A DNA stretch of 64,000 bases from an uncultured Bacteroidota bacterium (GTDB taxonomy: Bacteria > Bacteroidota > Bacteroidia > Flavobacteriales > Schleiferiaceae). The notes beneath the pieces are model-generated. The model searched no databases, was not told the origin of the DNA, and saw nothing but the letters and a program-made list of their open reading frames with translations. Made by a program: the position numbers and the translations under genes. This document shows, piece after piece, positions 1 to 64,000 of this stretch. Every line of letters starts with the position of its first letter. Within the stretch, counting starts at the first letter, position 1. Location of the stretch: positions 1-64,000 of the forward strand of contig CAJXNI010000011.1 in assembly GCA_913057235.1 (NCBI GenBank), read 5' to 3'.

Positions 1-102
1 GCTTATCCCATGCTCACGACTTAACTCCTGGGCGCTCTTACCTTGATCAAATTCCTTCAAGATCTTAGCAATCTTCTCTGGTGAAAACTTACTCTTTCTC
101 AT
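1..102 (-). CDS. IS3-family OrfA, N-terminal part (partial)
   Basis: This is the first 34 codons of the helix-turn-helix OrfA, which recognises the element ends and is normally joined to the OrfB catalytic part by a -1 ribosomal frameshift. It starts with MRKSKFSPEKIAK and continues into a typical IS3 HTH (ELSREHGIS). The ninth codon is GAG (Glu, 76-78). The same codon is TAG in the copy at 9.7 kb, so this is the intact version of the start. The gene runs off the left edge, so its completeness cannot be judged. Confidence 0.85.
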   Translation of the reverse strand, partial: MRKSKFSPEKIAKILKEFDQGKSAQELSREHGIS

Positions 103-169
103 AATCTACTGTTTAAAGTTAATCCTATTTCTCTACTTTTAAACAGTTCATATTTTGGGGAAGCTTACA
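1..169 (-). mobile_element. IS3-family insertion sequence, 5' end only (continues beyond the left edge)
   Basis: The 169 bases match 9623-9791 with only 7 mismatches by my count, so this is the 5' end of a second copy of the same element in the same orientation. The outer tip at 155-169 carries the terminal inverted repeat beginning TGTAAGCTTCCCC when read on the minus strand. The rest of the element lies outside the window. The base after the tip differs from that at the other copy, as expected for independent insertions. Confidence 0.9.
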
Positions 170-609
170 CTTGCAGAACTCGAACTCAAAAATATAGCCG
201 ATGATTAGCAGGGCAAATACCGAGTTGTAATACAAGTACTGGCAGAAGAACTGCGAGAAGCTCACGACCTAATTGTTATTCACAGGATCGGTACGAAAAA
301 TAACCTGCACTAACTGCGCGGTTGAGGGCCATTAGCATCAAATCAGGAAAGATACTAGAACTAAAGGGGCTATTACTGATGATATGACCTTACAGAAAAT
401 CGTAAACCCGGCTGCGCGAAATAGCAAAAAATAGGAATTCACCATTGCAAAATTGAGGTTTGATCGTTCAGCAATGAACCATTAAAATTAGGCACCGATT
501 ATCAATGATAAATATAACATCCCTGCTGAGGAACTAGCTCCTCAGCAGGGATGATTAAGTAGGTAGACGGAGTTTTATTTACGACCGACTATTTAGTGGT
601 AAGATATTA
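170..609. other. Gap of about 440 bases, decayed-looking
   Basis: No gene can be supported. A plus-strand frame from about 173 reads like coding sequence for some 35 codons (AELELKNIADD, stop, then QGKYRVVIQVLAEELREAHD), with stops scattered in it, so it may be a relic of an old gene. I could not assign a family. The right end holds a hairpin at 519-552, listed separately. Confidence 0.4.
519..552 (-). terminator. Strong hairpin, probable terminator of the surface-protein operon
   Basis: ATCCCTGCTGAGGA at 519-532 pairs perfectly with TCCTCAGCAGGGAT at 539-552, giving a 14-bp stem with a 6-base loop. It lies about 60 bases beyond the stop codon of the minus-strand gene ending at 610. The minus-strand sequence after the stem is T/A-rich (GTTATATTTATC) rather than a clean T run, so termination is likely but not certain. 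Confidence 0.65.
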
Positions 610-1434
610 CTAAAAAGCACGAACAGCACGAACGTAGTAAAAAGAAGTTTTAGTTACGATAGATGGTGAGCCATCGGTAAAGAGCACCACCCTAGCGAAA
701 GTACTACCCCAACTGAAATCAGTGGAGGCATAATAATAGTTTGGAGCAAAACTACTACCTCCGTTGGCCAATGCGATAGAATCAATGGTCGCCATGTTAT
801 TATACATTTCTTCCAATTCATCTTCGCTTGGTAAAAACCAATCATTGTAAGTTTGGCCGCCTCTGGTCACAGAATGATTATCGCATGCAATTGCCGCATA
901 ATCCCCGGCACCCTGATCGTTAATAATAGAATCGGTGTTAGCTGCCCCCGTTCCAAATCCTGTTGCTGTAGCTCCTGTAAGCGAAGTAGTTAAAGCCCAT
1001 CGTTTATATCCGGTATCTTCAATGTCACATACCAAACCATGCGTTTCTCCGGCAACATATCCTGGGTCACCATTTTGGAAAATATAAAAAACCACTCCAC
1101 CTTCTGTAAAATCTCCAACTTGAGGGGGGGGAGGGCCAGCCGCTGCAGCACTACCAATCATATTGGTCCAATTCGTTCCGTTATAAACCTGCATTTCTCC
1201 CGCACTGCCGCAGTTGGTGCACCATACCATTAATCCCGCAGGGGGCGTGCTAATGTTATCCCTTTGGCTTTCGGTCATACGCGGTGGTAATAAACCCTTA
1301 TTCGTAGAATTTATATCCAGGGCGGCGGCATTATCAGGATTGGTAGTGCCTATACCTACTTGAGCTAATGTTGAATTTAAGCCTATAACTGCAAATGTCA
1401 GGCTTAGCAATACATTTTTCATTTTCTTTTTCAT
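610..1434 (-). CDS. Secreted surface protein with Lcl/DUF1566-like C-terminal domain
   Basis: The protein is about 274 residues with an N-terminal signal peptide (MKKKMKNVLLSLTFAVIG...LAQ). After it comes the motif VGIGTTNPD...ALDINSTNKGLLPPRMT, common at the start of Bacteroidota surface proteins with fibre-head-like repeats. A proline run follows (PPPP near residue 102). The C-terminal half has the DUF1566 (Lcl_C) pattern: DWFLPSEDEL, YYYASTD, then YVRAVRAF at the very end. The domain is found on surface adhesin-like proteins and its exact function is unknown. I chose the ATG at 1434 because the frame upstream to 1485 adds a charged stretch before the signal peptide. It appears to be the last gene of a three-gene minus-strand set. 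Confidence 0.75.
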   Translation of the reverse strand: MKKKMKNVLLSLTFAVIGLNSTLAQVGIGTTNPDNAAALDINSTNKGLLPPRMTESQRDNISTPPAGLMVWCTNCGSAGEMQVYNGTNWTNMIGSAAAAGPPPPQVGDFTEGGVVFYIFQNGDPGYVAGETHGLVCDIEDTGYKRWALTTSLTGATATGFGTGAANTDSIINDQGAGDYAAIACDNHSVTRGGQTYNDWFLPSEDELEEMYNNMATIDSIALANGGSSFAPNYYYASTDFSWGSTFARVVLFTDGSPSIVTKTSFYYVRAVRAF

Positions 1435-1517
1435 TTTAATTATTATACTTATGATATTATTACGTCTCTTTGCCTCTGGGCCCATTTCTATCTGTCTTTA
1501 GGGCCCAAACAACAGTT

Positions 1518-1694
1518 TTAGTCCTGTTTCTTATTAAGATTGTAAGCTTTAGAACCTAAAGCTGCACCTGCTATAGCGATTAATGCTACTCCGCCTAGAG
1601 GGGTAGGGCTCCTCGGGGGCTGGGGTTGTGCCCAAAGCATAGAAGAGCCTAAGAGAAATACTAGTAGCGCTATTTTTTTTAACTTATTTTTCAT
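1518..1694 (-). CDS. 58-residue signal-peptide/C-terminal-anchor peptide, PID-CTERM-like
   Basis: A short open frame begins at the ATG 21 bases after the stop of the T9SS cargo gene. It encodes a signal peptide (KKIALLVFLLGSSMLWAQ), a short proline-rich stretch (PQPPRSPTP), a Gly-Gly turn, a hydrophobic segment (VALIAIAGAALG) and a basic tail (KAYNLNKKQD). This layout matches the tiny Bacteroidota proteins annotated as carrying PID-CTERM sorting domains, although the diagnostic PID(G) is replaced by TPLGG here. The role of that class is unknown. Size, layout and operon position argue that it is real. The exact family is an inference. Confidence 0.6.
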   Translation of the reverse strand: MKNKLKKIALLVFLLGSSMLWAQPQPPRSPTPLGGVALIAIAGAALGSKAYNLNKKQD

Positions 1695-1714
1695 CGTAAA
1701 ACTGAGTTTTATTT

Positions 1715-3370
1715 TTATAATTTTATTAAAACTGTTTGCCTGTAACTGGTTGATTTTTCTTGGCTGTGCAGTAGATATATCCCCTCAGGGATAGAGTGAT
1801 TCATCTGAATTCTAGTGATTTTATTTTTGTCAAAACTCACTGGACTATGCCATAAGATACGGCCACTTAAATCCATTAAGGATAATTCGGTTCTTCCCTT
1901 ATAATTGGCAATAAAATGTATTTTACCTTGATGATACCACATTTCTAAGGAAGCTTGGTTGCGCTGCAAAAGCTCCGCTAAACCTACGGACTGACTACTG
2001 AAATGCAGCACAAAGCGACTTATATGGGTGCTATCGTAAAGAAACTGATAAGGCTCTTTATTCAAATCGGTGAATGAGGCTAGTTTCTTATCTTCCAAGA
2101 AAACGGCGTAAGGATAAATCATAAACGATTTATCAAATGAAATCTCATAAGCTTGTCCATGATGTGCTGCGCGGTAGGAAATAGCAATAGAATCTGCCTC
2201 TGGATAATTGGGCCCAAAATCAATTGCATTAATTGATAAAGCATCCCTTTCGTCACTGTAAATGTTGGGTATATCGCCCGAATTCAATAGTTTATAAGCA
2301 TCCCATTTGCTGTCGAAGGATTTGCTGGTATGCTCAACAAAAGATACTACGGTATAATCCTCTATACTGTCCGACCCAAGTGGGTGAGTGCGTAAAACTA
2401 GCCGGTCAAAGTTCTTGGTCTGCTTAAAAAATTTAGGACTGCCTGCTAGATTGCAGTGATTCTTCATGGACAATGTTCCTAGACTTGGCAACCCTGAACC
2501 GTTCGCCCGAACCCAAAAAGACTGCTTTGGGGCGATGGTTGTTTCCCCAATTCCCGCAGCACTCATCGACTCGTATCCGGCACCCCCCGTTTTATTAGGG
2601 TCATAAATGTAGAAGGAATTGTCTAAGCCAGTCCTTCCTAATAGATCAAAATCTATGGTACAGGTAAATGGATTAGCCACTAAATTCCAACCTTGATTGG
2701 CTTGACCATTTTGAATTGTAATATTGGTTGCTGCGGTACTATTAAACAAATTACCTAGTGCGATACTTGAGTTAGGAGAGCCTGTAAAGCTGTAAGTTCC
2801 TGCACCCGTATTATTGGTATTGTCACCATCGTCGTGAAAACCATAATCCCCTACGTATCCAAAATACCCCACTCCGGGTGTAATGCTAGCGCTATTATTG
2901 GCTACATTAACATATTGACTGCCGTCCCAAAAGAAAAGGTTTTGAGTGTTTATAGTGCCTCCAACCGCGTTGCTACCTACGTTACCAAAATATCCCGCAG
3001 TCGTAGCATTCATCGAGGCCCCCACCATATGCCAACCCCCGGCAAAGTACATTTGGTGCTCTACGGTACCGCTACCTGAATAACTTCCTTCGAACTGTAG
3101 CTGGGCATATTTAGTGCTGTTCGCTTCTAAAGTAAGACCAGCCGAAGCACTGTTGGTTACATCTCCCTTGATTAATAGATTAGCGCCGGGTTGGGCGTGT
3201 AGATCCGAATTATTGTCTAAATTCAAATCTCCACCCACGTATAAGGGTAGGTTTTCAAACACCCTTAATGTGGTGTTCACATACAAGGCCTCTTGCGCCT
3301 TTATAGTGTGATTAGGACCAAAAATTAGGGTAGCTAAAAGACAAATAGAAAATTTAGTGAGCCTGTACAT
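1715..3370 (-). CDS. Secreted protein with T9SS C-terminal sorting domain
   Basis: The 551-residue protein has a signal peptide ending near residue 25 (TIKAQ), a beta-rich Asn/Gly-rich middle with motifs common in Bacteroidota secreted proteins (W-H-M-V-G near 112 and G-W-N-L-V-A-N-P-F near 227, S-F-W-V-R-A-N near 284), and a C-terminal type A sorting domain (LMDLSGRIL near 495, PEGIYLL near 528, KL at the end). The sorting domain sends the protein through the type IX system to the cell surface or medium. No catalytic domain is recognised. It is the first gene of the minus-strand set, and its upstream region contains competing hairpins. Confidence 0.8.
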   Translation of the reverse strand: MYRLTKFSICLLATLIFGPNHTIKAQEALYVNTTLRVFENLPLYVGGDLNLDNNSDLHAQPGANLLIKGDVTNSASAGLTLEANSTKYAQLQFEGSYSGSGTVEHQMYFAGGWHMVGASMNATTAGYFGNVGSNAVGGTINTQNLFFWDGSQYVNVANNSASITPGVGYFGYVGDYGFHDDGDNTNNTGAGTYSFTGSPNSSIALGNLFNSTAATNITIQNGQANQGWNLVANPFTCTIDFDLLGRTGLDNSFYIYDPNKTGGAGYESMSAAGIGETTIAPKQSFWVRANGSGLPSLGTLSMKNHCNLAGSPKFFKQTKNFDRLVLRTHPLGSDSIEDYTVVSFVEHTSKSFDSKWDAYKLLNSGDIPNIYSDERDALSINAIDFGPNYPEADSIAISYRAAHHGQAYEISFDKSFMIYPYAVFLEDKKLASFTDLNKEPYQFLYDSTHISRFVLHFSSQSVGLAELLQRNQASLEMWYHQGKIHFIANYKGRTELSLMDLSGRILWHSPVSFDKNKITRIQMNHSIPEGIYLLHSQEKSTSYRQTVLIKL

Positions 3371-4173
3371 AATCGCTTTTATTAGTGTCTAACTGATTTC
3401 TGAATCGGGACCAAAACAGTGGTTGATTTCGTTTGGTAAAAGAAAGTTTTACCAGGAAGGTTTTCTGGTAAAACATCAATGGGGAATAAGCAATTATCAG
3501 GCTCATATTCTCAATTATCGAAGTTCAAAAAGGCAGCATATTTGGCAAAATGGGTATGGTTTTTCAGCAATACCTGAGGCTTAAAGCACACACCATCAAT
3601 TACTTAATAGAAATCAGCCGGTAAGGGATATCGGGCTTAATCATAGCCTGCTGGATTGGCGAAGTCCATCCGGCCAAGCCTGACTTTTAGAACGAATTGT
3701 TCTTCTAAGGATTTAGCTCCACAATCTTAACATAGCATTTCTACTATTGAAAGCTTAGAACGAAAACCCGCTCAGCAAAGTAATTTGCGCTCCGTCCAAC
3801 GTAGAAGGCTGTTCTTATCTAGTAGGATATAAACGCGCTTTCATCTTAGAAGTCTTAGATAAACGCAGACCTGCCAAATCAGCTTAAAATAGAAAGCCGC
3901 AAGACGGGCTGTGCAATACTACTGCGAGGAAGCCCATTCTTATATGCAGAGGCTAGTTAGTTGGATTAAGCTCCTTTTTACTGCTTACACGCACTCTTAT
4001 CCCCTTCCTTTTAATGGGTGTAATACCTTCGTTTTTTAAAAAATCACAATTAACTCAGAAGAGAAGCCATTCCTTCAGATGGAGCATTTGCTCTCCAAAC
4101 TCGGAGTGCTTTTAAGCAAACACGGTTTGTAAATAAGATCAGGTAGATAGATATTCATTACCCTGAACCTCAA
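3371..4173. other. About 800-base gap with decayed coding look
   Basis: The stretch between the T9SS cargo gene and the hybrid sensor gene has no supportable gene. Short plus-strand frames break repeatedly. One near 3806-3885 reads EGCSYLVGYKRAFILEVLDKRRPAKSA before a stop, which looks like eroded protein sequence, but I do not recognise a family. The part nearest 3370 holds the hairpin set at 3434-3474. Together with 170-609 and 8221-8570 it suggests old, deleted genes in this IS-bounded block. Confidence 0.4.
3434..3474 (-). promoter_or_regulatory. Three-part complementary repeat able to form two exclusive hairpins
   Basis: TGGTAAAA (3434-3441), TTTTACCA (3447-3454) and TGGTAAAA (3466-3473) occur in series. 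The middle element can pair with either neighbour. The stem with the distal one extends to 10 perfect pairs (3446-3455 with 3465-3474, 9-base loop). The set lies about 65 bases before the ATG at 3370. Such a layout can act as an attenuator or protein-binding site. Function is inferred only. Confidence 0.45.
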
Positions 4174-7100
4174 TTAAACACCATCATTTTTTGGAGCGTT
4201 GCGGGCTTCACTTGGAGCGTGCCCGAATTCTTTCTTATATTGTTTCCGAAAGTTTTGAAGATCACTAAAGCCAACCGCATAGGCCACTTCTTTTACCGTG
4301 GCATATTGGCGATTAAGTAATAAAACTTTAGCACGGTTTAGGCGAATTCTTCGCAGATAAGCCGCTGGACTTAATCCTGTTGTCAATTTCACCTTGTTGT
4401 AAAGGCCTCTTTCCGACAGGTGAAGCATATCAGCTAGATCCGGAACTTTTAAATTAGAATCATTCAAATTCTCATCTATCACAGTCTCTAATTCTCTCAA
4501 CCATTTTTCATCAAAGCTCAAAAAATCTTCTTCACCCTTTCGGTTCTTTTTTGGTGCAGCGGTGATTTGTGCGCGAAACGATTGGCGCAGTCTTTGCTGA
4601 TCGAGCAGATTCCGAACGCGTAATTTCAATTCCTGCGGTTCAAAAGGTTTAACCATATAAGCATCTACCCCCAATATTAATGCCTTTTGCAAATCCTCTT
4701 GATCCCCCAAGGCTGACAAGATCAAAAAGGGCTTAGCCTTTAGAAGTTTATCCTGTCTTACTTTTGATAGTAAAGTAAAACCACTGACTTTAGGCATCAT
4801 GACATCACTGATGATTAGATCAATCGAAGGGTGCTTCTGTAAAAGTCTCCAAGCAATATCACCATCGGCAGCCACGCTCACTTGACAGTTCTTGTTCAGC
4901 ATACCCGATAAGCTTTTTAACATATCCAGATTATCCTCCACCACTAAAATATGAGGAAGTTCAGAAGTTGGTTCAGACCTGTATGCTACGGGATTATTTA
5001 CTTTAGGTTTATCATCCAAGACTTGAGAGCGCACCGGTAAGCTTAAAGTAAATGTAGACCCCAATTCGGGTTCACTCTCCAACTCGAGTTGACCACCAAG
5101 TAGCTCAGCAGATTGTTTGCAAAGCGAAAGTCCAAGACCAAAGCCCGGATTTGCATTGTTCTCATTAAGACTTCCCTGGAAATAGCGTTCAAAAACTTTT
5201 GCTTGCTCTGCTATAGCTATACCTGGGCCATTGTCACTTACCTTAAGACTAAGCTCATTTGAATTTAGCTCCAGGTCAACGGTAATTCGCCCCTGCGCAG
5301 GGGTGAACTTGAAGGCATTGCTAATTAAATTGTTAGCAATCTTTTGGAAGTGCTCTTGATCAAGCCAAACTTGATAAGGCTGGGTTGGATTAATGTTTAG
5401 ATTATATATTTGGTCTCCTTTCAGCGCTACACTTTCGAATGATCCGAGGAATTCTTTGAAATCGTTGGGCCAAGCTAATTCTGTTTCTTTGCGGCTCAAC
5501 TCTAGATTATTTTTATCACTGGAAAGACTTGCAATGTCATTAACCATTTTCTTCAGATGACCAGTTTGTTGCTCTATAATAGACAAATCGGCTTGCTTTA
5601 AGGAAGAGGCTTGGCTAATTTGATATAATTCACTGCTGATAATGCTTAAGGGGGTTCTGAACTCATGGCTAATGTTACGAAACATTTGATTTTTAGACTC
5701 ACTAGCCTTGGCTAAGGCTATATTTTTTTGTTCAATAAGATCATTTTGCTTTTCTAGAGTTCGAGTTTGCTCCAGTACTTCCTTACGTAAACGCTCCTTC
5801 TGAGCTAAAATAAGCCTTGAGCGATGTCTAATAATTAAGAGCATCGCAGCAATTAAAAACACAACCATTAAAACAATAAACCAAACGGTTTCATAAAATA
5901 ATGGTTTTCGGTGAAAATGGTAGCTAAACACACGCTCTGCTAGACTTCCAGCAGGACTGCTAATTTTAAGCTCTAGATCAAAATAATTTTTTGGGGGGTC
6001 AAATAGAGTCAGTTCATTGTTTAAATCAAAGCTTATCCAAGCGTCACCTTGTTCAGGAATACGCCAAAAAAAATTGAGTTCCTCTTGCCGGTAATGAGGA
6101 AAATCAAAAGTAAGGCTGAGAACAGCATTATTAGCGGGGAGTTCTATGATTTGTGATTCGAGAGCCGAAAAATTAAGAGGTGGTACTTCGATTGTCTTTC
6201 CGTTGTAGTCTTTCGCTTTTAAATGAAGGAATTTTAATGAGGAACTAAGCAGCGTGTTTCCATAATCATTGATATTGGTACCATTTGGATCAAAAATGAC
6301 TAAGCCTTCAAGACCGCCAAAATAAAGGACACCATCCTGCCCCTGCTGATGGGCTAGGTAGTTTTGTTCGCTATTAAGCAAGCCATCCGCTTCGGTGAAG
6401 TTTCGAACTTGACCAGTATTAGTGTCTAAACATATAATCCCTTCATTAGCACTCAACCAAAGCCTACCTAAGGTATCCGGGTAAACCGCATGAAGGCCAT
6501 TACCTGCTAAACCGCTATCGATATTATACCAAGCCATTATATTAGAAGCAAAGGGACGCCATTTAAGCAGTCCCCTATTAGTTGCCAACCAAAAGAATCC
6601 ATGTGGGTCTTTATAAATGTGGGCTATCTCTAGGTTTTGATTTCCCAATTCGGAGAGGTAAATACTATCTGTTTCGGAATGGTAAAGCCCGTCACGGGTT
6701 CCTACCCAAAGGTTCTCATCGATTAGACTAAGACAAAGTCCCTCTTGATTAGTTGGAAAACTCTTTATGGTGGAAAAGTCTTTGTTAAATCTGTTTAAAA
6801 GGCTAAGATTATGCTCCCAAAGGATAGCAAAAAGACTATCGTTGAGAAAGTTCAGAGTCCTACCTTCACCGAAGGAATTAGGTAAATTTTTAAGAATGGT
6901 ATCAAAACCATTGGCTTCTGACCAGGAATAGAGGCTCTTTTTGATGCTAGACTCTAAAAACAACTGGTCCTCGAAGCTACCCATAAGTTTAGAATCTAAA
7001 AATACAGATCCTTCAGGTCTCAACCTAAACCCTGAAGCGTTTTCTTCGTAAAGAAGAGTTTCTGTTTTTGGAGTTAATTGAGTTATTGCCAAGTGACTAT

Positions 7101-8220
7101 TGTGCAAAAGATTGATATGCCTCAAACTTTTATCCCTTATTACTGGCCACCAATTTTGCTTCTGGATTCTAATCTCTAGGATGCCTCTTTGCTGACTTAA
7201 GGGTATTAAGTAGTGGTGATCATCAAGTTCTACAATATTATGAGGCAGCCCCCAAGTAGCACCAAGCGGCTTAAGAGAGACTTTTAAAGCTTCTGATAGT
7301 AGTACCTTCCTTGAGTCTTTTGATTGCAGTATAATTTCGTGATTCGCATGATCCTGGATGATATCGTAATTCGGCCTTTGTATAATTGGGTTTAAGCTAA
7401 CTGCTCTAGGTACGGTAAAGCTAAACTGCAAATCCCTAGTATTAGCAGAGAGTGGTTCTGGCTGTGACGATATAAAATAAGAAGAGTCACCCTCAAAGAC
7501 ATCCTTCATATAGCCTGCCTCACTATTGGTCAGTGCAATAGTTTTTAGCACCCGATCTCTTTTCTGATCTATAAAACTAAGTGTATCACCGCTAAAATGC
7601 CACCAAAGACCAGCGCCTTTAGGTAGCATAAATGAGGGGCTATAGGCCTTTGTAGAGCTTCGTTTTTGAGGATGTAGCAACAATTTCCACTGCTCACCTT
7701 CAAAGATCCAGAGTCGAGACTTTTCGCTATCATACAAGTGGACTAGGCCTTCTACTGAAAACAATTGACTTTCAGGCTGAAGCTCAAAGGGAAGTGGCTG
7801 ATCGTAAAGTTCATGATAAGGGAAAACATTATCTTGATCCTTTAAAATTAAATGCAGCCTTTTCCCATCTAAAGTCCAAATATTATGATATTGGTCCTCA
7901 CCAAAATAGGTTAGCCAGTTGTCATTACTCGGAATAGTATCTATGGTACATAAATTTCGACCATTAAAACGCAATAAGTAAGGGCCCGATTTTAGATACA
8001 CAAAACCAGTTTGTGCTCTAAAAACTCCTTTAGTCTTCCAGTGAGGTAATTCGTTTTTAATGTCCCATAAGCGATGTTTAATCTGAAAAGGTCCTATCTC
8101 TGATGTTTGATAAAACTGTCCTCTTACTTGAAGCCCCAGTAAAATAAAAGCCAAGGTTAAAATCTTTCTAAAAAGATCCTTACCAATAGCTATCTTCTGG
8201 TATTCAATAATGTATTGCAT
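4174..8220 (-). CDS. Hybrid two-component system sensor/regulator (HTCS)
   Basis: This is a one-protein signalling system of about 1348 residues. An N-terminal signal or anchor segment (RKILTLAFILLGLQVRGQ) leads into a long periplasmic region with two-component propeller repeats (for example WVGTRDGLYHS, FWLATNRGLLKW, LWLSANEGIICLD) and a Y_Y_Y-type domain. A membrane segment near residue 785, a coiled linker, a HisKA domain (SHEFRTPL near 850), a HATPase domain (SDNGPGI, GFGLGLSL), a receiver domain (phospho-Asp in ISDVMMPK near 1138, K in MVKPF) and a C-terminal AraC-type double HTH near 1260-1345 follow. In Bacteroidota such proteins sense oligosaccharides or other ligands and switch on nearby genes. 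No SusC/D pair is visible here. The start at 8220 puts the signal segment at the N-terminus, and the frame is open upstream to 8310. Confidence 0.9.
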   Translation of the reverse strand: MQYIIEYQKIAIGKDLFRKILTLAFILLGLQVRGQFYQTSEIGPFQIKHRLWDIKNELPHWKTKGVFRAQTGFVYLKSGPYLLRFNGRNLCTIDTIPSNDNWLTYFGEDQYHNIWTLDGKRLHLILKDQDNVFPYHELYDQPLPFELQPESQLFSVEGLVHLYDSEKSRLWIFEGEQWKLLLHPQKRSSTKAYSPSFMLPKGAGLWWHFSGDTLSFIDQKRDRVLKTIALTNSEAGYMKDVFEGDSSYFISSQPEPLSANTRDLQFSFTVPRAVSLNPIIQRPNYDIIQDHANHEIILQSKDSRKVLLSEALKVSLKPLGATWGLPHNIVELDDHHYLIPLSQQRGILEIRIQKQNWWPVIRDKSLRHINLLHNSHLAITQLTPKTETLLYEENASGFRLRPEGSVFLDSKLMGSFEDQLFLESSIKKSLYSWSEANGFDTILKNLPNSFGEGRTLNFLNDSLFAILWEHNLSLLNRFNKDFSTIKSFPTNQEGLCLSLIDENLWVGTRDGLYHSETDSIYLSELGNQNLEIAHIYKDPHGFFWLATNRGLLKWRPFASNIMAWYNIDSGLAGNGLHAVYPDTLGRLWLSANEGIICLDTNTGQVRNFTEADGLLNSEQNYLAHQQGQDGVLYFGGLEGLVIFDPNGTNINDYGNTLLSSSLKFLHLKAKDYNGKTIEVPPLNFSALESQIIELPANNAVLSLTFDFPHYRQEELNFFWRIPEQGDAWISFDLNNELTLFDPPKNYFDLELKISSPAGSLAERVFSYHFHRKPLFYETVWFIVLMVVFLIAAMLLIIRHRSRLILAQKERLRKEVLEQTRTLEKQNDLIEQKNIALAKASESKNQMFRNISHEFRTPLSIISSELYQISQASSLKQADLSIIEQQTGHLKKMVNDIASLSSDKNNLELSRKETELAWPNDFKEFLGSFESVALKGDQIYNLNINPTQPYQVWLDQEHFQKIANNLISNAFKFTPAQGRITVDLELNSNELSLKVSDNGPGIAIAEQAKVFERYFQGSLNENNANPGFGLGLSLCKQSAELLGGQLELESEPELGSTFTLSLPVRSQVLDDKPKVNNPVAYRSEPTSELPHILVVEDNLDMLKSLSGMLNKNCQVSVAADGDIAWRLLQKHPSIDLIISDVMMPKVSGFTLLSKVRQDKLLKAKPFLILSALGDQEDLQKALILGVDAYMVKPFEPQELKLRVRNLLDQQRLRQSFRAQITAAPKKNRKGEEDFLSFDEKWLRELETVIDENLNDSNLKVPDLADMLHLSERGLYNKVKLTTGLSPAAYLRRIRLNRAKVLLLNRQYATVKEVAYAVGFSDLQNFRKQYKKEFGHAPSEARNAPKNDGV

Positions 8221-8570
8221 GACTTTCCAGTCCGAAATAAATAAAAGAGGGCATGAAGTTTTTCCCATTTTTGGGGTGCTTTTAAAACCACAAAATCGTG
8301 CCCCATTCAAAACTAAATCTTTTTGCTCAACTTTTAGGACGCATTAACCGTTCCCGTTTCAAAAAGTTGGTTAACAAACACCAAAGCGACAAGCATTCCA
8401 AGGGCATTAACACTTGGACTCACTTCGAGGCCTGATCTTCATGCAGATGGTCCTGGTGGACTCTCTTTGGGACAGTCTAAATGGTCTGCGTAGTCTTTCC
8501 AAATCCAAAACCACATAAACATTGGTAAGGTACTTAATAAGTCGGCCAATAATTTTCGTTAAGATACATC
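8221..8570. other. Gap between HTCS gene and insertion sequence
   Basis: No gene can be supported. On the minus strand a frame starting at the ATG near 8523 reads MFMWFWIWKDYADHLDCPKE, meets TGA near 8440, and then stays open for another 34 codons with a hydrophobic stretch (LGMLVALVFVNQLF) until TAA near 8335. It may be a decayed small membrane protein or chance. The promoter of the HTCS gene should lie in the left part of the gap, but no clear TAnnTTTG element is seen. Confidence 0.35.
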
Positions 8571-8585
8571 TGTAAGCTTCCCCTG
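8571..8585. repeat. IS terminal inverted repeat (3' end of element)
   Basis: TGTAAGCTTCCCCTG here is the exact reverse complement of 9777-9791. Weaker similarity continues inward (GAACCGTTAA against GAACTGTTAA). It marks the transposase-distal end of the element. Confidence 0.9.
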
Positions 8586-8599
8586 TTTAGAACCGTTAA

Positions 8600-9471
8600 T
8601 TAATTGACATTATCAAAGATATCATTGTTTTCAATCAGCCCGAGGGTACCCTCGGGCTGATTGCGTTTTGCATAAGCTTTAGGAGACATTTTTCCTAGTG
8701 ATTTATGCGGTTTAAAGTGGTTGTAGTCATGCATCCACTTCTCTGTTTCTTCACGCACCTGATCTATTGATTCAAAGATGAATTTGTCTAGCACACCCCT
8801 GCGATAGGTTCCATTAAAACGCTCTATAAACGCATTTTGAGTGGGTTTACCTGGTTGGATATACTTAAAGTCAATGGCATGCATCTTACTCCAGGTTCTG
8901 GTTAACTCAGCAATAAACTCCGGACCATTATCCATACGGATACAGGTAGGTTTATCTCTTCGATTAATTAGGTGGTTCAAGACATAAACCACACGATTTG
9001 ACGGTAATGAAAAATCAATCTCTATATGCAGCGCCTCACGGTTGTAATCATCTAGAACGGTAAATGCACGGAACTTTCGCTTGTTCTCCAATACATCGTG
9101 TACAAAGTCAATACTCCAAGTGTGGTTAGCTCTTGGTGGAACTTCTAAAGGTTCTTTTACTCTTGCCGGAAGACGTTTTTTTGCTTTGCGTCTTAAGGGT
9201 AGACCTAATGCATATGCGGTGTAACCGCTTATGATTCCATGACTTACCCTCATTACGTAAATGATAATAGGCACTCCAAAAGCCTTCTTCACTATGTTGC
9301 TCCGCTTTATCCAGCAATGCGCTTTCCAGCTCGCTATCATCCTTTGCTAAGGCTTGGTAATAACAGACACTCTTGCTCAAATTCAATACACGGCACGCCC
9401 TATTGATGCCGTAACTTGGCGATAATTCTTGGCCTATCTGTTTCTTAACACAGGGCTCTAATGCTTTTTTT
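8600..9471 (-). pseudogene. IS3-family OrfB transposase, frameshifted
   Basis: OrfB is the DDE integrase-like catalytic part of the IS3 transposase. Reading begins in the -1 frame at the A7 run (KALEPCVKKQIG) and continues through the HTH_21-like segment ([19 protein letters not shown]). Near 9216-9228 the frame breaks: the expected arrangement [18 protein letters not shown] is only recovered in another frame, as if 2 or 5 bases were lost in an ATAT-type stretch. The downstream frame still has all three catalytic residues ([23 protein letters not shown]) and ends at 8600. The protein cannot be made in one piece. Confidence 0.88.
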
Positions 9472-9724
9472 CTATGATCTCTTTGGCAAGTTGATGATCT
9501 AGTGCTAAACCCGCATACATCTGCTTTAGCTTCCGATTCTCTTCCTCTAACTCCTTGATCCGTTTGAGCTCTTTACCGCTCATTCCAGCATAACGCTCGC
9601 ACCACTTATAAAACGTAGCTGTGCTTATCCCATGCTCACGACTTAACTCCTGGGCGCTCTTACCTTGATCAAATTCCTTCAAGATCTTAGCAATCTTCTA
9701 TGGTGAAAACTTACTCTTTCTCAT
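9458..9724 (-). pseudogene. IS3-family OrfA with amber codon 9
   Basis: The frame starts MRKSKFSP at 9724 and is then stopped by TAG at 9698-9700, where the copy at the left window edge has GAG. After the stop the HTH (ELSREHGISTATFYKW) and the leucine-zipper-like coiled segment (RIKELEENRKLKQMYAGL) are intact up to the normal stop at 9458, overlapping the A7 slippery site. Restart at the internal Met at 9682 is conceivable but would remove the first 14 residues. A single substitution explains the damage. Confidence 0.88.
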
Positions 9725-9776
9725 AATCTTCTGTTTAAAGTTAATCCTATTTCTCTACTTTTTAACAGTTCGTTTT

Positions 9777-9791
9777 CAGGGGAAGCTTACA
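9777..9791. repeat. IS terminal inverted repeat (5' end of element)
   Basis: CAGGGGAAGCTTACA is the exact reverse complement of 8571-8585 and marks the upstream end of the element. The other copy has a diverged inner part of this repeat (151-160), so the two copies are not a recent duplication. Confidence 0.9.
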
Positions 9792-9936
9792 CACCCATTA
9801 ACTCCCAGCACATCATTTCTCTTAAACTTACGTGGAAAGTCAATATTTAAGAGTAAGTTCATTTAGCAATTCTTGAGCTACCCTAGCGGTATTGAACAGT
9901 TCATTTGCTATACCGGGGTATTCCTTCTAAAAGAGA

Positions 9937-9972
9937 AAAACCCTTGCCAATCACCTGATCAACAAGGGTTTT
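9937..9972 (-). terminator. Intrinsic terminator after tRNA-Leu
   Basis: AAAACCCTTG (9937-9946) pairs with CAAGGGTTTT (9963-9972). On the minus strand the stem is followed by TTTTTCTCTTTT. It sits 14 bases after the 3' end of the tRNA-Leu gene and so ends its transcript. Confidence 0.85.
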
Positions 9973-9986
9973 AAAGCGGTTAAAAG

Positions 9987-10069
9987 TGCCCAGGACTGGA
10001 GTCGAACCAGCACAGCCTTGCGGCTACCACCCCCTCAAGATGGCGTGTCTACCATTTCACCACCTGGGC
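9987..10069 (-). tRNA. tRNA-Leu (anticodon GAG)
   Basis: The minus strand folds into an 83-nt class II tRNA: acceptor GCCCAGG with its partner CCTGGGC, a D arm with GGTAGAC, an anticodon stem CCATC/GGTGG enclosing a loop with GAG, a long variable arm (GTAGCCGCAAGGCTGT) and a T arm with GGTTCGACTCC. The 3' CCA is not encoded. It lies downstream of tRNA-Lys on the same strand. Confidence 0.95.
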
Positions 10070-10124
10070 TTGTGCAAAAATTAGCGCTTCGCGGTAACGC
10101 AAAATACGCCCTTTTACTCTAATC

Positions 10125-10147
10125 AAAAAAAGCCCCCAAAGGAGGCT
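10125..10147 (-). terminator. Intrinsic terminator between tRNA-Lys and tRNA-Leu
   Basis: On the minus strand AGCCTCC pairs with GGGGGCT around a TTT-type loop and is followed by seven T. It starts 7 bases after the tRNA-Lys gene. This implies that tRNA-Lys ends its own transcript and that tRNA-Leu needs its own promoter or readthrough. Confidence 0.85.
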
Positions 10148-10154
10148 CTTTTGG

Positions 10155-10227
10155 TGACTCAGCAGGGGCTCGAACCCTGGACCCTCTCCTTAAAAGGGAG
10201 ATGCTCTACCAGCTGAGCTACTGAGTC
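10155..10227 (-). tRNA. tRNA-Lys (anticodon TTT)
   Basis: The 73-nt minus-strand sequence has acceptor GACTCAG/CTGAGTC, a D arm AGCTCAGCTGGTAGAGC, an anticodon loop CTTTTAA with TTT, and a T arm with GGTTCGAGCCC. The discriminator base is A and CCA is not encoded. Confidence 0.96.
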
Positions 10228-10351
10228 AGTCACCGTTTCCGTAACGGGGCGGCAAATATAAGACGTGTTTTTTTCATATACCAAACGATTGCTATAATTT
10301 TTTGCTTTTTGAGGATCCCCTTTTCCGCAGGCAAAATTTCACCCTACTTAG

Positions 10352-10359
10352 TACTTTTG
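10352..10359 (+). promoter_or_regulatory. Bacteroidota -7 element for aroK
   Basis: TACTTTTG fits the TAnnTTTG consensus of the primary sigma factor in this phylum and lies 18 bases before the ATG at 10377. Its place inside the longer upstream frame supports the start at 10377. No clear -33 box was identified. Confidence 0.6.
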
Positions 10360-10376
10360 AAGTCAACAATTTAACC

Positions 10377-10886
10377 ATGAAAATTAGTTTAGTAGGTTAC
10401 ATGGGTAGCGGGAAATCAGTTTTGGGAAAAGCCCTGGCCGAAACCCTAAATCTCCCTTTTTTGGATTTAGATCAGCTAATTGAAAAGCAAACGGGTTATA
10501 CCGTGGCTGAAACCATTTTCAACAAAGGCGAACTTTTTTTCAGAAAACTGGAGAGGCAAACCTTAAATAAAGTGCTGGAGCGGGAACAATTTGTGTTGGC
10601 CACCGGAGGTGGCACGCCCTGCTATTATGACAATATGGACCAGCTCAATCAAAACTCCCTAACGGTTTATTTGAACATGACGGTGGCGCAGTTATTTGAA
10701 CGCCTGAAAGATCATCAGCAAGAGCGACCTCTCATTGCGCACCTTAAAGAAGATGCGCTTAAAGAATTTATTGCCAAACACCTTTTTGAGCGCCAGGCGT
10801 TCTATCAACAGGCTACTTTTGTTTTGCCTACCCAGGTTGCCCAGGTAGAAGCTCGCCTACAACACCTTAAAAACATACTCACATGA
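10377..10886 (+). CDS. aroK: Shikimate kinase
   Basis: The cytosolic enzyme phosphorylates shikimate with ATP to shikimate 3-phosphate in the chorismate pathway. The 169-residue length is usual for the family. The P-loop GYMGSGKS is at residues 8-15, the shikimate-binding Asp in FLDLDQ near 30-34, the Arg in FFRKLER near 57, the GGG motif (ATGGGTP) near 77-79 and the lid Arg in QQERPLI near 117. I used the ATG at 10377, because the frame upstream to 10302 has no similarity and contains the -7 element. It overlaps the next gene by 4 bases. Confidence 0.95.
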   Translation: MKISLVGYMGSGKSVLGKALAETLNLPFLDLDQLIEKQTGYTVAETIFNKGELFFRKLERQTLNKVLEREQFVLATGGGTPCYYDNMDQLNQNSLTVYLNMTVAQLFERLKDHQQERPLIAHLKEDALKEFIAKHLFERQAFYQQATFVLPTQVAQVEARLQHLKNILT

Positions 10887-11476
10887 ATGATCATTTGCAC
10901 CTGATTCAAGACCTAATTGCAAACCGCAGAACCATTAAGCCCGCTCAATACACGGGCGAACCCGTAGAAGATGCCTTTGTAGAACTTATTTTAGAGGCCG
11001 CTAACTGGGCACCTACGCACGGCTATACAGAGCCCTGGCGCTTCACCGTTTTTAAAGACGAGGCCTTGGAAGGTTTGGGGCGTTTCTTAGCAGAACTCGA
11101 TCAACCAGATTCCAAGGCCGAAGATTTTAACCTGCAGCGTTTTGAACGCCTGCGTAAACGTCCTGCGCAGGCTTCCCACATTATTGCCATTGGCATGGTG
11201 AGTGGCAAAAACCCTAAAATACCGGAAATAGAAGAGATTTGCGCAACGGCCATGGCGGTGCAAAATATGTGGCTCACTGCGCACGCCATGGGGTTGGGAG
11301 CTTATTGGAGTACGGGCCATTTGGCTTTTAAAGATGAAACCCGCGCTTATTTGGGTTTCCCCGATGGGGCTAAATCGCTGGGTTTCTTTTATCTGGGAAA
11401 GAAGGCTGTGGACAACCCGCAGGGGCGCAGGCTAAGCCCTATACAAGATAAAGTTGCATGGCGCACTAAAAATTAA
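10883..11476 (+). CDS. Nitroreductase-family FMN oxidoreductase
   Basis: This 197-residue member of the nitroreductase fold is closest in pattern to the YdjA/TdsD-like subgroup. It probably uses FMN and NAD(P)H to reduce nitro or quinone-like compounds. The FMN-binding start (RRTIKPAQY) and the motif NWAPTHGYTEPWRF (38-51) are clear, as is the second conserved stretch CATAMAVQNMWLTAHAMGLGAYWS near 123-146. It is translationally coupled to aroK by the ATGA overlap. The physiological substrate is not predictable. It converges on the tolC-like gene with a 4-base overlap. Confidence 0.88.
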   Translation: MNDHLHLIQDLIANRRTIKPAQYTGEPVEDAFVELILEAANWAPTHGYTEPWRFTVFKDEALEGLGRFLAELDQPDSKAEDFNLQRFERLRKRPAQASHIIAIGMVSGKNPKIPEIEEICATAMAVQNMWLTAHAMGLGAYWSTGHLAFKDETRAYLGFPDGAKSLGFFYLGKKAVDNPQGRRLSPIQDKVAWRTKN

Positions 11477-12870
11477 GGTGCCAATACTCCAGCTGCTGCC
11501 CGCAGCTTGGCTTGTATCTGATTTACTTTGGCTTCCAGTTGAATAAGTTTTTCCTGGCTATCTAGGTACTTGAGCTCTCGTGAGTTGATCAAAAAGAGGG
11601 AACTTTCGCCATTTTGAAATTTAATGTTTTCGGCCCTTAAGAGCCTTTGGTAATTGTTAACCATGCTCCTCATTTCTAGCAGCTGCTGGGTGGTAAGCCT
11701 AAACTCTTGTTGCAGGGCTTCTACTTTGTTGTTCACTTCCAAACGCTTTAGATCCAGATCTAATTCCGCTTCCTGAATTTTCACTTCGGTCTTGGCAATT
11801 TCGCCTCGTTCCTTCCGCAAAAACAAGGGGAAAGAAGCCGTAACCGCCCAGCTGTAGTTGTTAATAGCGTATTCCGCAAAAAAGTCGTTGGTAGTGGGTT
11901 GATTCAAGAATTTGTAGCTCACGTCTACCTGCGGTTTTAAGGCTTCGCGGTTAAGCCGCTGAGTAATGTCTAAGCGGTCAATTTTTAGACTCTTGGCATT
12001 TAAAATGGGGTGATTGATGAGCCAGTCTTGCGGCAAGTTCACCAGGGCCGGGTTCTCAAAGAGCGGAGTGGTACCGGCCTTTAGCTCCAGGGGCACAACG
12101 CCATCTAACCACAAAAAGGTTTCCAGGGTATTGCTTTGGGTAATAAAATCGGCCTGGGCTTTTTGCAGTTTCAATTGGCGGTCTTGCACCTGAATGGCGG
12201 CTTCCAGCGTATCTACCAAAGGTTTGTCGCCCACTATGGCTTGTTGCTTTACCCCATTAAAACGAAATTGAGCAGCCTCCAGGGCGTTTTGGTAGACTTG
12301 CACGGTTTGGTAGCTTTGGTGCCAATTCCAGTAGCTTTTCAGCGCTTCTTCCAAGAGGTTATTGTAAGCGGTCAGTACCTCAAATTCGGCTGCTTCTTGC
12401 AACAAACGCGCTTGTTTGAGCATGGCTCTGCGCTGATCAATAAACAAGCCTTTTCCCAAGGTTAGGGAAAGATCGGCATACCAGAGCCCACTGCCGGGTA
12501 CGGTATTTTGGTTATTAAGAAAAAGCCCTTCATTTAGCTCATATCCCGCCTTGGCCTTAAAGCCAAACCAAGCTGGTATTTCTACGCCTGAATTTTGGAG
12601 TTGGAAGTACTCTTTTTCATCAAAATATTTTTGACTCACATCGCTGAAAAGCTTAGGGTCAAAAGCCCCCGAAGCTTTTAAACGCTCCGCATCGGCTTGC
12701 GCCCGAATTAAACGTGCTTGCAAAGCCAAAGGGTGGTTTTGCACCACCAAGGTGTAAAACTCATCTACCGCTAATATGCTGGAATCGGACGCGGCAGGTG
12801 TAGCCGATTGCGCCCACAAGGAGGAAAGCGCTGCGCAGCTTACAAAAAGAATCAGCAGATACTTTCTCAC
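11473..12870 (-). CDS. TolC-family outer-membrane efflux protein
   Basis: This 465-residue protein is the outer-membrane channel of a tripartite exporter. It has a signal peptide (LLILFVSCAALSSLWAQ) and two OEP repeats made of long amphipathic helices (for example ARLIRAQADAERLKASG near 53-70 and LEAKVNQIQAKLRAAAG at the end). The membrane-strand segments alternate with helices, as in TolC. It overlaps the upstream HlyD gene by 4 bases. The set order is TetR, ABC, HlyD, TolC, so transcription probably starts before the TetR gene at 16.6 kb. Confidence 0.88.
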   Translation of the reverse strand: MRKYLLILFVSCAALSSLWAQSATPAASDSSILAVDEFYTLVVQNHPLALQARLIRAQADAERLKASGAFDPKLFSDVSQKYFDEKEYFQLQNSGVEIPAWFGFKAKAGYELNEGLFLNNQNTVPGSGLWYADLSLTLGKGLFIDQRRAMLKQARLLQEAAEFEVLTAYNNLLEEALKSYWNWHQSYQTVQVYQNALEAAQFRFNGVKQQAIVGDKPLVDTLEAAIQVQDRQLKLQKAQADFITQSNTLETFLWLDGVVPLELKAGTTPLFENPALVNLPQDWLINHPILNAKSLKIDRLDITQRLNREALKPQVDVSYKFLNQPTTNDFFAEYAINNYSWAVTASFPLFLRKERGEIAKTEVKIQEAELDLDLKRLEVNNKVEALQQEFRLTTQQLLEMRSMVNNYQRLLRAENIKFQNGESSLFLINSRELKYLDSQEKLIQLEAKVNQIQAKLRAAAGVLAP

Positions 12871-14246
12871 TTCTTTTGGCTCTTTTGATTGGGTCCTTTA
12901 GGAGCTGATTTCAACTGGTCTTCCGGTTGGTAATAGTCGGGCGGGAAACCGTTAATTTGCCGCCAGATTTCATACCAAATGGGTACATCTTTCAAAAGAG
13001 TGAAAGTTTTGGCTCCGGCTCCTACGCGCAGTTCCTCTGGCCAGGCCTGCTCGGCCGGGTCAGGTGAAACCAATACCCTATACAAGCCATTTTGGCTGGT
13101 GAAGTTGTCAATGGCCACTACCTTACCACCAAATGTACCTACTGATACGCCCGGCCAACCGCTGAAGAAAATAGCGGGCCAACCGTCAAACTGAATACGC
13201 ACGTCTTCACCCGGATGCACCAGCGGTAAATCCAGGGGCTTTACAAACATTTCTACCGCCAGGCTAAAGTCAGCAGGCATAATGGTTACTAGTTCCTCGC
13301 CTTCTTTAATGGTTTCACCAATACCGGTTTTTATGGCGCGTGTTATGTAGCCTTTTTGCGGGGCTGTGATGTAATAATTACTCGTGCGCACCTGGTAGTT
13401 GCTAAAGGTGTTTTCCAGTTTTGTAACATCCGCATCAGCGCTATAACGTGCACTTAGTGTGGCAAAGCGCTCACTGCGCGTTTTGGCAATTTTGTCTTGA
13501 TACTCGGCTTCAACCGCGTTAATTTCAACCTTAGCATTTAAATATTTATTCCTACTGCTCAATAACTTACTTTCTTGCGAAATGCGTTTGGCTCTGCTTT
13601 CTTGTAGTTTTAAGCGTCTTTTTTCTATGTCCGTTTTGGAATTTAGCCCCTGTTCAAAAAGGCCTTCCATACGTTCTACCTGAGCCTTGGCAATTTGCTC
13701 ATTGGTTTCAGCGGCCACTAAGTCTATACTATCGGCAATAACATTGAGCCGGGCCATTTCCAGCTTGTTGCGGGCTTGTTGCAATTTTAGTTTACGATTG
13801 GTTTCCAAGGCCTCAAGCTGTGCTTCCAGCGCTTTTGCCTTCTCATCGTAATTGTTAAGCGAGGAGCGTTTCGCGTTTAGCTGGGCCTCGGTGCGCTCTA
13901 ACAGCCGGGGGTCAAAATACTCGTCCTTTACCTCTGAAATAAAGAGGATGGTGTCGCCTTTATTGACTAGATCGCCCTCTGACACATACCATTTCTCAAT
14001 TCGTCCGGAAATTACAGACTCCAGATTTTGGGGGCGCTTTTCAGGCTGTAAGCTGGTTACATAGCCCTTGCTCATGATGTTTTGGGTCCAGGGAAGAAAT
14101 AAGGCGCCTATGAGCACAAATAAAATAGTGAAGAGCAGCTTTTTTCGGTTTTTACGATTGCGTTCTTCATCCAGGAAAATTCGCAGGGAACTGAAGTTTC
14201 TGCGATTGATTTTATCGGAAATATCGTTGTCTGAAATGTTTAACAT
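12867..14246 (-). CDS. HlyD-family membrane fusion protein
   Basis: This 459-residue periplasmic adaptor links an inner-membrane ABC transporter to the TolC channel. One membrane segment near residues 37-53 (KLLFTILFVLIGALFLPW), a biotinyl-lipoyl-like domain (SGRIEKWYVSEGDLVNKGD near 90-107), a long coiled coil (about 120-270, rich in E/K/A) and a second lipoyl half plus barrel (ITAPQKGYITR, GETIKEGEELVTIMP) are visible. The C-terminus is proline/lysine-rich. It overlaps both neighbours (7 and 4 bases), which indicates tight co-expression. Confidence 0.9.
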   Translation of the reverse strand: MLNISDNDISDKINRRNFSSLRIFLDEERNRKNRKKLLFTILFVLIGALFLPWTQNIMSKGYVTSLQPEKRPQNLESVISGRIEKWYVSEGDLVNKGDTILFISEVKDEYFDPRLLERTEAQLNAKRSSLNNYDEKAKALEAQLEALETNRKLKLQQARNKLEMARLNVIADSIDLVAAETNEQIAKAQVERMEGLFEQGLNSKTDIEKRRLKLQESRAKRISQESKLLSSRNKYLNAKVEINAVEAEYQDKIAKTRSERFATLSARYSADADVTKLENTFSNYQVRTSNYYITAPQKGYITRAIKTGIGETIKEGEELVTIMPADFSLAVEMFVKPLDLPLVHPGEDVRIQFDGWPAIFFSGWPGVSVGTFGGKVVAIDNFTSQNGLYRVLVSPDPAEQAWPEELRVGAGAKTFTLLKDVPIWYEIWRQINGFPPDYYQPEDQLKSAPKGPNQKSQKK

Positions 14247-15949
14247 GGCAGGTCTTTTTCAAGTTCTTCAAAAGTTCCTGAACGGGTAATGGTGCCATTT
14301 TCCAAGAGGATGATGCGGTCCATTCTTTTCAGTGCTTTACGGTTATTGGTAGCCATAACAATGGTTTGCCCGCACTCTACACATAAGTAATCCAGCCATT
14401 TCTTACGGATGTCTTCATTTACTTCAAACCAATTATCTTCTATGAGTAGCAAACCGTGGTTACCCGCCAAACTGCGGGCCATTAAAATACGGTTACGCAC
14501 GCTGCTGGCCAGCCCCATGCCAGAGGAAGGCAACACGGTATACATGCCGCGCGGCAGGTCATCTACAAACCTGGTTAGCCCGGTAAGTTTGATTAATTCA
14601 CGCACTTGTTGGTCACTAACACTTTCACGCTGCAGTGAAATATTATCCAACAAACTACCTTCAAAAATATCTTCCTGTTTAAGGTTATCGCCCACGGTAT
14701 TGTGCAGGCTCTCCAGGTCTACCTCACTGTGGGGAATACCATTGTATTGCAGGCTTCCGTCAAATTTATCGTACATACCGGCCAATAGTTGCAAAAAGCT
14801 GGTTTTACCGGCTCCCATTTCACCGGTAACACCAATTCTTTCACCGGCCTTAATGTTAAAATTTATATCCTCAAGAATGGTGCGTCCCCATTGAGGCGAC
14901 TGCAATTTAATTTTATGTAATTTTAGATCTATGGGCGCTTTGCTTTCAAGGGCTACCTTGTTTTCATTGTTGTGATTCTCTAGTTCTAAATCGGTGACAA
15001 CCCCCACTTTTTCCAGCCCGGTAAGTACATCGTAAATGGTTTCTAAGCTGTAGACTAGTTTTTCTACGGAACTGATGATTTGTACAATTACAATTTCAGC
15101 CGCCACAAACTGACCAATGTTCATCTGCTGTTCAAAAACCAAAAGCCCTCCTAAAAGCAATAGCCCCCCGGCAATAAGAACTTTAAAAACAATTAAAGAA
15201 TAGTATTGACGAATGAGGATGCCAAAATGCTCTCTTCGGCTGCGTAGATAATTTCCACTTAATTCATTGGTACGTTTTAAGGGCATCGGGGTAACCCCGG
15301 CCATTTTAAAGGTAGAGAGGTTGCGTGCCATCTCTTCTAACCAACTTACTACCTGGTATTTATTATTGCTCTCTTTAAGGCTGGTAATCAGTCCGCGGCC
15401 AGAGGTTAGCCTTAAGAAGAAAATAACTGATAGTATTAGGAAAAAGCCAAAAGCTATGAAGAATGGATGATACAAGGAAAGTAAAATGAGCCCAAAGAAA
15501 ATTTGTAAACTGGCCACAGAGAAATCAAAAAGAAGCTTGTACAGTCCTTTTTGCACCGTCATGATGTCAAAGAAACGGTTCATGAGTTCTGGTGGGTAGT
15601 AAGACTTTAGGGCGCTTAATTTTATACGAGGTATGCGGTAAGCAAACTCCATACTGCCATTTACGAAGAGGCGCTGCTGAATACGTTCCGCAATCACCAG
15701 TTGGTAAATCTGAAATATTCCGGCCAGGGTTAAGCCTACCAGCACCAGAATTACCAGAACTACCCAAGAGGTAGAGGTGGTACCACTTTGAATTAGGTTT
15801 ACAATAGATTGTATGCCCAAGGGAATGGACAGTGAAAGAAGGCCATTAAAAAGGGCGTAGACGTAAATATTAATCACATCTTTACGCTCAGAGGTAATGA
15901 GGCGCCAGAATCTTTTTACGGGCGTTACAGTGTCTGTAGTATTAGCCAT
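14240..15949 (-). CDS. ABC exporter half-transporter with degenerate ATPase motifs
   Basis: The 569-residue protein has an N-terminal type I exporter membrane domain with about six segments and a C-terminal nucleotide-binding domain. Walker A is good (GEMGAGKT near 380), and the Q-loop region LKQEDIFEGSLLDNI is present. The signature that should read LSGGQ is GLASS (SSGMGLASSVRNRILMARSL), the Walker B/catalytic pair reads LLLIEDNW with D-E exchanged for E-D, and the H-loop His is Thr (VMATNNRKA). The protein may therefore hydrolyse ATP slowly or work mainly by binding. It sits between TetR and HlyD genes with overlaps of 8 and 7 bases. The substrate is unknown. Confidence 0.88.
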   Translation of the reverse strand: MANTTDTVTPVKRFWRLITSERKDVINIYVYALFNGLLSLSIPLGIQSIVNLIQSGTTSTSWVVLVILVLVGLTLAGIFQIYQLVIAERIQQRLFVNGSMEFAYRIPRIKLSALKSYYPPELMNRFFDIMTVQKGLYKLLFDFSVASLQIFFGLILLSLYHPFFIAFGFFLILSVIFFLRLTSGRGLITSLKESNNKYQVVSWLEEMARNLSTFKMAGVTPMPLKRTNELSGNYLRSRREHFGILIRQYYSLIVFKVLIAGGLLLLGGLLVFEQQMNIGQFVAAEIVIVQIISSVEKLVYSLETIYDVLTGLEKVGVVTDLELENHNNENKVALESKAPIDLKLHKIKLQSPQWGRTILEDINFNIKAGERIGVTGEMGAGKTSFLQLLAGMYDKFDGSLQYNGIPHSEVDLESLHNTVGDNLKQEDIFEGSLLDNISLQRESVSDQQVRELIKLTGLTRFVDDLPRGMYTVLPSSGMGLASSVRNRILMARSLAGNHGLLLIEDNWFEVNEDIRKKWLDYLCVECGQTIVMATNNRKALKRMDRIILLENGTITRSGTFEELEKDLPC

Positions 15950-16625
15950 TTTTAAGCATGCTTAAAATCATAGTTTCAAAAAAATGCTGAACAGTGCGGT
16001 CATCTTTATGGCTTACGTTGGTTAAGCTAGGCAAATGTTCACCGTAAAATTTTTGCAAATGAATGCCTTCTAACAATGTTGAAACTAAAGTGTGCGAATA
16101 TTTAAATTCAGGATTTAATTCCTTTACAATTTCCACCAAGCGTTCACACAAATTTTTGTAGGAGCTAAAGTAGCCGTCTTTGTTTTCCTGATCTATTTCT
16201 TTGGTGTAAAAAGCCTTTGAAGATTCTGAGATGACTATTTTTTGCAGCTTTTCTTCATTAATGTGATCGTACTTCTGGTCTTGCTGTACCGTTTCACAAA
16301 GAGCCTCTAGCGCTTTCTGCAGCCTTTTTTTATGCGAGGTAATGTTAACCGTTGCAAACACTACTTTGTACTCTAACCACGCCCAGTACCAACTGCTTAG
16401 GTATACCAATAATTTATGCTTGTTTTCAAAGTAACGGTAAATAGTACTTTCAGGAGACCCAATTTTTTGACCCAGTTTTTTAAAGGTGAAAGATTCAAAC
16501 CCCAAGGCATCTATCAGCAAAATTCCTTCACTCACAATTTTTTTACCCAGGGCACTGCTCTCTGGGTCTTTGATGTAAAGCTGTGGCGGGACTTTTATTT
16601 GTAAATTATTGAACAACCCACGCAT
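15942..16625 (-). CDS. TetR-family transcriptional regulator of the exporter operon
   Basis: The 227-residue protein has a TetR-type HTH at about 27-75 (EGILLIDALGFESFTFKKLG, then SPESTIYRYFENKHKLL) followed by an all-helical ligand domain. TetR proteins repress nearby genes until a ligand binds. It is the first gene of the minus-strand exporter set and overlaps the ABC gene by 8 bases, so it probably controls its own operon. A perfect 17-bp palindrome lies 33 bases upstream of its start. Confidence 0.88.
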   Translation of the reverse strand: MRGLFNNLQIKVPPQLYIKDPESSALGKKIVSEGILLIDALGFESFTFKKLGQKIGSPESTIYRYFENKHKLLVYLSSWYWAWLEYKVVFATVNITSHKKRLQKALEALCETVQQDQKYDHINEEKLQKIVISESSKAFYTKEIDQENKDGYFSSYKNLCERLVEIVKELNPEFKYSHTLVSTLLEGIHLQKFYGEHLPSLTNVSHKDDRTVQHFFETMILSMLKNG

Positions 16626-16657
16626 AATGACAAATTCTTTTTTTCAGTTCGCGAATA

Positions 16658-16674
16658 TAATAGTAAAACTATTA
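16658..16674 (-). promoter_or_regulatory. Perfect palindrome, candidate TetR operator
   Basis: TAATAGTAAAACTATTA is a 17-bp palindrome with a 3-base centre, 33 bases before the TetR gene start. The minus strand reads TATATTCG at 16650-16657 directly beside it, close to the TAnnTTTG promoter element, so binding would block transcription of the exporter operon. Size and position are typical of a TetR dimer site. Confidence 0.6.
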
Positions 16675-16821
16675 ATGTGGCAAATATCTATATTATTTCT
16701 GTAGGTGTGTATTTTGTTTAATGGTGGCTTAACTTGGAGATTAATATCCAATAGCATCTCGTAAATTGGCAAGATCAAGCATTGCTTAGAACTAAAATCC
16801 TGTTACACACTTTTTTGCACT

Positions 16822-18498
16822 ATGGAACAAGAAAACACACCTTTTCAAATGGGCCTTTGCATGGCCGGTGCGGTCTCAGCCGGAGCTTACACTGCGGGCG
16901 TTATGGATTTTCTCTGGGAGGCGCTCTCCAATTGGGAACAACAAAAGGGTCAACCCGATGTGCCTACCCATCAAGTCCAAATTCCTATCATGGGGGGCGC
17001 TTCGGCCGGTGGCATGACCACTTTAATAGCGGCCGCGGTGGCGCATAAAAAATTTGCCCCGGTGAGGTGGGAGGAGGTGCAGGCCAATCCCCTGGCGCAG
17101 CAACCGCAAAATCCGTTTTACCATGCTTGGGTAGATTTGGAGGGAGACGATATGTTTTCAAAAATGATGAGCCTAAGCGATCTCAAGGGTGAAGCTACGC
17201 CCAGCCTGCTCAACTCAGACTTTATTGACCGGATAGCGGCTAAAATGATTCAATCCGATGGGCAACCGGGAGTACTACCGTCTTTTGTGGCGCATGATCT
17301 GGAGTTTTTTAGCACGCTTACTAATCTGGAAGGTTTTGAGAAAAAGGTCAATTTTAGAACCGCCAATCACGCTTTTGATCCGCATTTGATCAGTTGGCAT
17401 AAAGACTACGGCTGTTTTCGTTTGAGTCAGAAAGGACCAAAGGATGCGCTGGCCCAGCGGCAGTCAGGTAATTACGATGGCTGGATACCCATAAATTTTG
17501 GTCAGGCCGATGCTGAAACCCTGCAAATAGTAAGGGAGGTGGCTATGGCCACAGGCGCCTTCCCCGGAGGCTTGAAAAGCCGGAAGGTAACCCGCAAGGC
17601 AGAGGATTTGAATGCCAATCCTTGGATAGAGGCTGATGATTTCCCTGCCGGCTTTTACGAGGGCTTTTACGTAGATGGCGGGGTAATTAACAATGAGCCT
17701 TTTGAGCGGGTAAAAGAGCGTTTGTATCTACGGACCGGCCAAACGGAAAAAGAGGCCAGTAACTTTAGTCAAAGTAAAGGCACGGTGGTGATGATTGATC
17801 CTTTTCCTAGCAAAGACAAAAAGTTTGAGGGAACTTTTGATGTGCTGCCTAATTTGAACCAAACGCTAGGAGCTATGCTGGGGCAATTGCGGGTAAAAAA
17901 TGAGGTGCTGGATGCTCATTACGACCATCAAACCATTTTCAGATATTTAATTGCCCCAACCCGAAAAACGGCTGCCGGAGAAAACCTGAAAGGGGAGCGG
18001 GCCATTGCCTGTGGTTTTATGGGGGGCTTTGGTGGTTTTTTAAGCAAGGCCTTTAGAGCGCATGATTTCTTTTTAGGCCGCGCCAATTGCGAGCGCTTTT
18101 TGCGTGAGTATTTTACGGTGCCGGTGCACGCTGAAACTCTGGAGCCGTTGAATCCCATTTTCAAAGCGGGGTATGCACAGGTGCAGCAAAAAGAACGGTA
18201 TTTAAGTGAAAGTGGGCATCTGTCCATTATTCCCGTTTTAACGCCTCAAAGAAAGGAAGGGGCAGACTTTAAAATGGATTGGCCCAAGCAAGCGCCAAAC
18301 TTTACTGAAACTTTTCAGCCCGCGGTTAAAGGTCGGGTGAACGCGCTTATAAAAAAACAAAGCGCCCAGCTCAGTTGGTGGAAGCGTTTAGCGGTAGCCG
18401 CAGGCCGATGGATAATTTTACGCAGGTTGGGCACTAACGCAGTTTTAAAAACCATTCAAAATTCAATGGAGGAATGGGGGCTACTGCCTAAGCATTAA
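16822..18498 (+). CDS. Patatin-like phospholipase family protein
   Basis: This 558-residue lipid acyl hydrolase uses a Ser-Asp dyad. The nucleophile elbow GASAGG is at residues 59-64 (Ser61) and the DGG motif with the catalytic Asp at about 285 (YVDGGVINNEPF). A glycine-rich oxyanion segment (GLCMAGAVSAGAYTAG) lies near the N-terminus. There is no signal peptide, so a cytosolic or membrane-associated role is likely. It is longer than small bacterial RssA-type patatins. The extra C-terminal half has no recognised domain. It converges on the RNase Z gene with an 11-base overlap. Confidence 0.87.
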   Translation: MEQENTPFQMGLCMAGAVSAGAYTAGVMDFLWEALSNWEQQKGQPDVPTHQVQIPIMGGASAGGMTTLIAAAVAHKKFAPVRWEEVQANPLAQQPQNPFYHAWVDLEGDDMFSKMMSLSDLKGEATPSLLNSDFIDRIAAKMIQSDGQPGVLPSFVAHDLEFFSTLTNLEGFEKKVNFRTANHAFDPHLISWHKDYGCFRLSQKGPKDALAQRQSGNYDGWIPINFGQADAETLQIVREVAMATGAFPGGLKSRKVTRKAEDLNANPWIEADDFPAGFYEGFYVDGGVINNEPFERVKERLYLRTGQTEKEASNFSQSKGTVVMIDPFPSKDKKFEGTFDVLPNLNQTLGAMLGQLRVKNEVLDAHYDHQTIFRYLIAPTRKTAAGENLKGERAIACGFMGGFGGFLSKAFRAHDFFLGRANCERFLREYFTVPVHAETLEPLNPIFKAGYAQVQQKERYLSESGHLSIIPVLTPQRKEGADFKMDWPKQAPNFTETFQPAVKGRVNALIKKQSAQLSWWKRLAVAAGRWIILRRLGTNAVLKTIQNSMEEWGLLPKH

Positions 18499-19435
18499 TT
18501 TCAAGCTCTTTGCTTTTTCGGTTTAACCGGAAGGTGTGGCCTTCTAAAGCAAGATAACTGTTTTTAAATACTGCTGCCGCCTCTTCTTGCAGCGGTGTTA
18601 AATCGTTAAAGCGTACTGAAAAGTGCCCCAGTAGTAAGTGCCGGGCTTTTACTAAATGAGCAATGCTGGCTGCCTGTTGAGCTGTGCTGTGCTGTGTTTG
18701 CTTAGCACGTTTTTTCAGCTCTTCCGTAAAGGTAGCCTCGTGATAGAGTAAATCTGGATTTTGAAAATACTGGTCCAGATCTTTAACCGGTGCGGTATCG
18801 GTACAAAAGGCGTAGCTTAAAGGGTCTGGGGCGGCAGTGGTAAGTTCTTCATTGGCGATTTCTTCACCGTTTTCATTTTCCCAATTCGCTCCTTTTTTGA
18901 TGCTGCGTATTTCAGCTACTGGTATATTGTATTCTTCAAGTTTGTCTTTGCGCATGTTTCTAGGGCGGGGCTTTTCTTCAAATAAAAACCCGCAGCACGG
19001 CATGCTGTGCTTTAAGGGGAATGAATAAACTTTTAGAGCCTCGTCTTCAAAAATCCGTTTTTTAGAGTTTGGGCTGGTGTGATGAAAAATTAGCGGAAAG
19101 CGTAGGCGGGCCCCGCTTAGGTCTAACATGGCCTTTACGGCCTGTTCCAGATCTTCGGGACCGTAAAGATGCATTTCTTTTTCGCGGTCCAGGAGGTGCA
19201 GGCTGGTAAGCAAGGGTACCAAGCCGTAGAAGTGATCACCGTGCAGGTGACTGATAAAAATATGGTTGATACGGCCAAAGCCAATGTTATGCTGGCGCAA
19301 TTTAACCTGGGTGCCTTCTCCGCAATCTATTAAAAAGTGACGGCCACTTAGCGTGAGAAACTGGGCCGTAGGGCTCCGGTTACCTACGGGTATAGCTGAA
19401 CTGGAGCCTAAAATGGTGAGTTCCAAATCTTGCAT
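18488..19435 (-). CDS. rnz: Ribonuclease Z
   Basis: The metallo-beta-lactamase-fold endonuclease trims the 3' trailer of tRNA precursors. The zinc-binding motif HLHGDH is near residues 62-67, the N-terminal strand reads LTILGSSSAIP, the second-metal region includes KHSMPCCGF near 142-150, FCTDTA lies near 212, HEATF near 230 and LGHFSVR near 268. The 315-residue length is usual for the short form. The ATG at 19435 was chosen because the family begins at ELTILG. The frame is open to 19471. It follows pyrB by about 60 bases and is probably cotranscribed. Confidence 0.92.
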   Translation of the reverse strand: MQDLELTILGSSSAIPVGNRSPTAQFLTLSGRHFLIDCGEGTQVKLRQHNIGFGRINHIFISHLHGDHFYGLVPLLTSLHLLDREKEMHLYGPEDLEQAVKAMLDLSGARLRFPLIFHHTSPNSKKRIFEDEALKVYSFPLKHSMPCCGFLFEEKPRPRNMRKDKLEEYNIPVAEIRSIKKGANWENENGEEIANEELTTAAPDPLSYAFCTDTAPVKDLDQYFQNPDLLYHEATFTEELKKRAKQTQHSTAQQAASIAHLVKARHLLLGHFSVRFNDLTPLQEEAAAVFKNSYLALEGHTFRLNRKSKELEINA

Positions 19436-19495
19436 AAGGTATTCCTGCTTTTCAGAAGAGTTAGTGGTCAATTAGCACTCAGCCGTTAATAATGT

Positions 19496-20440
19496 TTAGC
19501 CCTGTCCAAATTCTACTTCTTTTTTGGCGGCTAAGAGGTATAATACCGCCATGCGTATGGCAACTCCGTTTTCAACCTGATTCAGAATAATAGATTGATC
19601 GCCATCGGCTACAGCCGAAGAAATTTCTACCCCACGATTAATGGGCCCGGGGTGCATAATTACAATCTCTTTACTGAGACTCTCCAGTGTTTTTTGGTTA
19701 ATGCCAAACTGCCGTGCGTATTCACGGATAGAGGGAAAGTATTTCAAATCTTGCCGCTCATGTTGTACCCGCAGCATATTGGCCACATCACACCACTCCA
19801 GTGTTTCCTGTAAATTGTAGCTTACAGAAATCCCCAGGGTTTCAATCGGTTTAGGCATTAGGGTAGCCGGGCCACACACCCGTACTTCAGCGCCTAGCTT
19901 TTGCAGGCAGAGAATGTTGCTGAGGGCCACACGTGAGTGTAAAATATCGCCCACAATGGCAATTTTTTTTCCTTGTAAGGAGCCCAGCTTTTCGCGGATG
20001 GAGTAGGCGTCTAACAAAGCTTGGGTGGGATGTTCATGCGCGCCATCACCGGCATTCACAATAATGCTGTTTACGTTTTGCGATAAAAAGTAGGCCGCAC
20101 CGGGTTGGGGATGCCGCATCACCACCATGTCTACTTTCATGCTGAGGATGTTGTTGACCGTGTCAATAAGTGTTTCGCCTTTAGAAACCGAAGAAGAGGA
20201 GGCTGAAAAGTTAATCACATCGGCTGAGAGCCTTTTTTCAGCCAACTCAAAAGAGAGTTTGGTACGCGTGCTATTCTCAAAAAAGAGATTGGCAATGGTG
20301 ATATCACGCAGGCTGGGTACTTTTTTTATAGGGCGGTTAATCACTTCTTTAAACTGATCGGCAGTAGAAAAAATAAGCTCAATATCAGTTTCTTGCAGGT
20401 ATTTGATACCCAATAAATGATTTACACTAAGTTCACTCAT
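19496..20440 (-). CDS. pyrB: Aspartate carbamoyltransferase catalytic chain
   Basis: This enzyme condenses carbamoyl phosphate and aspartate in pyrimidine synthesis. The carbamoyl phosphate loop FFENSTRTKLSFE is near residues 53-65, the 80s loop SVSKGET near 83-89, HPTQALLDA near 137-145, the Arg in VQHERQ near 224 and HPGPINRGVEI near 262-272. The length of 314 is normal for the unregulated type. No pyrI gene is adjacent. It overlaps pyrR by 8 bases, a common gene pair in this phylum. Confidence 0.95.
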   Translation of the reverse strand: MSELSVNHLLGIKYLQETDIELIFSTADQFKEVINRPIKKVPSLRDITIANLFFENSTRTKLSFELAEKRLSADVINFSASSSSVSKGETLIDTVNNILSMKVDMVVMRHPQPGAAYFLSQNVNSIIVNAGDGAHEHPTQALLDAYSIREKLGSLQGKKIAIVGDILHSRVALSNILCLQKLGAEVRVCGPATLMPKPIETLGISVSYNLQETLEWCDVANMLRVQHERQDLKYFPSIREYARQFGINQKTLESLSKEIVIMHPGPINRGVEISSAVADGDQSIILNQVENGVAIRMAVLYLLAAKKEVEFGQG

Positions 20441-20978
20441 GTGATGATTTTAAAAGATAGACGGCATCTTCATCATGTTCAGCGTTTTTCCATTCTACCG
20501 AAACGCGATCACCAGCCAGGCTGTCAACCTGCTTACCGGTGTAATCAGGTTGTATGGGTAATTCCCGGCTGAATCTGCGGTCAATCAGCACCAGTAATTC
20601 AATTTCAGAGGGTCGGCCAAAGCTTTGAATGGCGTCCATGGCAGAACGCACGGTACGGCCTGTGTACAAAACATCATCAATAAAGACCACTTTTTTACCT
20701 TCCAGCAGCACGTTTATGCGCGTTTTACTGGGTTGCAGGGGGCTGGTGCGCCTCCTAAAATCATCTCTGAAAAAGGTAATGTCCAGGGTGCCCTGCGCTA
20801 CCTCTTCATGACCTTTTTTTTCTAATAATTTTAGCAGGTTTTCCATTAAAAAATGTCCTCTTGGCTGCAAGCCGATCAGTACGGTGCTGGAAAAATCTCC
20901 GTGATTTTCTATAAGCTGGCAAGCCAGTCTGTTGAGCAGTATTTGCACCTGTTTGGCGTTGAGCAATTGCTTTTTCAT
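20433..20978 (-). CDS. pyrR: PyrR: pyrimidine operon regulator / uracil phosphoribosyltransferase
   Basis: The 181-residue type I phosphoribosyltransferase fold has the PRPP-binding motif VVFIDDVLYTGRTVRSA near 97-113. In Firmicutes PyrR binds UMP and attenuator RNA. In Bacteroidota the RNA-binding role is less certain and it may act mainly as an enzyme. No PyrR-type attenuator hairpin is evident in the 58-base leader. TACCTTTA on the minus strand near 21011 is close to the promoter consensus. It is the first gene of the pyrR-pyrB-rnz run. Confidence 0.93.
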   Translation of the reverse strand: MKKQLLNAKQVQILLNRLACQLIENHGDFSSTVLIGLQPRGHFLMENLLKLLEKKGHEEVAQGTLDITFFRDDFRRRTSPLQPSKTRINVLLEGKKVVFIDDVLYTGRTVRSAMDAIQSFGRPSEIELLVLIDRRFSRELPIQPDYTGKQVDSLAGDRVSVEWKNAEHDEDAVYLLKSSHE

Positions 20979-21036
20979 TGAGGCCGTGGGGTTATTAAAG
21001 CGCGGATAAAGGTACGGATAAGCTCAGCATTTTAAA

Positions 21037-22380
21037 TTATTGCAGTTCTTCTTTCCAGTTAATACCGTTAAAGTTACCCGAGCTCATCAGCAACAGCACG
21101 CTCTGATCATTTTGATGCTGTTTTACAAAATTCTTCACCTCCTCGGGGCTGTTGGCCACTTTAAGATTTTCATCGGCAAAAGCCTCCTGAATAAAAGCTT
21201 TACTTAAGGGAGGTAGTTTTTTGTGCTCCAATACTTTGGGGTTAAAGTACACCAAAGTTTCATCGGCTGCAGCCAGGGCCCCACGGTATTGTACCAAAAA
21301 TTCTTTGGTAAGGCTGCTAAAGGTGTGCAACTCAAAACAAGCGATTACTTGGTGTTGAGGGTAGGTTTCTTTGGTGGCACTGGTGGTGGCTTGTACCTTA
21401 GAGGGGGCATGCGCGTAATCGCGGTAGGCCAACCCCCGTGTTGTCTTTAGGGGCTCCAAACGACTGCTGGCTCCTTCAAAAGAGGGTATAGCTTCGTAAA
21501 ACTCCTCATTGGTAAGCCCCATTTGCTGGCAAATCCAGCGGGCGCCCTCCAGATTATTCATATTGTGCTTACCAAAAATTTGCAGGGGAATTTCCCCTTC
21601 TTCGGTTTCCAGAAAAACTTGCTCTTGCTCTACCCGGTAGGATGGTAGGGAATAGGGGAATTTTTTAATGGTATTTTCCGTGCCTTCTACCACTTTCACC
21701 ACTGCTGGATCAGTTTCGTTATACACCACCGCCCCTCCGGCTACCTTGGTATCTAATAGGTTTTCAAATTGACGCACATACTCTTCATAGCTGGGAAATA
21801 CGTTTACATGGTCCCAGGCAATACCGCTAATGAGGGTAATATTGGGTTGGTAATGCATAAACTTTGGCCTGCGATCAATCGGTGAGGAGAGGTATTCATC
21901 ACCTTCCAGCAAAATAAACTCATTGTGAGGGCTAAACTTTACCATGGTGTCAAAGCCCTTTAATTGGGCGCCAACCATAAAGTCTACCTCATGATTATGG
22001 TAATGCAGCACATGCAAAATCATAGCCGTAATGGTGGTTTTGCCATGGCTGCCAGCTATAACCACCCTTGTTTTGTCTTTGCTTTGCTCGTAGATAAATT
22101 CAGGGTAAGAAACCACCCTTAGCCCTAATTCCTGGGCTTTGGCAAGTTCGGGGTTATCAGGCCGGGCGTGCATGCCCAAAATGACAAAATCCAGGTCTGT
22201 GGTAATCTTTTTGGCACGCCAGCCAATTTCTTTAGGCAGTAAACCTTTTGCCTCTAATCTGGAGCGGCTGGGTTCAAAAATTTCATCATCACTACCGGTT
22301 ACCTGGTGCCCCATTTCAGCCAGTGCCAGTGCCAAGTTGTGCATGGCGCTGCCGCCTATGGCAATAAGGTGTATGCGCAT
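21037..22380 (-). CDS. mpl: Mpl: UDP-MurNAc:L-Ala-gamma-D-Glu-mDAP ligase (murein tripeptide recycling)
   Basis: This Mur-ligase family enzyme joins recycled tripeptide to UDP-MurNAc. The N-terminal Rossmann motif IHLIAIGGSAMHNLA, the P-loop GSHGKTT near 109-115, the EGDEY motif near 169-173 (in place of the MurC pattern), HNMNNLEGA near 280 and YAHAPSKV near 329 together favour Mpl over MurC. The 447-residue length fits. I use the ATG at 22380 because family members begin MxIHxIAIGG. This start directly abuts a terminator-like hairpin, which is odd (see findings). Confidence 0.9.
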   Translation of the reverse strand: MRIHLIAIGGSAMHNLALALAEMGHQVTGSDDEIFEPSRSRLEAKGLLPKEIGWRAKKITTDLDFVILGMHARPDNPELAKAQELGLRVVSYPEFIYEQSKDKTRVVIAGSHGKTTITAMILHVLHYHNHEVDFMVGAQLKGFDTMVKFSPHNEFILLEGDEYLSSPIDRRPKFMHYQPNITLISGIAWDHVNVFPSYEEYVRQFENLLDTKVAGGAVVYNETDPAVVKVVEGTENTIKKFPYSLPSYRVEQEQVFLETEEGEIPLQIFGKHNMNNLEGARWICQQMGLTNEEFYEAIPSFEGASSRLEPLKTTRGLAYRDYAHAPSKVQATTSATKETYPQHQVIACFELHTFSSLTKEFLVQYRGALAAADETLVYFNPKVLEHKKLPPLSKAFIQEAFADENLKVANSPEEVKNFVKQHQNDQSVLLLMSSGNFNGINWKEELQ

Positions 22381-22386
22381 AAAAAA

Positions 22387-22411
22387 AGCTTTAGCCGACA
22401 AAGCTAAAGCT
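22387..22411 (-). terminator. Hairpin with T run between lipoprotein gene and mpl
   Basis: On the minus strand AGCTTTAGC pairs with GCTAAAGCT (9 bp, 7-base loop) and is followed by seven T that end right at the mpl start codon. It should end transcription of the two MbnP-like lipoprotein genes, yet it occupies the whole leader of mpl. It could also serve as a partial attenuator for mpl. Confidence 0.7.
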
Positions 22412-22438
22412 CTTTTTAAATTTTATAGAATAATTCTG

Positions 22439-23221
22439 CTACTCTAGTTCTAGTTTGACGGCAGCCTGCAAATTATTCATGAATTTTATGGCGGTGGCAA
22501 TATCTACCGGCTCGCTGTGGGTTTGGGGTTCATTAACCATATCTATGGCGGGCGCATTGGTGAACAGCTGATCTATATCTACCACAATTTTAAGATTGGG
22601 GCTATTGCTATTATCCAATTGTTGATTGAAACCCTGGGGCAGTGGAAGTGTCACTTCCTTATAGAGCGGGTCTGTGCCCGGATGGTACGCGTGTAGCACA
22701 TCGCTTTGGGTATTACCCAGGCTATCGGCTACATTGCTACGACCTTCCACAATAGCGAAACGATATTTGAGCATACTCCAGTACATCTGATTAAAAGTGC
22801 TGAGGGGATGTTCCAAAGGAAAAGAAGTAGGGTCACTGTCGTTTTGAACAGAATCTAAACCTAAGCCAAATTCAATGCTTTGGTAATTTTCTTCACTTGA
22901 AATTTCAGAAATACGAATGCGGCCCGTATTGGCATCGCCTACATCGGCCAGAAAAACGTCACTAAGCTTGGTCTTTGAGCCGTTGACTTTTACCAAGTTG
23001 ATGTTGGAGAGGTATAATTTAAATTTTCGGAGCACAAAGTCACGACCGTTGCTTAACCTTAAGGTATCATTAATAGAGGCTGGCTGTCCTTGGTTTTCAA
23101 GCACCGTTGCTAAATCCAGAGCGCTTGTATTACCTTGAGATTCTGAATCTTTGCGACAACCCGAAAGAACCAATCCCGCAGCTAGAACGAGGAAGGTAAT
23201 TTTTTTGAATGGAGTAGGCAT
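22439..23221 (-). CDS. MbnP-like lipoprotein (second of a pair)
   Basis: The lipoprotein of about 260 residues has the lipobox LVLSGC near residue 21. The pattern LRKFKLYLSNINLV near 65-78, IEFGLGLDSV near 117-126 and MYWSMLKYRFAIVEG near 146-160 resembles the MbnP family, periplasmic partners in copper or copper-chelator handling. The His-rich metal motifs typical of the family are sparse here (LHAYHPGTD near 176). The start was set at 23221 so that the signal begins with KKITFLVLAAG. It sits 10 bases after the related gene upstream, and the copper role is inferred only. Confidence 0.7.
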   Translation of the reverse strand: MPTPFKKITFLVLAAGLVLSGCRKDSESQGNTSALDLATVLENQGQPASINDTLRLSNGRDFVLRKFKLYLSNINLVKVNGSKTKLSDVFLADVGDANTGRIRISEISSEENYQSIEFGLGLDSVQNDSDPTSFPLEHPLSTFNQMYWSMLKYRFAIVEGRSNVADSLGNTQSDVLHAYHPGTDPLYKEVTLPLPQGFNQQLDNSNSPNLKIVVDIDQLFTNAPAIDMVNEPQTHSEPVDIATAIKFMNNLQAAVKLELE

Positions 23222-23231
23222 AAAAAGAGTT

Positions 23232-23984
23232 TTAAAAGAGTCCAAATTTTAGACTGTCACTGAACCGCTTCGCCATTTCAAAATCTTGAAAATCGCTCGG
23301 GTCTGTCAAAATAGTTTGATTCAGAAACAAGTCTATTGAGTTTAGAGCGGGTTTAACATCGCATAATAAAACCAAACGAACATCCTTGGTATCATCTACA
23401 CTAAATGCCATGGTACCCGTAGTAATGGTGTCTGTTAAAAGTGTGGTACCTATTTGGTAGGCAATAGGAATTGATGGTATAGAATCATCCGTATTGGGTT
23501 CCAAAAGTCGCCCGAATATTTCAAAATGATTGTAAGCCGTATCACCAACGCGTTTAAATTTTTCAATTTTCTCGGTAATCTCAGCATCGGCAAAAGCCTC
23601 ATAATAGGCGGCTGTATCCAGGCCATTAATAATCATAAAGCGGCCATTATAGCCACCGCCCGGTAAAAAAGCTATTTGCTGGTTTTCAGGCTGATTGGTA
23701 GAAAAGGAGAAAAAGTTACTTTCTTCTTCAAGGGTATCACGCTCTACATTAACAAAGTAGAGGTCACTGATGAGCAGGCGTATACTATCAATTATGAATT
23801 GATTCCCTAAGATATTGGTGTATAAAGAATCTCTTTCAACCGCAGAGTCACCGTAAAAAGGCACAAAGGAAACATCAATATTATTGGGAGTAGGCGCGGG
23901 GTTTCTATTCACCAAGCTTTCCTCCTCACAGGCTACTAAAACACCTACAAGCAATAAAACAAAAAGAATTCCTTTTTTCATCAT
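23232..23984 (-). CDS. Lipoprotein, probable divergent MbnP-like paralogue
   Basis: This is a 250-residue lipoprotein with lipobox VGVLVAC near 12-18. The segment VSFVPFYGDSAVERDS, followed by NILGNQFIIDSIRLLISDLYFV near 57-78, has the same spacing as the start of the downstream MbnP-like protein, so I infer a paralogue pair. No metal ligands stand out. The ATG at 23984 follows a perfect TAnnTTTG element by 14 bases, and the frame upstream to 24035 is not needed. It is the first gene of a two-gene transcript ending at the hairpin before mpl. Confidence 0.6.
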   Translation of the reverse strand: MMKKGILFVLLLVGVLVACEEESLVNRNPAPTPNNIDVSFVPFYGDSAVERDSLYTNILGNQFIIDSIRLLISDLYFVNVERDTLEEESNFFSFSTNQPENQQIAFLPGGGYNGRFMIINGLDTAAYYEAFADAEITEKIEKFKRVGDTAYNHFEIFGRLLEPNTDDSIPSIPIAYQIGTTLLTDTITTGTMAFSVDDTKDVRLVLLCDVKPALNSIDLFLNQTILTDPSDFQDFEMAKRFSDSLKFGLF

Positions 23985-23998
23985 CGTTAATTTGCTAA

Positions 23999-24006
23999 CA
24001 AAGTTA
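23999..24006 (-). promoter_or_regulatory. Bacteroidota -7 element for the lipoprotein pair
   Basis: The minus strand reads TAACTTTG, an exact fit to TAnnTTTG, 14 bases before the ATG at 23984. It lies within the longer upstream frame, which supports the shorter start. Confidence 0.6.
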
Positions 24007-24056
24007 GTTTTTGCGGTGAAACCACCTACTATCATTTAAACAACGCTAAGGAAACA

Positions 24057-24833
24057 CTACAGGTTGGCCTTTTCCACTTTTTCCTGAATCTTTTTCATGG
24101 TATTAAAGTCTTCGGTTTGCTCAATGGAGTTCATGATTTGCTTTAAAATAGCTTCAGAAGAATTGTTGTAGTCAATATCTAAAGGCTCTTTAAACCGAAT
24201 GCTTAGGTCTACGTCTTTCTTCTTAAGTAAGAGTCCTTTTTTGTCAAAGGCTCTGCGAAAGCCATCAATCACCACGGGAATCACTACGGGTTTTGTGTCT
24301 TTAATGATGTGGGCTGTACCTCTGCGGCCTGGTACAAATGGAGCAGTGGTGCCTTGCGGAAAGGTTATCACCCAACCTGACTTAAGGGCCTTGTAGATTT
24401 TATCAATATCGCGAGGGTCTACACCCCGGTCTACTTTTTTACCAGCCGCGCGCCAGGTGCGCTTGATAGAAACGGAGCCCACGTAAGCAAAAAGCTTAGG
24501 TAAAATCCCAGATTTCATGGTTTCCATAGCGGCTATGAAGTAAATATTCACCTTAGGATTTACTACAAAGAATGGAAAGTTGATGCGATCATAAATCCCC
24601 CATTTAGCGCAACAGAAAACCTGATACATGCCAGTAACATCGGCAAAGTAGGTTTGGTGATTACTTACAAACAACACATTACGATTTTCAAGGCCCTTGA
24701 GCACTTTAGAACCGCTAACTTTGGTTTTATTGGCAATGTTAAAACGATAATAAGCCACTAAGCCAAAAGCGAAAATGAGGATTCGCTTTATGAATAAGGA
24801 GTTACCAAAAGCATCAAAAAATTTTACTCGCAT
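24057..24833 (-). CDS. PlsC-type 1-acylglycerol-3-phosphate acyltransferase family protein
   Basis: This is a membrane-associated acyltransferase of about 258 residues, probably acting on lysophosphatidic acid or a related acceptor. The catalytic block NHQTYFAD near 57-64 follows a hydrophobic N-terminal segment (RILIFAFGLVAYYRF). The second block reads FPQGTTAP near 157 instead of the usual FPEGTRS, so acceptor binding may differ. PVVIPVVIDGFRRAF near 183-197 is the third block. The start at 24833 leaves a short leader after the -7 element; 24842 is the alternative. Confidence 0.82.
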   Translation of the reverse strand: MRVKFFDAFGNSLFIKRILIFAFGLVAYYRFNIANKTKVSGSKVLKGLENRNVLFVSNHQTYFADVTGMYQVFCCAKWGIYDRINFPFFVVNPKVNIYFIAAMETMKSGILPKLFAYVGSVSIKRTWRAAGKKVDRGVDPRDIDKIYKALKSGWVITFPQGTTAPFVPGRRGTAHIIKDTKPVVIPVVIDGFRRAFDKKGLLLKKKDVDLSIRFKEPLDIDYNNSSEAILKQIMNSIEQTEDFNTMKKIQEKVEKANL

Positions 24834-24852
24834 ACCTTTCAAGTGCCGGGCG

Positions 24853-24860
24853 CAAATATA
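24853..24860 (-). promoter_or_regulatory. Bacteroidota -7 element for the plsC-like gene
   Basis: The minus strand reads TATATTTG, an exact match to TAnnTTTG. It is 10 bases before the first possible ATG (24842) and 19 before the preferred one (24833). Confidence 0.6.
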
Positions 24861-24882
24861 GGTAAACCGCTAATCCTGCATC

Positions 24883-25527
24883 TTAGTCACGCAAAACCAC
24901 CAGCAACTCATTCAGCATCATGGCGGTGGCTCCCCAAATAGTAAGCTCTTGCCAAACAAATGCAGGCACTTGCAGCAGCGCTCCACGGTTAACGCTCACT
25001 TTGGTTTGTTGTAAAGTGTTTGGGTGCATTAATTCACGCAAGGGCAATCTGTAAATGACTTCTACCTCAGAGGCCTGAGCTTTTAATTGCAGTGGTTGAT
25101 GGGCCAAAGCCACAAAAGGTTTCACGTAAAAATTACTGGGCGGTATGTAAATAGGACTTAAAGCTCCGGCCAACTCAAGGTGATCCCGGGTTACCCCAAT
25201 TTCTTCCTGTGTTTCGCGCCAAGCGGCATCTAAAAAACTGCCGTCTATTGCTTCTAACTTACCGCCAGGAAAGGAGATTTGGCTGCTATGTACACCGGGA
25301 TAACTTTTACGCAAGGTGAATAAAACTTTGGGGCAGTTTTTACCGTTCTCTATTATAACTAAAACAGCGGCCTTACGGGCATCAGCAATTAAGGGCTCGT
25401 AGGCCGATGTGCCTTTACGCTTTAGCGGAGCAAGTTCGGCATGAGCTTGCTCACCTGGTAATTGCTGAGACAGTAAAATAGGGAGTTTAGCAACTACCTG
25501 ATCAAAAGTAATAGAGTTATGAAGCAT
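24883..25527 (-). CDS. Nudix hydrolase, CoA pyrophosphatase type
   Basis: The 214-residue protein probably cleaves coenzyme A or acyl-CoA to 4'-phosphopantetheine species and 3',5'-ADP. The Nudix box runs from GGKLEAIDGS to AAWRETQEEIGV near 89-112, with the CoA-type upstream pattern VLFTLRKSYPGVHSSQISFPGG just before it. Both are typical of the NudL/CoAse group. It is divergent from oxyR across a 98-base region that contains an OxyR-like box, so it might share that control. Confidence 0.85.
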   Translation of the reverse strand: MLHNSITFDQVVAKLPILLSQQLPGEQAHAELAPLKRKGTSAYEPLIADARKAAVLVIIENGKNCPKVLFTLRKSYPGVHSSQISFPGGKLEAIDGSFLDAAWRETQEEIGVTRDHLELAGALSPIYIPPSNFYVKPFVALAHQPLQLKAQASEVEVIYRLPLRELMHPNTLQQTKVSVNRGALLQVPAFVWQELTIWGATAMMLNELLVVLRD

Positions 25528-25579
25528 AAAAATGAAAAGTGAGCTTTTGAACCTTTTTCAATAATGTGATTTATGTATA

Positions 25580-25594
25580 ATAGTTTTATACTAT
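25580..25594. promoter_or_regulatory. OxyR-like box between the Nudix gene and oxyR
   Basis: ATAG-N7-CTAT at 25580-25594 is contained in the perfect inverted repeat AATAGT-N5-ACTATT. It matches the half-site pattern of E. coli OxyR targets except for one inner base. It lies about 32 bases before the oxyR ATG, as expected for autoregulation by a LysR-type protein. Confidence 0.55.
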
Positions 25595-25625
25595 TGCTTT
25601 TTAATACCAATTAGATGCTTCAATT

Positions 25626-26567
25626 ATGACCATTACACAACTGCAATATTTGTTGGCGGTAAATAACCACAGGCACTTTGCCCGTGCGGCAGAGTCTTGC
25701 TTTGTAACCCAACCTACTTTGAGTATGCAGATTCAAAAGCTGGAAGAAGAGTTGGGGGTCATGCTTTTTGATCGGAGTAAACATCCTGTAAAGCCAACGG
25801 CCATAGGGGAGAAAATTATAGAGCAGGCCCGTGTTATCACTCATGAAGCCGAGCGGGTATTTCAGATTTTACAAGAATCAAAAAATCAAATGGAAGGGGT
25901 TTTTAAATTAGGAATCATCCCAACCGTAACAGCTGATTTAGTGCCGCGCTTTCTTTCAAAGTTCAATGCCACCTTCCCCGATATTCAGCTACAAATTTCA
26001 GAGTTAACTACTGCTGAAATTGTGGAGCGTTTGCGTAAAGATGAATTGGATGCCGCCATAATGGCAACGCCCATTGGTGAAAAATCAATTATTGAAAAGC
26101 CTTTGTATTATGAGCCATTTAGAGCTTTTATTCCCCATGATCATAAATTGAGTAAAGAGCAGTTTTTAACCAACTCTGAACTGGATATTAATGATATACT
26201 ATTGCTCAATGAAGGGCATTGCTTTAGAAACAGCGTAATTAATCTTTGCAATCAAAAACCTACGCTCAACAATCAGGCTTTAAGTTTGGAAAGCGGCAAT
26301 TTTGATATTCTTATTAAGCTGGCCAAAAAAGGTTTTGGAATGACCCTAATACCTTATTTGCATGCATTGGATTTAAACAAAGAAGACGCCAAGATGGTAA
26401 AGCTTATAGCAGAGCCTCAACCCACCCGTGAAATTAGCATTGTGTATAGCCGAGCCGAACTAAAAATTAAAGTTATTGAGGCGCTCTCAAAAATTATTAA
26501 AGAAGCCGTACCTGAAAAACTGCTCAAAGAGAAACACAAAATATTAAGCCCTGTAGCACAGGTGTAA
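25626..26567 (+). CDS. oxyR: OxyR hydrogen-peroxide sensor, LysR family
   Basis: This is a LysR-type activator. The winged HTH occupies about 1-60 (FARAAESCFVTQPTLSMQIQKLE) and a substrate-binding-like domain follows. The decisive feature is LLNEGHCFRNSVINLC with cysteines at 199 and 208, the same numbers and spacing as the peroxide-sensing pair of E. coli OxyR. Oxidation joins the two cysteines and switches the tetramer to its activating form. It normally controls catalase and peroxiredoxin genes. Those are not adjacent here. The ATG at 25626 gives this exact numbering. Confidence 0.93.
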   Translation: MTITQLQYLLAVNNHRHFARAAESCFVTQPTLSMQIQKLEEELGVMLFDRSKHPVKPTAIGEKIIEQARVITHEAERVFQILQESKNQMEGVFKLGIIPTVTADLVPRFLSKFNATFPDIQLQISELTTAEIVERLRKDELDAAIMATPIGEKSIIEKPLYYEPFRAFIPHDHKLSKEQFLTNSELDINDILLLNEGHCFRNSVINLCNQKPTLNNQALSLESGNFDILIKLAKKGFGMTLIPYLHALDLNKEDAKMVKLIAEPQPTREISIVYSRAELKIKVIEALSKIIKEAVPEKLLKEKHKILSPVAQV

Positions 26568-26582
26568 AGTTGAGTTTGAAGT

Positions 26583-27176
26583 ATGCGCGAAATAGCCCTT
26601 TTTCCTCTTAATTTATTTCTTCTACCAGGAGATTACACCCAGTTGTATATTTTCGAAGATCGTTACAAACAGCTCATTAAGCACTGTTTAAACACCCATA
26701 GCCAATTTGGTTTACCTTTTAGTAATAAGCTCAATACCAAAAATTACGGCACTCTGGTAAGCTTGGTAGAGGTAGTTAAGGAGTATCCTGGCGGTGAAAT
26801 GGACGTGGTGATTAAAGCCGAAGGGATTTTTAAACTTGAACAATTTTTCTATCAGATAGACAATAAGTTGTATCCAGGGGGTAGAGTCACAGATCTTGAA
26901 ATACCAACTGAAGCCAAGGCGAGCGCCAGTCTTGAAGCCAGTTTTAAAAACTATTTAATTCAGCATGAAATCTACAATTCAGAACTTTTAGCTAAACAGA
27001 AGCTGGGTTTGTTTGAAATTGCCAACGCTTTGCAAATGAACGACCTAGAAAGACTGGAGTTGGTGAGCCTAGGCAGTGACCGCGCTATGGATCGGTTTTT
27101 AATCAATTACCTTCGCTATTTGGAATTATTGCACGAACAGGAGCAGAATGTTTTTCAAAATCTCTATCTCAACTAA
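26583..27176 (+). CDS. Lon N-terminal (LAN) domain protein
   Basis: This 197-residue stand-alone version of the Lon substrate-binding domain begins with the characteristic ALFPLNLFLLPGDYTQLYIFEDRYKQL and contains no ATPase or protease domain. Such proteins are common in Bacteroidota and are thought to bind unfolded proteins, but their role is not established. It lies 15 bases after oxyR and overlaps the cyclophilin gene by 29 bases, suggesting one transcript with a stress-related theme. Confidence 0.85.
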   Translation: MREIALFPLNLFLLPGDYTQLYIFEDRYKQLIKHCLNTHSQFGLPFSNKLNTKNYGTLVSLVEVVKEYPGGEMDVVIKAEGIFKLEQFFYQIDNKLYPGGRVTDLEIPTEAKASASLEASFKNYLIQHEIYNSELLAKQKLGLFEIANALQMNDLERLELVSLGSDRAMDRFLINYLRYLELLHEQEQNVFQNLYLN

Positions 27177-27972
27177 ATCTATTGTACTCCTTACATTTTT
27201 AGCCATGGTTGTGGCTTGCGGGTCACCCAGCAGCAAGGCAAGAAATGATCAGTCCAAGCGAGCTACTGAGCAAACTCCTGGATCCAACAGTAAAGCTAAA
27301 AAGTCTCATTCACCCCAAGAAGAATCTGGTGAAAACCAAGCGCCTCTTACCAAAACATCTGTGCGCACATTTTATACGAAATATGCCGCCCAAAATTCCA
27401 ACAACCAAATCATTATTGAAACTGATTTTGGGTCCATTACCATTAGATTGTACCAAAACACGCCCTTGCACCGCGCCAATATGTTGTACCTTACTGAGCA
27501 AGATTATTTTAACGGTACCTGGTTTCATCGCGTAAGCAAAGGGCACGTGATTCAAGCAGGCAATAATGATGAGCCCGCCACGGTAGAAAAAAGAAAAGCC
27601 TTGGGTGAATACACCATACCGGCTGAGGCTCTAGATAAAAACTACCACAAGAAAGGCGCAGTGGCAGCCGCCCGTAGTTACAGTAACAATCCGCAAAAGC
27701 GCTCAGATCCTTTTGAATTTTATATCGTTTTGGGGAGCACCTTCACCTCGGGTCAGCTTAAGGCTATGGCCGATAAGGAAGGGATATCATTCAGCCCGCA
27801 ACAAACGGAAATCTACACAACGGTGGGGGGTGCCCCGCACCTAGACGGTGAACACACGGTGTTTGGCGAAGTATTAGAGGGCATGGATGTGGTAGAGGCC
27901 ATAAGCAAAGTAGAAGTAGATAGCGGAGAATGGCCCTTAAAAAATGTTCCCATTAGGGTGCGTATTCCTTAA
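27148..27972 (+). CDS. Cyclophilin-type peptidyl-prolyl isomerase lipoprotein
   Basis: The periplasmic or outer-membrane-anchored prolyl isomerase has 274 residues. The signal ends in the lipobox MVVAC near residue 24, followed by a low-complexity Ser/Lys/Glu linker to about 75. The cyclophilin domain starts at IIIETDFGSITIRLY and shows FHRVSKGHVIQAGN near 128-141 (active-site Arg and Gln) and HTVFGEVLEGMDVV near 232-245. An insert after the first half (KNYHKKGAVAAARSYSNNPQKRSD) is usual for the Bacteroidota type. It ends before a strong terminator. Confidence 0.88.
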   Translation: MFFKISISTKSIVLLTFLAMVVACGSPSSKARNDQSKRATEQTPGSNSKAKKSHSPQEESGENQAPLTKTSVRTFYTKYAAQNSNNQIIIETDFGSITIRLYQNTPLHRANMLYLTEQDYFNGTWFHRVSKGHVIQAGNNDEPATVEKRKALGEYTIPAEALDKNYHKKGAVAAARSYSNNPQKRSDPFEFYIVLGSTFTSGQLKAMADKEGISFSPQQTEIYTTVGGAPHLDGEHTVFGEVLEGMDVVEAISKVEVDSGEWPLKNVPIRVRIP

Positions 27973-28091
27973 ATTAATGTACATTGAATTTATGTTTAGA
28001 CCAAAGCACTATACTCAGACTTGTAATTGGATGCGCAAGCAGCCAAGGGGGGTATTGATGTGCTAGGTGTAAAGCATGGAAAGTATTAACT

Positions 28092-28123
28092 AAGCCCCCT
28101 TTGGTTTTAACCCTAGGGGGCTT
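28092..28123 (+). terminator. Intrinsic terminator after the oxyR-lonN-ppi run
   Basis: AAGCCCCCT pairs with AGGGGGCTT over a 14-base loop and is followed by TTTTTATTTT. It lies 120 bases after the cyclophilin stop codon and only 15 bases before the next ATG, so the following small gene must have a promoter inside or before the hairpin. Confidence 0.85.
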
Positions 28124-28138
28124 TTTTTATTTTAAGCT

Positions 28139-28504
28139 ATGAGCGGTTTTTTACAAATGCTGGAAAGGCAAAAAAAGAGAGAGAGGCAGCAAACTTTTGA
28201 TTTAGGCAATCAAACCAAGATCGGGCAATGGTTGGCGCTTGAAAAATGTGAGCAAGAAGCCACTGCTTTGTGCAAGGCCGTGGCTTTGGCCTTACCCCAA
28301 AAAGAAACGCTAGTTCGGCAAAGCGTAAGTATGGAGTCGTACCGCAAGCCTAGTAGTAAAGCCCACATTCGGGTGAAAACCCAAGTGAGTGCCCTTAGCC
28401 GTAAAACCTTGCAAATTAAGGTGCACTGCCATGAAGTTGATCCCAAAGGGCGCTTCAATAAACTATCTAAAGCAGTGTACCACTATCAACGTGAGCGTAA
28501 ATAG
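28139..28504 (+). CDS. Hypothetical small basic protein
   Basis: This is a 121-residue protein without signal peptide or membrane segment, rich in Lys, Arg and Gln. It begins MSGFLQMLERQKKRERQQTF and ends with VYHYQRERK. Two short conserved-looking stretches (IGQWLALEKCEQEA and QIKVHCHEVDPKGRF) contain Cys and His but no known motif. I do not recognise the family. The good ATG and the absence of a longer competing frame support a real gene. It sits alone between a terminator and the S41 protease gene. Confidence 0.5.
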   Translation: MSGFLQMLERQKKRERQQTFDLGNQTKIGQWLALEKCEQEATALCKAVALALPQKETLVRQSVSMESYRKPSSKAHIRVKTQVSALSRKTLQIKVHCHEVDPKGRFNKLSKAVYHYQRERK

Positions 28505-28576
28505 CGCAGGTTAATTATATTCGCTGTTCTTAGCCCTATGAGGCCGTCTACTGAACAATCTTTTAACCCGTTAAGA

Positions 28577-31500
28577 ATGAAGCGAATAATTGGTTTAGCC
28601 TTTTGCTTGGTGTGGATAACCACCCAAATAAAGGCGCAAGAAATCACCTTTGTACGCAAGGCAACCCTTGATCCTGAGGCGCAAAACATGGCTTTTAGCT
28701 ACCAAGGTGATATTTGGATTCTAAACTTTGAGAAAAATATTCCCCAGCGGCTCACGCTGCATGAAGCCTATGAAAGTAATCCTGTTTTTAGCCCTTCCGG
28801 GGATGAGCTAGCTTTTAGCGGCAACCGTTTTGGCAGTAATGACCTCTATAAAATATCGGTAAAAGGCGGCCAACCGCAAAGGCTTACTTACCATAGTGCC
28901 AATGATCAAATAAGTGATTGGGCCGCCAATCAAGAAATATTCTTCTCTACTGAGCGGGCCTTTCAACAAGTAGAGTGGGATGCTGAAATTTACAGCCTTC
29001 CTGAGGGAGCGCACACACCCAGTCGTAAGCTGGATGCATTAGGAGAAATGGCTGTGCAGTCGCCTAACGGCCGCTACATAGCGTTTGTAAGGGGCGCTTG
29101 CCGTGTTACCCGCGAGAATTACGTGGGCCCGGCTAACAAGGAAATTTGGCTGTACGATTTGCAAAACGAAAGCTATCGCCAAATCACCCAAAATGAGGTG
29201 AATGATATTTTACCCCGTTTTAAAGACAATGAAACGCTCCTGTACCTTAGCAGTATAGATGGTCGTTATGGAATTGTAGAACAAAGGCTTAGCGGTGATG
29301 AAGATTTAAAAGTATTGGTGCATAATCCTAAAGAAGGGGTGCACTTTTTTGATTATGCCGCTGAAACATTGCTGTATGCGCAGGGCCCAAAGTGGTTTAA
29401 AAAGGCAAAGTCTGACGCCCCAAAAAGTATTGAGATTAACATTCCAACTGACTACCGATTTTATCCCATAGAAAAGAAAACCTACGGCAATCGCATGGCT
29501 AATTATGCCATTTCGCCTTCAGGCGAATATGCTGCCCTGGAAATTAGAGGCGAGATCTTTTTAACCGAGTTAGACGAGGAAGAATCACGCACCATTAATA
29601 TTTCAGATCACCCATTTTACGACCGCGAGCCAACCTGGTTAAATGATAGCACGCTACTTTACACCTCAGACCGTAAGGACGGTACCTACAGCTTTTACCA
29701 GGTGAGCTCTACCGACCCCAAGAAGCCGGCCCTTTTTAAAAGCCTCAAGCGTGAACAGAAATTGGCGCTAAAAGAGCAGTATGATTTACGCAATCCTGAG
29801 CTATCTCCCAACGGAAAAAAAATAGCGTTTACCGGAAATGGGGAAAAGTTGCTGGTGGCAGATGTGGAAGACGGAAAGCTCAGTAATGTTAAAACTTTAT
29901 TGGATGATTGGCATGGCGCAGATGGGGTGGCCTGGAGTCCTGATAGCCGTTACCTGGCCTACCATTACAGCGATTTGAATTTTAACCGTGAGGTCTACAT
30001 TCAAGATGCCGAAGGCAAAATGGAGCCGGTGAACGTGAGCATGCACCCCGGTTCAGACTACAGCCCCTTCTGGAGCCCGGATGGGTCTAAGCTGGGTTTT
30101 GTTTCAAACCGTAACAATAGAGATGCCGATATTTGGTTTGTTTGGCTGAAGGAAGAAGATTGGCTTAAATCTGAAAAAGAGCGCGAAGAAGGATACTACT
30201 TTGAGGAGCCTGAGGAAGAAGAGGCTGATAAAGATGACAAGGAGAAAGACCAAAAAGAACCGGAAATGGAGCCGGTTCAAATAGACTTCGAGAACATTTA
30301 CGACCGTTTGCAGCAAGTAACTTCACTCAATGGCAATGAAGGAAATCTGCTCATTAGTAAAGATGGGGAAACCTTCTATTTCACCTCCTACAATGCCCTC
30401 ACCAAAGGCTCTGATTTGTACAGTGTACAGTATGACCGTAGCGAGCTAAAACAAATCACCAAAGGCGGAATCAGCCCATCTGGCCTGCGCTGGGACAAAG
30501 ATGTGAAGGGAATGTATTACGTTAGTAAGGGCCGGCTTTACCATTTAGATCCTGCCAAAGGTAAGCCTACGCGCTACCCACATAAGGCCAAAATGACCAT
30601 TGACAAGCACCAGGAACGACAGCAGGTTTTTGACGAAGCCTGGAAATTACTGGATCAAAACTTTTACGACCCTGATTTTCATGGAAATGACTGGTCGGCC
30701 CTCAAGGCCAAGTACCGCCCCTGGGCCCTGGCCGCCAGCACCGATCAGGATTTCCGCCATGTATTTAATCTCATGCTAGGCCGCCTCAATGCCAGTCACA
30801 TGGGTATTTATGGCGGTTCACCCGAAGATGTGCAGCGCGAACAAACCGGCCTGCTGGGCATAGAAGTGAAGCCCGTAACAAATGGGGTTGAGGTTACGCG
30901 CGTAATAGCTCGTTCTCCCGCTAACCGCACTAAAAGTGAGCTTGCCGTAGGTGATGTTATTACAGCCGTAAATGGCCAAGAAATGGGCAACCATAACTTT
31001 TACGCCCTGTTAGAAGATGCTACTGAAGAACCGGTTTTACTGCAAGTTGAAGGGCAGAAAGGGCAACGCGAAATAGTGATTAGACCCACCCGCAGCCTAA
31101 GCACCGAGTTGTATGAAGAATGGGTAGCCGAGCGCAAGCGCCTCACCGAAAAGTACAGCCAGGGTCGCCTGGGTTACATCCACATCAAAAGCATGAATAA
31201 AACCAGCTTTGAGCGCTTTGAAAGGGAGCTCATGGCCAGCGGCCATGGCAAAGAAGGCATTGTAATTGACGTGCGCTTTAATGGCGGTGGTTGGACTACC
31301 GACTATTTGATGGCCGTGCTAAACGTGCGCCAGCATGCCTACACCGTGCCCCGCGGAGCTACTGAGAATCTCTCTAAAAATCATCCCAAATTCAGTGAGT
31401 ACTACCCCTACAGTGAGCGCTTGCCTTTGGCAGGATGGACCAAGCCCTCGGTGGCCATGTGCAATGAAAGTTCGTATTCCAATGCAGAAATTTTCTCCCA

Positions 31501-31774
31501 TGCCTACAAAAGCTTGGAGCATGGCACCTTGGTGGGGCAACCTACTTTTGGCGCGGTAATCTCAACCGGTGGGGCGCGGCTTTTAAACGGCTCCTATGTG
31601 CGCATGCCCTTCCGGGGATGGTATGTGAAAAGCACCGGCCAAAACATGGAAAATGGTCCGGCTGTACCGGATGTGTTAGTTGAAAATCACCCTACCTCTA
31701 AGGCATCGGGCGAAGACCCCCAACTAAAGAAGGCGGTGGAAACCCTTTTGAATGAAATGAGTACAAACAATTAA
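28577..31774 (+). CDS. Tricorn-like S41 family protease
   Basis: This is a large exported protease of about 1065 residues. It has a signal peptide (RIIGLAFCLVWITTQIKAQ), an N-terminal beta-propeller of WD40-like/TolB-type repeats (for example NPVFSPSGDELAF, VAWSPDSRYLAY, SPFWSPDGSKLGF), an acidic linker rich in Glu/Asp near 535-565, a PDZ-like domain (LLGIEVKPVTNGVEVTRV near 765) and a C-terminal S41 peptidase domain (NGGGWTTDYL near 900, NESSYSNAEIFS near 960 with the likely Ser nucleophile). It follows the tricorn core plan with an export signal added. TATATTCG at 28516-28523 resembles a promoter. The C1 peptidase gene follows by 15 bases. Confidence 0.88.
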   Translation: MKRIIGLAFCLVWITTQIKAQEITFVRKATLDPEAQNMAFSYQGDIWILNFEKNIPQRLTLHEAYESNPVFSPSGDELAFSGNRFGSNDLYKISVKGGQPQRLTYHSANDQISDWAANQEIFFSTERAFQQVEWDAEIYSLPEGAHTPSRKLDALGEMAVQSPNGRYIAFVRGACRVTRENYVGPANKEIWLYDLQNESYRQITQNEVNDILPRFKDNETLLYLSSIDGRYGIVEQRLSGDEDLKVLVHNPKEGVHFFDYAAETLLYAQGPKWFKKAKSDAPKSIEINIPTDYRFYPIEKKTYGNRMANYAISPSGEYAALEIRGEIFLTELDEEESRTINISDHPFYDREPTWLNDSTLLYTSDRKDGTYSFYQVSSTDPKKPALFKSLKREQKLALKEQYDLRNPELSPNGKKIAFTGNGEKLLVADVEDGKLSNVKTLLDDWHGADGVAWSPDSRYLAYHYSDLNFNREVYIQDAEGKMEPVNVSMHPGSDYSPFWSPDGSKLGFVSNRNNRDADIWFVWLKEEDWLKSEKEREEGYYFEEPEEEEADKDDKEKDQKEPEMEPVQIDFENIYDRLQQVTSLNGNEGNLLISKDGETFYFTSYNALTKGSDLYSVQYDRSELKQITKGGISPSGLRWDKDVKGMYYVSKGRLYHLDPAKGKPTRYPHKAKMTIDKHQERQQVFDEAWKLLDQNFYDPDFHGNDWSALKAKYRPWALAASTDQDFRHVFNLMLGRLNASHMGIYGGSPEDVQREQTGLLGIEVKPVTNGVEVTRVIARSPANRTKSELAVGDVITAVNGQEMGNHNFYALLEDATEEPVLLQVEGQKGQREIVIRPTRSLSTELYEEWVAERKRLTEKYSQGRLGYIHIKSMNKTSFERFERELMASGHGKEGIVIDVRFNGGGWTTDYLMAVLNVRQHAYTVPRGATENLSKNHPKFSEYYPYSERLPLAGWTKPSVAMCNESSYSNAEIFSHAYKSLEHGTLVGQPTFGAVISTGGARLLNGSYVRMPFRGWYVKSTGQNMENGPAVPDVLVENHPTSKASGEDPQLKKAVETLLNEMSTNN

Positions 31775-31789
31775 TTAAACACAAACTAG

Positions 31790-32980
31790 ATGATTAGAAA
31801 GTATGGCCTAACGGCCGCATTTTTGGGCGCCAGCTTGTTAAGCATGGGCCAGGTTGATTTAATCAATAAGGTCAAAGACAATGGTTCGGACAGCTCTTCT
31901 GCCGGCTATGAATTTGAAACCGTGGTAGACCTTGAAACTACCGATGTGCGTAATCAGGGGCGCAGCGGTACTTGTTGGAGCTACGCCACTACCAGCTTTT
32001 TAGAAAGCGAGCTGTTGCGTATGGGCAAAGAGCCAATTGACCTTAGCGAGATGTTTACCGTACGCCAGGTTTACCTGGATAAAGCGGAGAAATACGTGCG
32101 CCTGCACGGGCACCTTAATTTTGCCCAGGGCGGTGCTTTACCAGATGTGCTTTACGTTATTAAAAAGTACGGAGCCGTGCCCCAGGAGGTCTATGAAGGT
32201 TTAAACTACGGTACCGATATTAACAACCATGGCGAGCTAGAGGCCATTTTAGCGGCTCAGGTAGAAGCGGTAATCAAGAATAAAAACGGAGAAATCACCC
32301 CCAACTGGAGGGAAGCTTTTGAGGCCACTTTAGACGCTTACTTAGGCGCCTATCCTGAGCAATTCACCTACAAAGGCAAAGAATACACCCCTCGCAGTTT
32401 TGCTGATGAGTATCTGGAGATAAACCCAGACGACTACGTGCAATTAACTAGTTGGACCCATCACCCCATGAATGAAGAGGCCATTATTCAGGTGCCAGAC
32501 AATTGGACCTGGGCCAGCAGTTACAATGTGCCACTTAATGATATGGTAGAGGCCGTAAACCATTCTTTACAGAAAGGTTATACCGTTTCCTGGGCAACCG
32601 ATGTTTCAGAAAAGGGCTTTTCGCTCAAAAATGGTTTGGCTATTGTTCCTGCCAAAGCGGTAAAAGAAATGTCTGCTGAAGAGCGCAAGAAGCTTTTTAG
32701 CGAACCTATTGAGGAAAAAGAAATTACCCCTGAAGTACGCCAGGCTGCCTATAATAACTACAGCACCACAGACGACCACGGCATGCAAATTACCGGCATG
32801 GTAAAAGACCAAACCGGCACCGTATTTTACATTGTAAAGAACTCTTGGGGTGAACGTCAAAACGACAAGCGCCCCGGTTACATTTACGCTTCAGAGGCCT
32901 TTGTACGCTATAAAACCATTGGCGTGCTGATGCACAAAGATGCTTTACCCAAAAGTTTGCAAAAACGTTTTGACCTTTAG
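31790..32980 (+). CDS. Exported C1-family cysteine peptidase
   Basis: This is a 396-residue papain-fold peptidase of the bleomycin hydrolase/aminopeptidase C group. An N-terminal signal (MIRKYGLTAAFLGASLLSMG) suggests export, unlike cytosolic PepC. The active site is Gln-Cys in NQGRSGTCWSYATTSFLESE near 48-60, His in DDHGMQI near 325 and Asn in VKNSWGE near 344. It lies 15 bases after the tricorn-like protease, so the two may act together on periplasmic peptides. A terminator follows. Confidence 0.9.
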   Translation: MIRKYGLTAAFLGASLLSMGQVDLINKVKDNGSDSSSAGYEFETVVDLETTDVRNQGRSGTCWSYATTSFLESELLRMGKEPIDLSEMFTVRQVYLDKAEKYVRLHGHLNFAQGGALPDVLYVIKKYGAVPQEVYEGLNYGTDINNHGELEAILAAQVEAVIKNKNGEITPNWREAFEATLDAYLGAYPEQFTYKGKEYTPRSFADEYLEINPDDYVQLTSWTHHPMNEEAIIQVPDNWTWASSYNVPLNDMVEAVNHSLQKGYTVSWATDVSEKGFSLKNGLAIVPAKAVKEMSAEERKKLFSEPIEEKEITPEVRQAAYNNYSTTDDHGMQITGMVKDQTGTVFYIVKNSWGERQNDKRPGYIYASEAFVRYKTIGVLMHKDALPKSLQKRFDL

Positions 32981-33006
32981 AAAAGCGCTGCGCTAAAACT
33001 TTTAAT

Positions 33007-33037
33007 GCCCTGATGCCTTTTGGTATCGGGGCTTTTT
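33007..33037 (+). terminator. Intrinsic terminator before the polyketide gene cluster
   Basis: GCCCTGATGCC pairs with GGTATCGGGGC (11 bp with two G-T pairs, TTTT loop) and is followed by TTTTT. It separates the protease pair from the biosynthetic cluster, which begins only 14 bases later with a GTG start. Confidence 0.8.
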
Positions 33038-33050
33038 AATTAGCAGAAAA

Positions 33051-34184
33051 GTGAGTAACCAAAATCATTATCAAATTGCCGTTGTTGGAGCAGGCTTAGG
33101 GGGTTTAGTCAGTGCTTTTGAGCTTGCGCAGAAAGGCTTTAAGGTACTACTGCTAGAGCGGAAAAGTTTACCGCGCCATAAGGTGTGTGGAGAGTACATT
33201 TCCAATGAAGTAAAACCCTTGCTGGAAAGCTTTGGTCTTTTTCCACAAGATTTGGATTTACCCTCTATCACTCAGTTACAACTTACCGCCCAAAACGGAC
33301 AACAGGCGCAAAGCCCCTTAGCTCTGGGAGGGTTTGGGGTGAGCCGCTATTACTTAGACCAGTTTTTGGCACAAAAAGCCGAAGAAGCAGGAGCCCAAAT
33401 CTTACTAAAAACGGAAGTTACCAACATTCAATTCGAAGGTAGGCAGTTTGAAGTCAGCACAGCTAAAGGGGGCGTTTTTACCGCAGACCTGGTGATTGGT
33501 GCCCACGGCAAACGTTCTAAGTTGGATAAGAACTTGGGGCGCAAATTCATGAAACAGAAAACCCCTTACGTAGCCGTAAAACAGCATTTTAAAGCAGACA
33601 TTCCCGGAGAATTGGTAAGTCTGCACAATTTTGAGGGCGGCTATTGCGGAGTTTCTCAAGTGGAAGAGCAGCGCGTGAACGTGTGTTATTTAACCACCAC
33701 CCGTACTTTTAATGCGTATGATTCCATTGCAGATTACCAACAAAAGCACCTGGTGAAAAACCCTTTTCTTAAAACCTTTTTTGCCAAAGCTGAACCACTT
33801 ATGCCCAAGCCTTTAGTGATTTCACAGGTTAATTTTAGTGCTAAGCCCCAGGTTGAAAATCACGTCCTGATGGTAGGCGATGCGGCCGGCTTAATTCACC
33901 CGCTCTGCGGTAATGGCATGGCCATGGCCATTCATGCTGCGCATTTGGCCAGCTATTACATTGCTGCATTTTTAGAAAAGAAAATGAACCGGGCTGAGAT
34001 GGAACTGGCCTATCAGCGGGCCTGGAAGGAACAATTTGCACAGCGTTTGCGCTTTGGCCGTATAGCCAGCCATACTTTAGGTAAAAGTACCTTGAGCAAC
34101 ACAGCCGTGCGGTTAGCTAAAAGCTGGCCGGCCCTACTGCACGGAGTGAGCCGTTTTGCCCATGGCCAATATATTTCGGTGTAA
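33051..34184 (+). CDS. FAD-dependent oxidoreductase of the type III PKS cluster
   Basis: The 377-residue flavoprotein has the PHBH/geranylgeranyl-reductase fold. The dinucleotide motif VVGAGLGGL is at 10-18 with ERK about 20 residues later. HKVCGEYIS near 43-51 and GDAAGLIHPLCGNGMAMAI near 275-293 resemble the geranylgeranyl reductase type. The middle motif reads VIGAHGKRSKL with His for the Asp of classical hydroxylases. It could hydroxylate an aromatic ring, as SrsC does in Streptomyces phenolic lipid synthesis, or reduce an isoprenoid-like chain. It opens the ten-gene cluster with a GTG start right after a terminator. Confidence 0.82.
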   Translation: MSNQNHYQIAVVGAGLGGLVSAFELAQKGFKVLLLERKSLPRHKVCGEYISNEVKPLLESFGLFPQDLDLPSITQLQLTAQNGQQAQSPLALGGFGVSRYYLDQFLAQKAEEAGAQILLKTEVTNIQFEGRQFEVSTAKGGVFTADLVIGAHGKRSKLDKNLGRKFMKQKTPYVAVKQHFKADIPGELVSLHNFEGGYCGVSQVEEQRVNVCYLTTTRTFNAYDSIADYQQKHLVKNPFLKTFFAKAEPLMPKPLVISQVNFSAKPQVENHVLMVGDAAGLIHPLCGNGMAMAIHAAHLASYYIAAFLEKKMNRAEMELAYQRAWKEQFAQRLRFGRIASHTLGKSTLSNTAVRLAKSWPALLHGVSRFAHGQYISV

Positions 34185-34239
34185 ACCCATTTAGAAAACC
34201 TCATGTTTAAATGAAGTTAATTGCGAAGACTTGTACTCT

Positions 34240-34818
34240 ATGAAAAACTTATTTCTCCTTCTGTTCCTTAGCAGTTCCATGGCCGCCCCTTGGCAATTGA
34301 AAAAAGAGCAAGCCGGCATTAAGGTTTACACCCGCTCAGTAGCAGGCTCAAACCTTGATGAGTTTAAAGGCGTGGCTACCTTACCCGTAAGTCAAGAGGC
34401 CATTGTAGCCGCCCTGAAAGACGTAGCCTCTTTGTCCAAATGGCTTCCAGACAACAAAGTGGCGCGTGTGCTCAAACAATCGCCCAATCATATTTACTAT
34501 TATTCAGTTACGGATGCTCCTTTTCCCGTAGACGACCGAGACGCCATTTTACACTTTCATTTTCGGCCGGAAGGCAAAAATATGCGGGTTAGTATTGAGG
34601 GTTTACCCGATTATTTACCCGAAGAAGAAAACCGGGTGCGGATACCAAGCCTCAAAGGTTTCTGGTATTTAGAACCCAAGGGAGCTGAGCAAACGCAAGT
34701 AACCTATCAGGTTTTAGCTAACCCCGGGGGGAGCATACCTGCCTGGTTAGCCAACGCTACAGCCGTAGACCAGCCTTTTGAAACGTTGGCTAACCTCAGA
34801 GACTATCTTTCTAAATAA
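34240..34818 (+). CDS. START/SRPBCC lipid-binding-like protein with signal peptide
   Basis: The protein is about 192 residues. A hydrophobic N-terminus (MKNLFLLLFLSSSMAA) looks like a signal peptide, which would place it in the periplasm. The rest has the START-like pattern WQLKKEQAGIKVYTR, DVASLSKWLPDNKVARVL near 65-80, YYYSVTDAPFPVDDRDAI and GFWYLEPKGAEQTQVTYQ. Such domains bind hydrophobic ligands. Inside this cluster it could carry the lipid product or help shape it. That role is inferred. The start at 34240 gives the cleaner signal; an in-frame ATG at 34231 also exists. Confidence 0.78.
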   Translation: MKNLFLLLFLSSSMAAPWQLKKEQAGIKVYTRSVAGSNLDEFKGVATLPVSQEAIVAALKDVASLSKWLPDNKVARVLKQSPNHIYYYSVTDAPFPVDDRDAILHFHFRPEGKNMRVSIEGLPDYLPEEENRVRIPSLKGFWYLEPKGAEQTQVTYQVLANPGGSIPAWLANATAVDQPFETLANLRDYLSK

Positions 34819-34827
34819 CCTTAGAAT

Positions 34828-35532
34828 TTGCTATTTCACTTTTCACATAGAAGCCTAAAACCTGAAATACTGGACGACTTTGAGTTGCAGGGAAACAATT
34901 TGGCAGAAAATTTAAAGGAGCTGGAGTGGGTAAACCGCTATCTGGGTGGCTACAGCCAATTAGGGCAGGCCTTGCAGGAGGTAGTGGAAACACAATCAAA
35001 TCAAAAACACTGGCACGTGGCTGATATTGGCTGCGGGGGAGGCGATACTTTACGCTATCTCGCAAAAAAGACGGCCGCCTGGCCCCAGAAGTTTCGGTTA
35101 ACCGGGGTAGACGCCAATGCTCACGCCATAGCCTACGCTAAGTCCCTTTCAGAAGGGCTAAACATTGGCTACCAAAAAGCCATGCTTAGCCCAGAACTAT
35201 TGAAAGCCATGCAGGCCGATGTGGTGCTGTTCAACCTTTTTCTTCATCATTTTAAGGATGAGGAGATTATTGAATTTTTAAGCACCTGCCAAAAGCAAGG
35301 CGTTAAAGTAATTATTACCGATTTGGAAAGAAGCAAACTGGCTTATTTCCTGTTTAATATGCTCACTAGAATCATAAAATTCTCCCATATTAGCAGACAT
35401 GATGGACTCCTGAGTATCCAAAAAAGTTTTACGCAAAAAGATTGGGCCTACCTGTTTCACAAATCTAATTACAGCCGTTACACGGTGAAATGGCGTTGGG
35501 CCTTTCGCTGGGTCTGTTGCTTGAATCACTAG
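34828..35532 (+). CDS. SAM-dependent methyltransferase of the type III PKS cluster
   Basis: This is a 234-residue class I methyltransferase. The SAM motif ADIGCGGGDTLRYLA is near 65-79, the acidic residue after strand 2 lies in LTGVDANAHA near 90-99, and the motif around strand 4 reads DVVLFNLFLHHF near 130-141. A conserved C-terminal segment contains HISRHDGLLSIQKSF. Genes of this type sit next to type III PKS genes in many Bacteroidota, presumably O-methylating the product. The start is a TTG at 34828, 9 bases after the previous stop. No ATG lies nearby in frame. It is 7 bases from the PKS gene. Confidence 0.85.
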   Translation: MLFHFSHRSLKPEILDDFELQGNNLAENLKELEWVNRYLGGYSQLGQALQEVVETQSNQKHWHVADIGCGGGDTLRYLAKKTAAWPQKFRLTGVDANAHAIAYAKSLSEGLNIGYQKAMLSPELLKAMQADVVLFNLFLHHFKDEEIIEFLSTCQKQGVKVIITDLERSKLAYFLFNMLTRIIKFSHISRHDGLLSIQKSFTQKDWAYLFHKSNYSRYTVKWRWAFRWVCCLNH

Positions 35533-35539
35533 ATACCGA

Positions 35540-36604
35540 ATGATGAAGACTAAAATATTAGCTACCGCCAAGGCCCTTCCGGCTCATACGCGCTCCACCC
35601 AAGAAATTCTCCCTTTCGTAGAAGCATGGCTAGATGGGCAGCCTGAGCGTTTTCAAAAGAAAGTACTCCGCATTTTCAAATATGCCCAGGTAGACAGGCG
35701 CTACAGCATTATGTCGCCCGAAGAGGTTTTTACCGCCACTAGCTTTGAAGACAAAAACGCGTTGTACGCAGAGCGCATGACCGATTTAGCCGAAGAAGCC
35801 CTGGCGAAAGCTTTAGAAAAAGCCGGGGTCAAGCCCGATGAGTTGGACTACATCATCACCACTTCCTGCACCGGCATAATGATTCCTTCGGTGGATGCCT
35901 ACCTCATCAATCGCCTGGAAATGCGGCAAGATATTATACGCATGCCTATCACGGAAATGGGCTGTGCAGCCGGAGTTTCAGCTCTTATTTACGCCCATGA
36001 TTTACTGCGGGCGCAACCGCAAAAAAGAGCGGCCATTGTTTCGCTTGAATCACCTACCAGTACTTTTCAGCTCAATGATTTTAGTATGACCAATGTGGTA
36101 AGTGCGGCCATTTTTGGCGATGGGGTAGCGGCTGCCATTTTGGGTCCTCAGCCCGATGCCCTAAAACCGGTTATTCAAGACCATGGCATGTACCACTTTT
36201 ACAATGAGCTGCATATGATGGGGTTTAACCTTAGAAACACGGGCCTGCAAATGGTTTTAGATCCTGAAGTTCCGGCCAAAATTGAAGAGCATTTTGAAAG
36301 GATTCTTTTTCCATTTTTAGAGCGCAACCAATTAAGCGTGGCTGATGTAGAGCACTTTATTTTTCATCCGGGAGGAAAAAAAATTGTGCAAATGGTAGAG
36401 AGCTTATTGCATAAATTAGGCAAAAACATAGATGCCACTAAAAAGGTATTGCGAGAATACGGGAACATGAGCAGCGCCACGGTACTCTATGTTTTGGAGG
36501 AGTATCTAGAACACAAAACCATTGAAGAGGGCGAGCGCGGATTGATGCTCAGTTTTGGACCCGGTTTTTCAGCGCAACGCCTACTTTTACGCTGGGAAAA
36601 ATAA
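35540..36604 (+). CDS. Type III polyketide synthase (chalcone synthase-like)
   Basis: The homodimeric enzyme condenses an acyl starter with malonyl-CoA and cyclises the chain to a resorcinol, pyrone or related ring. The catalytic triad is complete: Cys142 in TEMGCAAGV, His276 in FIFHPGGKK and Asn309 in YGNMSSATV. The C-terminal LSFGPGFSAQ loop corresponds to the GFGPG motif. At 354 residues it is a single-domain enzyme of usual size. The adjacent acyl carrier protein and fatty-acid enzymes suggest that it accepts a long acyl starter. Starter and ring type cannot be read from sequence by eye. Translation starts at one of two adjacent ATGs (35540, 35543). Confidence 0.93.
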   Translation: MMKTKILATAKALPAHTRSTQEILPFVEAWLDGQPERFQKKVLRIFKYAQVDRRYSIMSPEEVFTATSFEDKNALYAERMTDLAEEALAKALEKAGVKPDELDYIITTSCTGIMIPSVDAYLINRLEMRQDIIRMPITEMGCAAGVSALIYAHDLLRAQPQKRAAIVSLESPTSTFQLNDFSMTNVVSAAIFGDGVAAAILGPQPDALKPVIQDHGMYHFYNELHMMGFNLRNTGLQMVLDPEVPAKIEEHFERILFPFLERNQLSVADVEHFIFHPGGKKIVQMVESLLHKLGKNIDATKKVLREYGNMSSATVLYVLEEYLEHKTIEEGERGLMLSFGPGFSAQRLLLRWEK

Positions 36605-36609
36605 AACCT

Positions 36610-37575
36610 ATGAATCCATTGTTTCAGCAAATAATCATTAGCACTGCTAAACTTTACTATGGTAAAAATGCCAGGGGTAAAGAGCAGCTAAAACAGTGGG
36701 CCATAGAGCTACGAGATGAACTTAAAGATGCCGTATATCTGGCCGTGGGAGTGGCCTCGGCCGCCTTTGGTTTAGAGTCTTTTTTAATACCCAATGGTTT
36801 TATAGACGGAGGAGTCACCGGTATTTCACTCATTACTAATGTGGTTACTCAAATACCTATAAGCATTCTACTGGTAGTGCTTAACCTGCCCTTCCTAATT
36901 ATGGGTTGGCGCACCGTTTCTTCGCGCTTCGCATTAAAAAGTATTGGCAGTATTTTTCTGCTGGCGCTTACCGTACAGTTTGTGCACTTTCCGGTAGTCA
37001 CGGATAATGAACTCCTGGTAGCCGCTTTTGGCGGATTGTTTTTGGGCCTGGGCATTGGTATGGCCGTTAGGGGTGGCGGAATTTTAGACGGTACCGAGGT
37101 TTTGGCCATTTACCTAAGCCGCAATTCCAGCCTAACCGTGGGCAACATCATCCTTATTTTTAACATTCTCATTTTTGCTGCGGGCGCGTATTTTATTTCA
37201 GTAGAAACGGCCCTTTTTGCTATACTTACCTACTTTACGGCTGCTAAAACCATTGATTTTGTAATAGACGGCATTGAAGAGTATATGGGAGTTACCATAA
37301 TTTCACCTTTTAATGAAGAAATTCGTAAGGCCATTGTAAATCATTTAGGCCGGGGTTGCACCATTTACCGCGGAAGAAGTGGTTATGCTCCCACGGGTTC
37401 AGCACTTAAGGATATTGATATTTTATACACCGTAATTACCAGGCTGGAGATGAGCAAGCTCAAAACTGAAATCAATAAAATTGACGAAGAGGCTTTTGTA
37501 ATTATGAACAGCATTAAAGATACCAAAGGGGGCATGGTAAAAAAACGTCCCATTTCAAAATTTAAGAAGGCATGA
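36610..37575 (+). CDS. YitT-family membrane protein (DUF161/DUF2179) within the PKS cluster
   Basis: This is a 321-residue inner-membrane protein. About five to six hydrophobic segments lie between 40 and 225 (for example ISILLVVLNLPFLIMGW, LLVAAFGGLFLGLGIGMAV). The C-terminal cytosolic DUF2179 domain contains GRGCTIYRGRSGYAP near 265. YitT proteins are thought to be transporters of unknown substrate. It begins 5 bases after the PKS stop and overlaps the next gene by 4 bases, so it is in the middle of the operon rather than a bystander. A role in exporting the product or a precursor is only a guess. Confidence 0.85.
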   Translation: MNPLFQQIIISTAKLYYGKNARGKEQLKQWAIELRDELKDAVYLAVGVASAAFGLESFLIPNGFIDGGVTGISLITNVVTQIPISILLVVLNLPFLIMGWRTVSSRFALKSIGSIFLLALTVQFVHFPVVTDNELLVAAFGGLFLGLGIGMAVRGGGILDGTEVLAIYLSRNSSLTVGNIILIFNILIFAAGAYFISVETALFAILTYFTAAKTIDFVIDGIEEYMGVTIISPFNEEIRKAIVNHLGRGCTIYRGRSGYAPTGSALKDIDILYTVITRLEMSKLKTEINKIDEEAFVIMNSIKDTKGGMVKKRPISKFKKA

Positions 37576-38348
37576 AACCGGTAGCACTCATTTTAGGAGC
37601 AAGCAGCGGTATGGGTTACGCTTCGGCTGAACTTTTAGCCCAAAATGGCTATGACCTCATTTTGGTCTACCGGGCTCGCAAAGCGGAGCGCCAAAAAGTG
37701 GAGGCTAGCTTTGAAAGCTGGCGCCATGAAATTGGCATTCGTATTTGGGCTTACAACCAAGATGCTTTGGATGAGGCCGTCCGCAGTGCCATTTTACAAG
37801 AGGTACAAGCCAATGGCTTGCAAGTGAAATTGCTACTACACAGTTTGGCCAAGGGAAATCTAAAACCCATGGTAGCCCAAAATGAGGGGGAGCGGCTTTT
37901 AGCACCTCAGGACTTTGAGCTTACTCTTAATGCCATGGCCACCAGCTACTACACTTGGGTGAGTAGTTTGTATCAAAAAAGCCTGCTGGCTCCAAGCGCT
38001 AGTTTTTTAGCCCTTACCAGTGAAGGCGCCCGCAAAGCATGGTCGCATTACGGAGCAGTTTCAGCCGCTAAAGCGGCCCTGGAAGCCATAAACCGGCAGC
38101 TGGCGCTGGAGTTGGGTGCATTGGGCCATCGAGCAAATATTTTACAGCCAGGAGTAACAGATACTCCGGCTTTACGGCTGATACCGGGTAGTGAGCGCTT
38201 GCTAAAGTTGGCCGAAAAACGAAATCCCCGTGGGGAACTAACCACTCCTGAAAAGGTAGCGCAGGTGGTTCTGCTCATGGCATCGCGCGAAAGCGAATGG
38301 ATCAATGGCGCGGTAATACCGGTAGACGGTGGTGAATCTATTGCATGA
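37572..38348 (+). CDS. Enoyl-ACP-reductase-like SDR (FabI/FabL type)
   Basis: This 258-residue short-chain dehydrogenase has LILGASSGMGYASAELLA at 6-23. The active site is Tyr160 and Lys167 in HYGAVSAAKAALEA, that is Y-x6-K as in FabI/FabL enoyl reductases, not Y-x3-K of ketoreductases. LLHSLAKGNLKPM near 88-100 matches the VHS-A region of enoyl reductases. It probably reduces an enoyl-ACP on the cluster's own carrier protein. The start overlaps the previous gene (ATGA) and the stop overlaps the next. Confidence 0.82.
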   Translation: MKPVALILGASSGMGYASAELLAQNGYDLILVYRARKAERQKVEASFESWRHEIGIRIWAYNQDALDEAVRSAILQEVQANGLQVKLLLHSLAKGNLKPMVAQNEGERLLAPQDFELTLNAMATSYYTWVSSLYQKSLLAPSASFLALTSEGARKAWSHYGAVSAAKAALEAINRQLALELGALGHRANILQPGVTDTPALRLIPGSERLLKLAEKRNPRGELTTPEKVAQVVLLMASRESEWINGAVIPVDGGESIA

Positions 38349-38794
38349 AAACCAAGGAAGAAATACTAGCTCTTTTGCCTTACGGACCTGGATTTACTTT
38401 TGTAGACGAGCTCAATTATCTGGATGAGCAGCGGGTAGAAGGGCACTATCACTTTAAGCCCGAGAGCTATTTTTACGCGCACCATTTTAAAGACAAACCG
38501 GTTACCCCTGGGGTAATTTTAACGGAGTGCATGGCGCAAATCGGGCTGGTAAGTTTAGGTCTGTTTTTACTCCTGAAAGAAAGGCCAGAAGAGCCCGAAA
38601 CCAAGCCTTTGAAAATTGCCTTTACGGAGGCCCAGGTGCAGTTCAAAAAGCCGGTGTTACCCGGTGAAACGGTATCGGTAACGGCAGAAAAAATATATTG
38701 GCGCATGGGAAAACTGAAAGTGAAGACCGAAATGCGAATTGACTCCAATAAGGTTGTGTGTAGCGGTACTTTAAGTGGAATGATTTTTAAATGA
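38345..38794 (+). CDS. FabZ-like 3-hydroxyacyl-ACP dehydratase
   Basis: This is a 149-residue hotdog-fold protein. The catalytic His is in YAHHFKDKPVTPGVILTE (His47) and the Glu follows 14 residues later (Glu61, LTECMAQIG), exactly as in FabZ. It would dehydrate 3-hydroxyacyl-ACP during chain building, although a role in final priming or ring formation cannot be excluded. It is coupled by 4-base overlaps to both neighbours and is distinct from the housekeeping fabZ, which should lie elsewhere. Confidence 0.87.
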   Translation: MKTKEEILALLPYGPGFTFVDELNYLDEQRVEGHYHFKPESYFYAHHFKDKPVTPGVILTECMAQIGLVSLGLFLLLKERPEEPETKPLKIAFTEAQVQFKKPVLPGETVSVTAEKIYWRMGKLKVKTEMRIDSNKVVCSGTLSGMIFK

Positions 38795-40080
38795 TGGCTT
38801 CCAAAAACCACCGAGTAGTTATTACGGGCTTGGGCATTTGTGCGCCCAACGGGGTAGGCATGACCAACTTTGAGGAAGCCTTGCGTGCTGGGCGTTCAGG
38901 GATTCAACACATTAAAGAGCTGGAAGAATTAAACTTCCGTTGTCAAGTGGGCGGCATACCCCCTCTAAATTCTGAAATTTTAGAGCAGAACTTCAGCCCT
39001 CTGGAGCTTAAAAGACTCAGTGCCAAGGGTGTAATGTACGGTATACTTGCTGCCTTAGAGGCCTGGCAAGATTCGGGTTTGCCATTGCCCAATCCTGACG
39101 ATGAACCGCGTTGGCAATGGGGTACTGTTTTTGGGACGGGTATGAGTGGAGTGCAAACTTTGCGGGAGGCTATTTACAAAACGGATGAAGGGAAAGTAAA
39201 ACGCTTAGGCGGATCTGTAGTGGAGCAGACCATGCCCAGTGGCATTAGCGCATTTTTAAGCGGAAAATTAGGTTTGGGCAATTGGGTCACCAGCAACTCC
39301 AGTGCCTGTAGTACGGGTACTGAATCCATCATTATGGCGGCTGATCACATCCGGCAAGGCCGCGCTGAAATAATGCTGGCTGGTGGCTGTGATGCAGATG
39401 GCCCCTACGTTTGGGGAGGATTTGATGCTATGCGCGTGCTTAGCAAAAATTTTAATGAAGCGCCCACCAAGGCCAGTAGGCCCATGGCTGCTGATGCCAG
39501 TGGCTTTGTGCCGGGCAGTGGTGGTGGAGCCTTGGTTTTAGAATCTTTGGCTTCAGCCGAAAAACGAGGCGCCACCATTTACGGAGAAGTGGCGGGCGGT
39601 TATGTGAATAGTGGTGGCCAGCGTGGCAATGGCAGCATGACGGCTCCTAATAACCTAGGCACCCAAAAGTGTATTTCGGGTGCCATGGCGCAAGCCCAAG
39701 TGAAACCCCAGGAAATTGATCTGATTTGTGGCCACCTCACTTCAACCATGGGCGATGTGCTGGAAATCCAAAACTGGAGTACTGCTTTAGGTTTAAAAGG
39801 GAAGGATTTTCCCAAAATCAATGCCCTAAAGTCGCTAACCGGCCACTGCCTAAGCGCAGCCGGGGCTATTGAATCGGTTGCGGCAATCTTGCAGTTGAAA
39901 CAAAACTGGGCGCACCCTAGTTTAAACTGCCAAAACTTACACCCCGACATTTTAGCACAAATTGATGCGAATTGTGTAGTACGTGAAACCGAAGTCTTTC
40001 CTATGCAGGTGGTGGCCAAATCAAGCTTTGGCTTTGGCGATGTAAACTCCTGCGTGATTTATAAAAGTTGGAAATTATGA
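38791..40080 (+). CDS. Beta-ketoacyl-ACP synthase, FabF-like, of the PKS cluster
   Basis: This is a 429-residue thiolase-fold condensing enzyme with a complete Cys-His-His triad: Cys173 in SNSSACSTGTE, His315 in CGHLTSTMGD and His352 in LTGHCLSAAGAIES. The sequence before the first His is unusual (LICGHLT instead of the NAHGT of FabF). It would extend acyl-ACP with malonyl-ACP. No separate chain-length-factor partner is present, so it probably works as a homodimer. It overlaps the dehydratase gene and the ACP gene by 4 bases each. Confidence 0.88.
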   Translation: MMASKNHRVVITGLGICAPNGVGMTNFEEALRAGRSGIQHIKELEELNFRCQVGGIPPLNSEILEQNFSPLELKRLSAKGVMYGILAALEAWQDSGLPLPNPDDEPRWQWGTVFGTGMSGVQTLREAIYKTDEGKVKRLGGSVVEQTMPSGISAFLSGKLGLGNWVTSNSSACSTGTESIIMAADHIRQGRAEIMLAGGCDADGPYVWGGFDAMRVLSKNFNEAPTKASRPMAADASGFVPGSGGGALVLESLASAEKRGATIYGEVAGGYVNSGGQRGNGSMTAPNNLGTQKCISGAMAQAQVKPQEIDLICGHLTSTMGDVLEIQNWSTALGLKGKDFPKINALKSLTGHCLSAAGAIESVAAILQLKQNWAHPSLNCQNLHPDILAQIDANCVVRETEVFPMQVVAKSSFGFGDVNSCVIYKSWKL

Positions 40081-40334
40081 CCGAACAAGAAATACAAGAT
40101 CAGCTAAAAACAGTGATTGAGCCCTATGTGCAAAATCAAGAGGCTTTTGAGAATCTCACCAAAGAAACCCAACTAATGGAAGATTTGGAGGTAAACTCGG
40201 CTCACCTGGTGGATATTATTTTAGACCTGGAAGAGGCTTTTGATGTAGAGATTGATGACGAAGCTGCCGAGAAGATGCTCACGGTTGGGGCGGCTTTAAA
40301 CATTGTGCAAGAGTTGCTTAACGCGAAGGATTGA
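40077..40334 (+). CDS. Acyl carrier protein of the PKS cluster
   Basis: This is an 85-residue acidic carrier protein. The phosphopantetheine attachment site is Ser41 in LEVNSAHLVDI, a variant of the usual DSLDxVE, with Asn before the Ser and no Asp. Helix 3 is strongly acidic (EEAFDVEIDDEAAEK). The ATG at 40077 forms an ATGA overlap with the ketosynthase stop. The next gene encodes the transferase that would load it. The changed site suggests a dedicated carrier rather than the housekeeping AcpP. Confidence 0.88.
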   Translation: MTEQEIQDQLKTVIEPYVQNQEAFENLTKETQLMEDLEVNSAHLVDIILDLEEAFDVEIDDEAAEKMLTVGAALNIVQELLNAKD

Positions 40335-40939
40335 TTGGCAATGATTTAATTTATCTGCCAGACTGGCCGCAGCGTCAGGGCCTGCGTTTGAAACGCTTTC
40401 GGGCTAAAGTTTTTACGGCCAAAGAATTATCCTTAATTGAGGAAGCTGAGCAGCCTTATTTTATTGAGGCTTTGCTGTGGAGCGTTAAGGAAGCAGCTTA
40501 CAAAGTATGGCTTAAGGCCACCCATAGGCCGGCCTACAATCCAAAAAATTTTGAGGTACAAACGGAGCTTTCACCATCGGGCGGAAGCCAGGCCAAACCC
40601 ACAGAAGGCTTAGTTTCATTTGAGGACGGTAGCCTTTCTCCTTATCCATTTTACAGCACTCAAGAAAATGATTTTTTGGCCACCTACGTTTTGCAGCAGA
40701 CCGAGCAGCCTTTTTCAGAATCTTTTTGGCGAACCAAACAACAGTGTATTCTGCATCAGGCCCGCACCTGGAAACTGCAAAAAAACACTTTAAACATTCC
40801 ATACGCTATTTACCAGAACCGGTACCTAGAACTGAGTCTAAGTCATGATGGAGGCCTATTCTGGTACATCTGGTTTACAGAGCCTCAGCCACTACCAACC
40901 CAGGAATTTTTTAGTCAAACCAATAATCACAAGAATTAG
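40331..40939 (+). CDS. 4'-phosphopantetheinyl transferase
   Basis: The 202-residue enzyme moves phosphopantetheine from CoA to the carrier protein's serine. The Mg-binding GNDLIYL at 3-9 and the signature WSVKEAAYKVW near 50-60 are clear. Translation seems to start at TTG 40331, overlapping the ACP stop codon (TTGA), and no ATG gives the conserved N-terminus. It is the last gene of the ten-gene run and completes a self-sufficient carrier-protein module. Confidence 0.87.
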   Translation: MIGNDLIYLPDWPQRQGLRLKRFRAKVFTAKELSLIEEAEQPYFIEALLWSVKEAAYKVWLKATHRPAYNPKNFEVQTELSPSGGSQAKPTEGLVSFEDGSLSPYPFYSTQENDFLATYVLQQTEQPFSESFWRTKQQCILHQARTWKLQKNTLNIPYAIYQNRYLELSLSHDGGLFWYIWFTEPQPLPTQEFFSQTNNHKN

Positions 40940-41038
40940 GGTTAGCGCAATAGCTTGTAGAACAAAACCAAATAGTACAATTACCGTGTTGTCTAAAATT
41001 GTACGCCACCAGCTTTTCTTTAAAAATTGCCGGTAGCC

Positions 41039-41665
41039 CTAGAGGTAAAAGCCAATAGATAGAATCAAGCCTATAAAATAGGCCGCCTGCGGTCCAATAA
41101 TCCGGTCTAGGCCATACACCAGGGTGATAAAATTGGAGGCTGAAAACATGAAGGTGTGAAATACCAAATGCTCGGTAAAATTGTAAATGGCTTTACGGTT
41201 GAGCCATTTTTGAAGCAAGGCAGCCATGGGGATAAAAAACCACAGGATTACGTTAAAAAAACTATACAAACTTTCCAATAATTCTCTGCCTTGTGATTCG
41301 TTTTCATCGCCATACTCATTAAAACCGGCCATAAAGGAATTGCCAATTGAAGTGTAATTAATCACCAGTAAGGCCAAGGTGGTGGTTACAAAAAGCAGTT
41401 TAAAAGGAGCAACGTAGCGCAATCTGCCTGCGCTCAAATAGTTATTTACCATCATATCTCCTGGCAGTGTGAGTAGGTTTTTGAGGGTAAAGAGATAGCC
41501 TCGTTCCAGGTTGTAAGCTTCAATAATGCTAGTGAAGTAATACTTTAAGGAAAGTCTTTTTATGGTTTTGTTTTCAGTGACAACCAGCGGTGATTCTTCA
41601 AGGGTCTTCAGCGGTTGGCTTATGCTCCAGGTCTTGCGTTTGGTTTTTAAAAATAAAAAATAATT
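41039..41665 (-). pseudogene. DUF3667 membrane protein lacking its 5' end
   Basis: The conserved DUF3667 segment (NLERGYLFTLKNLLTLPGD, then NNYLSAGRLRYVAPFKLLF) spans the first ATG of the open frame (41455): 70 in-frame codons with family-like sequence lie upstream of it, back to a TAG at 41666-41668. No start codon of normal type is found there, and the zinc-ribbon Cys pairs that begin most family members are missing. Hydrophobic segments follow to the normal end at 41039. I therefore read it as a 5'-truncated gene. A rare start codon is the alternative. Confidence 0.65.
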
Positions 41666-41761
41666 CTAGCGCTAAGCAATAGTTTACACGCGGTGCAACC
41701 ACCCGTGAACCCTCTAAACCCTCTAAAACCAGAAAACCTATAATCTCAATAAACCTAAGAC

Positions 41762-43894
41762 CTACACCTGTTTTAAGCTCAACTGAATACGCTTGCGTTC
41801 CACATCTACACTAAGCACTTTCACGCGCACTTCTTGCTGTAATTGTACCACCTCATTAGGGTCGCTTACAAAACGGTTGGCCAACTCACTTACGTGGATG
41901 AGCCCGTCTTGCTTTACGCCAATGTCTACAAAAGCGCCAAAGTTGGTAATATTGCTCACCAGGCCGGGCACCACCATGCCTTCCCGCAAATCTTCTACCT
42001 TGCGCAGATTGGGGTCAAACTGAAACACTTGAGCAGTACCGCGTGGGTCGCGGCCGGCTTTTTTTAGCTCCTCTAAAATAGATTGCACGGTTAAAAACCC
42101 GGTGGCTTCTGAGGTGAATTGTTTGGGGTTTACATCTTGCAGCAGTTCTTTTTTACCAATGAGTTGTTTCACTTCAGCCGAAAGACTTACCGCTATTTTC
42201 TTTACCAGCGCATAACTTTCAGGGTGCACTGCCGAATTGTCCAGGGGATTTTTACTTACGGGCACCCGCAAAAACCCCGCACATTGCTCAAAGGCTTTTG
42301 GGCCCATGCCGCTTACTTTTTTCAAGGCTTGGCGCGATGGGAAAGGACCTACTTCCGCACGGTGCTTCACAATGTTTTCGGCCAATTTAGGTCCTAAGCC
42401 TGACACATAACTGAGTAAATGGGCGCTGGCGGTATTCACATTTACGCCCACCTGATTCACCACACTTTCCACTACCTGATCCAGACTTTCCTTTAAAAGC
42501 TTTTGATCTACATCATGCTGGTATTGCCCCACGCCAATGCTTTTAGGATCAATTTTCACCAGTTCAGCCAGTGGGTCCATAAGTCTGCGGCCAATACTTA
42601 CCGCACCCCGCACCGTTACGTCATAGTTGGGAAACTCTTCACGGGCAATTTTAGAGGCCGAGTACACGGAGGCACCCGCTTCATTGACTACAAAAACCTG
42701 CACCGGCCTTTTAAAGCGCACCTTCTGGCTAATAAAGTCTTCGGTTTCTCGGCCGGCTGTGCCATTGCCTATGGCAATAGCTTCTAATTTATAAGCTTCC
42801 AATAGCTGGGCAATTTTGGCAGCGGCTCGTCCCTTTTCATTTTGGGGTGGGTGTGGGTAAATGTTTTCATTGTAGAGCAATTCGCCTTGAGCATCCAGGC
42901 AAACTACCTTACAGCCACTTTTAAAACCTGGGTCAATGGCCAAAATTCGTTTAGGCCCCAAAGGCGGGGTAAGCAAAAGTTGCCGCAGGTTTTCTGCAAA
43001 TACGGCAATGGCCTGTTCATCGGCTTTAGCCTTGCTTTTATTTTTAAACTCGGTTTCCAGTGAGGGCTTTAAAAGCCGTTGGTAACTATCGGCCAAAGCC
43101 AGGGCTATCTGATGGCTGCTCTCCGTAGCATTCTTACAGAAAAACCGTTCCAATTGCTGCAAGGCGGTTTCCTTTTGGAGAGCAATATTTACACGTAAAA
43201 AACCTTCTGCTTCGGCACGTCTTATGGCCAGTAGGCGGTGGCTGGGAATCTTCCTCAGCGGTTCTGAAAAGTCAAAATAGTCGCGGTATTTTGCGGCTTC
43301 TTCCTTTTTGGTAGAAACCACTTTAGCACTAATCACCGCGTCTTTGCCAAATAATCTGCGCAAACCTTGCCGGGCGCGGGCGTTTTCATTCACCCATTCA
43401 GCAATGATGTGGCGCGCTCCCTCCAAAGCCTCTGAAACATCGGCCACAGCCGAAGTGCAAAAGTCATGCGCCAGATCTTCGGCCGGGCGCGTAATGCTTT
43501 GCTTCATCAATACTTTCGCCAGGGGCTCCAAACCATTTTCGCGGGCAACCGTGGCCTTGGTTCTTCTTTTTTGTTTGTAGGGCAGATAAAGGTCTTCCAG
43601 TTCGGTGCTGCTCCAAGTGGTCTCAATTTTTTGTGCTAATACATCGGTGAGTTTTCCTTGCTCCTCAATGCTCTCCAAAATACTGACCTTACGCTTTTGC
43701 AGGCTTTGGAGTTTTTCCAGATTTTGGGCAATGTTCAATATTTCCACCTCGTTTAATCCTTGCGTGGCCTCTTGACGGTAGCGGGCAATAAAGGGTATGG
43801 TAGCCCCATCATTAAGCAGTTGCAGGGTGGCCTGCACCTTTTTTGGGGCTAGGTTTAAAGCTTGAGCAATTTGCGGAGTTAAGGGCGTGGGCAT
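41762..43894 (-). CDS. tex: Tex-family transcription accessory protein / S1 RNA-binding protein
   Basis: This is a cytosolic nucleic-acid-binding protein of about 710 residues. The domains in order are Tex N-terminal helices (TIPFIARYRQEATQGL near 35), a YqgF/RuvX-like domain (LAIDPGFKSGCK near 325), a helix-hairpin-helix pair (YVSGLGPKLAENIVKHR, KVSGMGPKAFEQCAGF near 500-550) and a C-terminal S1 domain (GMVVPGLVSNITNFGAFVDIG near 640). The start at 43894 matches the usual MPT-type start and lies 18 bases after a TACCTTCG promoter-like element. The upstream ATG at 43912 overlaps that element. Confidence 0.93.
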   Translation of the reverse strand: MPTPLTPQIAQALNLAPKKVQATLQLLNDGATIPFIARYRQEATQGLNEVEILNIAQNLEKLQSLQKRKVSILESIEEQGKLTDVLAQKIETTWSSTELEDLYLPYKQKRRTKATVARENGLEPLAKVLMKQSITRPAEDLAHDFCTSAVADVSEALEGARHIIAEWVNENARARQGLRRLFGKDAVISAKVVSTKKEEAAKYRDYFDFSEPLRKIPSHRLLAIRRAEAEGFLRVNIALQKETALQQLERFFCKNATESSHQIALALADSYQRLLKPSLETEFKNKSKAKADEQAIAVFAENLRQLLLTPPLGPKRILAIDPGFKSGCKVVCLDAQGELLYNENIYPHPPQNEKGRAAAKIAQLLEAYKLEAIAIGNGTAGRETEDFISQKVRFKRPVQVFVVNEAGASVYSASKIAREEFPNYDVTVRGAVSIGRRLMDPLAELVKIDPKSIGVGQYQHDVDQKLLKESLDQVVESVVNQVGVNVNTASAHLLSYVSGLGPKLAENIVKHRAEVGPFPSRQALKKVSGMGPKAFEQCAGFLRVPVSKNPLDNSAVHPESYALVKKIAVSLSAEVKQLIGKKELLQDVNPKQFTSEATGFLTVQSILEELKKAGRDPRGTAQVFQFDPNLRKVEDLREGMVVPGLVSNITNFGAFVDIGVKQDGLIHVSELANRFVSDPNEVVQLQQEVRVKVLSVDVERKRIQLSLKQV

Positions 43895-43911
43895 AAAATT
43901 CTTTAAAGCCA

Positions 43912-43919
43912 CGAAGGTA
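43912..43919 (-). promoter_or_regulatory. Promoter-like element for tex
   Basis: The minus strand reads TACCTTCG, one base off the TAnnTTTG consensus, 17 bases upstream of the preferred tex start. It is used here to decide between the starts at 43912 and 43894. Confidence 0.45.
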
Positions 43920-43986
43920 GGCTACTCCATTTGTTTACAAAACCGGAAAAGAGCGCCCTTCAATTCAAGTAATACCGGTGGGTGTA

Positions 43987-44466
43987 ATGAAAGGAAGGGG
44001 ACTACTTACGCTGGCCATTCTGCTTGTTTCTTTTGGCCTATGGGCGCAAAAAGCGCAATACGAATTTTGCGTGAGCAGCAAGGAACTTTAGACTTTTAAG
44101 GCGCGGGTTACTTTTAACAGCCTTGACTTTGGCCGCAGCGCGGCCCGCCAAATGGTGTACAATAAATTGCAAAAACATTTGGGCACTTCCGTACAAATTT
44201 CAGCTAACCTGGCCACTTATGCCTGCGCTGATTCTTGTGCATTATTGGAAGTGAGCGCCACCGATTAGGATGGCCACATGAGTGAAAATGGCTTGAGCAC
44301 CTCTACTGTTTTAGGCACGGCCGCTGAGGTAACAGACAAGATGGTTATCGAGGCCAAGAAGCTGTGGTCCAATCCGGGAGGCTTTCTGAAAATGTACTTG
44401 CCAGCCCAGGTAAAGGCCTTAAGGCCCGTAAAACCTGAATTACCTCTTCTAAGCTTTCACAAATAG
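43987..44466 (+). pseudogene. Secreted protein gene interrupted by two amber codons
   Basis: From the ATG at 43987 one frame runs 159 codons to a TAG at 44464-44466, interrupted only by TAG at 44089-44091 and 44266-44268. It starts with a clear signal peptide (GLLTLAILLVSFGLWAQ). The sequence on both sides of the stops is protein-like: EFCVSSKEL, then FGRSAARQMVYNKLQKHLG, CADSCALLEV, MVIEAKKLWSN. Four cysteines suggest disulphides. No family is recognised. The most likely reading is a recently inactivated gene. The 3' end overlaps the thioesterase gene on the other strand by 18 bases. Confidence 0.65.
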
Positions 44467-44841
44467 TTCCGCTAGATCTTTGGGTACCCGCTGTGGTTTG
44501 TGATTTTGTGCGTCAACCATCACCCAGGTGGTAAGGCTTTCACAAAGCAGTGTTTCGCCTCGTGTTATTTGCACTGTGCGCTTACTTTTTGCGCCTTGCA
44601 TCGCCTCTACCCAAGTGCTAATTTCCAGAGAATCAACGGCAAAAGCCGGGCGGTAGTAATTGATCTCATGCCGGTACACCACCCAAACCCATTGGTCTTG
44701 CACGGTTTGGGGAGCTACCTCTTGCCAGTGGGCTTTGGAAATATCCTGTACCCACTGCAAATACACCAGGTTGTTCACATGGCCCAAGGCATCGGTGTCT
44801 TTAGAAGTTACCCTCAAGGTTTTTGTAAACTTTACGGCCAT
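44449..44841 (-). CDS. Acyl-CoA thioesterase, 4-hydroxybenzoyl-CoA thioesterase family
   Basis: This is a hotdog-fold thioesterase of about 130 residues. The active-site stretch DTDALGHVNNLVYLQWVQD at 16-34 holds the catalytic Asp and the conserved HVNN. It is of the YbgC/FcbC type, with short-chain or aromatic acyl-CoA as possible substrate. The start at 44841 (MAVKFTKTLRV) matches the usual beginning. The frame upstream to 44880 adds nothing recognisable. It is divergent from the GH15 gene. Confidence 0.87.
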   Translation of the reverse strand: MAVKFTKTLRVTSKDTDALGHVNNLVYLQWVQDISKAHWQEVAPQTVQDQWVWVVYRHEINYYRPAFAVDSLEISTWVEAMQGAKSKRTVQITRGETLLCESLTTWVMVDAQNHKPQRVPKDLAELFVKA

Positions 44842-44910
44842 TCTATAATTCTTAGTTGCAGGGGCAGCTAAGTTCTGCAAATAAATTAGCTTGAAAGCTC
44901 AAAAGAAATT

Positions 44911-46695
44911 ATGGCCAAAAAACATACTTACAACTTCGGTTTATTGGGGAACTGCTCTTTTTTAGCCTTGGTAGGCTTAGATACCAATGTTGAATGGATG
45001 TGCTTACCCCGTTTTGATAGTAGCTTCACCTTTGGGCGACTTGTGGCGGGTGATAAGGGCGGAGAGTTTTCCATTAAACCAACCACCTCTGAATTTCAAA
45101 GCAGCCAGCAATACCAGTACAACACCAATATTTTAGAAACTGAGGTACGCACCGCACAAGGCAGTTACCGCGTCACTGATTTTGCTCCGCGCTTTTTTCA
45201 ATTTGAGCGTTATTACCGGCCTTTAATGCTCATTCGTAAAATTGAGCCCATGCACGGTTTCCCGGAAGTAGCCATAAATTGCCGGCCCGTTGGTGGTTAT
45301 GGCGAACAGGAGCTGAGTTCTGAAACGGGCAGCAATCACATCCGTTACAACGGTTTGCCTGAGACGCTGCGGCTAAGCACCGATATTCCCTTAAATTACT
45401 TGAAAAGAGGTGACGGTTTTGTGCTTACCCAAACCCATTACCTCATTTTAACCTACGGAGTGCCTTTGGAGGGCCCTATTGCGCAAACGGCTGAAAACTT
45501 TTTGGCACGTACTTGCCAGTATTGGCAAAAGTGGGTGAAGAGCACCAGTATTGGCACCCTTTACCAAAATCAGGTCATTCGCTCGGCACTTACTTTAAAA
45601 ATTTGTCAGTATGAAGATACAGGAGCCATCATTGCGGCCCCTACCAGCAGTCTACCAGAATCGCCTGGTAGCACGCGTAACTGGGACTACCGTTACTGCT
45701 GGATGCGCGATACTTTTTATACCCTAAACGCCTTTAACAATATTGGCCATTTTGAGGAAATGGAAAAATACTTTGCCTTCATTACCAATATTCCTATGAA
45801 GGATGCCCAACGCGTACAGCCGCTCTATGGAGTAGGTGGGGAGAGCCAATTAACCGAGTTGGAATTACCCTTACCGGGATACCAGAACAACCAGCCCGTG
45901 CGGGTGGGTAATGATGCCTATACCCACATTCAAAATGATGTGTACGGGCAAATCTTACTGGCTATTTTGCCGCTATATTTAGACAGCCGCTTTCGCGATA
46001 ACCCAGCCGCCAGTAGCGATACGCTTCTGCGCAACGTTTTGGAGAAAATGGAGTCTACCATAAATGAGGCCGATGCAGGTATTTGGGAGTTTAGAAACAA
46101 AGCCGATCACCATGCTTACACCAACCTATTTCAGTGGGCAGGCGGACAAGCGGCAGCGAAAATGGCCCGTTGGCTCAAAAAAGAAGATTTGGAGACACAG
46201 GCCCAAAAGATTACCCGTCAGGCCCAGGCATGGATTGAGAAATGTTATTTACCTGAGCGCAATGCTTACGGGCAGGGGACCCATTTCAAACACATGGACG
46301 CCAGCACGCTGCAGATGATTATAATGCAATATTTGCCCCACCATTCTCAAAAAGCCAAAGACCATCTTAAAGCTCTGGAGGAAGATTTAAAAGCAGGCAA
46401 GGGTTTGTTTTACCGCTACCGGGTGGCTGATGATTTCGGGCAACCGGAAACCACCTTTTTAATCTGTGGATTTTGGTATGCCGAGGCCCTGGCCTGCGTT
46501 GGCCGGGTAGAGGATGCCATGGCCGCTTTTGAGGAATTATTGAGCTTTAGCAATCACTTGGGTTTGTTGAGTGAAGACGTAAATGAAAAAGACGGTTCCA
46601 TGTGGGGCAATTTTCCGCAGGCCTACAGCCACGTGGGGTTGGTAAATGCGGCCACTCGCATTAACAACAAGTTGGAGAAGCCCATGTACGGCTAA
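44911..46695 (+). CDS. Glycoside hydrolase family 15 protein (glucoamylase/trehalase-like)
   Basis: This is a 594-residue cytosolic (alpha/alpha)6-barrel hydrolase with an N-terminal beta-sandwich (YNFGLLGNCSFLALVGLDTNVEWMCLPRFDS). The active-site motif NWDYRYCWMRDTFYTL is near 250-265, and the second acid region FLICGFWYAEALACVGRVEDA near 515-535 is typical. GH15 enzymes of this type act on trehalose or alpha-glucans. OtsAB for trehalose synthesis lies 3.8 kb away on the other strand, and GH15 and otsA genes are often neighbours, so a role in trehalose turnover is plausible. Confidence 0.88.
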   Translation: MAKKHTYNFGLLGNCSFLALVGLDTNVEWMCLPRFDSSFTFGRLVAGDKGGEFSIKPTTSEFQSSQQYQYNTNILETEVRTAQGSYRVTDFAPRFFQFERYYRPLMLIRKIEPMHGFPEVAINCRPVGGYGEQELSSETGSNHIRYNGLPETLRLSTDIPLNYLKRGDGFVLTQTHYLILTYGVPLEGPIAQTAENFLARTCQYWQKWVKSTSIGTLYQNQVIRSALTLKICQYEDTGAIIAAPTSSLPESPGSTRNWDYRYCWMRDTFYTLNAFNNIGHFEEMEKYFAFITNIPMKDAQRVQPLYGVGGESQLTELELPLPGYQNNQPVRVGNDAYTHIQNDVYGQILLAILPLYLDSRFRDNPAASSDTLLRNVLEKMESTINEADAGIWEFRNKADHHAYTNLFQWAGGQAAAKMARWLKKEDLETQAQKITRQAQAWIEKCYLPERNAYGQGTHFKHMDASTLQMIIMQYLPHHSQKAKDHLKALEEDLKAGKGLFYRYRVADDFGQPETTFLICGFWYAEALACVGRVEDAMAAFEELLSFSNHLGLLSEDVNEKDGSMWGNFPQAYSHVGLVNAATRINNKLEKPMYG

Positions 46696-46738
46696 TGATC
46701 TTTTCAATCAGTTGAACGGCCAAAACCTTCATTTTGGT

Positions 46739-47785
46739 TTAGGCGGCTTTTCGCGTGTAATACTTTTTGCGTAACCAAAAAGAAACACGCACCAGGGCAA
46801 TTAAAGCCGGTACTTCAACCAGCGGACCAATAACCCCTGCAAAGGCTTGCCCAGAGTTTAGCCCGAAAACGGCTATGGCTACGGCTATGGCCAGCTCAAA
46901 GTTGTTGCCCGCAGCCGTGAATGCGACCGAAGCAGTTTGGTCATAAGGGGCGCCCATGGCTTTGGAGAAAAAGAAACCCAGCACAAACATCACCAGGAAG
47001 TATACCAACAAAGGCAAGGCTATAGTCAGCACATCCATGGGTAATTCTACAATCAGTTCACCTTTGAGCGAAAACATAAGCATAATGGTAAAAAGCAAAG
47101 CTACCAGGGTAAGTGGGGCAATGCGGGGTAAGAATTTTTGCTGATACCAGTCCCGGCTTTTGAGCGGCACCAAGATAATGCGGCTTAGTAGCCCCAGCAA
47201 AAAGGGAACGCCCAGATAAATGGCCACGCTTTGGGCAATAGTACCCATGGAAATTTCTACAATAGCGCCTTCAAAACCCAAGTAGGGGGGTAACACGGTG
47301 ATGAAAACCCAGGCGTAAAAAGGATAGGCAAAAACCTGAAAGAGGCTGTTAAGCGCCACCAGGCCCGCTCCATACTCGCTGCTTCCTTCTGCTAAGTCAT
47401 TCCAAACCAGCACCATGGCAATACATCGCGCCAAGCCAATAAGAATGAGTCCTACTAGATATTCGGGGTGGTTTTCTAAAAAAAGAATGGCTAACACAAA
47501 CATCAGCACCGGGCCAATTACCCAATTGAGCAGCAAGGAAATGGAGAGAATTTTAAGGTTTTTAAAAACCTTGGGTAGTAAGCGGTAATTGACTTTGGCC
47601 AGCGGAGGATACATCATTACAATCAGGCCAATGGCTATGGGCCAGTTGGTGGTACCACTGCTTAAACTCTCAACCCTTTCGGGTATCTGGGGAAAGAAAT
47701 AACCCAAACCTACCCCAATGAGCATGGCAAGGAAAATCCAAAGAGTGAGGTAGCGGTCTAAAAAGCCTAATTTTTTTAGGGCCAT
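46739..47785 (-). CDS. arsB: ACR3-type arsenite efflux transporter
   Basis: This is a 348-residue inner-membrane protein with about ten membrane segments. The ACR3 hallmarks are [18 protein letters not shown] near 116-133 (the essential Cys of the fourth segment) and [18 protein letters not shown] near 291-308 (essential Glu). It expels arsenite from the cell. It is the last gene of the minus-strand arsenic operon, one base after the phosphatase-type reductase gene. The symbol arsB is used loosely here; acr3 is more precise. Confidence 0.93.
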
Positions 47786-47786
47786 T

Positions 47787-48410
47787 TTATAAACTTAATT
47801 GGTTGAACACGTAAAACCACTCACTGGCAATTTGCCTATTGCACTCCTCGTACTTTTTTGCGGCCTGGGGGCTTTCATCAAAGGCCTTTGGATCCTCAAA
47901 AGGTATGGATATGCGTTTTTCCGCTCCGGCCACAAATGGGCAGTCAGCATCGGCCTGGGCACAGGTGAGTACGGCCGCAAAATGCGATTGTGGATTGAAC
48001 GGATTTCCAAACTGCTTGGAGAAGCCAATGACCGCTGCCTCGTTAGCTGAAAATTTTAAGCTGTAAACTGGGTTGATGCCTTTAGAAAGCTGACTCACTG
48101 TAAAACCTGAGGCCGCTAGGGTTTCTGCTATACGCGGGAAAAGGGCGGTGGCCTCTGTACCACCTGAGTAACAAGATACCTGGGGTAAGGCAAAATAATG
48201 CGCCAGAGCCTGCGCCCAAACCTGGGCCAAGTGACTTCTGCGAGAGTTATGGGTGCAAATGAAATTCAACCGAATTTCTTCCTGACGGGCTAGCTTTCCT
48301 TGCAGGTAGTCTATGAAAGGTTGCAGAATTTTTCTGCGTTCCAGGTCAGTGCTTTCCCGCGCCAATTCATTCACTGTTTGGGCAAGCTTTGGAAAGAGGG
48401 TAGGTGACAT
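47787..48410 (-). CDS. Arsenate-reductase-like low-molecular-weight phosphatase family protein
   Basis: This is a protein of about 207 residues of the LMW protein tyrosine phosphatase fold. The active-site loop is CTHNSRR (C-x5-R) in [15 protein letters not shown] near 50-64. Further Cys residues (CYSGG near 82, [10 protein letters not shown] near 150-159) could serve as resolving cysteines for arsenate reduction. The N-terminal helical extension of about 45 residues is usual for Bacteroidota ars operons. It is coupled to ACR3 and preceded by the DUF6428 gene. The start is at 48410 or 48419. Confidence 0.87.
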
Positions 48411-48420
48411 TATTTCCATT

Positions 48421-48888
48421 TTAGCAACAGTTACCGCCTGGTGTGCAGCCAGGGCTTTTTTGCAAATCAGCCAGCGCTACTTTGGGTTTGGCAGCAGGAA
48501 TACCACACTGGTCCTTGGCCAAACAGTCGGTTTGCTGCGCGGTAAGTTCAAAATCCTTCCCGTTAAATTGCAGCCCAAACTTTTGAATAGTAGCACCTTG
48601 GTATTCTACTTCAATTTCAGCATCCGGCAAATCCAGAGATTTTTCGGCCATTTCAATTATGGTCCCTAGTTTTTCCGGCTGCAGCCGATGGTCATAGTCT
48701 TCAGCCACCCAGAGTTGAAAATTTACGACCGTTTCCTGGCGCTCGGTGCCGCCACAGTCTATGAAGTGCTTGTTCACTTTGCCAATTTCTGTGACGTGAA
48801 AGTGGGAGGGCACCCGAGTGCCATCGGGTAACCGAAAGTTAAGGTCTGATACTTGAGTTAAAATGGATTTTACTTGACGAAGCTTCAT
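48421..48888 (-). CDS. DUF6428-type arsenic-operon protein
   Basis: This is a 155-residue protein found in ars operons of Bacteroidota. It contains HFHVTEIGKVNKHFIDCGG near 29-47 and a Cys-containing C-terminal half (QQTDCLAKDQCG near 117) ending in CTPGGNCC. The tail cysteines look able to bind arsenite. The function is unknown. It sits between arsR and the reductase gene with short spacings (2 bases to the next coding region as annotated upstream). Confidence 0.8.
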   Translation of the reverse strand: MKLRQVKSILTQVSDLNFRLPDGTRVPSHFHVTEIGKVNKHFIDCGGTERQETVVNFQLWVAEDYDHRLQPEKLGTIIEMAEKSLDLPDAEIEVEYQGATIQKFGLQFNGKDFELTAQQTDCLAKDQCGIPAAKPKVALADLQKSPGCTPGGNCC

Positions 48889-48917
48889 TTAGATGGATTT
48901 AAAGTTCTTAAAAGATT

Positions 48918-49250
48918 TTAGCAGCAGGCTGGATTATCAGGGGCTGCCTGTTCCAGAAAGCGCGACAAAATGGCTTTAAACTCCAGCCATTTTTTTTGGT
49001 CTATGCAGTAGCACACGCGGGTGCCTTCAATTTGCCCTTTGATTAAGCCGGCCAGTTTCAGTTCTTTTAAGTGTTGTGAGATGGTGGGCTGGGCCAAGCC
49101 AATTTCGGTGACTAAATCACCACATACGCATGACTGCAGCTTAAAAAGATGCTGCAAAATTTTAATCCGGGCTGGGTGGCCCAGCGCCTTGGCCATTTGG
49201 GCCAGTTGGTTTTCCTGTTGGGTGAAAATTTCAGACTTGGTAAGCCCCAT
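48918..49250 (-). CDS. arsR: ArsR-family arsenic-responsive repressor
   Basis: This is a winged-helix repressor of about 110 residues. The arsenite-binding cysteines are in SCVCGDLV near 40-47, at the start of the recognition helix region (AQPTISQHLKELKLAGLI). The end of the protein carries another CC pair. It releases DNA when arsenite binds. The start at 49250 was chosen over 49271 because the longer form would run into the palindrome at 49263-49282. It is the first gene of the ars operon (arsR, DUF6428, reductase, ACR3). Confidence 0.9.
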   Translation of the reverse strand: MGLTKSEIFTQQENQLAQMAKALGHPARIKILQHLFKLQSCVCGDLVTEIGLAQPTISQHLKELKLAGLIKGQIEGTRVCYCIDQKKWLEFKAILSRFLEQAAPDNPACC

Positions 49251-49262
49251 GCTTTTATTGTT

Positions 49263-49282
49263 TAATTGCAATATTACGATAA
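49263..49282 (-). promoter_or_regulatory. Imperfect palindrome, candidate ArsR operator
   Basis: TAATTGCAATATTACGATAA is centred on AATATT with 7 of 10 paired positions. It lies 12 bases before the arsR ATG at 49250, the usual place for an ArsR site. Confidence 0.5.
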
Positions 49283-49327
49283 ATAACCTTTTCGCGAAAA
49301 ATAAACCCGGTCTTAAGGAACGGGAGT

Positions 49328-49774
49328 TTACCGGGCGTTTTCGATAAGCCTTTTGAGATTAAGCCCCTCTTCTTTCATGTGTTGTTGTACGGCTGCAAAT
49401 TCTTGGCGGTGGCCCCATTTTCCTAAGGGGCCTATACCCCGTAGAAATACCTGGGCGGTAAAAAGACAATTGTTTTCTGCGACTGTAGGTGTGAAAGTAA
49501 AGGTCATTTTAGGAATAAACCAACGGTAGAACCAATTCACCATGGTAAATTCAATGTAGCGGTGGGGCTTAATTTTGGTAAAGCGGGTTTCTTTTTTCAG
49601 TAATTGTCCGCCATTTTCTTCTTCAAAATAAAACACGTTACCCACAGCCAAGCCTTTTCTGTGCCGCCATTCAAAAGCCTTATGCTCTTGATGTCAATTG
49701 AGGTAGTTGGTCTCCATGTTTTCACAAAAGGCATACACCGTGGGGCAACTGGCTTTAATTAAAATGGCGTCTCA
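49328..49774 (-). pseudogene. SRPBCC (START-like) protein gene with in-frame stops
   Basis: The open part from 49651 encodes 107 residues of an SRPBCC protein (FYFEEENGGQLLKKETRF, YIEFTMVNWFYRWF, FLRGIGPLG). In the same frame upstream the homologous-looking text goes on (ILIKASCPTVYAFCENMETN, then YLN, TGA, HQEHKAFEWRHRKG) but is stopped by TGA at 49694-49696, where Trp is likely, and again at 49772-49774, with no usable start. An ATG at about 49786 lies in a different frame. The gene is therefore broken by at least one nonsense change and damage at the 5' end. Confidence 0.68.
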
Positions 49775-49789
49775 AATTTCATCAGTATT

Positions 49790-50104
49790 TTATTGTAGAA
49801 AGAAAAAGAAGGCCAGCCCTAGTAAAGCTTCAGCGCGGGCATCGCTGCCTTTAACTTGCAATAACATTTGCCCTTGTGGGTTCACTATTTGGCCGTGCTT
49901 TAGCGTACCTAGCTTTTGGCATTGATAATTGAAGAGCTCGCCTTGCTGCACATAGCACAGTTTCTGTTCTTGCATATTGTAGAGGGCATTTTCCTTGGTG
50001 TATCCCAGGCGCTGGCCCGCGCTGTTTAGCACTTGCTCATCTTGCAATACCAACAGGGTTTGTTTTTGCTTATTTAAAAGTTCCGATTGATTGGTTTGTT
50101 TCAT
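49790..50104 (-). CDS. Hypothetical protein with four tandem 16-residue repeats
   Basis: The 104-residue protein has no signal peptide. After a Gln/Leu-rich head it contains four back-to-back units of 16 residues with the pattern (V/L/I)xNxxxQ(x)Lxxxxxxx: VLNSAGQRLGYTKENA, LYNMQEQKLCYVQQGE, LFNYQCQKLGTLKHGQ and IVNPQGQMLLQVKGSD. This would fit a small beta-solenoid or hairpin repeat. A short hydrophobic tail (LLGLAFFFFLQ) ends it. I do not recognise the family. It lies between the HNH gene and the broken SRPBCC gene. Confidence 0.6.
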   Translation of the reverse strand: MKQTNQSELLNKQKQTLLVLQDEQVLNSAGQRLGYTKENALYNMQEQKLCYVQQGELFNYQCQKLGTLKHGQIVNPQGQMLLQVKGSDARAEALLGLAFFFFLQ

Positions 50105-50199
50105 CGCAACTTTAGCTGGTTCGTTTAAGAAAGCTGTTTTTTACCCTTTAAAAATAAAGAATTTAGTTTTCCCATTGGTCAGCAAGCGCTGAGGTGGTT

Positions 50200-50496
50200 T
50201 TAGGTAATCTTGTGCTGCTTTTCATGACATGAGCGGCAAATGGAGACCAGCCAATTAATGGGTTCTTTGCCAATTTTTCTTTTGGCGTAGCGCTTGTGAT
50301 GTACCTGGGTGGCTTTAGCACCGCAGTACACACATTTCCAGTTATCGCGTTTAAGCACAACATAGCGCTTACGCTGCCAGGCATCTGATTTCAAATAGAC
50401 TTCGCGGTACCATTTCCTTCTTCGTTTGCGCTTCACATGGAACAACCAACGTCTCGTTAGCCCCAAAACTAAGCTGACCAGCAAAATGAGAATCAA
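50200..50496 (-). CDS. HNH endonuclease-domain protein with N-terminal membrane segment
   Basis: This is a 98-residue protein. The first 14 residues are hydrophobic (MILILLVSLVLGL), followed by a very basic linker (HVKRKRRRKWYREVYL) and an HNH domain with zinc-binding CVYCG near 54, HHKRYAK near 66-72 and CRSCHEKQH near 86-94. HNH domains cut DNA, and the membrane tether is unusual. Its substrate is unknown. It starts 15 bases after the otsAB stop, so it may be cotranscribed with it. Confidence 0.72.
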   Translation of the reverse strand: MILILLVSLVLGLTRRWLFHVKRKRRRKWYREVYLKSDAWQRKRYVVLKRDNWKCVYCGAKATQVHHKRYAKRKIGKEPINWLVSICRSCHEKQHKIT

Positions 50497-50511
50497 GGAC
50501 TTCAGTTCCCT

Positions 50512-52692
50512 TCACAAATCTTGCAGGCTCTTAAGCAGATTGCGCACCGCCTGGTAATCCTCTACCGAGTAGCGGGCGCGGCTGGCGCCTTTTCCAACCT
50601 TTAGGGTGTAGGCTGTTTCAGGCAGGCTGGCAAAAGTGTCTTCATCAGTGCGGTCATCACCTAAGGCCAGGGTAAAATCAGGTTCTAGTTTCTGGTGTAA
50701 TTTCTGGGCAATGGTGCCTTTGTTTACGGCATTGGGTTTTACTTCTACCACGTGGTTGCCGTGCAGTACCTGTAGCCTTTGTTGCTCCATAAAGTGCTTG
50801 AGGTGGCTGTTAAGCTCGGCACTACGCAACTCTCCTAAACCTTTTTCCACTTTGCGGTAGTGCCATACCAGCGCATGACGCTTCTCTTCTAAAAAGGACC
50901 CCGGGGTACGGTCTACGTAAAAATTAATGATTTTTCGAGCCTCTTCTTTCCACTCAGGCTGCACCAGCTCCGGGTTTAGTTGCCAGTCGGCATCTTTTTC
51001 TTTGGTCCAAATACCGTGTTCGGCCACCAGTTTTACTGGTAAGTGCGCCAGCCATTCGCCAAGGGTATCTGCCTTGCGGCCACTAATGATTACCAAGTGA
51101 TTTTTAGGGTCATTACCCAGCTCCTGCAAAAGGCTATTTAATTCCTCATCGGGCTTGCAGGCTAAAGGGTCAATGTGAAAAGGCACCAGCGTACCGTCAT
51201 AATCTAGCAATAATAGCCTAGTGGCACTTTTCTGGTATTCTTTTAAAAGTTGTGCTTGCCGCGATGGTGCAAGCTGCAGTGTATCAAGGCGGTGTTGTTT
51301 GCTTTTCACCCATTGCAGGTTGCCAATAAAGAGTTCTACCCAATTAAAAATGGTGTACTTCTGCAAACTTTGCTGCATCACTTCAATATGCTGGCGCTGC
51401 TCTTCTTTAGGCATGGTGAGGGCCTTTTTAAGGGTATCGGCCATAGCCTGTAAATCATTAGGGTTAACCAACAAAGCGTCTGATAGCTCTTTGGCTGAAC
51501 CTGCCATTTCACTTAAAACCAACACCCCGGTTTTATGCGGCCGCGAGGCAATGTATTCCTTGCAAACCAGATTCATACCATCCCGCAAAGGGGTAATCAT
51601 AGCTACGTCACTCAAGCGGTAAAAAGCCGACAGGGCCGGTAGGGGGTAGCTGCGGTAGAAATAGTGAATGGGGGTCCAGCTAATGCGTCCGTATTTAGAG
51701 TTTATTTGGCCTACCAATTGGTCTACTTCCTCTTTTAGTTCTTGATAACTGGGCACGGCATCGCGCGAGGGAACCACTATCAGCAGTAGTGATACTTTTT
51801 CTTGGTACTGCGGGTTTTGTTCTAAAAACAGGTCAAAAGCTTGCAAGCGCTTGGGAATACCTTTGGAGTAATCGAGGCGATCTACCGATAGAACCACCTG
51901 TGTGGCGCCAAAGCTTTTACGGTACCGCTCCATCCGTTCTTCGGTTGGAGAACTTACTGCGTTTTGCGCAAACTTTTCATAGTCAATACCCATGGGCAGT
52001 GAGTCCGCCACTACTAAACGGTCTTCCAACTGAATCTCATTGCGGTTGTAATCATAGCCCGCTAAACGGTGTACCGAACTAAGAAAGTGGCGCATATCAT
52101 CATAGGTATGAAAACCCACATAATCAGCGCCTAGCATGCCATCTAGCAGCGCCCTGCGCCAGGGGAGCATTCTAAAAACCTCGTAAGAAGGGAAGGGGAT
52201 GTGCTGAAAAAAACCAATGGTGATATCAGGTTGCGCCTGGCGTAGCATGCGGGGAACCAGCAAAAGTTGATAATCATGCACCCACACAATGTCGCCTGGC
52301 TCTAGGCTTTCTAAAATACGGTTGGCAAATTTTCGGTTAGCGGCTTCATAGGCCCGCCACATTTCCTCGCTGTAGCGGATGTACTGCACAAAATAATGAA
52401 AGGCGGGCCAAAGGGTTTGGTTACTAAAACCCAGGTAGTACTCATCCACTTCCTGCGGAGTGAGAAATACGGGTTTCATGCTTTCCCGGGCTAAGCCAGC
52501 CGTAATTTCCCCTTTTACCGAATCTTCCTCAAAGGCTGCTCCGGGCCAGCCAATCCAAATGTTGTTGCCCTCTTTGTAAATGCTGCCCAGGCCGGTGGCC
52601 AAACCGCCTTCACTGGCCTTAAAACGGTAGCCTTCCTGATTTCGCTCAATTCTAACCGGTAGGCGGTTAGAAACAATGATGGTTTTTCCCAT
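50512..52692 (-). CDS. otsAB: Bifunctional trehalose-6-phosphate synthase/phosphatase
   Basis: This is a 726-residue fusion. The N-terminal GT20 domain (about 1-470) makes trehalose 6-phosphate from UDP-glucose and glucose 6-phosphate: VSNRLPVRI, ASEGGLATGL, VWVHDYQLLLVPRMLR near 130, RLDYSKGIPKR near 255 and DGMNLVCKEY near 355. The C-terminal HAD phosphatase (about 485-726) starts LLLLDYDGTLVPF and contains ALGDDRTDEDTF near 675. Fused forms are common in Bacteroidota. The ppa gene upstream makes pyrophosphatase. A GH15 hydrolase lies nearby. Confidence 0.94.
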   Translation of the reverse strand: MGKTIIVSNRLPVRIERNQEGYRFKASEGGLATGLGSIYKEGNNIWIGWPGAAFEEDSVKGEITAGLARESMKPVFLTPQEVDEYYLGFSNQTLWPAFHYFVQYIRYSEEMWRAYEAANRKFANRILESLEPGDIVWVHDYQLLLVPRMLRQAQPDITIGFFQHIPFPSYEVFRMLPWRRALLDGMLGADYVGFHTYDDMRHFLSSVHRLAGYDYNRNEIQLEDRLVVADSLPMGIDYEKFAQNAVSSPTEERMERYRKSFGATQVVLSVDRLDYSKGIPKRLQAFDLFLEQNPQYQEKVSLLLIVVPSRDAVPSYQELKEEVDQLVGQINSKYGRISWTPIHYFYRSYPLPALSAFYRLSDVAMITPLRDGMNLVCKEYIASRPHKTGVLVLSEMAGSAKELSDALLVNPNDLQAMADTLKKALTMPKEEQRQHIEVMQQSLQKYTIFNWVELFIGNLQWVKSKQHRLDTLQLAPSRQAQLLKEYQKSATRLLLLDYDGTLVPFHIDPLACKPDEELNSLLQELGNDPKNHLVIISGRKADTLGEWLAHLPVKLVAEHGIWTKEKDADWQLNPELVQPEWKEEARKIINFYVDRTPGSFLEEKRHALVWHYRKVEKGLGELRSAELNSHLKHFMEQQRLQVLHGNHVVEVKPNAVNKGTIAQKLHQKLEPDFTLALGDDRTDEDTFASLPETAYTLKVGKGASRARYSVEDYQAVRNLLKSLQDL

Positions 52693-52787
52693 TTCCTTTT
52701 TTATCTATCTCAATAATAAGAAATTAAGGAGGGAAAGCCTTTCCCCAGAGCCGTTAAAATTAGATTAAGCTCTAAGTCAAATTGCGA

Positions 52788-53318
52788 CTAGCTAAACTTG
52801 GTTTTATAATCGGCTATAGCCTGATTAATTACTTCATGGGCGGTAACATGGTCTTGGAAATCTTCTACTACCACTTCTTTGTTTTCTAATTTTTTATAGT
52901 CTTCAAAAAAGCTACGCAGCTCCCGTAGAGAGTGTTCCGGCAGCTCATTAATGTGGTTAAAATGATTCACGCTCATGTCATTGGCGGCCACGGCAATAAT
53001 TTTGTCGTCCATCTCACCCCCGTCCATCATGCGCATAACACCTAACACCTTGGCTTCCACCAGGCACATGGGTACAATTTCAATTTGGGAAAGCACCAGA
53101 ATATCCAGGGGGTCGCCATCATCGCAATAAGTTTGCGGAATAAAACCGTAATTGGCGGGGTAGTTTATGGAAGAGTAGAGCACACGGTCTAGAATAAGCA
53201 TGCCCGATTCTTTGTCGAGCTCATATTTAGCACGGCAGTTTTTAGGAATTTCAATAATGCCACGTACCGTTTCCGGGGCATTTTCACCTATGGATACACT
53301 GTGCCAGGGATTAGTCAT
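52788..53318 (-). CDS. ppa: Inorganic pyrophosphatase, family I
   Basis: This 176-residue soluble enzyme hydrolyses pyrophosphate to phosphate and so drives biosynthesis. The metal-binding signature [10 protein letters not shown] is near 65-74, with conserved KYELDKESG near 30-38, [11 protein letters not shown] near 53-63 and DDKIIAV near 104. It has the family's usual length. A TAAGTTTG promoter element lies 23 bases upstream. It precedes otsAB on the same strand with a 95-base gap. Confidence 0.94.
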
Positions 53319-53341
53319 TTTGGGTGTTTTATTTAGACCTG

Positions 53342-53349
53342 CAAACTTA
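53342..53349 (-). promoter_or_regulatory. Bacteroidota -7 element for ppa
   Basis: The minus strand reads TAAGTTTG, an exact fit to TAnnTTTG, 23 bases before the ppa ATG. Confidence 0.55.
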
Positions 53350-53527
53350 GCCTCTCACTGCTTAAAAACGGGAAAGCTTGCTGGTTTTTTTAGGGCAAAC
53401 CACCAATGTTTAAATTTGTGGTAATTCTGCCAGCCGCTAGGCTTGTACTTGTATTTTAACTAAACTGACAAATTTCCTAAACCTTTAACCCCAGTTTGTA
53501 AGTTTATTTTAGCAATTCCTATTTTCT

Positions 53528-55198
53528 ATGTCGTATTCTAAAAAGAGATCCCGAGAGTCCAGAGCCGCCATAGAGCGCTTGTATATTACCATGCGTCAAT
53601 TAATTATACGCGGTAGTTATAAACCCTCGGGTATTAGTGGCCAGGCGCTAAAGCAGGCCTTGTACAGCTTAAACCCAGAGATTTACGGAGCCATAAATGA
53701 TCCTGAAAAAGTGGAATTAAACGGTTTGTTGTATGTGGCTGAACGCTTGCCCAAAGGCATAGAAGAATGTGCCATTTTAAAGCTTACCGCCAGAGAAGGA
53801 TACGAGCAGGCAGGGCACGCTGCGGTAATGCCTTCTAAACGCAGGCGTAATTGCTACCGCATTGATGAAACCCGCATGTACGTTGAAATGAGCCGTGGCC
53901 GGTCTGATATCTACGACATTCTTACCCACCTCACTTTCTTATTTATAGAAGCCGATAAAATTAAAAGACACGCCATGGACGCCAAGGGGCGGGTGACCAA
54001 CAACTGGCGCTGCCTGGAAAAAACGGTTGAGGCTGAATCGGCTGGAGAGGCCATAGACCCCAAAAAAGCTTTGGTATACCTCAGTAATGTTTTGGGTCGT
54101 ACCATGGGCGAGACCCGCAGGGCCGTAGAACAATTTGAAAAAAGCAAAGGCACCAACAGCCTTTACCATTTTGTGTACTGGCTGGGCCAGATTTCCGTGA
54201 AAGAAAGTAGTGAAGGTCCCACGCGTGAAATTTTCTTCTCGGCCAAATTACGAGACGTAATTGGTCACCACGTGTATGGAGAGGCCTGGGCCAATAATAT
54301 TAAAAGCTTCTTGCACCAAAAAGGCTGGCTTGAGCGCCCACTGCACATCATTAGTGCCAATTTGCACAGCTTTAAAAATACCCTTTACGGTTTAGGGTCC
54401 TTGCCCGATGAGGCCTTTAGCAGTCTGGCAGACCTGGCGAAACAAACGGCTAAGAACCCTCAGTTGGAGCAAACAATTACGGAGTTTGCTTTGAAGAATG
54501 GTTTAACCACTATTCAAGACGTGAATGGCACCAATTTAGACGTGCAAATTATAGACACAGAGGCGTTGGAAGACCTCCCTTTACCAAAGGGTCTTGTTTT
54601 AAAAACCCAGGAAAAGCCACTGTTGTTAGTGATGGATTATGCTTTTGGTGAGCAGGCCTTTGAGTGCATGGACGAGCTTCTTAAGCCTTTTGAACCTTCG
54701 GATGAAGAGTCCATTTCCATGCCCGTGCAGTCTGTTTCCGTAATGGGTAAAGCAGGTATTCTAGCTGGGAAAAAAGGCGATATAATGATCCCCACCGCTC
54801 ATGTTTTTGAAGGTACGGCCGATAACTATCCTTTTTACAATGAGTTGAGACCAGCCCAGTTTAAAGATTTGGGATTGGGCATTTTTGAGGGTCCAATGAT
54901 TACCGTGTTAGGCACTTCGCTCCAAAACCGCGATGTGCTCAATCATTTTTTAAGCAGTACCTGGCGGGCTGTGGGTATTGAAATGGAAGGCGCCCATTAT
55001 CAAAAGGCTATTCAAAGTGCATCTCGCATCCGCAAAAGCGTGCCCGAAAATGTTTCATTACGCTATGCCTATTATGCTTCTGACAATCCTTTAGAGACCG
55101 GCAGCACGCTTTCATCGGGTAGTTTAGGAGCCGAGGGCATTGTACCTACCTACGCCATTACTCAGGAAATTTTGAAACAAATTTTTACAGACGCTTAG
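53528..55198 (+). CDS. DUF6909-like protein with nucleoside-phosphorylase-like C-terminal half
   Basis: This is a 556-residue cytosolic protein. The N-terminal 200 residues are helical and basic (RESRAAIERLYITMRQLIIRG, GRSDIYDILTHLTFLFIEAD) and match no enzyme family I know. The C-terminal half resembles the PNP/UDP phosphorylase superfamily: VMGKAGILAGKKGDIMIPTA near 415, then AVGIEMEGAHYQKAIQS near 482, equivalent to the ribose-contacting ME/DMEsA motif. A nucleoside- or NAD-related salvage reaction is therefore possible. It converges with the NrtR-like regulator gene, overlapping it by 4 bases. The DUF name is from memory and the enzyme role is inferred. Confidence 0.65.
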   Translation: MSYSKKRSRESRAAIERLYITMRQLIIRGSYKPSGISGQALKQALYSLNPEIYGAINDPEKVELNGLLYVAERLPKGIEECAILKLTAREGYEQAGHAAVMPSKRRRNCYRIDETRMYVEMSRGRSDIYDILTHLTFLFIEADKIKRHAMDAKGRVTNNWRCLEKTVEAESAGEAIDPKKALVYLSNVLGRTMGETRRAVEQFEKSKGTNSLYHFVYWLGQISVKESSEGPTREIFFSAKLRDVIGHHVYGEAWANNIKSFLHQKGWLERPLHIISANLHSFKNTLYGLGSLPDEAFSSLADLAKQTAKNPQLEQTITEFALKNGLTTIQDVNGTNLDVQIIDTEALEDLPLPKGLVLKTQEKPLLLVMDYAFGEQAFECMDELLKPFEPSDEESISMPVQSVSVMGKAGILAGKKGDIMIPTAHVFEGTADNYPFYNELRPAQFKDLGLGIFEGPMITVLGTSLQNRDVLNHFLSSTWRAVGIEMEGAHYQKAIQSASRIRKSVPENVSLRYAYYASDNPLETGSTLSSGSLGAEGIVPTYAITQEILKQIFTDA

Positions 55199-55881
55199 AA
55201 TTTAAAATCGTAGCCGCGTAAATTAAGCTTGTTGTACCGTTTTTCATTGAAAGAGTACAGGTGCGAGGGTTTATTGCTGCCGTCCATCTTTTCAGCTTTA
55301 TGCTCATCTATGAGCAGCTTGCTGCGCATAAGTTTTTTATGAAAATTACGCTTATCCAGTTTTTTGCCTAGCGTTTGCTCATAAAGCAAGTGAATTTGAT
55401 TGAAAGAAAATTCCTTCGGCAAAAGCCTAAAACCTATAGGGCGGTGCTTTACTCTGCGTTTAAGGCGCTCTTGGGCAAAATCAAAAATCTGGTTGTGGTC
55501 ATACACCAAATCAGGCATCTCTTTTGGGCGAATCCATTGGTAACCGGCTGCTGGCTTACGCTCCATAAGCTCATGCTTTATTAAGCTGTAATGGGCAATA
55601 TTTACCACCCGGCCTTCTGGTTTTCGGTAGAGCTTAGAAAAGGCGTTGAGCTGCTCCAGGTAGTAATCACTCAAACCCAAGCTTTCCGTTAAAACTGCTG
55701 CAGCTGCGTCCTCTACAGATTGGTCGGGTTTAACCATGGTGGTGGGTAGCATAGGGGCACCTTTGTAAGGTTCCTGAGGCTTTTGCCCAATCAGCGTCAA
55801 GAGGTTTTCACCGTCAAAACCATATACCACCAAGCTGGTACTCAGGGCTACTTGAAAATAAGAAGAATCGTGTGTACTCAT
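55195..55881 (-). CDS. NrtR-like Nudix-domain transcriptional regulator
   Basis: This is a 228-residue protein with an N-terminal Nudix-fold sensor (SLVVYGFDGENLLTLIG, then MLPTTMVKPDQSVEDAAAAVLTESLGL near 44-70). The Nudix box has lost the catalytic RExxEE, as expected for a ligand sensor. A C-terminal winged helix begins near 155 (FRLLPKEFSFNQIHLLYEQTLGK and DKRNFHKKLMRSKLL). Family members regulate NAD or sugar (for example arabinose) genes by binding ADP-ribose or similar. A perfect 17-bp palindrome touches its start codon, implying autoregulation. It faces the phosphorylase-like gene. Confidence 0.87.
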   Translation of the reverse strand: MSTHDSSYFQVALSTSLVVYGFDGENLLTLIGQKPQEPYKGAPMLPTTMVKPDQSVEDAAAAVLTESLGLSDYYLEQLNAFSKLYRKPEGRVVNIAHYSLIKHELMERKPAAGYQWIRPKEMPDLVYDHNQIFDFAQERLKRRVKHRPIGFRLLPKEFSFNQIHLLYEQTLGKKLDKRNFHKKLMRSKLLIDEHKAEKMDGSNKPSHLYSFNEKRYNKLNLRGYDFKF

Positions 55882-55882
55882 A

Positions 55883-55899
55883 AGTGTAAATATTACACT
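55883..55899. promoter_or_regulatory. Perfect palindrome at the regulator start, candidate NrtR-type operator
   Basis: AGTGTAAATATTACACT is a 17-bp palindrome (7-bp arms, ATA centre) ending one base before the start codon of the Nudix-type regulator. Its length and symmetry fit a winged-helix dimer site. No second copy was seen upstream of the phosphorylase-like gene at 53.5 kb. Confidence 0.6.
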
Positions 55900-55947
55900 A
55901 AGTTAATTAATTAAAGAAAAGGGCTGGTTTCAATTACTTTATAAAAC

Positions 55948-56763
55948 CTATACCGCTACGTTAAATTCCCGCAAGGCTTGATTGAGCGATGTTTTTTTAT
56001 TCGTACTCTCTTTGCGCTCCCCAATAATAAGCGCGCAGGGTACATTGTATTCACCCGCCTTAAATTTTTTAGGATAGCTGCCGGGTATCACTACGCTGCG
56101 AGGGGGTATATGCCCTTTAATTTCTTGGGGCTCATCACCGGTAACATCAATTATTTTGGTGGAGGCGGTGAGCACTACATTCGCTCCCAGCACCGCTTCT
56201 TTTCCTACCCTAATGCCTTCTACCACTATGCAGCGTGAGCCAATAAAACAGTTGTCTTCAATTATTACCGGGCTGGCTTGGACGGGTTCTAAAACACCCC
56301 CAATTCCCACACCTCCGCTAAGGTGCACGTTTTTACCTATTTGCGCGCAACTGCCCACGGTAGCCCAGGTATCAACCATGCTGCCTTCGCCTACATAGGC
56401 ACCAATATTTACATAGCTGGGCATTAGCACCACTCCGGCACTTATGTAAGCCCCGTAACGAGCTACAGCGTGCGGTACCACGCGTATACCGAGTTCTTGG
56501 TAATTGTTTTTTAAAGGAATTTTATCGTGAAATTCCAGTGGACCTGCTTCCAAAGCTTCCATTTTGCGGGTAGGGAAATAAAGAATCACCGCTTTTTTAA
56601 CCCACTCATTTACCTGCCAGCCTTGGCTGGTGGGCTCTGCACAGCGCAGTTTTCCTTTGTCTATTTGTTCCAGCGTGTTTTCAATGGCTTGCAAATATTC
56701 GGGTTGCTTGAGCAATTCGCGGTTTTCCCAGGCCTCTTCAATCTTTTTAGCAATGGTTTCCAT
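55948..56763 (-). CDS. dapD: 2,3,4,5-tetrahydropyridine-2,6-dicarboxylate N-succinyltransferase
   Basis: This enzyme of lysine and diaminopimelate synthesis transfers succinyl from CoA. The 271-residue left-handed beta-helix shows hexapeptide repeats from about 100 to 230 (GAYISAGVVLMPSYVNIGAYVGEGSMVDTW in part, then IGKNVHLSGGVGIGGVLEP). The N-terminal helical domain and the C-terminal PCALIIGERK segment are typical. Using DapD implies the succinylase route to mDAP, consistent with an mDAP-type cell wall and the Mpl gene. It is divergent from ruvX. Confidence 0.94.
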   Translation of the reverse strand: METIAKKIEEAWENRELLKQPEYLQAIENTLEQIDKGKLRCAEPTSQGWQVNEWVKKAVILYFPTRKMEALEAGPLEFHDKIPLKNNYQELGIRVVPHAVARYGAYISAGVVLMPSYVNIGAYVGEGSMVDTWATVGSCAQIGKNVHLSGGVGIGGVLEPVQASPVIIEDNCFIGSRCIVVEGIRVGKEAVLGANVVLTASTKIIDVTGDEPQEIKGHIPPRSVVIPGSYPKKFKAGEYNVPCALIIGERKESTNKKTSLNQALREFNVAV

Positions 56764-56806
56764 AAAGCTTTTTTTCTCTCCTTATTTTAGCCGCAAAATA
56801 AAGGCT

Positions 56807-57223
56807 TTGGCGCAACTTATTGCCCTAGATATAGGTGAAAAACGTACGGGTATTGCAGAAACTGATGAACTGCAAATTATTGCCTCCCCTAAAGAAACGG
56901 TGCTTACCAAGCAGCTTTTAACCCACTTGCAAAACTGGCTTTCGCCCGAAAGGGTAGAAGCCTTTATTCTAGGGTACCCGCTAAACTTGCAAGGCCAAGC
57001 TACTGATAATACTCAGCGCGTATTGGATTGGAAAGCACGTCTAGAAAAGCACTTTAAACCAGTGCCAGTAGTTTTGCACGATGAGCGCTTTACCAGTAAA
57101 ATGGCCGCTCTATCGCTGGTGAAAAGTGGGGTGAAGAAAAAGAAGCGGCAGCAAAAAGGCGCTTTAGACGCGGTGAGTGCAGCTCTGATTTTAGAAGACT
57201 ATCTTAAAGCAAAAGGTCTTTAA
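56807..57223 (+). CDS. ruvX: RuvX/YqgF: putative pre-16S rRNA nuclease / Holliday junction resolvase family
   Basis: This is a protein of about 138 residues of the RNase H fold. The N-terminal strand LIALDIGEKRTGIA has the first conserved Asp. LGYPLNLQGQ near 51-60, VLHDERFTS near 87-95 (Glu) and GALDAVSAALILEDYL near 119 (Asp) complete the set. It matures the 5' end of 16S rRNA in E. coli. The likely start is TTG at 56807. The only upstream ATG in frame (56753) would overlap the start of dapD on the other strand. Confidence 0.88.
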   Translation: MAQLIALDIGEKRTGIAETDELQIIASPKETVLTKQLLTHLQNWLSPERVEAFILGYPLNLQGQATDNTQRVLDWKARLEKHFKPVPVVLHDERFTSKMAALSLVKSGVKKKKRQQKGALDAVSAALILEDYLKAKGL

Positions 57224-57252
57224 CGCACTTTTTTATTAGACCATGGTTACTG

Positions 57253-57260
57253 TACCTTTG
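57253..57260 (+). promoter_or_regulatory. Bacteroidota -7 element for def
   Basis: TACCTTTG is an exact TAnnTTTG match 17 bases before the def ATG. It probably drives the def-TPR-DUF5606-mazG run, whose genes overlap or nearly touch. Confidence 0.65.
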
Positions 57261-57277
57261 CCAAAAGAATTTTTTGA

Positions 57278-57850
57278 ATGATTTACCCTATTGTTGCCTA
57301 CGGAGATCCCGTTTTACGTGAAAAATGTAAGCCGGTTGAAAACAGCGAGGAACTGCAAGCGATAATTGAAAATATGTGGGAAACCATGCAGGCAGCGCAT
57401 GGAGTTGGCTTGGCGGCCCCTCAGATAGGCAAGGCTATTAGGGTTTTTGTGGTAGACACCAGCGGTTTTGTAGAGGAAGGTGAGCAAGACCCAGAAGGGC
57501 TAGGTGATTTTAGGCAGGTGTTTATCAATGCGCAAATTGAAGATTCTTCTGAAGAAGAGTTTGCCTTTAATGAAGGTTGCTTAAGCATACCGGAGGTGCG
57601 CGGAGATGTGGATCGTCCAGAGGAAATTACCATCCGATACCGCGATGCCGAATGGAATGAGCATGTAGAAACCTTTAACGGTTTAAAGGGGCGCGTTATT
57701 CAGCATGAGTACGATCATATTGAGGGTAAGCTTTTCACAGATTACCTCAGTCCGCTGCGCAAAAACATGTTGAAAAAACGCTTAGGCAATATTTCAGCCG
57801 GAAAAATTAACGTAGGCTACCGCATGCGTTTTCCAAAAGCAAAGCGATGA
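57278..57850 (+). CDS. def: Peptide deformylase
   Basis: This metalloenzyme removes the formyl group from new proteins. All three motifs are present: GVGLAAPQIG near 45-54, EGCLSIPEV near 107-115 (Cys metal ligand) and QHEYDHIEG near 149-157 (two His ligands and catalytic Glu). A short acidic insert follows the first motif (EEGEQDPEGLGDF). The 190-residue length is usual for the phylum. It overlaps the next gene by 4 bases. Confidence 0.95.
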   Translation: MIYPIVAYGDPVLREKCKPVENSEELQAIIENMWETMQAAHGVGLAAPQIGKAIRVFVVDTSGFVEEGEQDPEGLGDFRQVFINAQIEDSSEEEFAFNEGCLSIPEVRGDVDRPEEITIRYRDAEWNEHVETFNGLKGRVIQHEYDHIEGKLFTDYLSPLRKNMLKKRLGNISAGKINVGYRMRFPKAKR

Positions 57851-58398
57851 GAAAGTTAGGACTTTTGTTGCTGGCCTTGGGTTTGAACTGGGCCTGCAGC
57901 TCAGGTGGTAATAATACTGATGCCAAAACCCAGAGCGAGCAGTTAACCCAAATTAATGGTTACGAGGAGCAAATGTTGGCACAGGAATCTTTAGATACGC
58001 TATTGGCCCGTAAAATGGCTATGGCCTATACCCGTTATGTAGAAGATTTTCCGCAAGATACTTTGGTGCCCATCATGCTTAAAAAGCAAGGCGATCTTTA
58101 TGCTGCCTGGCCAGGGCACAGCCAAAAAGCACTAGCCGCTTATCAAACTTTAGTGGAAGAGCACCAAGACCACCCAGTAACCCCACCCGCTCTTTTTGCT
58201 GCCGCTTTTGTGTATGAAGCGCAAGGTGATTTTAAGCGTCAAGCGGGCGCCTACCGCATGTTTCTGCGTCAATACCCCAACCATCCGCTGGCAAGCGATG
58301 CTAAAAACCTTTTGGTGATGGCCACTGACCGCAAACAAAGCGACCTGGACCGGGTAAAACAGTGGAAGCAACAGGCAAAAAAAGATACTACCCAATAA
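57847..58398 (+). CDS. TPR-containing lipoprotein
   Basis: This is a 183-residue lipoprotein with lipobox NWAC near residue 17. A glycine/asparagine linker leads to helical repeats resembling tetratricopeptide units (AYTRYVEDFPQDTLVPIMLKK in part, AALFAAAFVYEAQGDFKRQAG in part, MFLRQYPNHPLASDAKNLL). It looks like a BamD/YfgM-like scaffold but is too short to assign. It is coupled to def by overlap and followed by the DUF5606 gene, an order I believe is conserved in the phylum. Confidence 0.78.
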   Translation: MRKLGLLLLALGLNWACSSGGNNTDAKTQSEQLTQINGYEEQMLAQESLDTLLARKMAMAYTRYVEDFPQDTLVPIMLKKQGDLYAAWPGHSQKALAAYQTLVEEHQDHPVTPPALFAAAFVYEAQGDFKRQAGAYRMFLRQYPNHPLASDAKNLLVMATDRKQSDLDRVKQWKQQAKKDTTQ

Positions 58399-58408
58399 AT
58401 AAGTAAAA

Positions 58409-58840
58409 ATGGATTTAGAAGGAATTTTAGCCATTGGCGGCAAGCCAGGGCTTTACAAATTAGTGGCGCAAAGCCGCACCGGTGTGATTGTGGAATCGCT
58501 TACCGAAAAAAAACGCTTTCCGGTGAGTCAGGCCGGTAATGTAAGTGCCCTTAAAGATATAGCCATTTACACCTACAGTGAAGAAGTGCCTTTATCAGAT
58601 GTGTACCAAAATATTGCTGAAAAAGAGGACTGGGGCACTACTATAAACCCTAAAAAAGTAGGGGCAGAGGAGCTCAAGTCATACATGGAAGAAGTGCTGC
58701 CAGAATACGACCGCGAGCGAGTGTACAACTCTGACCTTAAAAAGCTTTTTAATTGGTACAACCTATTGCACGAGGTTGGCCTGATTAAGCCTGAAGAAGA
58801 AAAATCAGATGAAGAGGCTAAAGCCGATGAAGAAGAATAA
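58409..58840 (+). CDS. DUF5606-domain protein
   Basis: This is a 143-residue cytosolic protein that begins MDLEGILAIGGKPGLYKLVAQS, the hallmark of the DUF5606 family of Bacteroidota. The middle (VYQNIAEKEDWGTTINPKK) and the FNWYNLLHEVGLI end are also conserved. A very acidic tail follows. The function is unknown. It touches mazG directly, with no intergenic base, indicating coupled expression. Confidence 0.85.
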   Translation: MDLEGILAIGGKPGLYKLVAQSRTGVIVESLTEKKRFPVSQAGNVSALKDIAIYTYSEEVPLSDVYQNIAEKEDWGTTINPKKVGAEELKSYMEEVLPEYDRERVYNSDLKKLFNWYNLLHEVGLIKPEEEKSDEEAKADEEE

Positions 58841-59617
58841 ATGAGTCATACACGTCAGGAAAAAATGGAGGCCTTTGGCCGTTTGCTGGATATTATGGAC
58901 GACCTGCGGGAGAAATGTCCGTGGGATCGAAAGCAAACTATGGAAACCCTGAGGCCCTTAAGCATTGAAGAAACCTATGAATTGGGTGACGCCATTTTAG
59001 ACCAGGATTTGGAAGAAGTAAAAAAAGAGGTGGGTGATCTCATGCTGCACTTGGTGTTTTATTCCAAAATTGGTGAAGAAAAGCAGGCTTTTGACGTTGC
59101 GGATGTCATTCACAGTCTTTGTGAAAAATTGATTTCGCGCCACCCCCATATTTATGGCAATGTAGAGGCTAACGATGAAGAAACCGTTAAAGCGAATTGG
59201 GAGAAACTGAAGCTTAAAGAAGGCAAAAAAAGTGTGTTGGAAGGCGTGCCACGTTCACTCCCCGCCATGGTAAAGGCAACCCGCATACAGGAAAAGGCCC
59301 GTGGCGCTGGTTTTGATTGGGAAGAAACCCAGCAAGTTTGGGAAAAGGTACAAGAAGAGCTCAATGAGCTTAAAGCTGAAGTGGTGGCCGGTGATGCCGC
59401 TAAAACAGAGGAAGAGCTAGGAGATTTCATGTTTAGCCTTATTAATTTGAGTCGGTTTTTAAAGGTAGACCCAGAATCAGCCTTAGAGCGCACCAACAAA
59501 AAATTTATAGACCGCTTTACTTACATGGAACAGAAAGTAGCTGAGCAAGGCCAGCAACTTTCAGATCTAAGCTTGACTCAAATGGATGCTTACTGGGAGG
59601 AGGCTAAAAAGCGGTAA
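58841..59617 (+). CDS. mazG: Nucleoside triphosphate pyrophosphohydrolase MazG
   Basis: This enzyme hydrolyses (d)NTPs to monophosphate and pyrophosphate, cleaning damaged nucleotides and affecting stress signalling. Two MazG domains are seen: the first near 20-100 with CPWDRKQTMETLR and the EExxE...ExxD metal motif (SIEETYELGDAI, EVKKEVGDLMLHL), the second near 165-235 (VQEELNELKAEV, KTEEELGDFMFSL). The 258-residue length fits the two-domain form. Confidence 0.94.
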   Translation: MSHTRQEKMEAFGRLLDIMDDLREKCPWDRKQTMETLRPLSIEETYELGDAILDQDLEEVKKEVGDLMLHLVFYSKIGEEKQAFDVADVIHSLCEKLISRHPHIYGNVEANDEETVKANWEKLKLKEGKKSVLEGVPRSLPAMVKATRIQEKARGAGFDWEETQQVWEKVQEELNELKAEVVAGDAAKTEEELGDFMFSLINLSRFLKVDPESALERTNKKFIDRFTYMEQKVAEQGQQLSDLSLTQMDAYWEEAKKR

Positions 59618-59707
59618 TCGTTAATTTTTGATTAAGCTTTAGCCTGAAATTTTAGTATTGCTTAATTTCTGCCTTACTTTTAACCCAAATGCATTTTTAA
59701 GGCAATC

Positions 59708-60202
59708 ATGAAGCAATTATACTTAGTGCGCCATGCCAAAAGCTCCTGGAAAGATGAGGGCATTTCAGATATGGATAGGCCCCTTAAAGGGAGGGGTATA
59801 CGTGACGCATACAGCACCGCTCGCTGGCTGGCCCAGCAAGGCTACCAGCCAGATTTAATTATTTCAAGCCCTGCTACCCGGGCTTTGCACTCCGCTTTAA
59901 TCTTTGCCAAAGGCCTCCACTACGCCTATTCAGATATTCAAATTGAAGGGGAAGTGTATGAAGCCGGTACTGATGATATGTGGCACATTGTAAAAACCAT
60001 TAACGATAAATTTACAAACGTCTTTTTGTTTGGCCACAATCCTACCATCACCAACTTTGTGAATCTCTGCATAGATCATAAAATTGACAACGTGCCCACC
60101 ACCGGAGTAGCCTGCTTAAAGTTTGATACCGAATCTTGGAAGGAAATTGACACCAAAGCTGAATTGGTGTTTTTTGATTATCCGAAAAGACGAAAGAAAT
60201 AG
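59708..60202 (+). CDS. sixA: SixA-type phosphohistidine phosphatase
   Basis: This is a 164-residue histidine phosphatase. The RHG motif is LYLVRHAKSSWKD at 4-16, the second Arg region is DRPLKGRG, and the later His lies in FLFGHNPTITNFV near 112-124. SixA removes phosphate from His in phosphorelay or PTS proteins. Gene order sixA-ppk-ppx is a recurring arrangement in the phylum and hints at shared phosphate metabolism. It overlaps ppk by one base. Confidence 0.9.
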   Translation: MKQLYLVRHAKSSWKDEGISDMDRPLKGRGIRDAYSTARWLAQQGYQPDLIISSPATRALHSALIFAKGLHYAYSDIQIEGEVYEAGTDDMWHIVKTINDKFTNVFLFGHNPTITNFVNLCIDHKIDNVPTTGVACLKFDTESWKEIDTKAELVFFDYPKRRKK

Positions 60203-62271
60203 TGATTCCACAAGCCCAACAAAGAATTATTGCTCGTGATATTTCCTGGCTGGCCTTCAATGAACGTGTACTACAGGAAGCCTTAGATGAAAGTAATCCG
60301 CTGATTGAGCGCCTGCGCTTTCTAGGAATTTACTCCAGTAATATGGATGAGTTTTTTAGAGTGCGCTACGCCAGTATTAAACGCCTCACCCAAATTACCG
60401 ATAAGTCGCAAGAGCGCATGGGTAATTTGGCGCCTGTTGAAGTTCTGGAACAGATTTCTGCCAAGGTAATTGATATGCAGGCCAGGGCGCAGGAAATTAA
60501 TGATTTATTACTGGAAAAGCTGCCTGCAGAAAACATTGAGTTTGTAACCGAAAAGCAGCTGACTGATGGCCAGAAAAACTACGTGCGGAAATTTTTTATT
60601 GATAAGGTGAGTCCCTCGGTATTTACCCTAATGCTTAACGACCAAACCAAAATTCCTGAGTTACGCGATAAGTCTATTTACCTGGCCATACGCATGTATA
60701 AAAAGGCTAGCGATGAATCTAAATTTGCCTTAATAGAAGTGCCGGCTGATTTGGTAGGACGCTTTGTGGTTTTGCCGAAATACGGCAAGCAATACGTAAT
60801 GTATTTAGAGGATGTGATTCGTTACAACTTGGAGTACATTCTTTTTGTGTTGGACTTTGATAAAATTGACGCGCACACCATTAAGATTACCCGTGATGCC
60901 GAGCTGGATTTGGATGATGATGTTTCCAAAAGTTTTTTGGAGAAGATGACCAAATCGGTGAAAAACCGTAGGGTAGGAGACCCCGTGCGCTTTGTGTACG
61001 ATAAAGATATAAGCAGCGAAATGCTGCGCTTTATCATCCAAAGAATGGACTTAGATAGTTACGACAGCCTCATTCCTGGCGGACGTTACCACAACAAAAA
61101 AGATTACATAAAATTCCCCAATATTGGCGAAGATCATTTAGAATTTGATTCCTTAACGCCCTTAAACCATCCTGATTTAGACATGGATCGCAGCATTTTG
61201 GATGTGATTCGGCAAAGGGATGTAATGCTCTTTTTACCCTACCATAACTTCAGTTACATCATTCGCTTGTTGCGTGAGGCGGCTATTGATCCCAACGTTA
61301 CAGCCATTCAGGCTACACTCTATCGCCTGGCCGATAAGTCTAGAGTGATTTCGGCTTTGGTGAATGCCGCCAAAAATGGTAAAGAAGTAACTGTAGTGAT
61401 TGAACTACGGGCGCGCTTTGATGAGGAAGCAAATATCAAGTGGACTGAAAAGCTGCAAACCGAAGGAGTGCAAGTGATATTTGGTGTGCCCGGCTTAAAG
61501 GTGCACAGTAAGCTCATACTCATCAGCCGTAAGGACGAAAATGGCAAAATTAAAAACTACGCCAGTATTGGTACCGGTAATTTAAATGAATCTACCGCTA
61601 GGTTTTACACCGATTACCACCTGCTGAGCTCAGACAGCCGCATTACTAAAGACGTGGTAAAGGTTTTTAAGTTTTTAGAAAAAAACTACGCGGTGCAGAA
61701 ATACAAACACCTCTTGGTTTCACCGCACTACACGCGTAAGGAGCTCATAAAGCTTATAGATAAAGAAATTGAGTTTGCCAAAAGGGGCAGTGAAGCGGGC
61801 ATCAGCTTAAAGCTCAATAGCTTATCAGACGTTAAGCTGATTGAGAAACTGTATGAAGCCAACAGTTATGGCGTTAAAATCAGACTCATCATTCGAGGTA
61901 TTTGTTCTTTAATTCCCGGTGTACCGGGCATGAGCGAAAACATTGAGGCCGTAAGTATTTTAGATCGATTTTTGGAGCATTCACGTTTGCTCATCTGTGA
62001 AAACGGGGGAGACGCCAAGTTTTTTATTGGTTCTGCTGATTGGATGCCGCGTAATTTAGACTACCGCGTAGAAGTAACTACTCCGGTTTACGATCCTAAA
62101 ATTAAACGGCAGCTGCGTGAGCATTTTGATATTATTTGGAAGGATAATGTGAAATCGCGCTGGCATAATGAAGCGCTCAATAATGAGTACCGTGTAATCA
62201 AGGGCCCAAAAATTCGCTCGCAGTATGCGCTCTACGATTACACCAAAAAACAATTAAAATACGGTAAGTGA
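60202..62271 (+). CDS. ppk1: Polyphosphate kinase 1
   Basis: This enzyme makes polyphosphate from ATP at the membrane. The 689-residue protein has the N domain (ARDISWLAFNERVLQEA), the head domain, and the phospholipase D-like catalytic domains with the two key His residues (GLKVHSKLILI near 432, and SRLLICENGGDAKFFIGSADWMPRN near 590 with the second region). The start is GTG at 60202, overlapping the sixA stop. It is paired with ppx. Confidence 0.95.
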   Translation: MIPQAQQRIIARDISWLAFNERVLQEALDESNPLIERLRFLGIYSSNMDEFFRVRYASIKRLTQITDKSQERMGNLAPVEVLEQISAKVIDMQARAQEINDLLLEKLPAENIEFVTEKQLTDGQKNYVRKFFIDKVSPSVFTLMLNDQTKIPELRDKSIYLAIRMYKKASDESKFALIEVPADLVGRFVVLPKYGKQYVMYLEDVIRYNLEYILFVLDFDKIDAHTIKITRDAELDLDDDVSKSFLEKMTKSVKNRRVGDPVRFVYDKDISSEMLRFIIQRMDLDSYDSLIPGGRYHNKKDYIKFPNIGEDHLEFDSLTPLNHPDLDMDRSILDVIRQRDVMLFLPYHNFSYIIRLLREAAIDPNVTAIQATLYRLADKSRVISALVNAAKNGKEVTVVIELRARFDEEANIKWTEKLQTEGVQVIFGVPGLKVHSKLILISRKDENGKIKNYASIGTGNLNESTARFYTDYHLLSSDSRITKDVVKVFKFLEKNYAVQKYKHLLVSPHYTRKELIKLIDKEIEFAKRGSEAGISLKLNSLSDVKLIEKLYEANSYGVKIRLIIRGICSLIPGVPGMSENIEAVSILDRFLEHSRLLICENGGDAKFFIGSADWMPRNLDYRVEVTTPVYDPKIKRQLREHFDIIWKDNVKSRWHNEALNNEYRVIKGPKIRSQYALYDYTKKQLKYGK

Positions 62272-63158
62272 AAATTCACAAATTAGCGGGAATAGACATT
62301 GGCTCTAATTCCGTACGACTTCTGGTTTCCAATATAATTGAACACAGCGGGCAGGTTACCTTTAAAAAATCCAGCCTAACGCGCTTGCCTATCCGTTTGG
62401 GAACCGATGCTTTTGGGCAGGGCGAGATTTCCCCTGAGACTCAAAAAAGATTAGTGCAGGGCATGAAGGCATACCATCACATTATGCAGGTGCACGGTGT
62501 ACAGCGTTACAGAGCCTGTGCTACTTCTGCTTTGCGCGAAGCCCAAAACGGACTGCATGTGGTTGAGGCCATTGATAAAGCTACTGGCATTAACATAGAG
62601 CTCATAAGCGGTAAAGAAGAGGCCCGTATGATTTTTAATACGGGCTTTTTGGAAAACATTAAAGACCAAGCGGAAACCTTTCTGTACATAGATGTAGGGG
62701 GAGGGAGTACGGAGTTAACATTATTTCATAAAAACCAAATTGCGGCCAGCCATTCCTTTAAAATCGGTACCATCAGGCTTTTAGCCGATAAAGTAAAAAG
62801 CAAGCATTGGCAGGAAATGGAAGATTGGGTAAAGAAGAAAACCCTTGGCATGAGTGATATTTTGATGGTAGGCTCCGGAGGTAACATCAATCGCACTTTT
62901 AAACTGGCGCAAAAGCGAAAGGGAGAGAGTATGAAGTATGGCGCATTAAAAACCATTTACACGGATCTTAAAAAGCTGGAGTACCAAGACCGTATGATCA
63001 ACTACGATCTAAATCCTGACCGGGCGGATGTAATTACCCATGCCCTAAAAATTTACACTCGCGTTATGAAATGGAGCGCAGCGCCTAAAATGATTGTGCC
63101 TAAAAAAGGCCTTGCCGATGGGATTGTACGCTTTTTATACAGAGAGCACTTTGCTTGA
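62268..63158 (+). CDS. ppx: Exopolyphosphatase / Ppx-GppA family phosphatase
   Basis: This is a 296-residue ASKHA-fold phosphatase. The phosphate-1 motif LAGIDIGSNSVRLLVS is at 6-21, a conserved SGKEEARMIF near 112-121, the second loop YIDVGGGSTELTLF near 139-152 and GSGGNINRTF near 203-212. It cleaves polyphosphate or pppGpp ends. It is shorter than E. coli Ppx, lacking the C-terminal HD part, as is usual here. It starts with GTG, overlapping the ppk stop. Confidence 0.93.
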   Translation: MKIHKLAGIDIGSNSVRLLVSNIIEHSGQVTFKKSSLTRLPIRLGTDAFGQGEISPETQKRLVQGMKAYHHIMQVHGVQRYRACATSALREAQNGLHVVEAIDKATGINIELISGKEEARMIFNTGFLENIKDQAETFLYIDVGGGSTELTLFHKNQIAASHSFKIGTIRLLADKVKSKHWQEMEDWVKKKTLGMSDILMVGSGGNINRTFKLAQKRKGESMKYGALKTIYTDLKKLEYQDRMINYDLNPDRADVITHALKIYTRVMKWSAAPKMIVPKKGLADGIVRFLYREHFA

Positions 63159-63238
63159 ACTTTTAAAATAGCTTTAAGTTATTAGATTATAAATTTAGTA
63201 AGAATAGCTTATATTAATTTTACCAAAAATTTAAAAAA

Positions 63239-63556
63239 ATGGCAGTACATAAAGTAACCGATCAAGAGTTTAAAGATCAATTAAGCAACAATCCTAAAGT
63301 GGTAGTAAAGTACATGGCTGATTGGTGCGGTAATTGTAAACTTTTTGCTCCCAAGTACAAGCGCGTGAGTAACGAAGACGATCACAGTGATGTGGTTTTC
63401 TTGGAGGTAAACGCAGAGCAAAATCCTGAGGCCCGCAAAGCAGCCGGTGTTGACAATCTTCCCTTTTTAGCCGTTTTTCAAAATGGAGAGCTAGTAGAAG
63501 GTAGCGCGAGCAGTAAAGAAGAATATCTAAGAAGTTTACTCGCCAAATTAAATTAA
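63239..63556 (+). CDS. Thioredoxin-family protein with CGNC active site
   Basis: This is a 105-residue cytosolic thioredoxin fold. The active site is Cys30-Gly-Asn-Cys33 in ADWCGNCKLFAPKY, instead of the CGPC of standard thioredoxin. The cis-Pro lies in DNLPFLAVF near 75. The altered dipeptide should change its redox potential. It faces a thiol peroxidase gene across a shared terminator, so it might be its reductant. No promoter consensus was found in the AT-rich leader. Confidence 0.9.
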   Translation: MAVHKVTDQEFKDQLSNNPKVVVKYMADWCGNCKLFAPKYKRVSNEDDHSDVVFLEVNAEQNPEARKAAGVDNLPFLAVFQNGELVEGSASSKEEYLRSLLAKLN

Positions 63557-63574
63557 TGGTGGGGTTCCTAAACT

Positions 63575-63606
63575 AAAAAAGCAGGCTCAATAGGCCTGCT
63601 TTTTTT
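63575..63606. terminator. Bidirectional intrinsic terminator
   Basis: AAAAAAGCAGGC pairs with GCCTGCTTTTTT around a 7-base loop, with A and T runs on either side. It can end both the thioredoxin transcript (plus) and the thiol peroxidase transcript (minus). Confidence 0.85.
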
Positions 63607-63622
63607 AGCGCTAAGGTTAACT

Positions 63623-64000
63623 TTAAATAGTTTTTAAAGCCTCATCGTATTTGGGTTCTTCGCCAATTTCGGGTACTTGCTCGCTGTAAAGCACTTTGCC
63701 ATTAGAATCTGCTACAATTACCACTCTGGAGAGCAAACCTTTAAATCCTCCATTGGTGATTTCGGTTTGGTAAACATCGCCAATGTGTCCGTATCTGAAA
63801 TCCGAAAGTGTCTCCACGCCCTCTAAACCTTCTGCTGCGCAAAAACGCTTTTGGGCAAAGGGTAAATCCTTACTGATATTAAGCACAACTGTGTTGTCTT
63901 TAGAAGCGGCTCTTTTGTTAAACTCCCGCACCGACTGCGCACACACGCCCGTATCAACACTGGGGAAGATGTTTAAAATTAAGTTCTTGCCGCGGTAATC
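63623..64000 (-). CDS. tpx: Thiol peroxidase Tpx, C-terminal part (partial)
   Basis: The peroxiredoxin reduces peroxides through a cysteine pair. The visible 125 residues include NLILNIFPSVDTGVCAQSVREFN with the peroxidatic Cys, RFCAAEG with the resolving Cys, and LSDFRYG. The frame is open to the right window edge, so the N-terminal quarter is missing. It is typically an OxyR or oxidative-stress gene. OxyR is encoded 38 kb away in this window. Confidence 0.92.
   Translation of the reverse strand, partial: DYRGKNLILNIFPSVDTGVCAQSVREFNKRAASKDNTVVLNISKDLPFAQKRFCAAEGLEGVETLSDFRYGHIGDVYQTEITNGGFKGLLSRVVIVADSNGKVLYSEQVPEIGEEPKYDEALKTI

Follow-up and report, generated by a model that had tools for sequence, protein, structure and literature searches.

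In Azotobacter vinelandii, the ars system brings a dedicated fatty-acid synthase (FAS) together with type III polyketide synthases (PKSs), and the available text of two papers describes an acyl chain that is passed from the acyl carrier protein (ACP) to the PKS (PMC6274091, PMC3098273), the first also reporting that one residue may be enough to change which of two ring types ArsB/ArsC form. In srsABC of Streptomyces griseus and pkqABC of Mycobacterium smegmatis and Streptomyces sp. MNU77, a type III PKS is accompanied by a methyltransferase and an oxidoreductase; the products are reported to be alkyl benzoquinones, those of M. smegmatis acting as electron carriers (PMC9927152, PMC5916927). The same three functions share one operon in hidABC, responsible for the cyanobacterial hierridins, and in a planctomycetal trio whose PKSs are reported to yield pentadecyl- and heptadecylresorcinol (PMC10896814). 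Among Bacteroidota, the flexirubin and dialkylresorcinol loci (dar, flx) are described as combining a resorcinol lipid with FAS II-like genes (PMC3992019), and CylI, the type III PKS of cylindrocyclophane synthesis, has an acyl substrate and a resorcinol product according to its PDB titles. Type III PKS clusters account for 10.74% of the predicted Flavobacteriaceae clusters in one survey (PMC10734526) and 9% in a second (PMC7440613); no product is named for them in the available parts of either paper.

The operon studied here lies in a stretch of 64,000 nucleotides (the window) from an uncultured bacterium of the Flavobacteriales and belongs to a gene set, present in many Bacteroidota, in which a few fatty-acid synthesis genes accompany the gene of a ring-forming enzyme. 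Its product is probably an oily phenolic or quinone-like lipid. The ars FAS (ArsA/ArsD) is of the type I multidomain kind, whereas here five small type II proteins occur without ketoreductase or malonyl transacylase, and the operon contains a tailoring pair, an FAD enzyme and a methyltransferase. SrsB is a methyltransferase of the ICMT type. The initial annotation had drawn a parallel with SrsA-SrsB-SrsC, which holds in outline, as a PKS/methyltransferase/flavoprotein trio like those of Srs, Pkq and Hid, but does not extend to membership of the Srs type: judged on the srs/pkq-like proxy locus L121, an ICMT stands there in place of our class I methyltransferase (Methyltransf_25), and the PKS of the proxy falls in another clade. 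The hid genes run methyltransferase-oxidoreductase-PKS, whereas ours run FAD enzyme-methyltransferase-PKS, and the available text of PMC10896814 mentions no ketosynthase for the hid and planctomycetal operons. In dar/flx the ring is made by DarA/DarB and not by a type III PKS, and polyene genes are present, although one genus has the same five-gene cassette beside DarB. Our search of the open-licence literature, within the text available, met with no account of a type III PKS accompanied by a type II FAS cassette in Bacteroidota, and the accessible parts of PMC9248904 and PMC12565237 describe no such pairing. The operon probably represents a further form of lipid synthesis in which a FAS serves a type III PKS.

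The locus and its conservation

All ten plus-strand open reading frames of the families initially annotated were found at 33051-40939 (Table 1). The genes had been described as overlapping by a few bases, which holds for the second half of the operon only, since the first four junctions are gaps of 46, 9, 7 and 5 nt. Overlaps of 4 nt occur at the YitT/SDR, SDR/dehydratase, dehydratase/ketosynthase (KS) and ACP/phosphopantetheinyl transferase (PPTase) junctions; that between KS and ACP measures 13 nt if translation begins at a TTG and 4 nt if it begins at an in-frame ATG. The ACP may start at the TTG at 40068 or possibly at the ATG at 40077. By eye, the START-like protein has an N-terminal signal-like stretch. 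The hairpin that separates the operon from the peptidase gene upstream is a consensus match only, since its region contains 12 terminator-like sites vs. 11.3 expected. A Bacteroidota-type promoter consensus matched the window 5 times vs. 4.1 expected, with no match upstream of the operon, and sigma-70-like sites numbered 6 vs. 10.3 in shuffled sequences.

Table 1. Features of the operon and the interval upstream of it.
Feature	Position	Strand	Model matches and properties
Terminator-like hairpin, interval between upstream peptidase gene and operon	33007..33032	+	11 pairs, 7 G-C, then TTTTT
FAD-dependent oxidoreductase/hydroxylase, UbiH / geranylgeranyl-reductase superfamily	33051..34184	+	PF01494 (FAD_binding_3) 75.9 bits; TIGR02032 138 bits, below cut-off
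START-like protein	34231..34818	+	PF01852 22.4 bits vs. cut-off 22, marginal
Class I SAM methyltransferase, PRK06202-like, UbiG-like, Methyltransf_25	34828..35532	+	PF13649 45 bits; NF004851 132 bits, below cut-off
Type III PKS, clade 'T1'	35540..36604	+	PF00195/PF02797 (chalcone/stilbene synthase N and C)
YitT/DUF2179 membrane protein	36610..37575	+	PF02588 194 bits
SDR, Y-x6-K, FabL/FabI-like, adh_short_C2	37572..38348	+	PF13561 144 bits; best NCBIfam match FabL, 122.7 bits, below cut-off
FabZ-like hot-dog dehydratase (FabA/FabZ-like)	38345..38794	+	PF07977 50 bits; PRK00006 63 bits, below cut-off
FabF-like ketosynthase (KS)	38791..40080	+	TIGR03150 (FabF model) 293 bits vs. cut-off 494, below
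ACP, NSA(H/N)LVD phosphopantetheine site	40068..40334	+	NF002148 50.8 bits, below cut-off; NCBIfam only
PPTase, ACPS superfamily	40331..40939	+	PF01648 33.7 bits

The conserved order is FAD enzyme - class I methyltransferase - type III PKS - (FabI/FabL-like SDR) - FabZ-like dehydratase - FabF-like KS - ACP - (PPTase), where brackets mark genes that are not in every locus. Database loci were the best 80 of 573 by PKS identity, and L016, whose contig is the same as that of L023, was dropped before counting. Of the 88 loci, 13 with short flanks were left out of the full-context set, so that 75 loci remained, picked by PKS similarity and including the window. KS adjoins PKS in 72 of these 75 (counting the frame-broken L046), the exceptions with PKS and no KS being L053, L071 and L080; the entire order is kept in 50, and PKS, methyltransferase and FAD enzyme are all present in 73. 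Among all 88 loci, the FAD enzyme is present in 83, the methyltransferase in 87, the SDR in 65 and the PPTase in 75. Chance does not account for the layout, since dozens of loci show the same gene order. Co-occurrence of all ten families, which the initial annotation had suggested looking for, was not found: in a profile scan of 89 loci, with profiles built from one seed sequence each, START and YitT matched in the window only. YitT is a window-only insertion into the operon, and the START-like protein is a window-only accessory, possibly a periplasmic lipid carrier.

Comparison of PKS and KS occurrence across genomes shows that a close PKS (at least 60%) and a close KS (at least 53%) are present in an identical set of 21 other genomes, with zero exceptions either way (8 of the 59 relatives examined and 15 of 197 genomes from across the phylum, 21 distinct, own genome excluded). 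Four further genomes have a KS at 46-49% elsewhere, without this PKS. FAS and PKS genes might have been independent runs, as the initial annotation had considered; for this PKS clade the exact coincidence of close PKS and close KS in the same 21 genomes contradicts this, and the proposed link between the two halves, which form one conserved operon, is borne out.

The fatty-acid cassette and its settings

Catalytic residues of the cassette are intact in the window and strongly conserved. The KS catalytic Cys and first His are kept in 80/80 orthologues and the second His in 79, with one gap; the dehydratase His/Glu are kept in 84/84, the SDR Tyr and Lys in 65/65, and the ACP Ser in 80/80, always within the motif NSA, where the usual ACP motif is DSL. 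The operon KS is second to the primary FabF of the genome (contig C5, 593 bits). None of the ten genes encodes a ketoreductase, a malonyl transacylase or a FabH, and a model search located FabG (contig C2) and FabD (contig C6) elsewhere in the genome. The cassette is a partial type II FAS composed of KS, dehydratase, usually an enoyl-reductase-like SDR, ACP, and usually a PPTase. With these three functions missing from the operon, and with the SDR absent in 19 of the 75 full-context loci, the description of the locus as self-contained has to be given up. We propose that the SDR is an enoyl reductase, optional in the family, and that the PPTase serves as activator of the operon's ACP.

The same tail cassette is paired with another resorcinol-forming system, DarB (dialkylresorcinol), in genus g59, where it lies ~3 kb from DarB and divergent to it in 4/4 genomes that match either (a listed genome, G263, has neither). 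Nine of the 101 genomes of family f17 have the cassette, 5 beside a type III PKS and 4 beside DarB. In the family sampled, a close cassette KS is lacking from 13 of 17 genomes with DarB, and in three genomes (G102, G133 and G182) a related KS set occurs with GNAT and glycosyltransferase genes; the cassette is therefore not tied to resorcinols everywhere.

The type III PKS and the tailoring pair

The complete Cys-His-Asn triad annotated in the PKS is intact in the window (Cys142-His276-Asn309) and kept in 88/88 orthologues. In trees that took in 26 of the 88 T1 loci, the T1 PKSs form a clade of their own (support 100/100). The RppA and PhlD-annotated rows form a separate branch (100/96) with T1 outside it, and the proxy L121 groups with PKS11 (100/100), again to the exclusion of T1. 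A grouping with small-molecule synthases, named at the outset as the result that would speak against a lipid product, was thus not found, but neither does the PKS group with lipid synthases. In the unrooted trees, T1, a PKS18/trio group and a PKS11/ICMT/RppA group radiate from a single node, which leaves T1 without an identifiable sister. A single clade of T1 and 13 trio PKSs, a group named after the first tree was seen, was ruled out by the AU test (p-AU = 1.5 × 10−5). In its wider extent, the trio-side group includes PKS18, the Ectocarpus enzyme and Steely1 as well. As the T1 clade has no characterised member in this set, the ring type of its product rests on gene context.

At the position of PKS18 Cys205 / CHS Thr194, T1 has an active-site Pro in 26/26 sequences vs. 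0/38 in the other type III PKSs examined, which mostly have Cys; since no other row has Pro, the product may be an unusual one. Among solved folds, PKS11 (Z 42.8) and CylI (41.5) come nearest, followed by THNS (39.5), and the first two are both long-chain type III PKSs. PKS11, an alkylpyrone synthase, is also the best sequence match. CylI, which works with type I PKS partners, is only 25% identical and has Ser where T1 has Pro. ArsC (3VS8) was absent among the matches listed in PDB sequence and fold searches with the PKS. The best NCBIfam match was DpgA, below cut-off, and the DarB model gave 32.9 bits against a cut-off of 550. At the CHS Gly256 position, which we take to be ArsB Trp281, T1 has Phe/Tyr, the srs/pkq-like row Trp, CylI Leu and PKS11 Trp. 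We considered this residue as a predictor of ring type and dropped it, because Leu stands there in an enzyme with a resorcinol product (CylI) and Trp in one that gives a pyrone (PKS11), and because the column was set without the ArsB sequence.

The FAD enzyme and methyltransferase are common to a second, FAS-free pathway with a different PKS, whose gene often adjoins that of a UbiA prenyltransferase. The window FAD enzyme is 42-44% identical to five of these trio loci (T2) vs. 44% (median) to T1 loci, and the methyltransferase 31-38% vs. 36%, whereas the PKS is 27-30% identical to the trio loci and 64% to T1 loci; the T1 side comprised eight flavobacterial and weeksellacean loci, and L019, at a contig end, was left out of the FAD and methyltransferase comparisons. 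The FAD and methyltransferase trees contained 24 T1 loci. Judged by sequence, both tailoring enzymes have homologues in the T2 trios, which are as close to those of the window as the flavobacterial T1 proteins are. We refer to these trios as 'hid-like', a label of our own. The FAS cassette is present in 0/18 low-identity PKS loci, hand-picked from 77 such genomes. Both tailoring enzymes match ubiquinone-type (UbiH- and UbiG-like) models, below cut-offs, and we propose the FAD enzyme as a candidate ring oxygenase and the methyltransferase as a putative catalyst of O- or C-methylation of the ring. Should the tail of the other pathway come from UbiA, its ring could do without a long acyl chain, and the shared tailoring enzymes would then be less informative about the tail.

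Proposed pathway and alternatives

With moderate confidence, we favour the reading in which the operon makes one lipid, a type II FAS tail being converted by a resorcinol-type PKS and then methylated and oxidised. The PPTase would activate the NSA-type ACP, on which KS and dehydratase would build a particular acyl chain, borrowing ketoreductase and malonyl transferase from primary metabolism. Loci with the SDR would produce a saturated chain, and those without it either an unsaturated chain or one reduced by an enoyl reductase of primary metabolism. The chain would then pass from the ACP to the PKS, which would extend it with malonyl units and close an alkylresorcinol-type ring, from which the methyltransferase and flavin enzyme would produce a methylated hydroxy-alkylresorcinol, hydroquinone or quinone. 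The FAS cassette would be a swap-in tail module, the tailoring pair being used elsewhere with a FAS-free PKS, often near UbiA.

A single pathway might instead end in a 4-hydroxy-alkylpyrone, a tri- or tetraketide lactone to which methyl and hydroxyl groups are added. The best sequence and fold match is an alkylpyrone synthase, PKS11, and one residue is reported to switch the ring type of ArsB/ArsC (PMC6274091); however, tailoring enzymes with ubiquinone-type matches, albeit below cut-offs, are better suited to a phenol, and this cassette also stands beside DarB in one genus, so we regard a pyrone as unlikely. Quite improbable, in our view, is the reverse order, in which the PKS makes a small aromatic unit, the ACP takes it up, and KS and dehydratase lengthen it to an aryl-capped chain, following aryl-polyene logic. 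The long-chain character of the nearest PKS folds, the FabI/FabL-like reductase kept in 56 of 75 loci, and the lack (by eye) of a ligase or ammonia lyase among the families recurring in at least 20 of 87 loci argue against such a chain, although a KS and dehydratase without an obligatory enoyl reductase (the SDR is missing in 19/75 loci) resemble flexirubin polyene genes as described in the available text of PMC3992019, and DpgA is the best NCBIfam match of the PKS, if below cut-off.

We also give little credence to two pathways on one transcript, with the trio making a phenolic from ordinary acyl-CoA and the cassette a separate lipid or a secondary fatty acid. Each half does occur alone, as PKS trios without a cassette (0/18 low-identity PKS loci have one) and as cassette-like sets with no adjoining type III PKS (with GNAT/glycosyltransferase genes in the three genomes above, with DarB in one genus), but the link between T1 PKS and cassette is nearly absolute (21/21 genomes, 72/75 loci, overlapping genes), and all nine f17 genomes with the cassette have it beside a type III PKS (5) or DarB (4).

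Returning to the single-lipid, resorcinol-type reading, the findings suggest that phenolic-lipid tails are supplied by exchangeable modules. The active-site Pro for Cys in the PKS and the NSA motif in the ACP offer diagnostic features. The operon may account for part of the Flavobacteriaceae type III PKS clusters, for which it offers a pathway open to testing. Polyketide electron carriers are reported in mycobacteria and Streptomyces in the available text of PMC9927152, and a quinone product would extend them to the Gram-negative Bacteroidota. A broader scheme, speculative and in our estimate doubtful, would be a Bacteroidota polyketide-quinone family with a type III PKS ring, shared UbiH-like/UbiG-like tailoring and two interchangeable membrane-anchoring tails, a prenyl chain attached by UbiA in one lineage and a chain from a dedicated type II FAS in the lineage of this operon; such quinones would work alongside menaquinone in redox transfer or as antioxidants.

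Some relatives have a YceI protein and an MMPL exporter, which may handle the lipid outside the cytoplasm, a role that the START-like protein perhaps also has in this genome. These lipid-handling neighbours were identified in 29 (YceI) and 17 (MMPL) of 87 loci, both together in 15, with one call of each checked against Pfam.

Composition of the operon and of the conserved gene unit

The operon is filled by ten open reading frames, whose family labels in the initial annotation were in the main matched by Pfam and NCBIfam; the Pfam match of the START-like protein is marginal, and the acyl carrier protein (ACP) was detected by NCBIfam alone, at a score under the cut-offs. Overlaps of a few bases, which that annotation ascribed to the genes throughout, are present at the last five junctions, whereas gaps of 5-46 nt separate the genes at the first four. 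The genome that holds the window (contig C11; 2.83 Mb, rated 99.97% complete) has one match above cut-off to the chalcone-synthase model and, outside the operon, one each to FabF, FabD and FabG (the last among eleven FabG-like matches); the operon ketosynthase (KS) scores below the FabF cut-off. Among the matches listed, an uncultured Cryomorphaceae bacterium supplies the closest named relative of the window PKS (L023, 76%).

We searched for the PKS in 60 genomes and in 198 genomes of the phylum (at least 90% complete), the window's own genome included in each sample. Identities were bimodal: 8 of the 59 and 15 of the 197 other genomes encode a PKS of 60-78% identity (hereafter T1), and the next value below is 37% (T2 denotes all remaining PKSs). 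A KS of at least 53% identity was found in exactly the genomes with a T1 PKS, which number 21 across both samples (G038 and G053 were counted in both), and it lies within ~4 kb of the PKS in 20 of them; in G007, the two genes are split between contigs C143 (6.1 kb) and C161. Four more genomes have a KS of 46-49%, apart from any T1 PKS.

A contig scan with the PKS yielded at least 573 confirmed relatives, the best 80 of which, with seven further loci and the window, make up 88 T1 loci; 75 have full context, with 2.3 kb or more preceding the PKS and 7 kb or more following it. The order FAD enzyme, methyltransferase (MT), PKS, SDR, dehydratase (DH), KS, ACP and phosphopantetheinyl transferase (PPTase), in which other genes may intervene, is present in 50 of these 75, window included, and recurs without the SDR in 16 and without the PPTase in 4. 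Overall, the SDR is absent from 19/75 and the PPTase from 8/75; the KS is absent by score from 4/75, and since L046 has it in two frames, true absence amounts to 3/75. START and YitT genes occur in the window alone among the T1 loci scanned. The recurring order, the confinement of START and YitT to the window and the losses of the SDR indicate that the conserved unit is real and widespread, is smaller than the ten genes initially proposed, and has an optional enoyl reductase. Its PKS and FAS halves very probably serve one pathway.

Three loci have a T1 PKS without a nearby KS (L053, L071 and L080, the last without any partner) and are candidate relics, assembly breaks or cases of other uses. 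In several Polaribacter loci, a transposase gene occupies the place that the SDR has in other loci (Table).

The PKS triad is intact in 88/88 T1 loci (80 being the best of at least 573), and retention is likewise complete for the Cys and first His of the KS (80/80 orthologues), the His/Glu of the DH (84/84), the Tyr and Lys of the SDR (65/65, with Y-x6-K spacing), the Asp of the PPTase (75/75) and the ACP serine (80/80, each time inside NSA). Y-x6-K is the spacing of FabI and FabL. Judged by these residues, the operon enzymes look active. Neither a ketoreductase nor a malonyl transferase is part of the conserved unit, which must therefore rely on primary FAS II; rather than the self-contained module first envisaged, the unit is a dedicated but partial set for elongation.

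The PKS clade and its tailoring genes

In unrooted trees of 62 and 64 PKS rows, 26 of them T1, a branch with 100/100 support sets the T1 clade apart, on a stem of ~1.0 changes per column. T1 is one of three groups that join at one node, the second comprising PKS18, the Ectocarpus enzyme, Steely1 and the PKSs of trios of FAD enzyme, MT and type III PKS (100/99), and the third, weaker one PKS11, CylI and ICMT-linked and RppA/PhlD enzymes (84/32 and 89/57), so that neither of the other groups can be called the sister of T1. Pro aligns with PKS18 Cys205 (CHS Thr194) in 26/26 T1 rows, and Cys (35), Ser (2) or Leu (1) does so in the 38 others. An AlphaFold2 model of the PKS, built with nine sequences (pLDDT 85.5), has PKS11 as its top fold match (Z 42.8, 2.3 Å, 345 aligned), followed by CylI (41.5), THNS (39.5), the Ectocarpus enzyme (39.2) and many others near 38; Foldseek gives the identical order PKS11, CylI, THNS. 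PKS11 and CylI, which both act on long acyl chains, lead THNS by 2.0-3.3 Z, and the matches of the predicted fold to them would favour a long-chain substrate, as support rather than proof. The PKS of a PKS-ICMT stretch on a plasmid labelled Stenotrophomonas rhizophila (L124, CP031730.1) and the PKS of a Lysinibacillus plasmid (L128, NZ_CP130332.1) are nearly identical, and the former record may be mislabelled.

We examined 18 T2 loci, chosen from 77 genomes having a T2 PKS. No FAS genes of the cassette are nearby (0/18); the MT is present in 8/18 and the FAD enzyme in 6/18. Comparison of five of these loci (L107-L110, L119) with flavobacterial T1 loci shows that the tailoring pair is equally similar to that of the window (FAD 42-44% vs. 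44%, MT 31-38% vs. 36% identity), whereas the PKS is not (27-30% vs. 64%). The pair is more distant in L012-L014 (FAD 34-41%, MT 28-31%) and in L112 and L130 (FAD 20-21%, MT 23-28%). The branch between T1 and T2 is 0.14 long in the FAD tree (87/88), and T1 is not a single group in the MT tree (two changes, weak support). A clade uniting T1 with 13 trio PKSs, with PKS18, the Ectocarpus enzyme and Steely1 outside, was rejected (p-AU 1.5e-5). A close tailoring pair beside a PKS so distant implies that one or the other was replaced; the modules that appear to be swapped between T1 and T2 pathways are those for the tail.

A UbiA-like gene adjoins the PKS in 8 of the 11 Bacteroidota T2 loci having the MT (tblastn), and Pfam confirmed UbiA in all four such genes checked. 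None was found by tblastn in the plasmid loci L129 and L130, nor does one occur in the window or the 87 other T1 loci (including the best 80 of at least 573). The UbiA-bearing loci are candidates for a prenylated polyketide, perhaps quinone, pathway distinct from that of the window. Three genomes of the family to which the window belongs (G002, G020, G029) carry the T2 trio and UbiA without a T1 PKS or close KS, and six others carry T1.

The FAS cassette elsewhere and the proposed pathway

One genome (G154) has the entire SDR-DH-KS-ACP-PPTase run in divergent orientation to genes for DarB (635 bits against a cut-off of 550) and DarH. Among 101 genomes of its family (E up to 1e-110 for the KS and 1e-100 for DarB), we identified the cassette KS in 9 and DarB in 17, 14 of them above cut-off. 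Four of the nine belong to one genus (g59), where DarB is confined to them; all five cassette genes are present, with DarB divergent and ~3 kb away. The other 13 DarB genomes all come from genera other than g59 and lack a close cassette KS, and the remaining five cassette genomes, of a second genus, have the T1 operon. In all nine, the cassette is paired with either a dialkylresorcinol synthase or a type III PKS, and this pairing is our main ground for proposing a resorcinol-type ring and an acyl-tail role for the cassette; beside DarB, it may make the acyl chain of a DarB resorcinol or pigment. In three genomes of another family, GNAT and glycosyltransferase genes instead accompany a related set whose KS has 46-48% identity (Pfam on two of the three). 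The link between cassette and resorcinols is therefore not universal; a separate glycolipid or N-acyl lipid pathway is possible in those genomes.

The cited papers, in the excerpts consulted, describe an Azotobacter type III PKS coupled to a type I FAS with direct transfer of acyl-ACP (PMC6274091, PMC3098273), planctomycetal PKS-methyltransferase-oxidoreductase trios that yield alkylresorcinols (PMC10896814), mycobacterial and Streptomyces trios that yield electron-carrying polyketide quinones (PMC9927152, PMC5916927), and flavobacterial surveys that tally type III PKS clusters and, in those excerpts, name no product (PMC10734526, PMC7440613). The operon shares with Azotobacter a FAS-coupled type III PKS but has a type II cassette, a pairing with a T1 PKS for which excerpts of the open-licence literature searched held no description. 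We class it as lipid synthesis by a FAS-coupled type III PKS in a variant that is new and lies outside ars, srs/pkq and hid. The PKS probably receives the acyl chain built by the cassette; a resorcinol ring, subsequently oxidised and methylated, is somewhat favoured, and a quinone product with a redox function seems unlikely.

Candidate proteins for handling the product are encoded near the PKS: within 9 kb, 29/87 loci have a YceI-type protein, 17/87 an MMPL exporter and 15/87 both (Pfam confirmed one of each). A planctomycetal cluster is reported to contain a gene for a lipid/isoprenoid-binding protein (PMC10896814), which we would guess to be of the YceI type. The START-like protein of the window begins with a signal-like stretch and may take such a part. 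Elsewhere in the window, the trehalase-like and trehalose-phosphate genes are within 8 kb of each other.

Table. Positions and loci of the operon, associated gene sets and neighbouring genes
Feature	Sequence or loci	Position (nt)
Operon of ten genes, plus strand	Window	33051-40939
Tricorn-like protease (propeller repeats, S41 peptidase domain), upstream of operon	Window	28538-31774
Trehalase-like protein, below cut-off	Window	44911-46695
Fused trehalose-phosphate synthase/phosphatase, 988 bits, above cut-off	Window	50512-52692
STAS-like gene and PAS histidine kinase inserted between operon's PKS and SDR (labels by eye)	L015	8971-11637
REP-associated-type transposase gene between PKS and DH, Polaribacter (by eye)	L058, L072, L084, L088, L091	
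UbiA-like prenyltransferase beside type III PKS and class I MT, mostly with FAD enzyme	L107, L109, L110, L111, L119, L147, L148, L149	
FAS cassette divergent to DarB, four genomes of g59	L133/L146, L140, L141, L142	
Related DH-KS-ACP sets with GNAT-like protein and family 2 glycosyltransferase	L132, L134, L135
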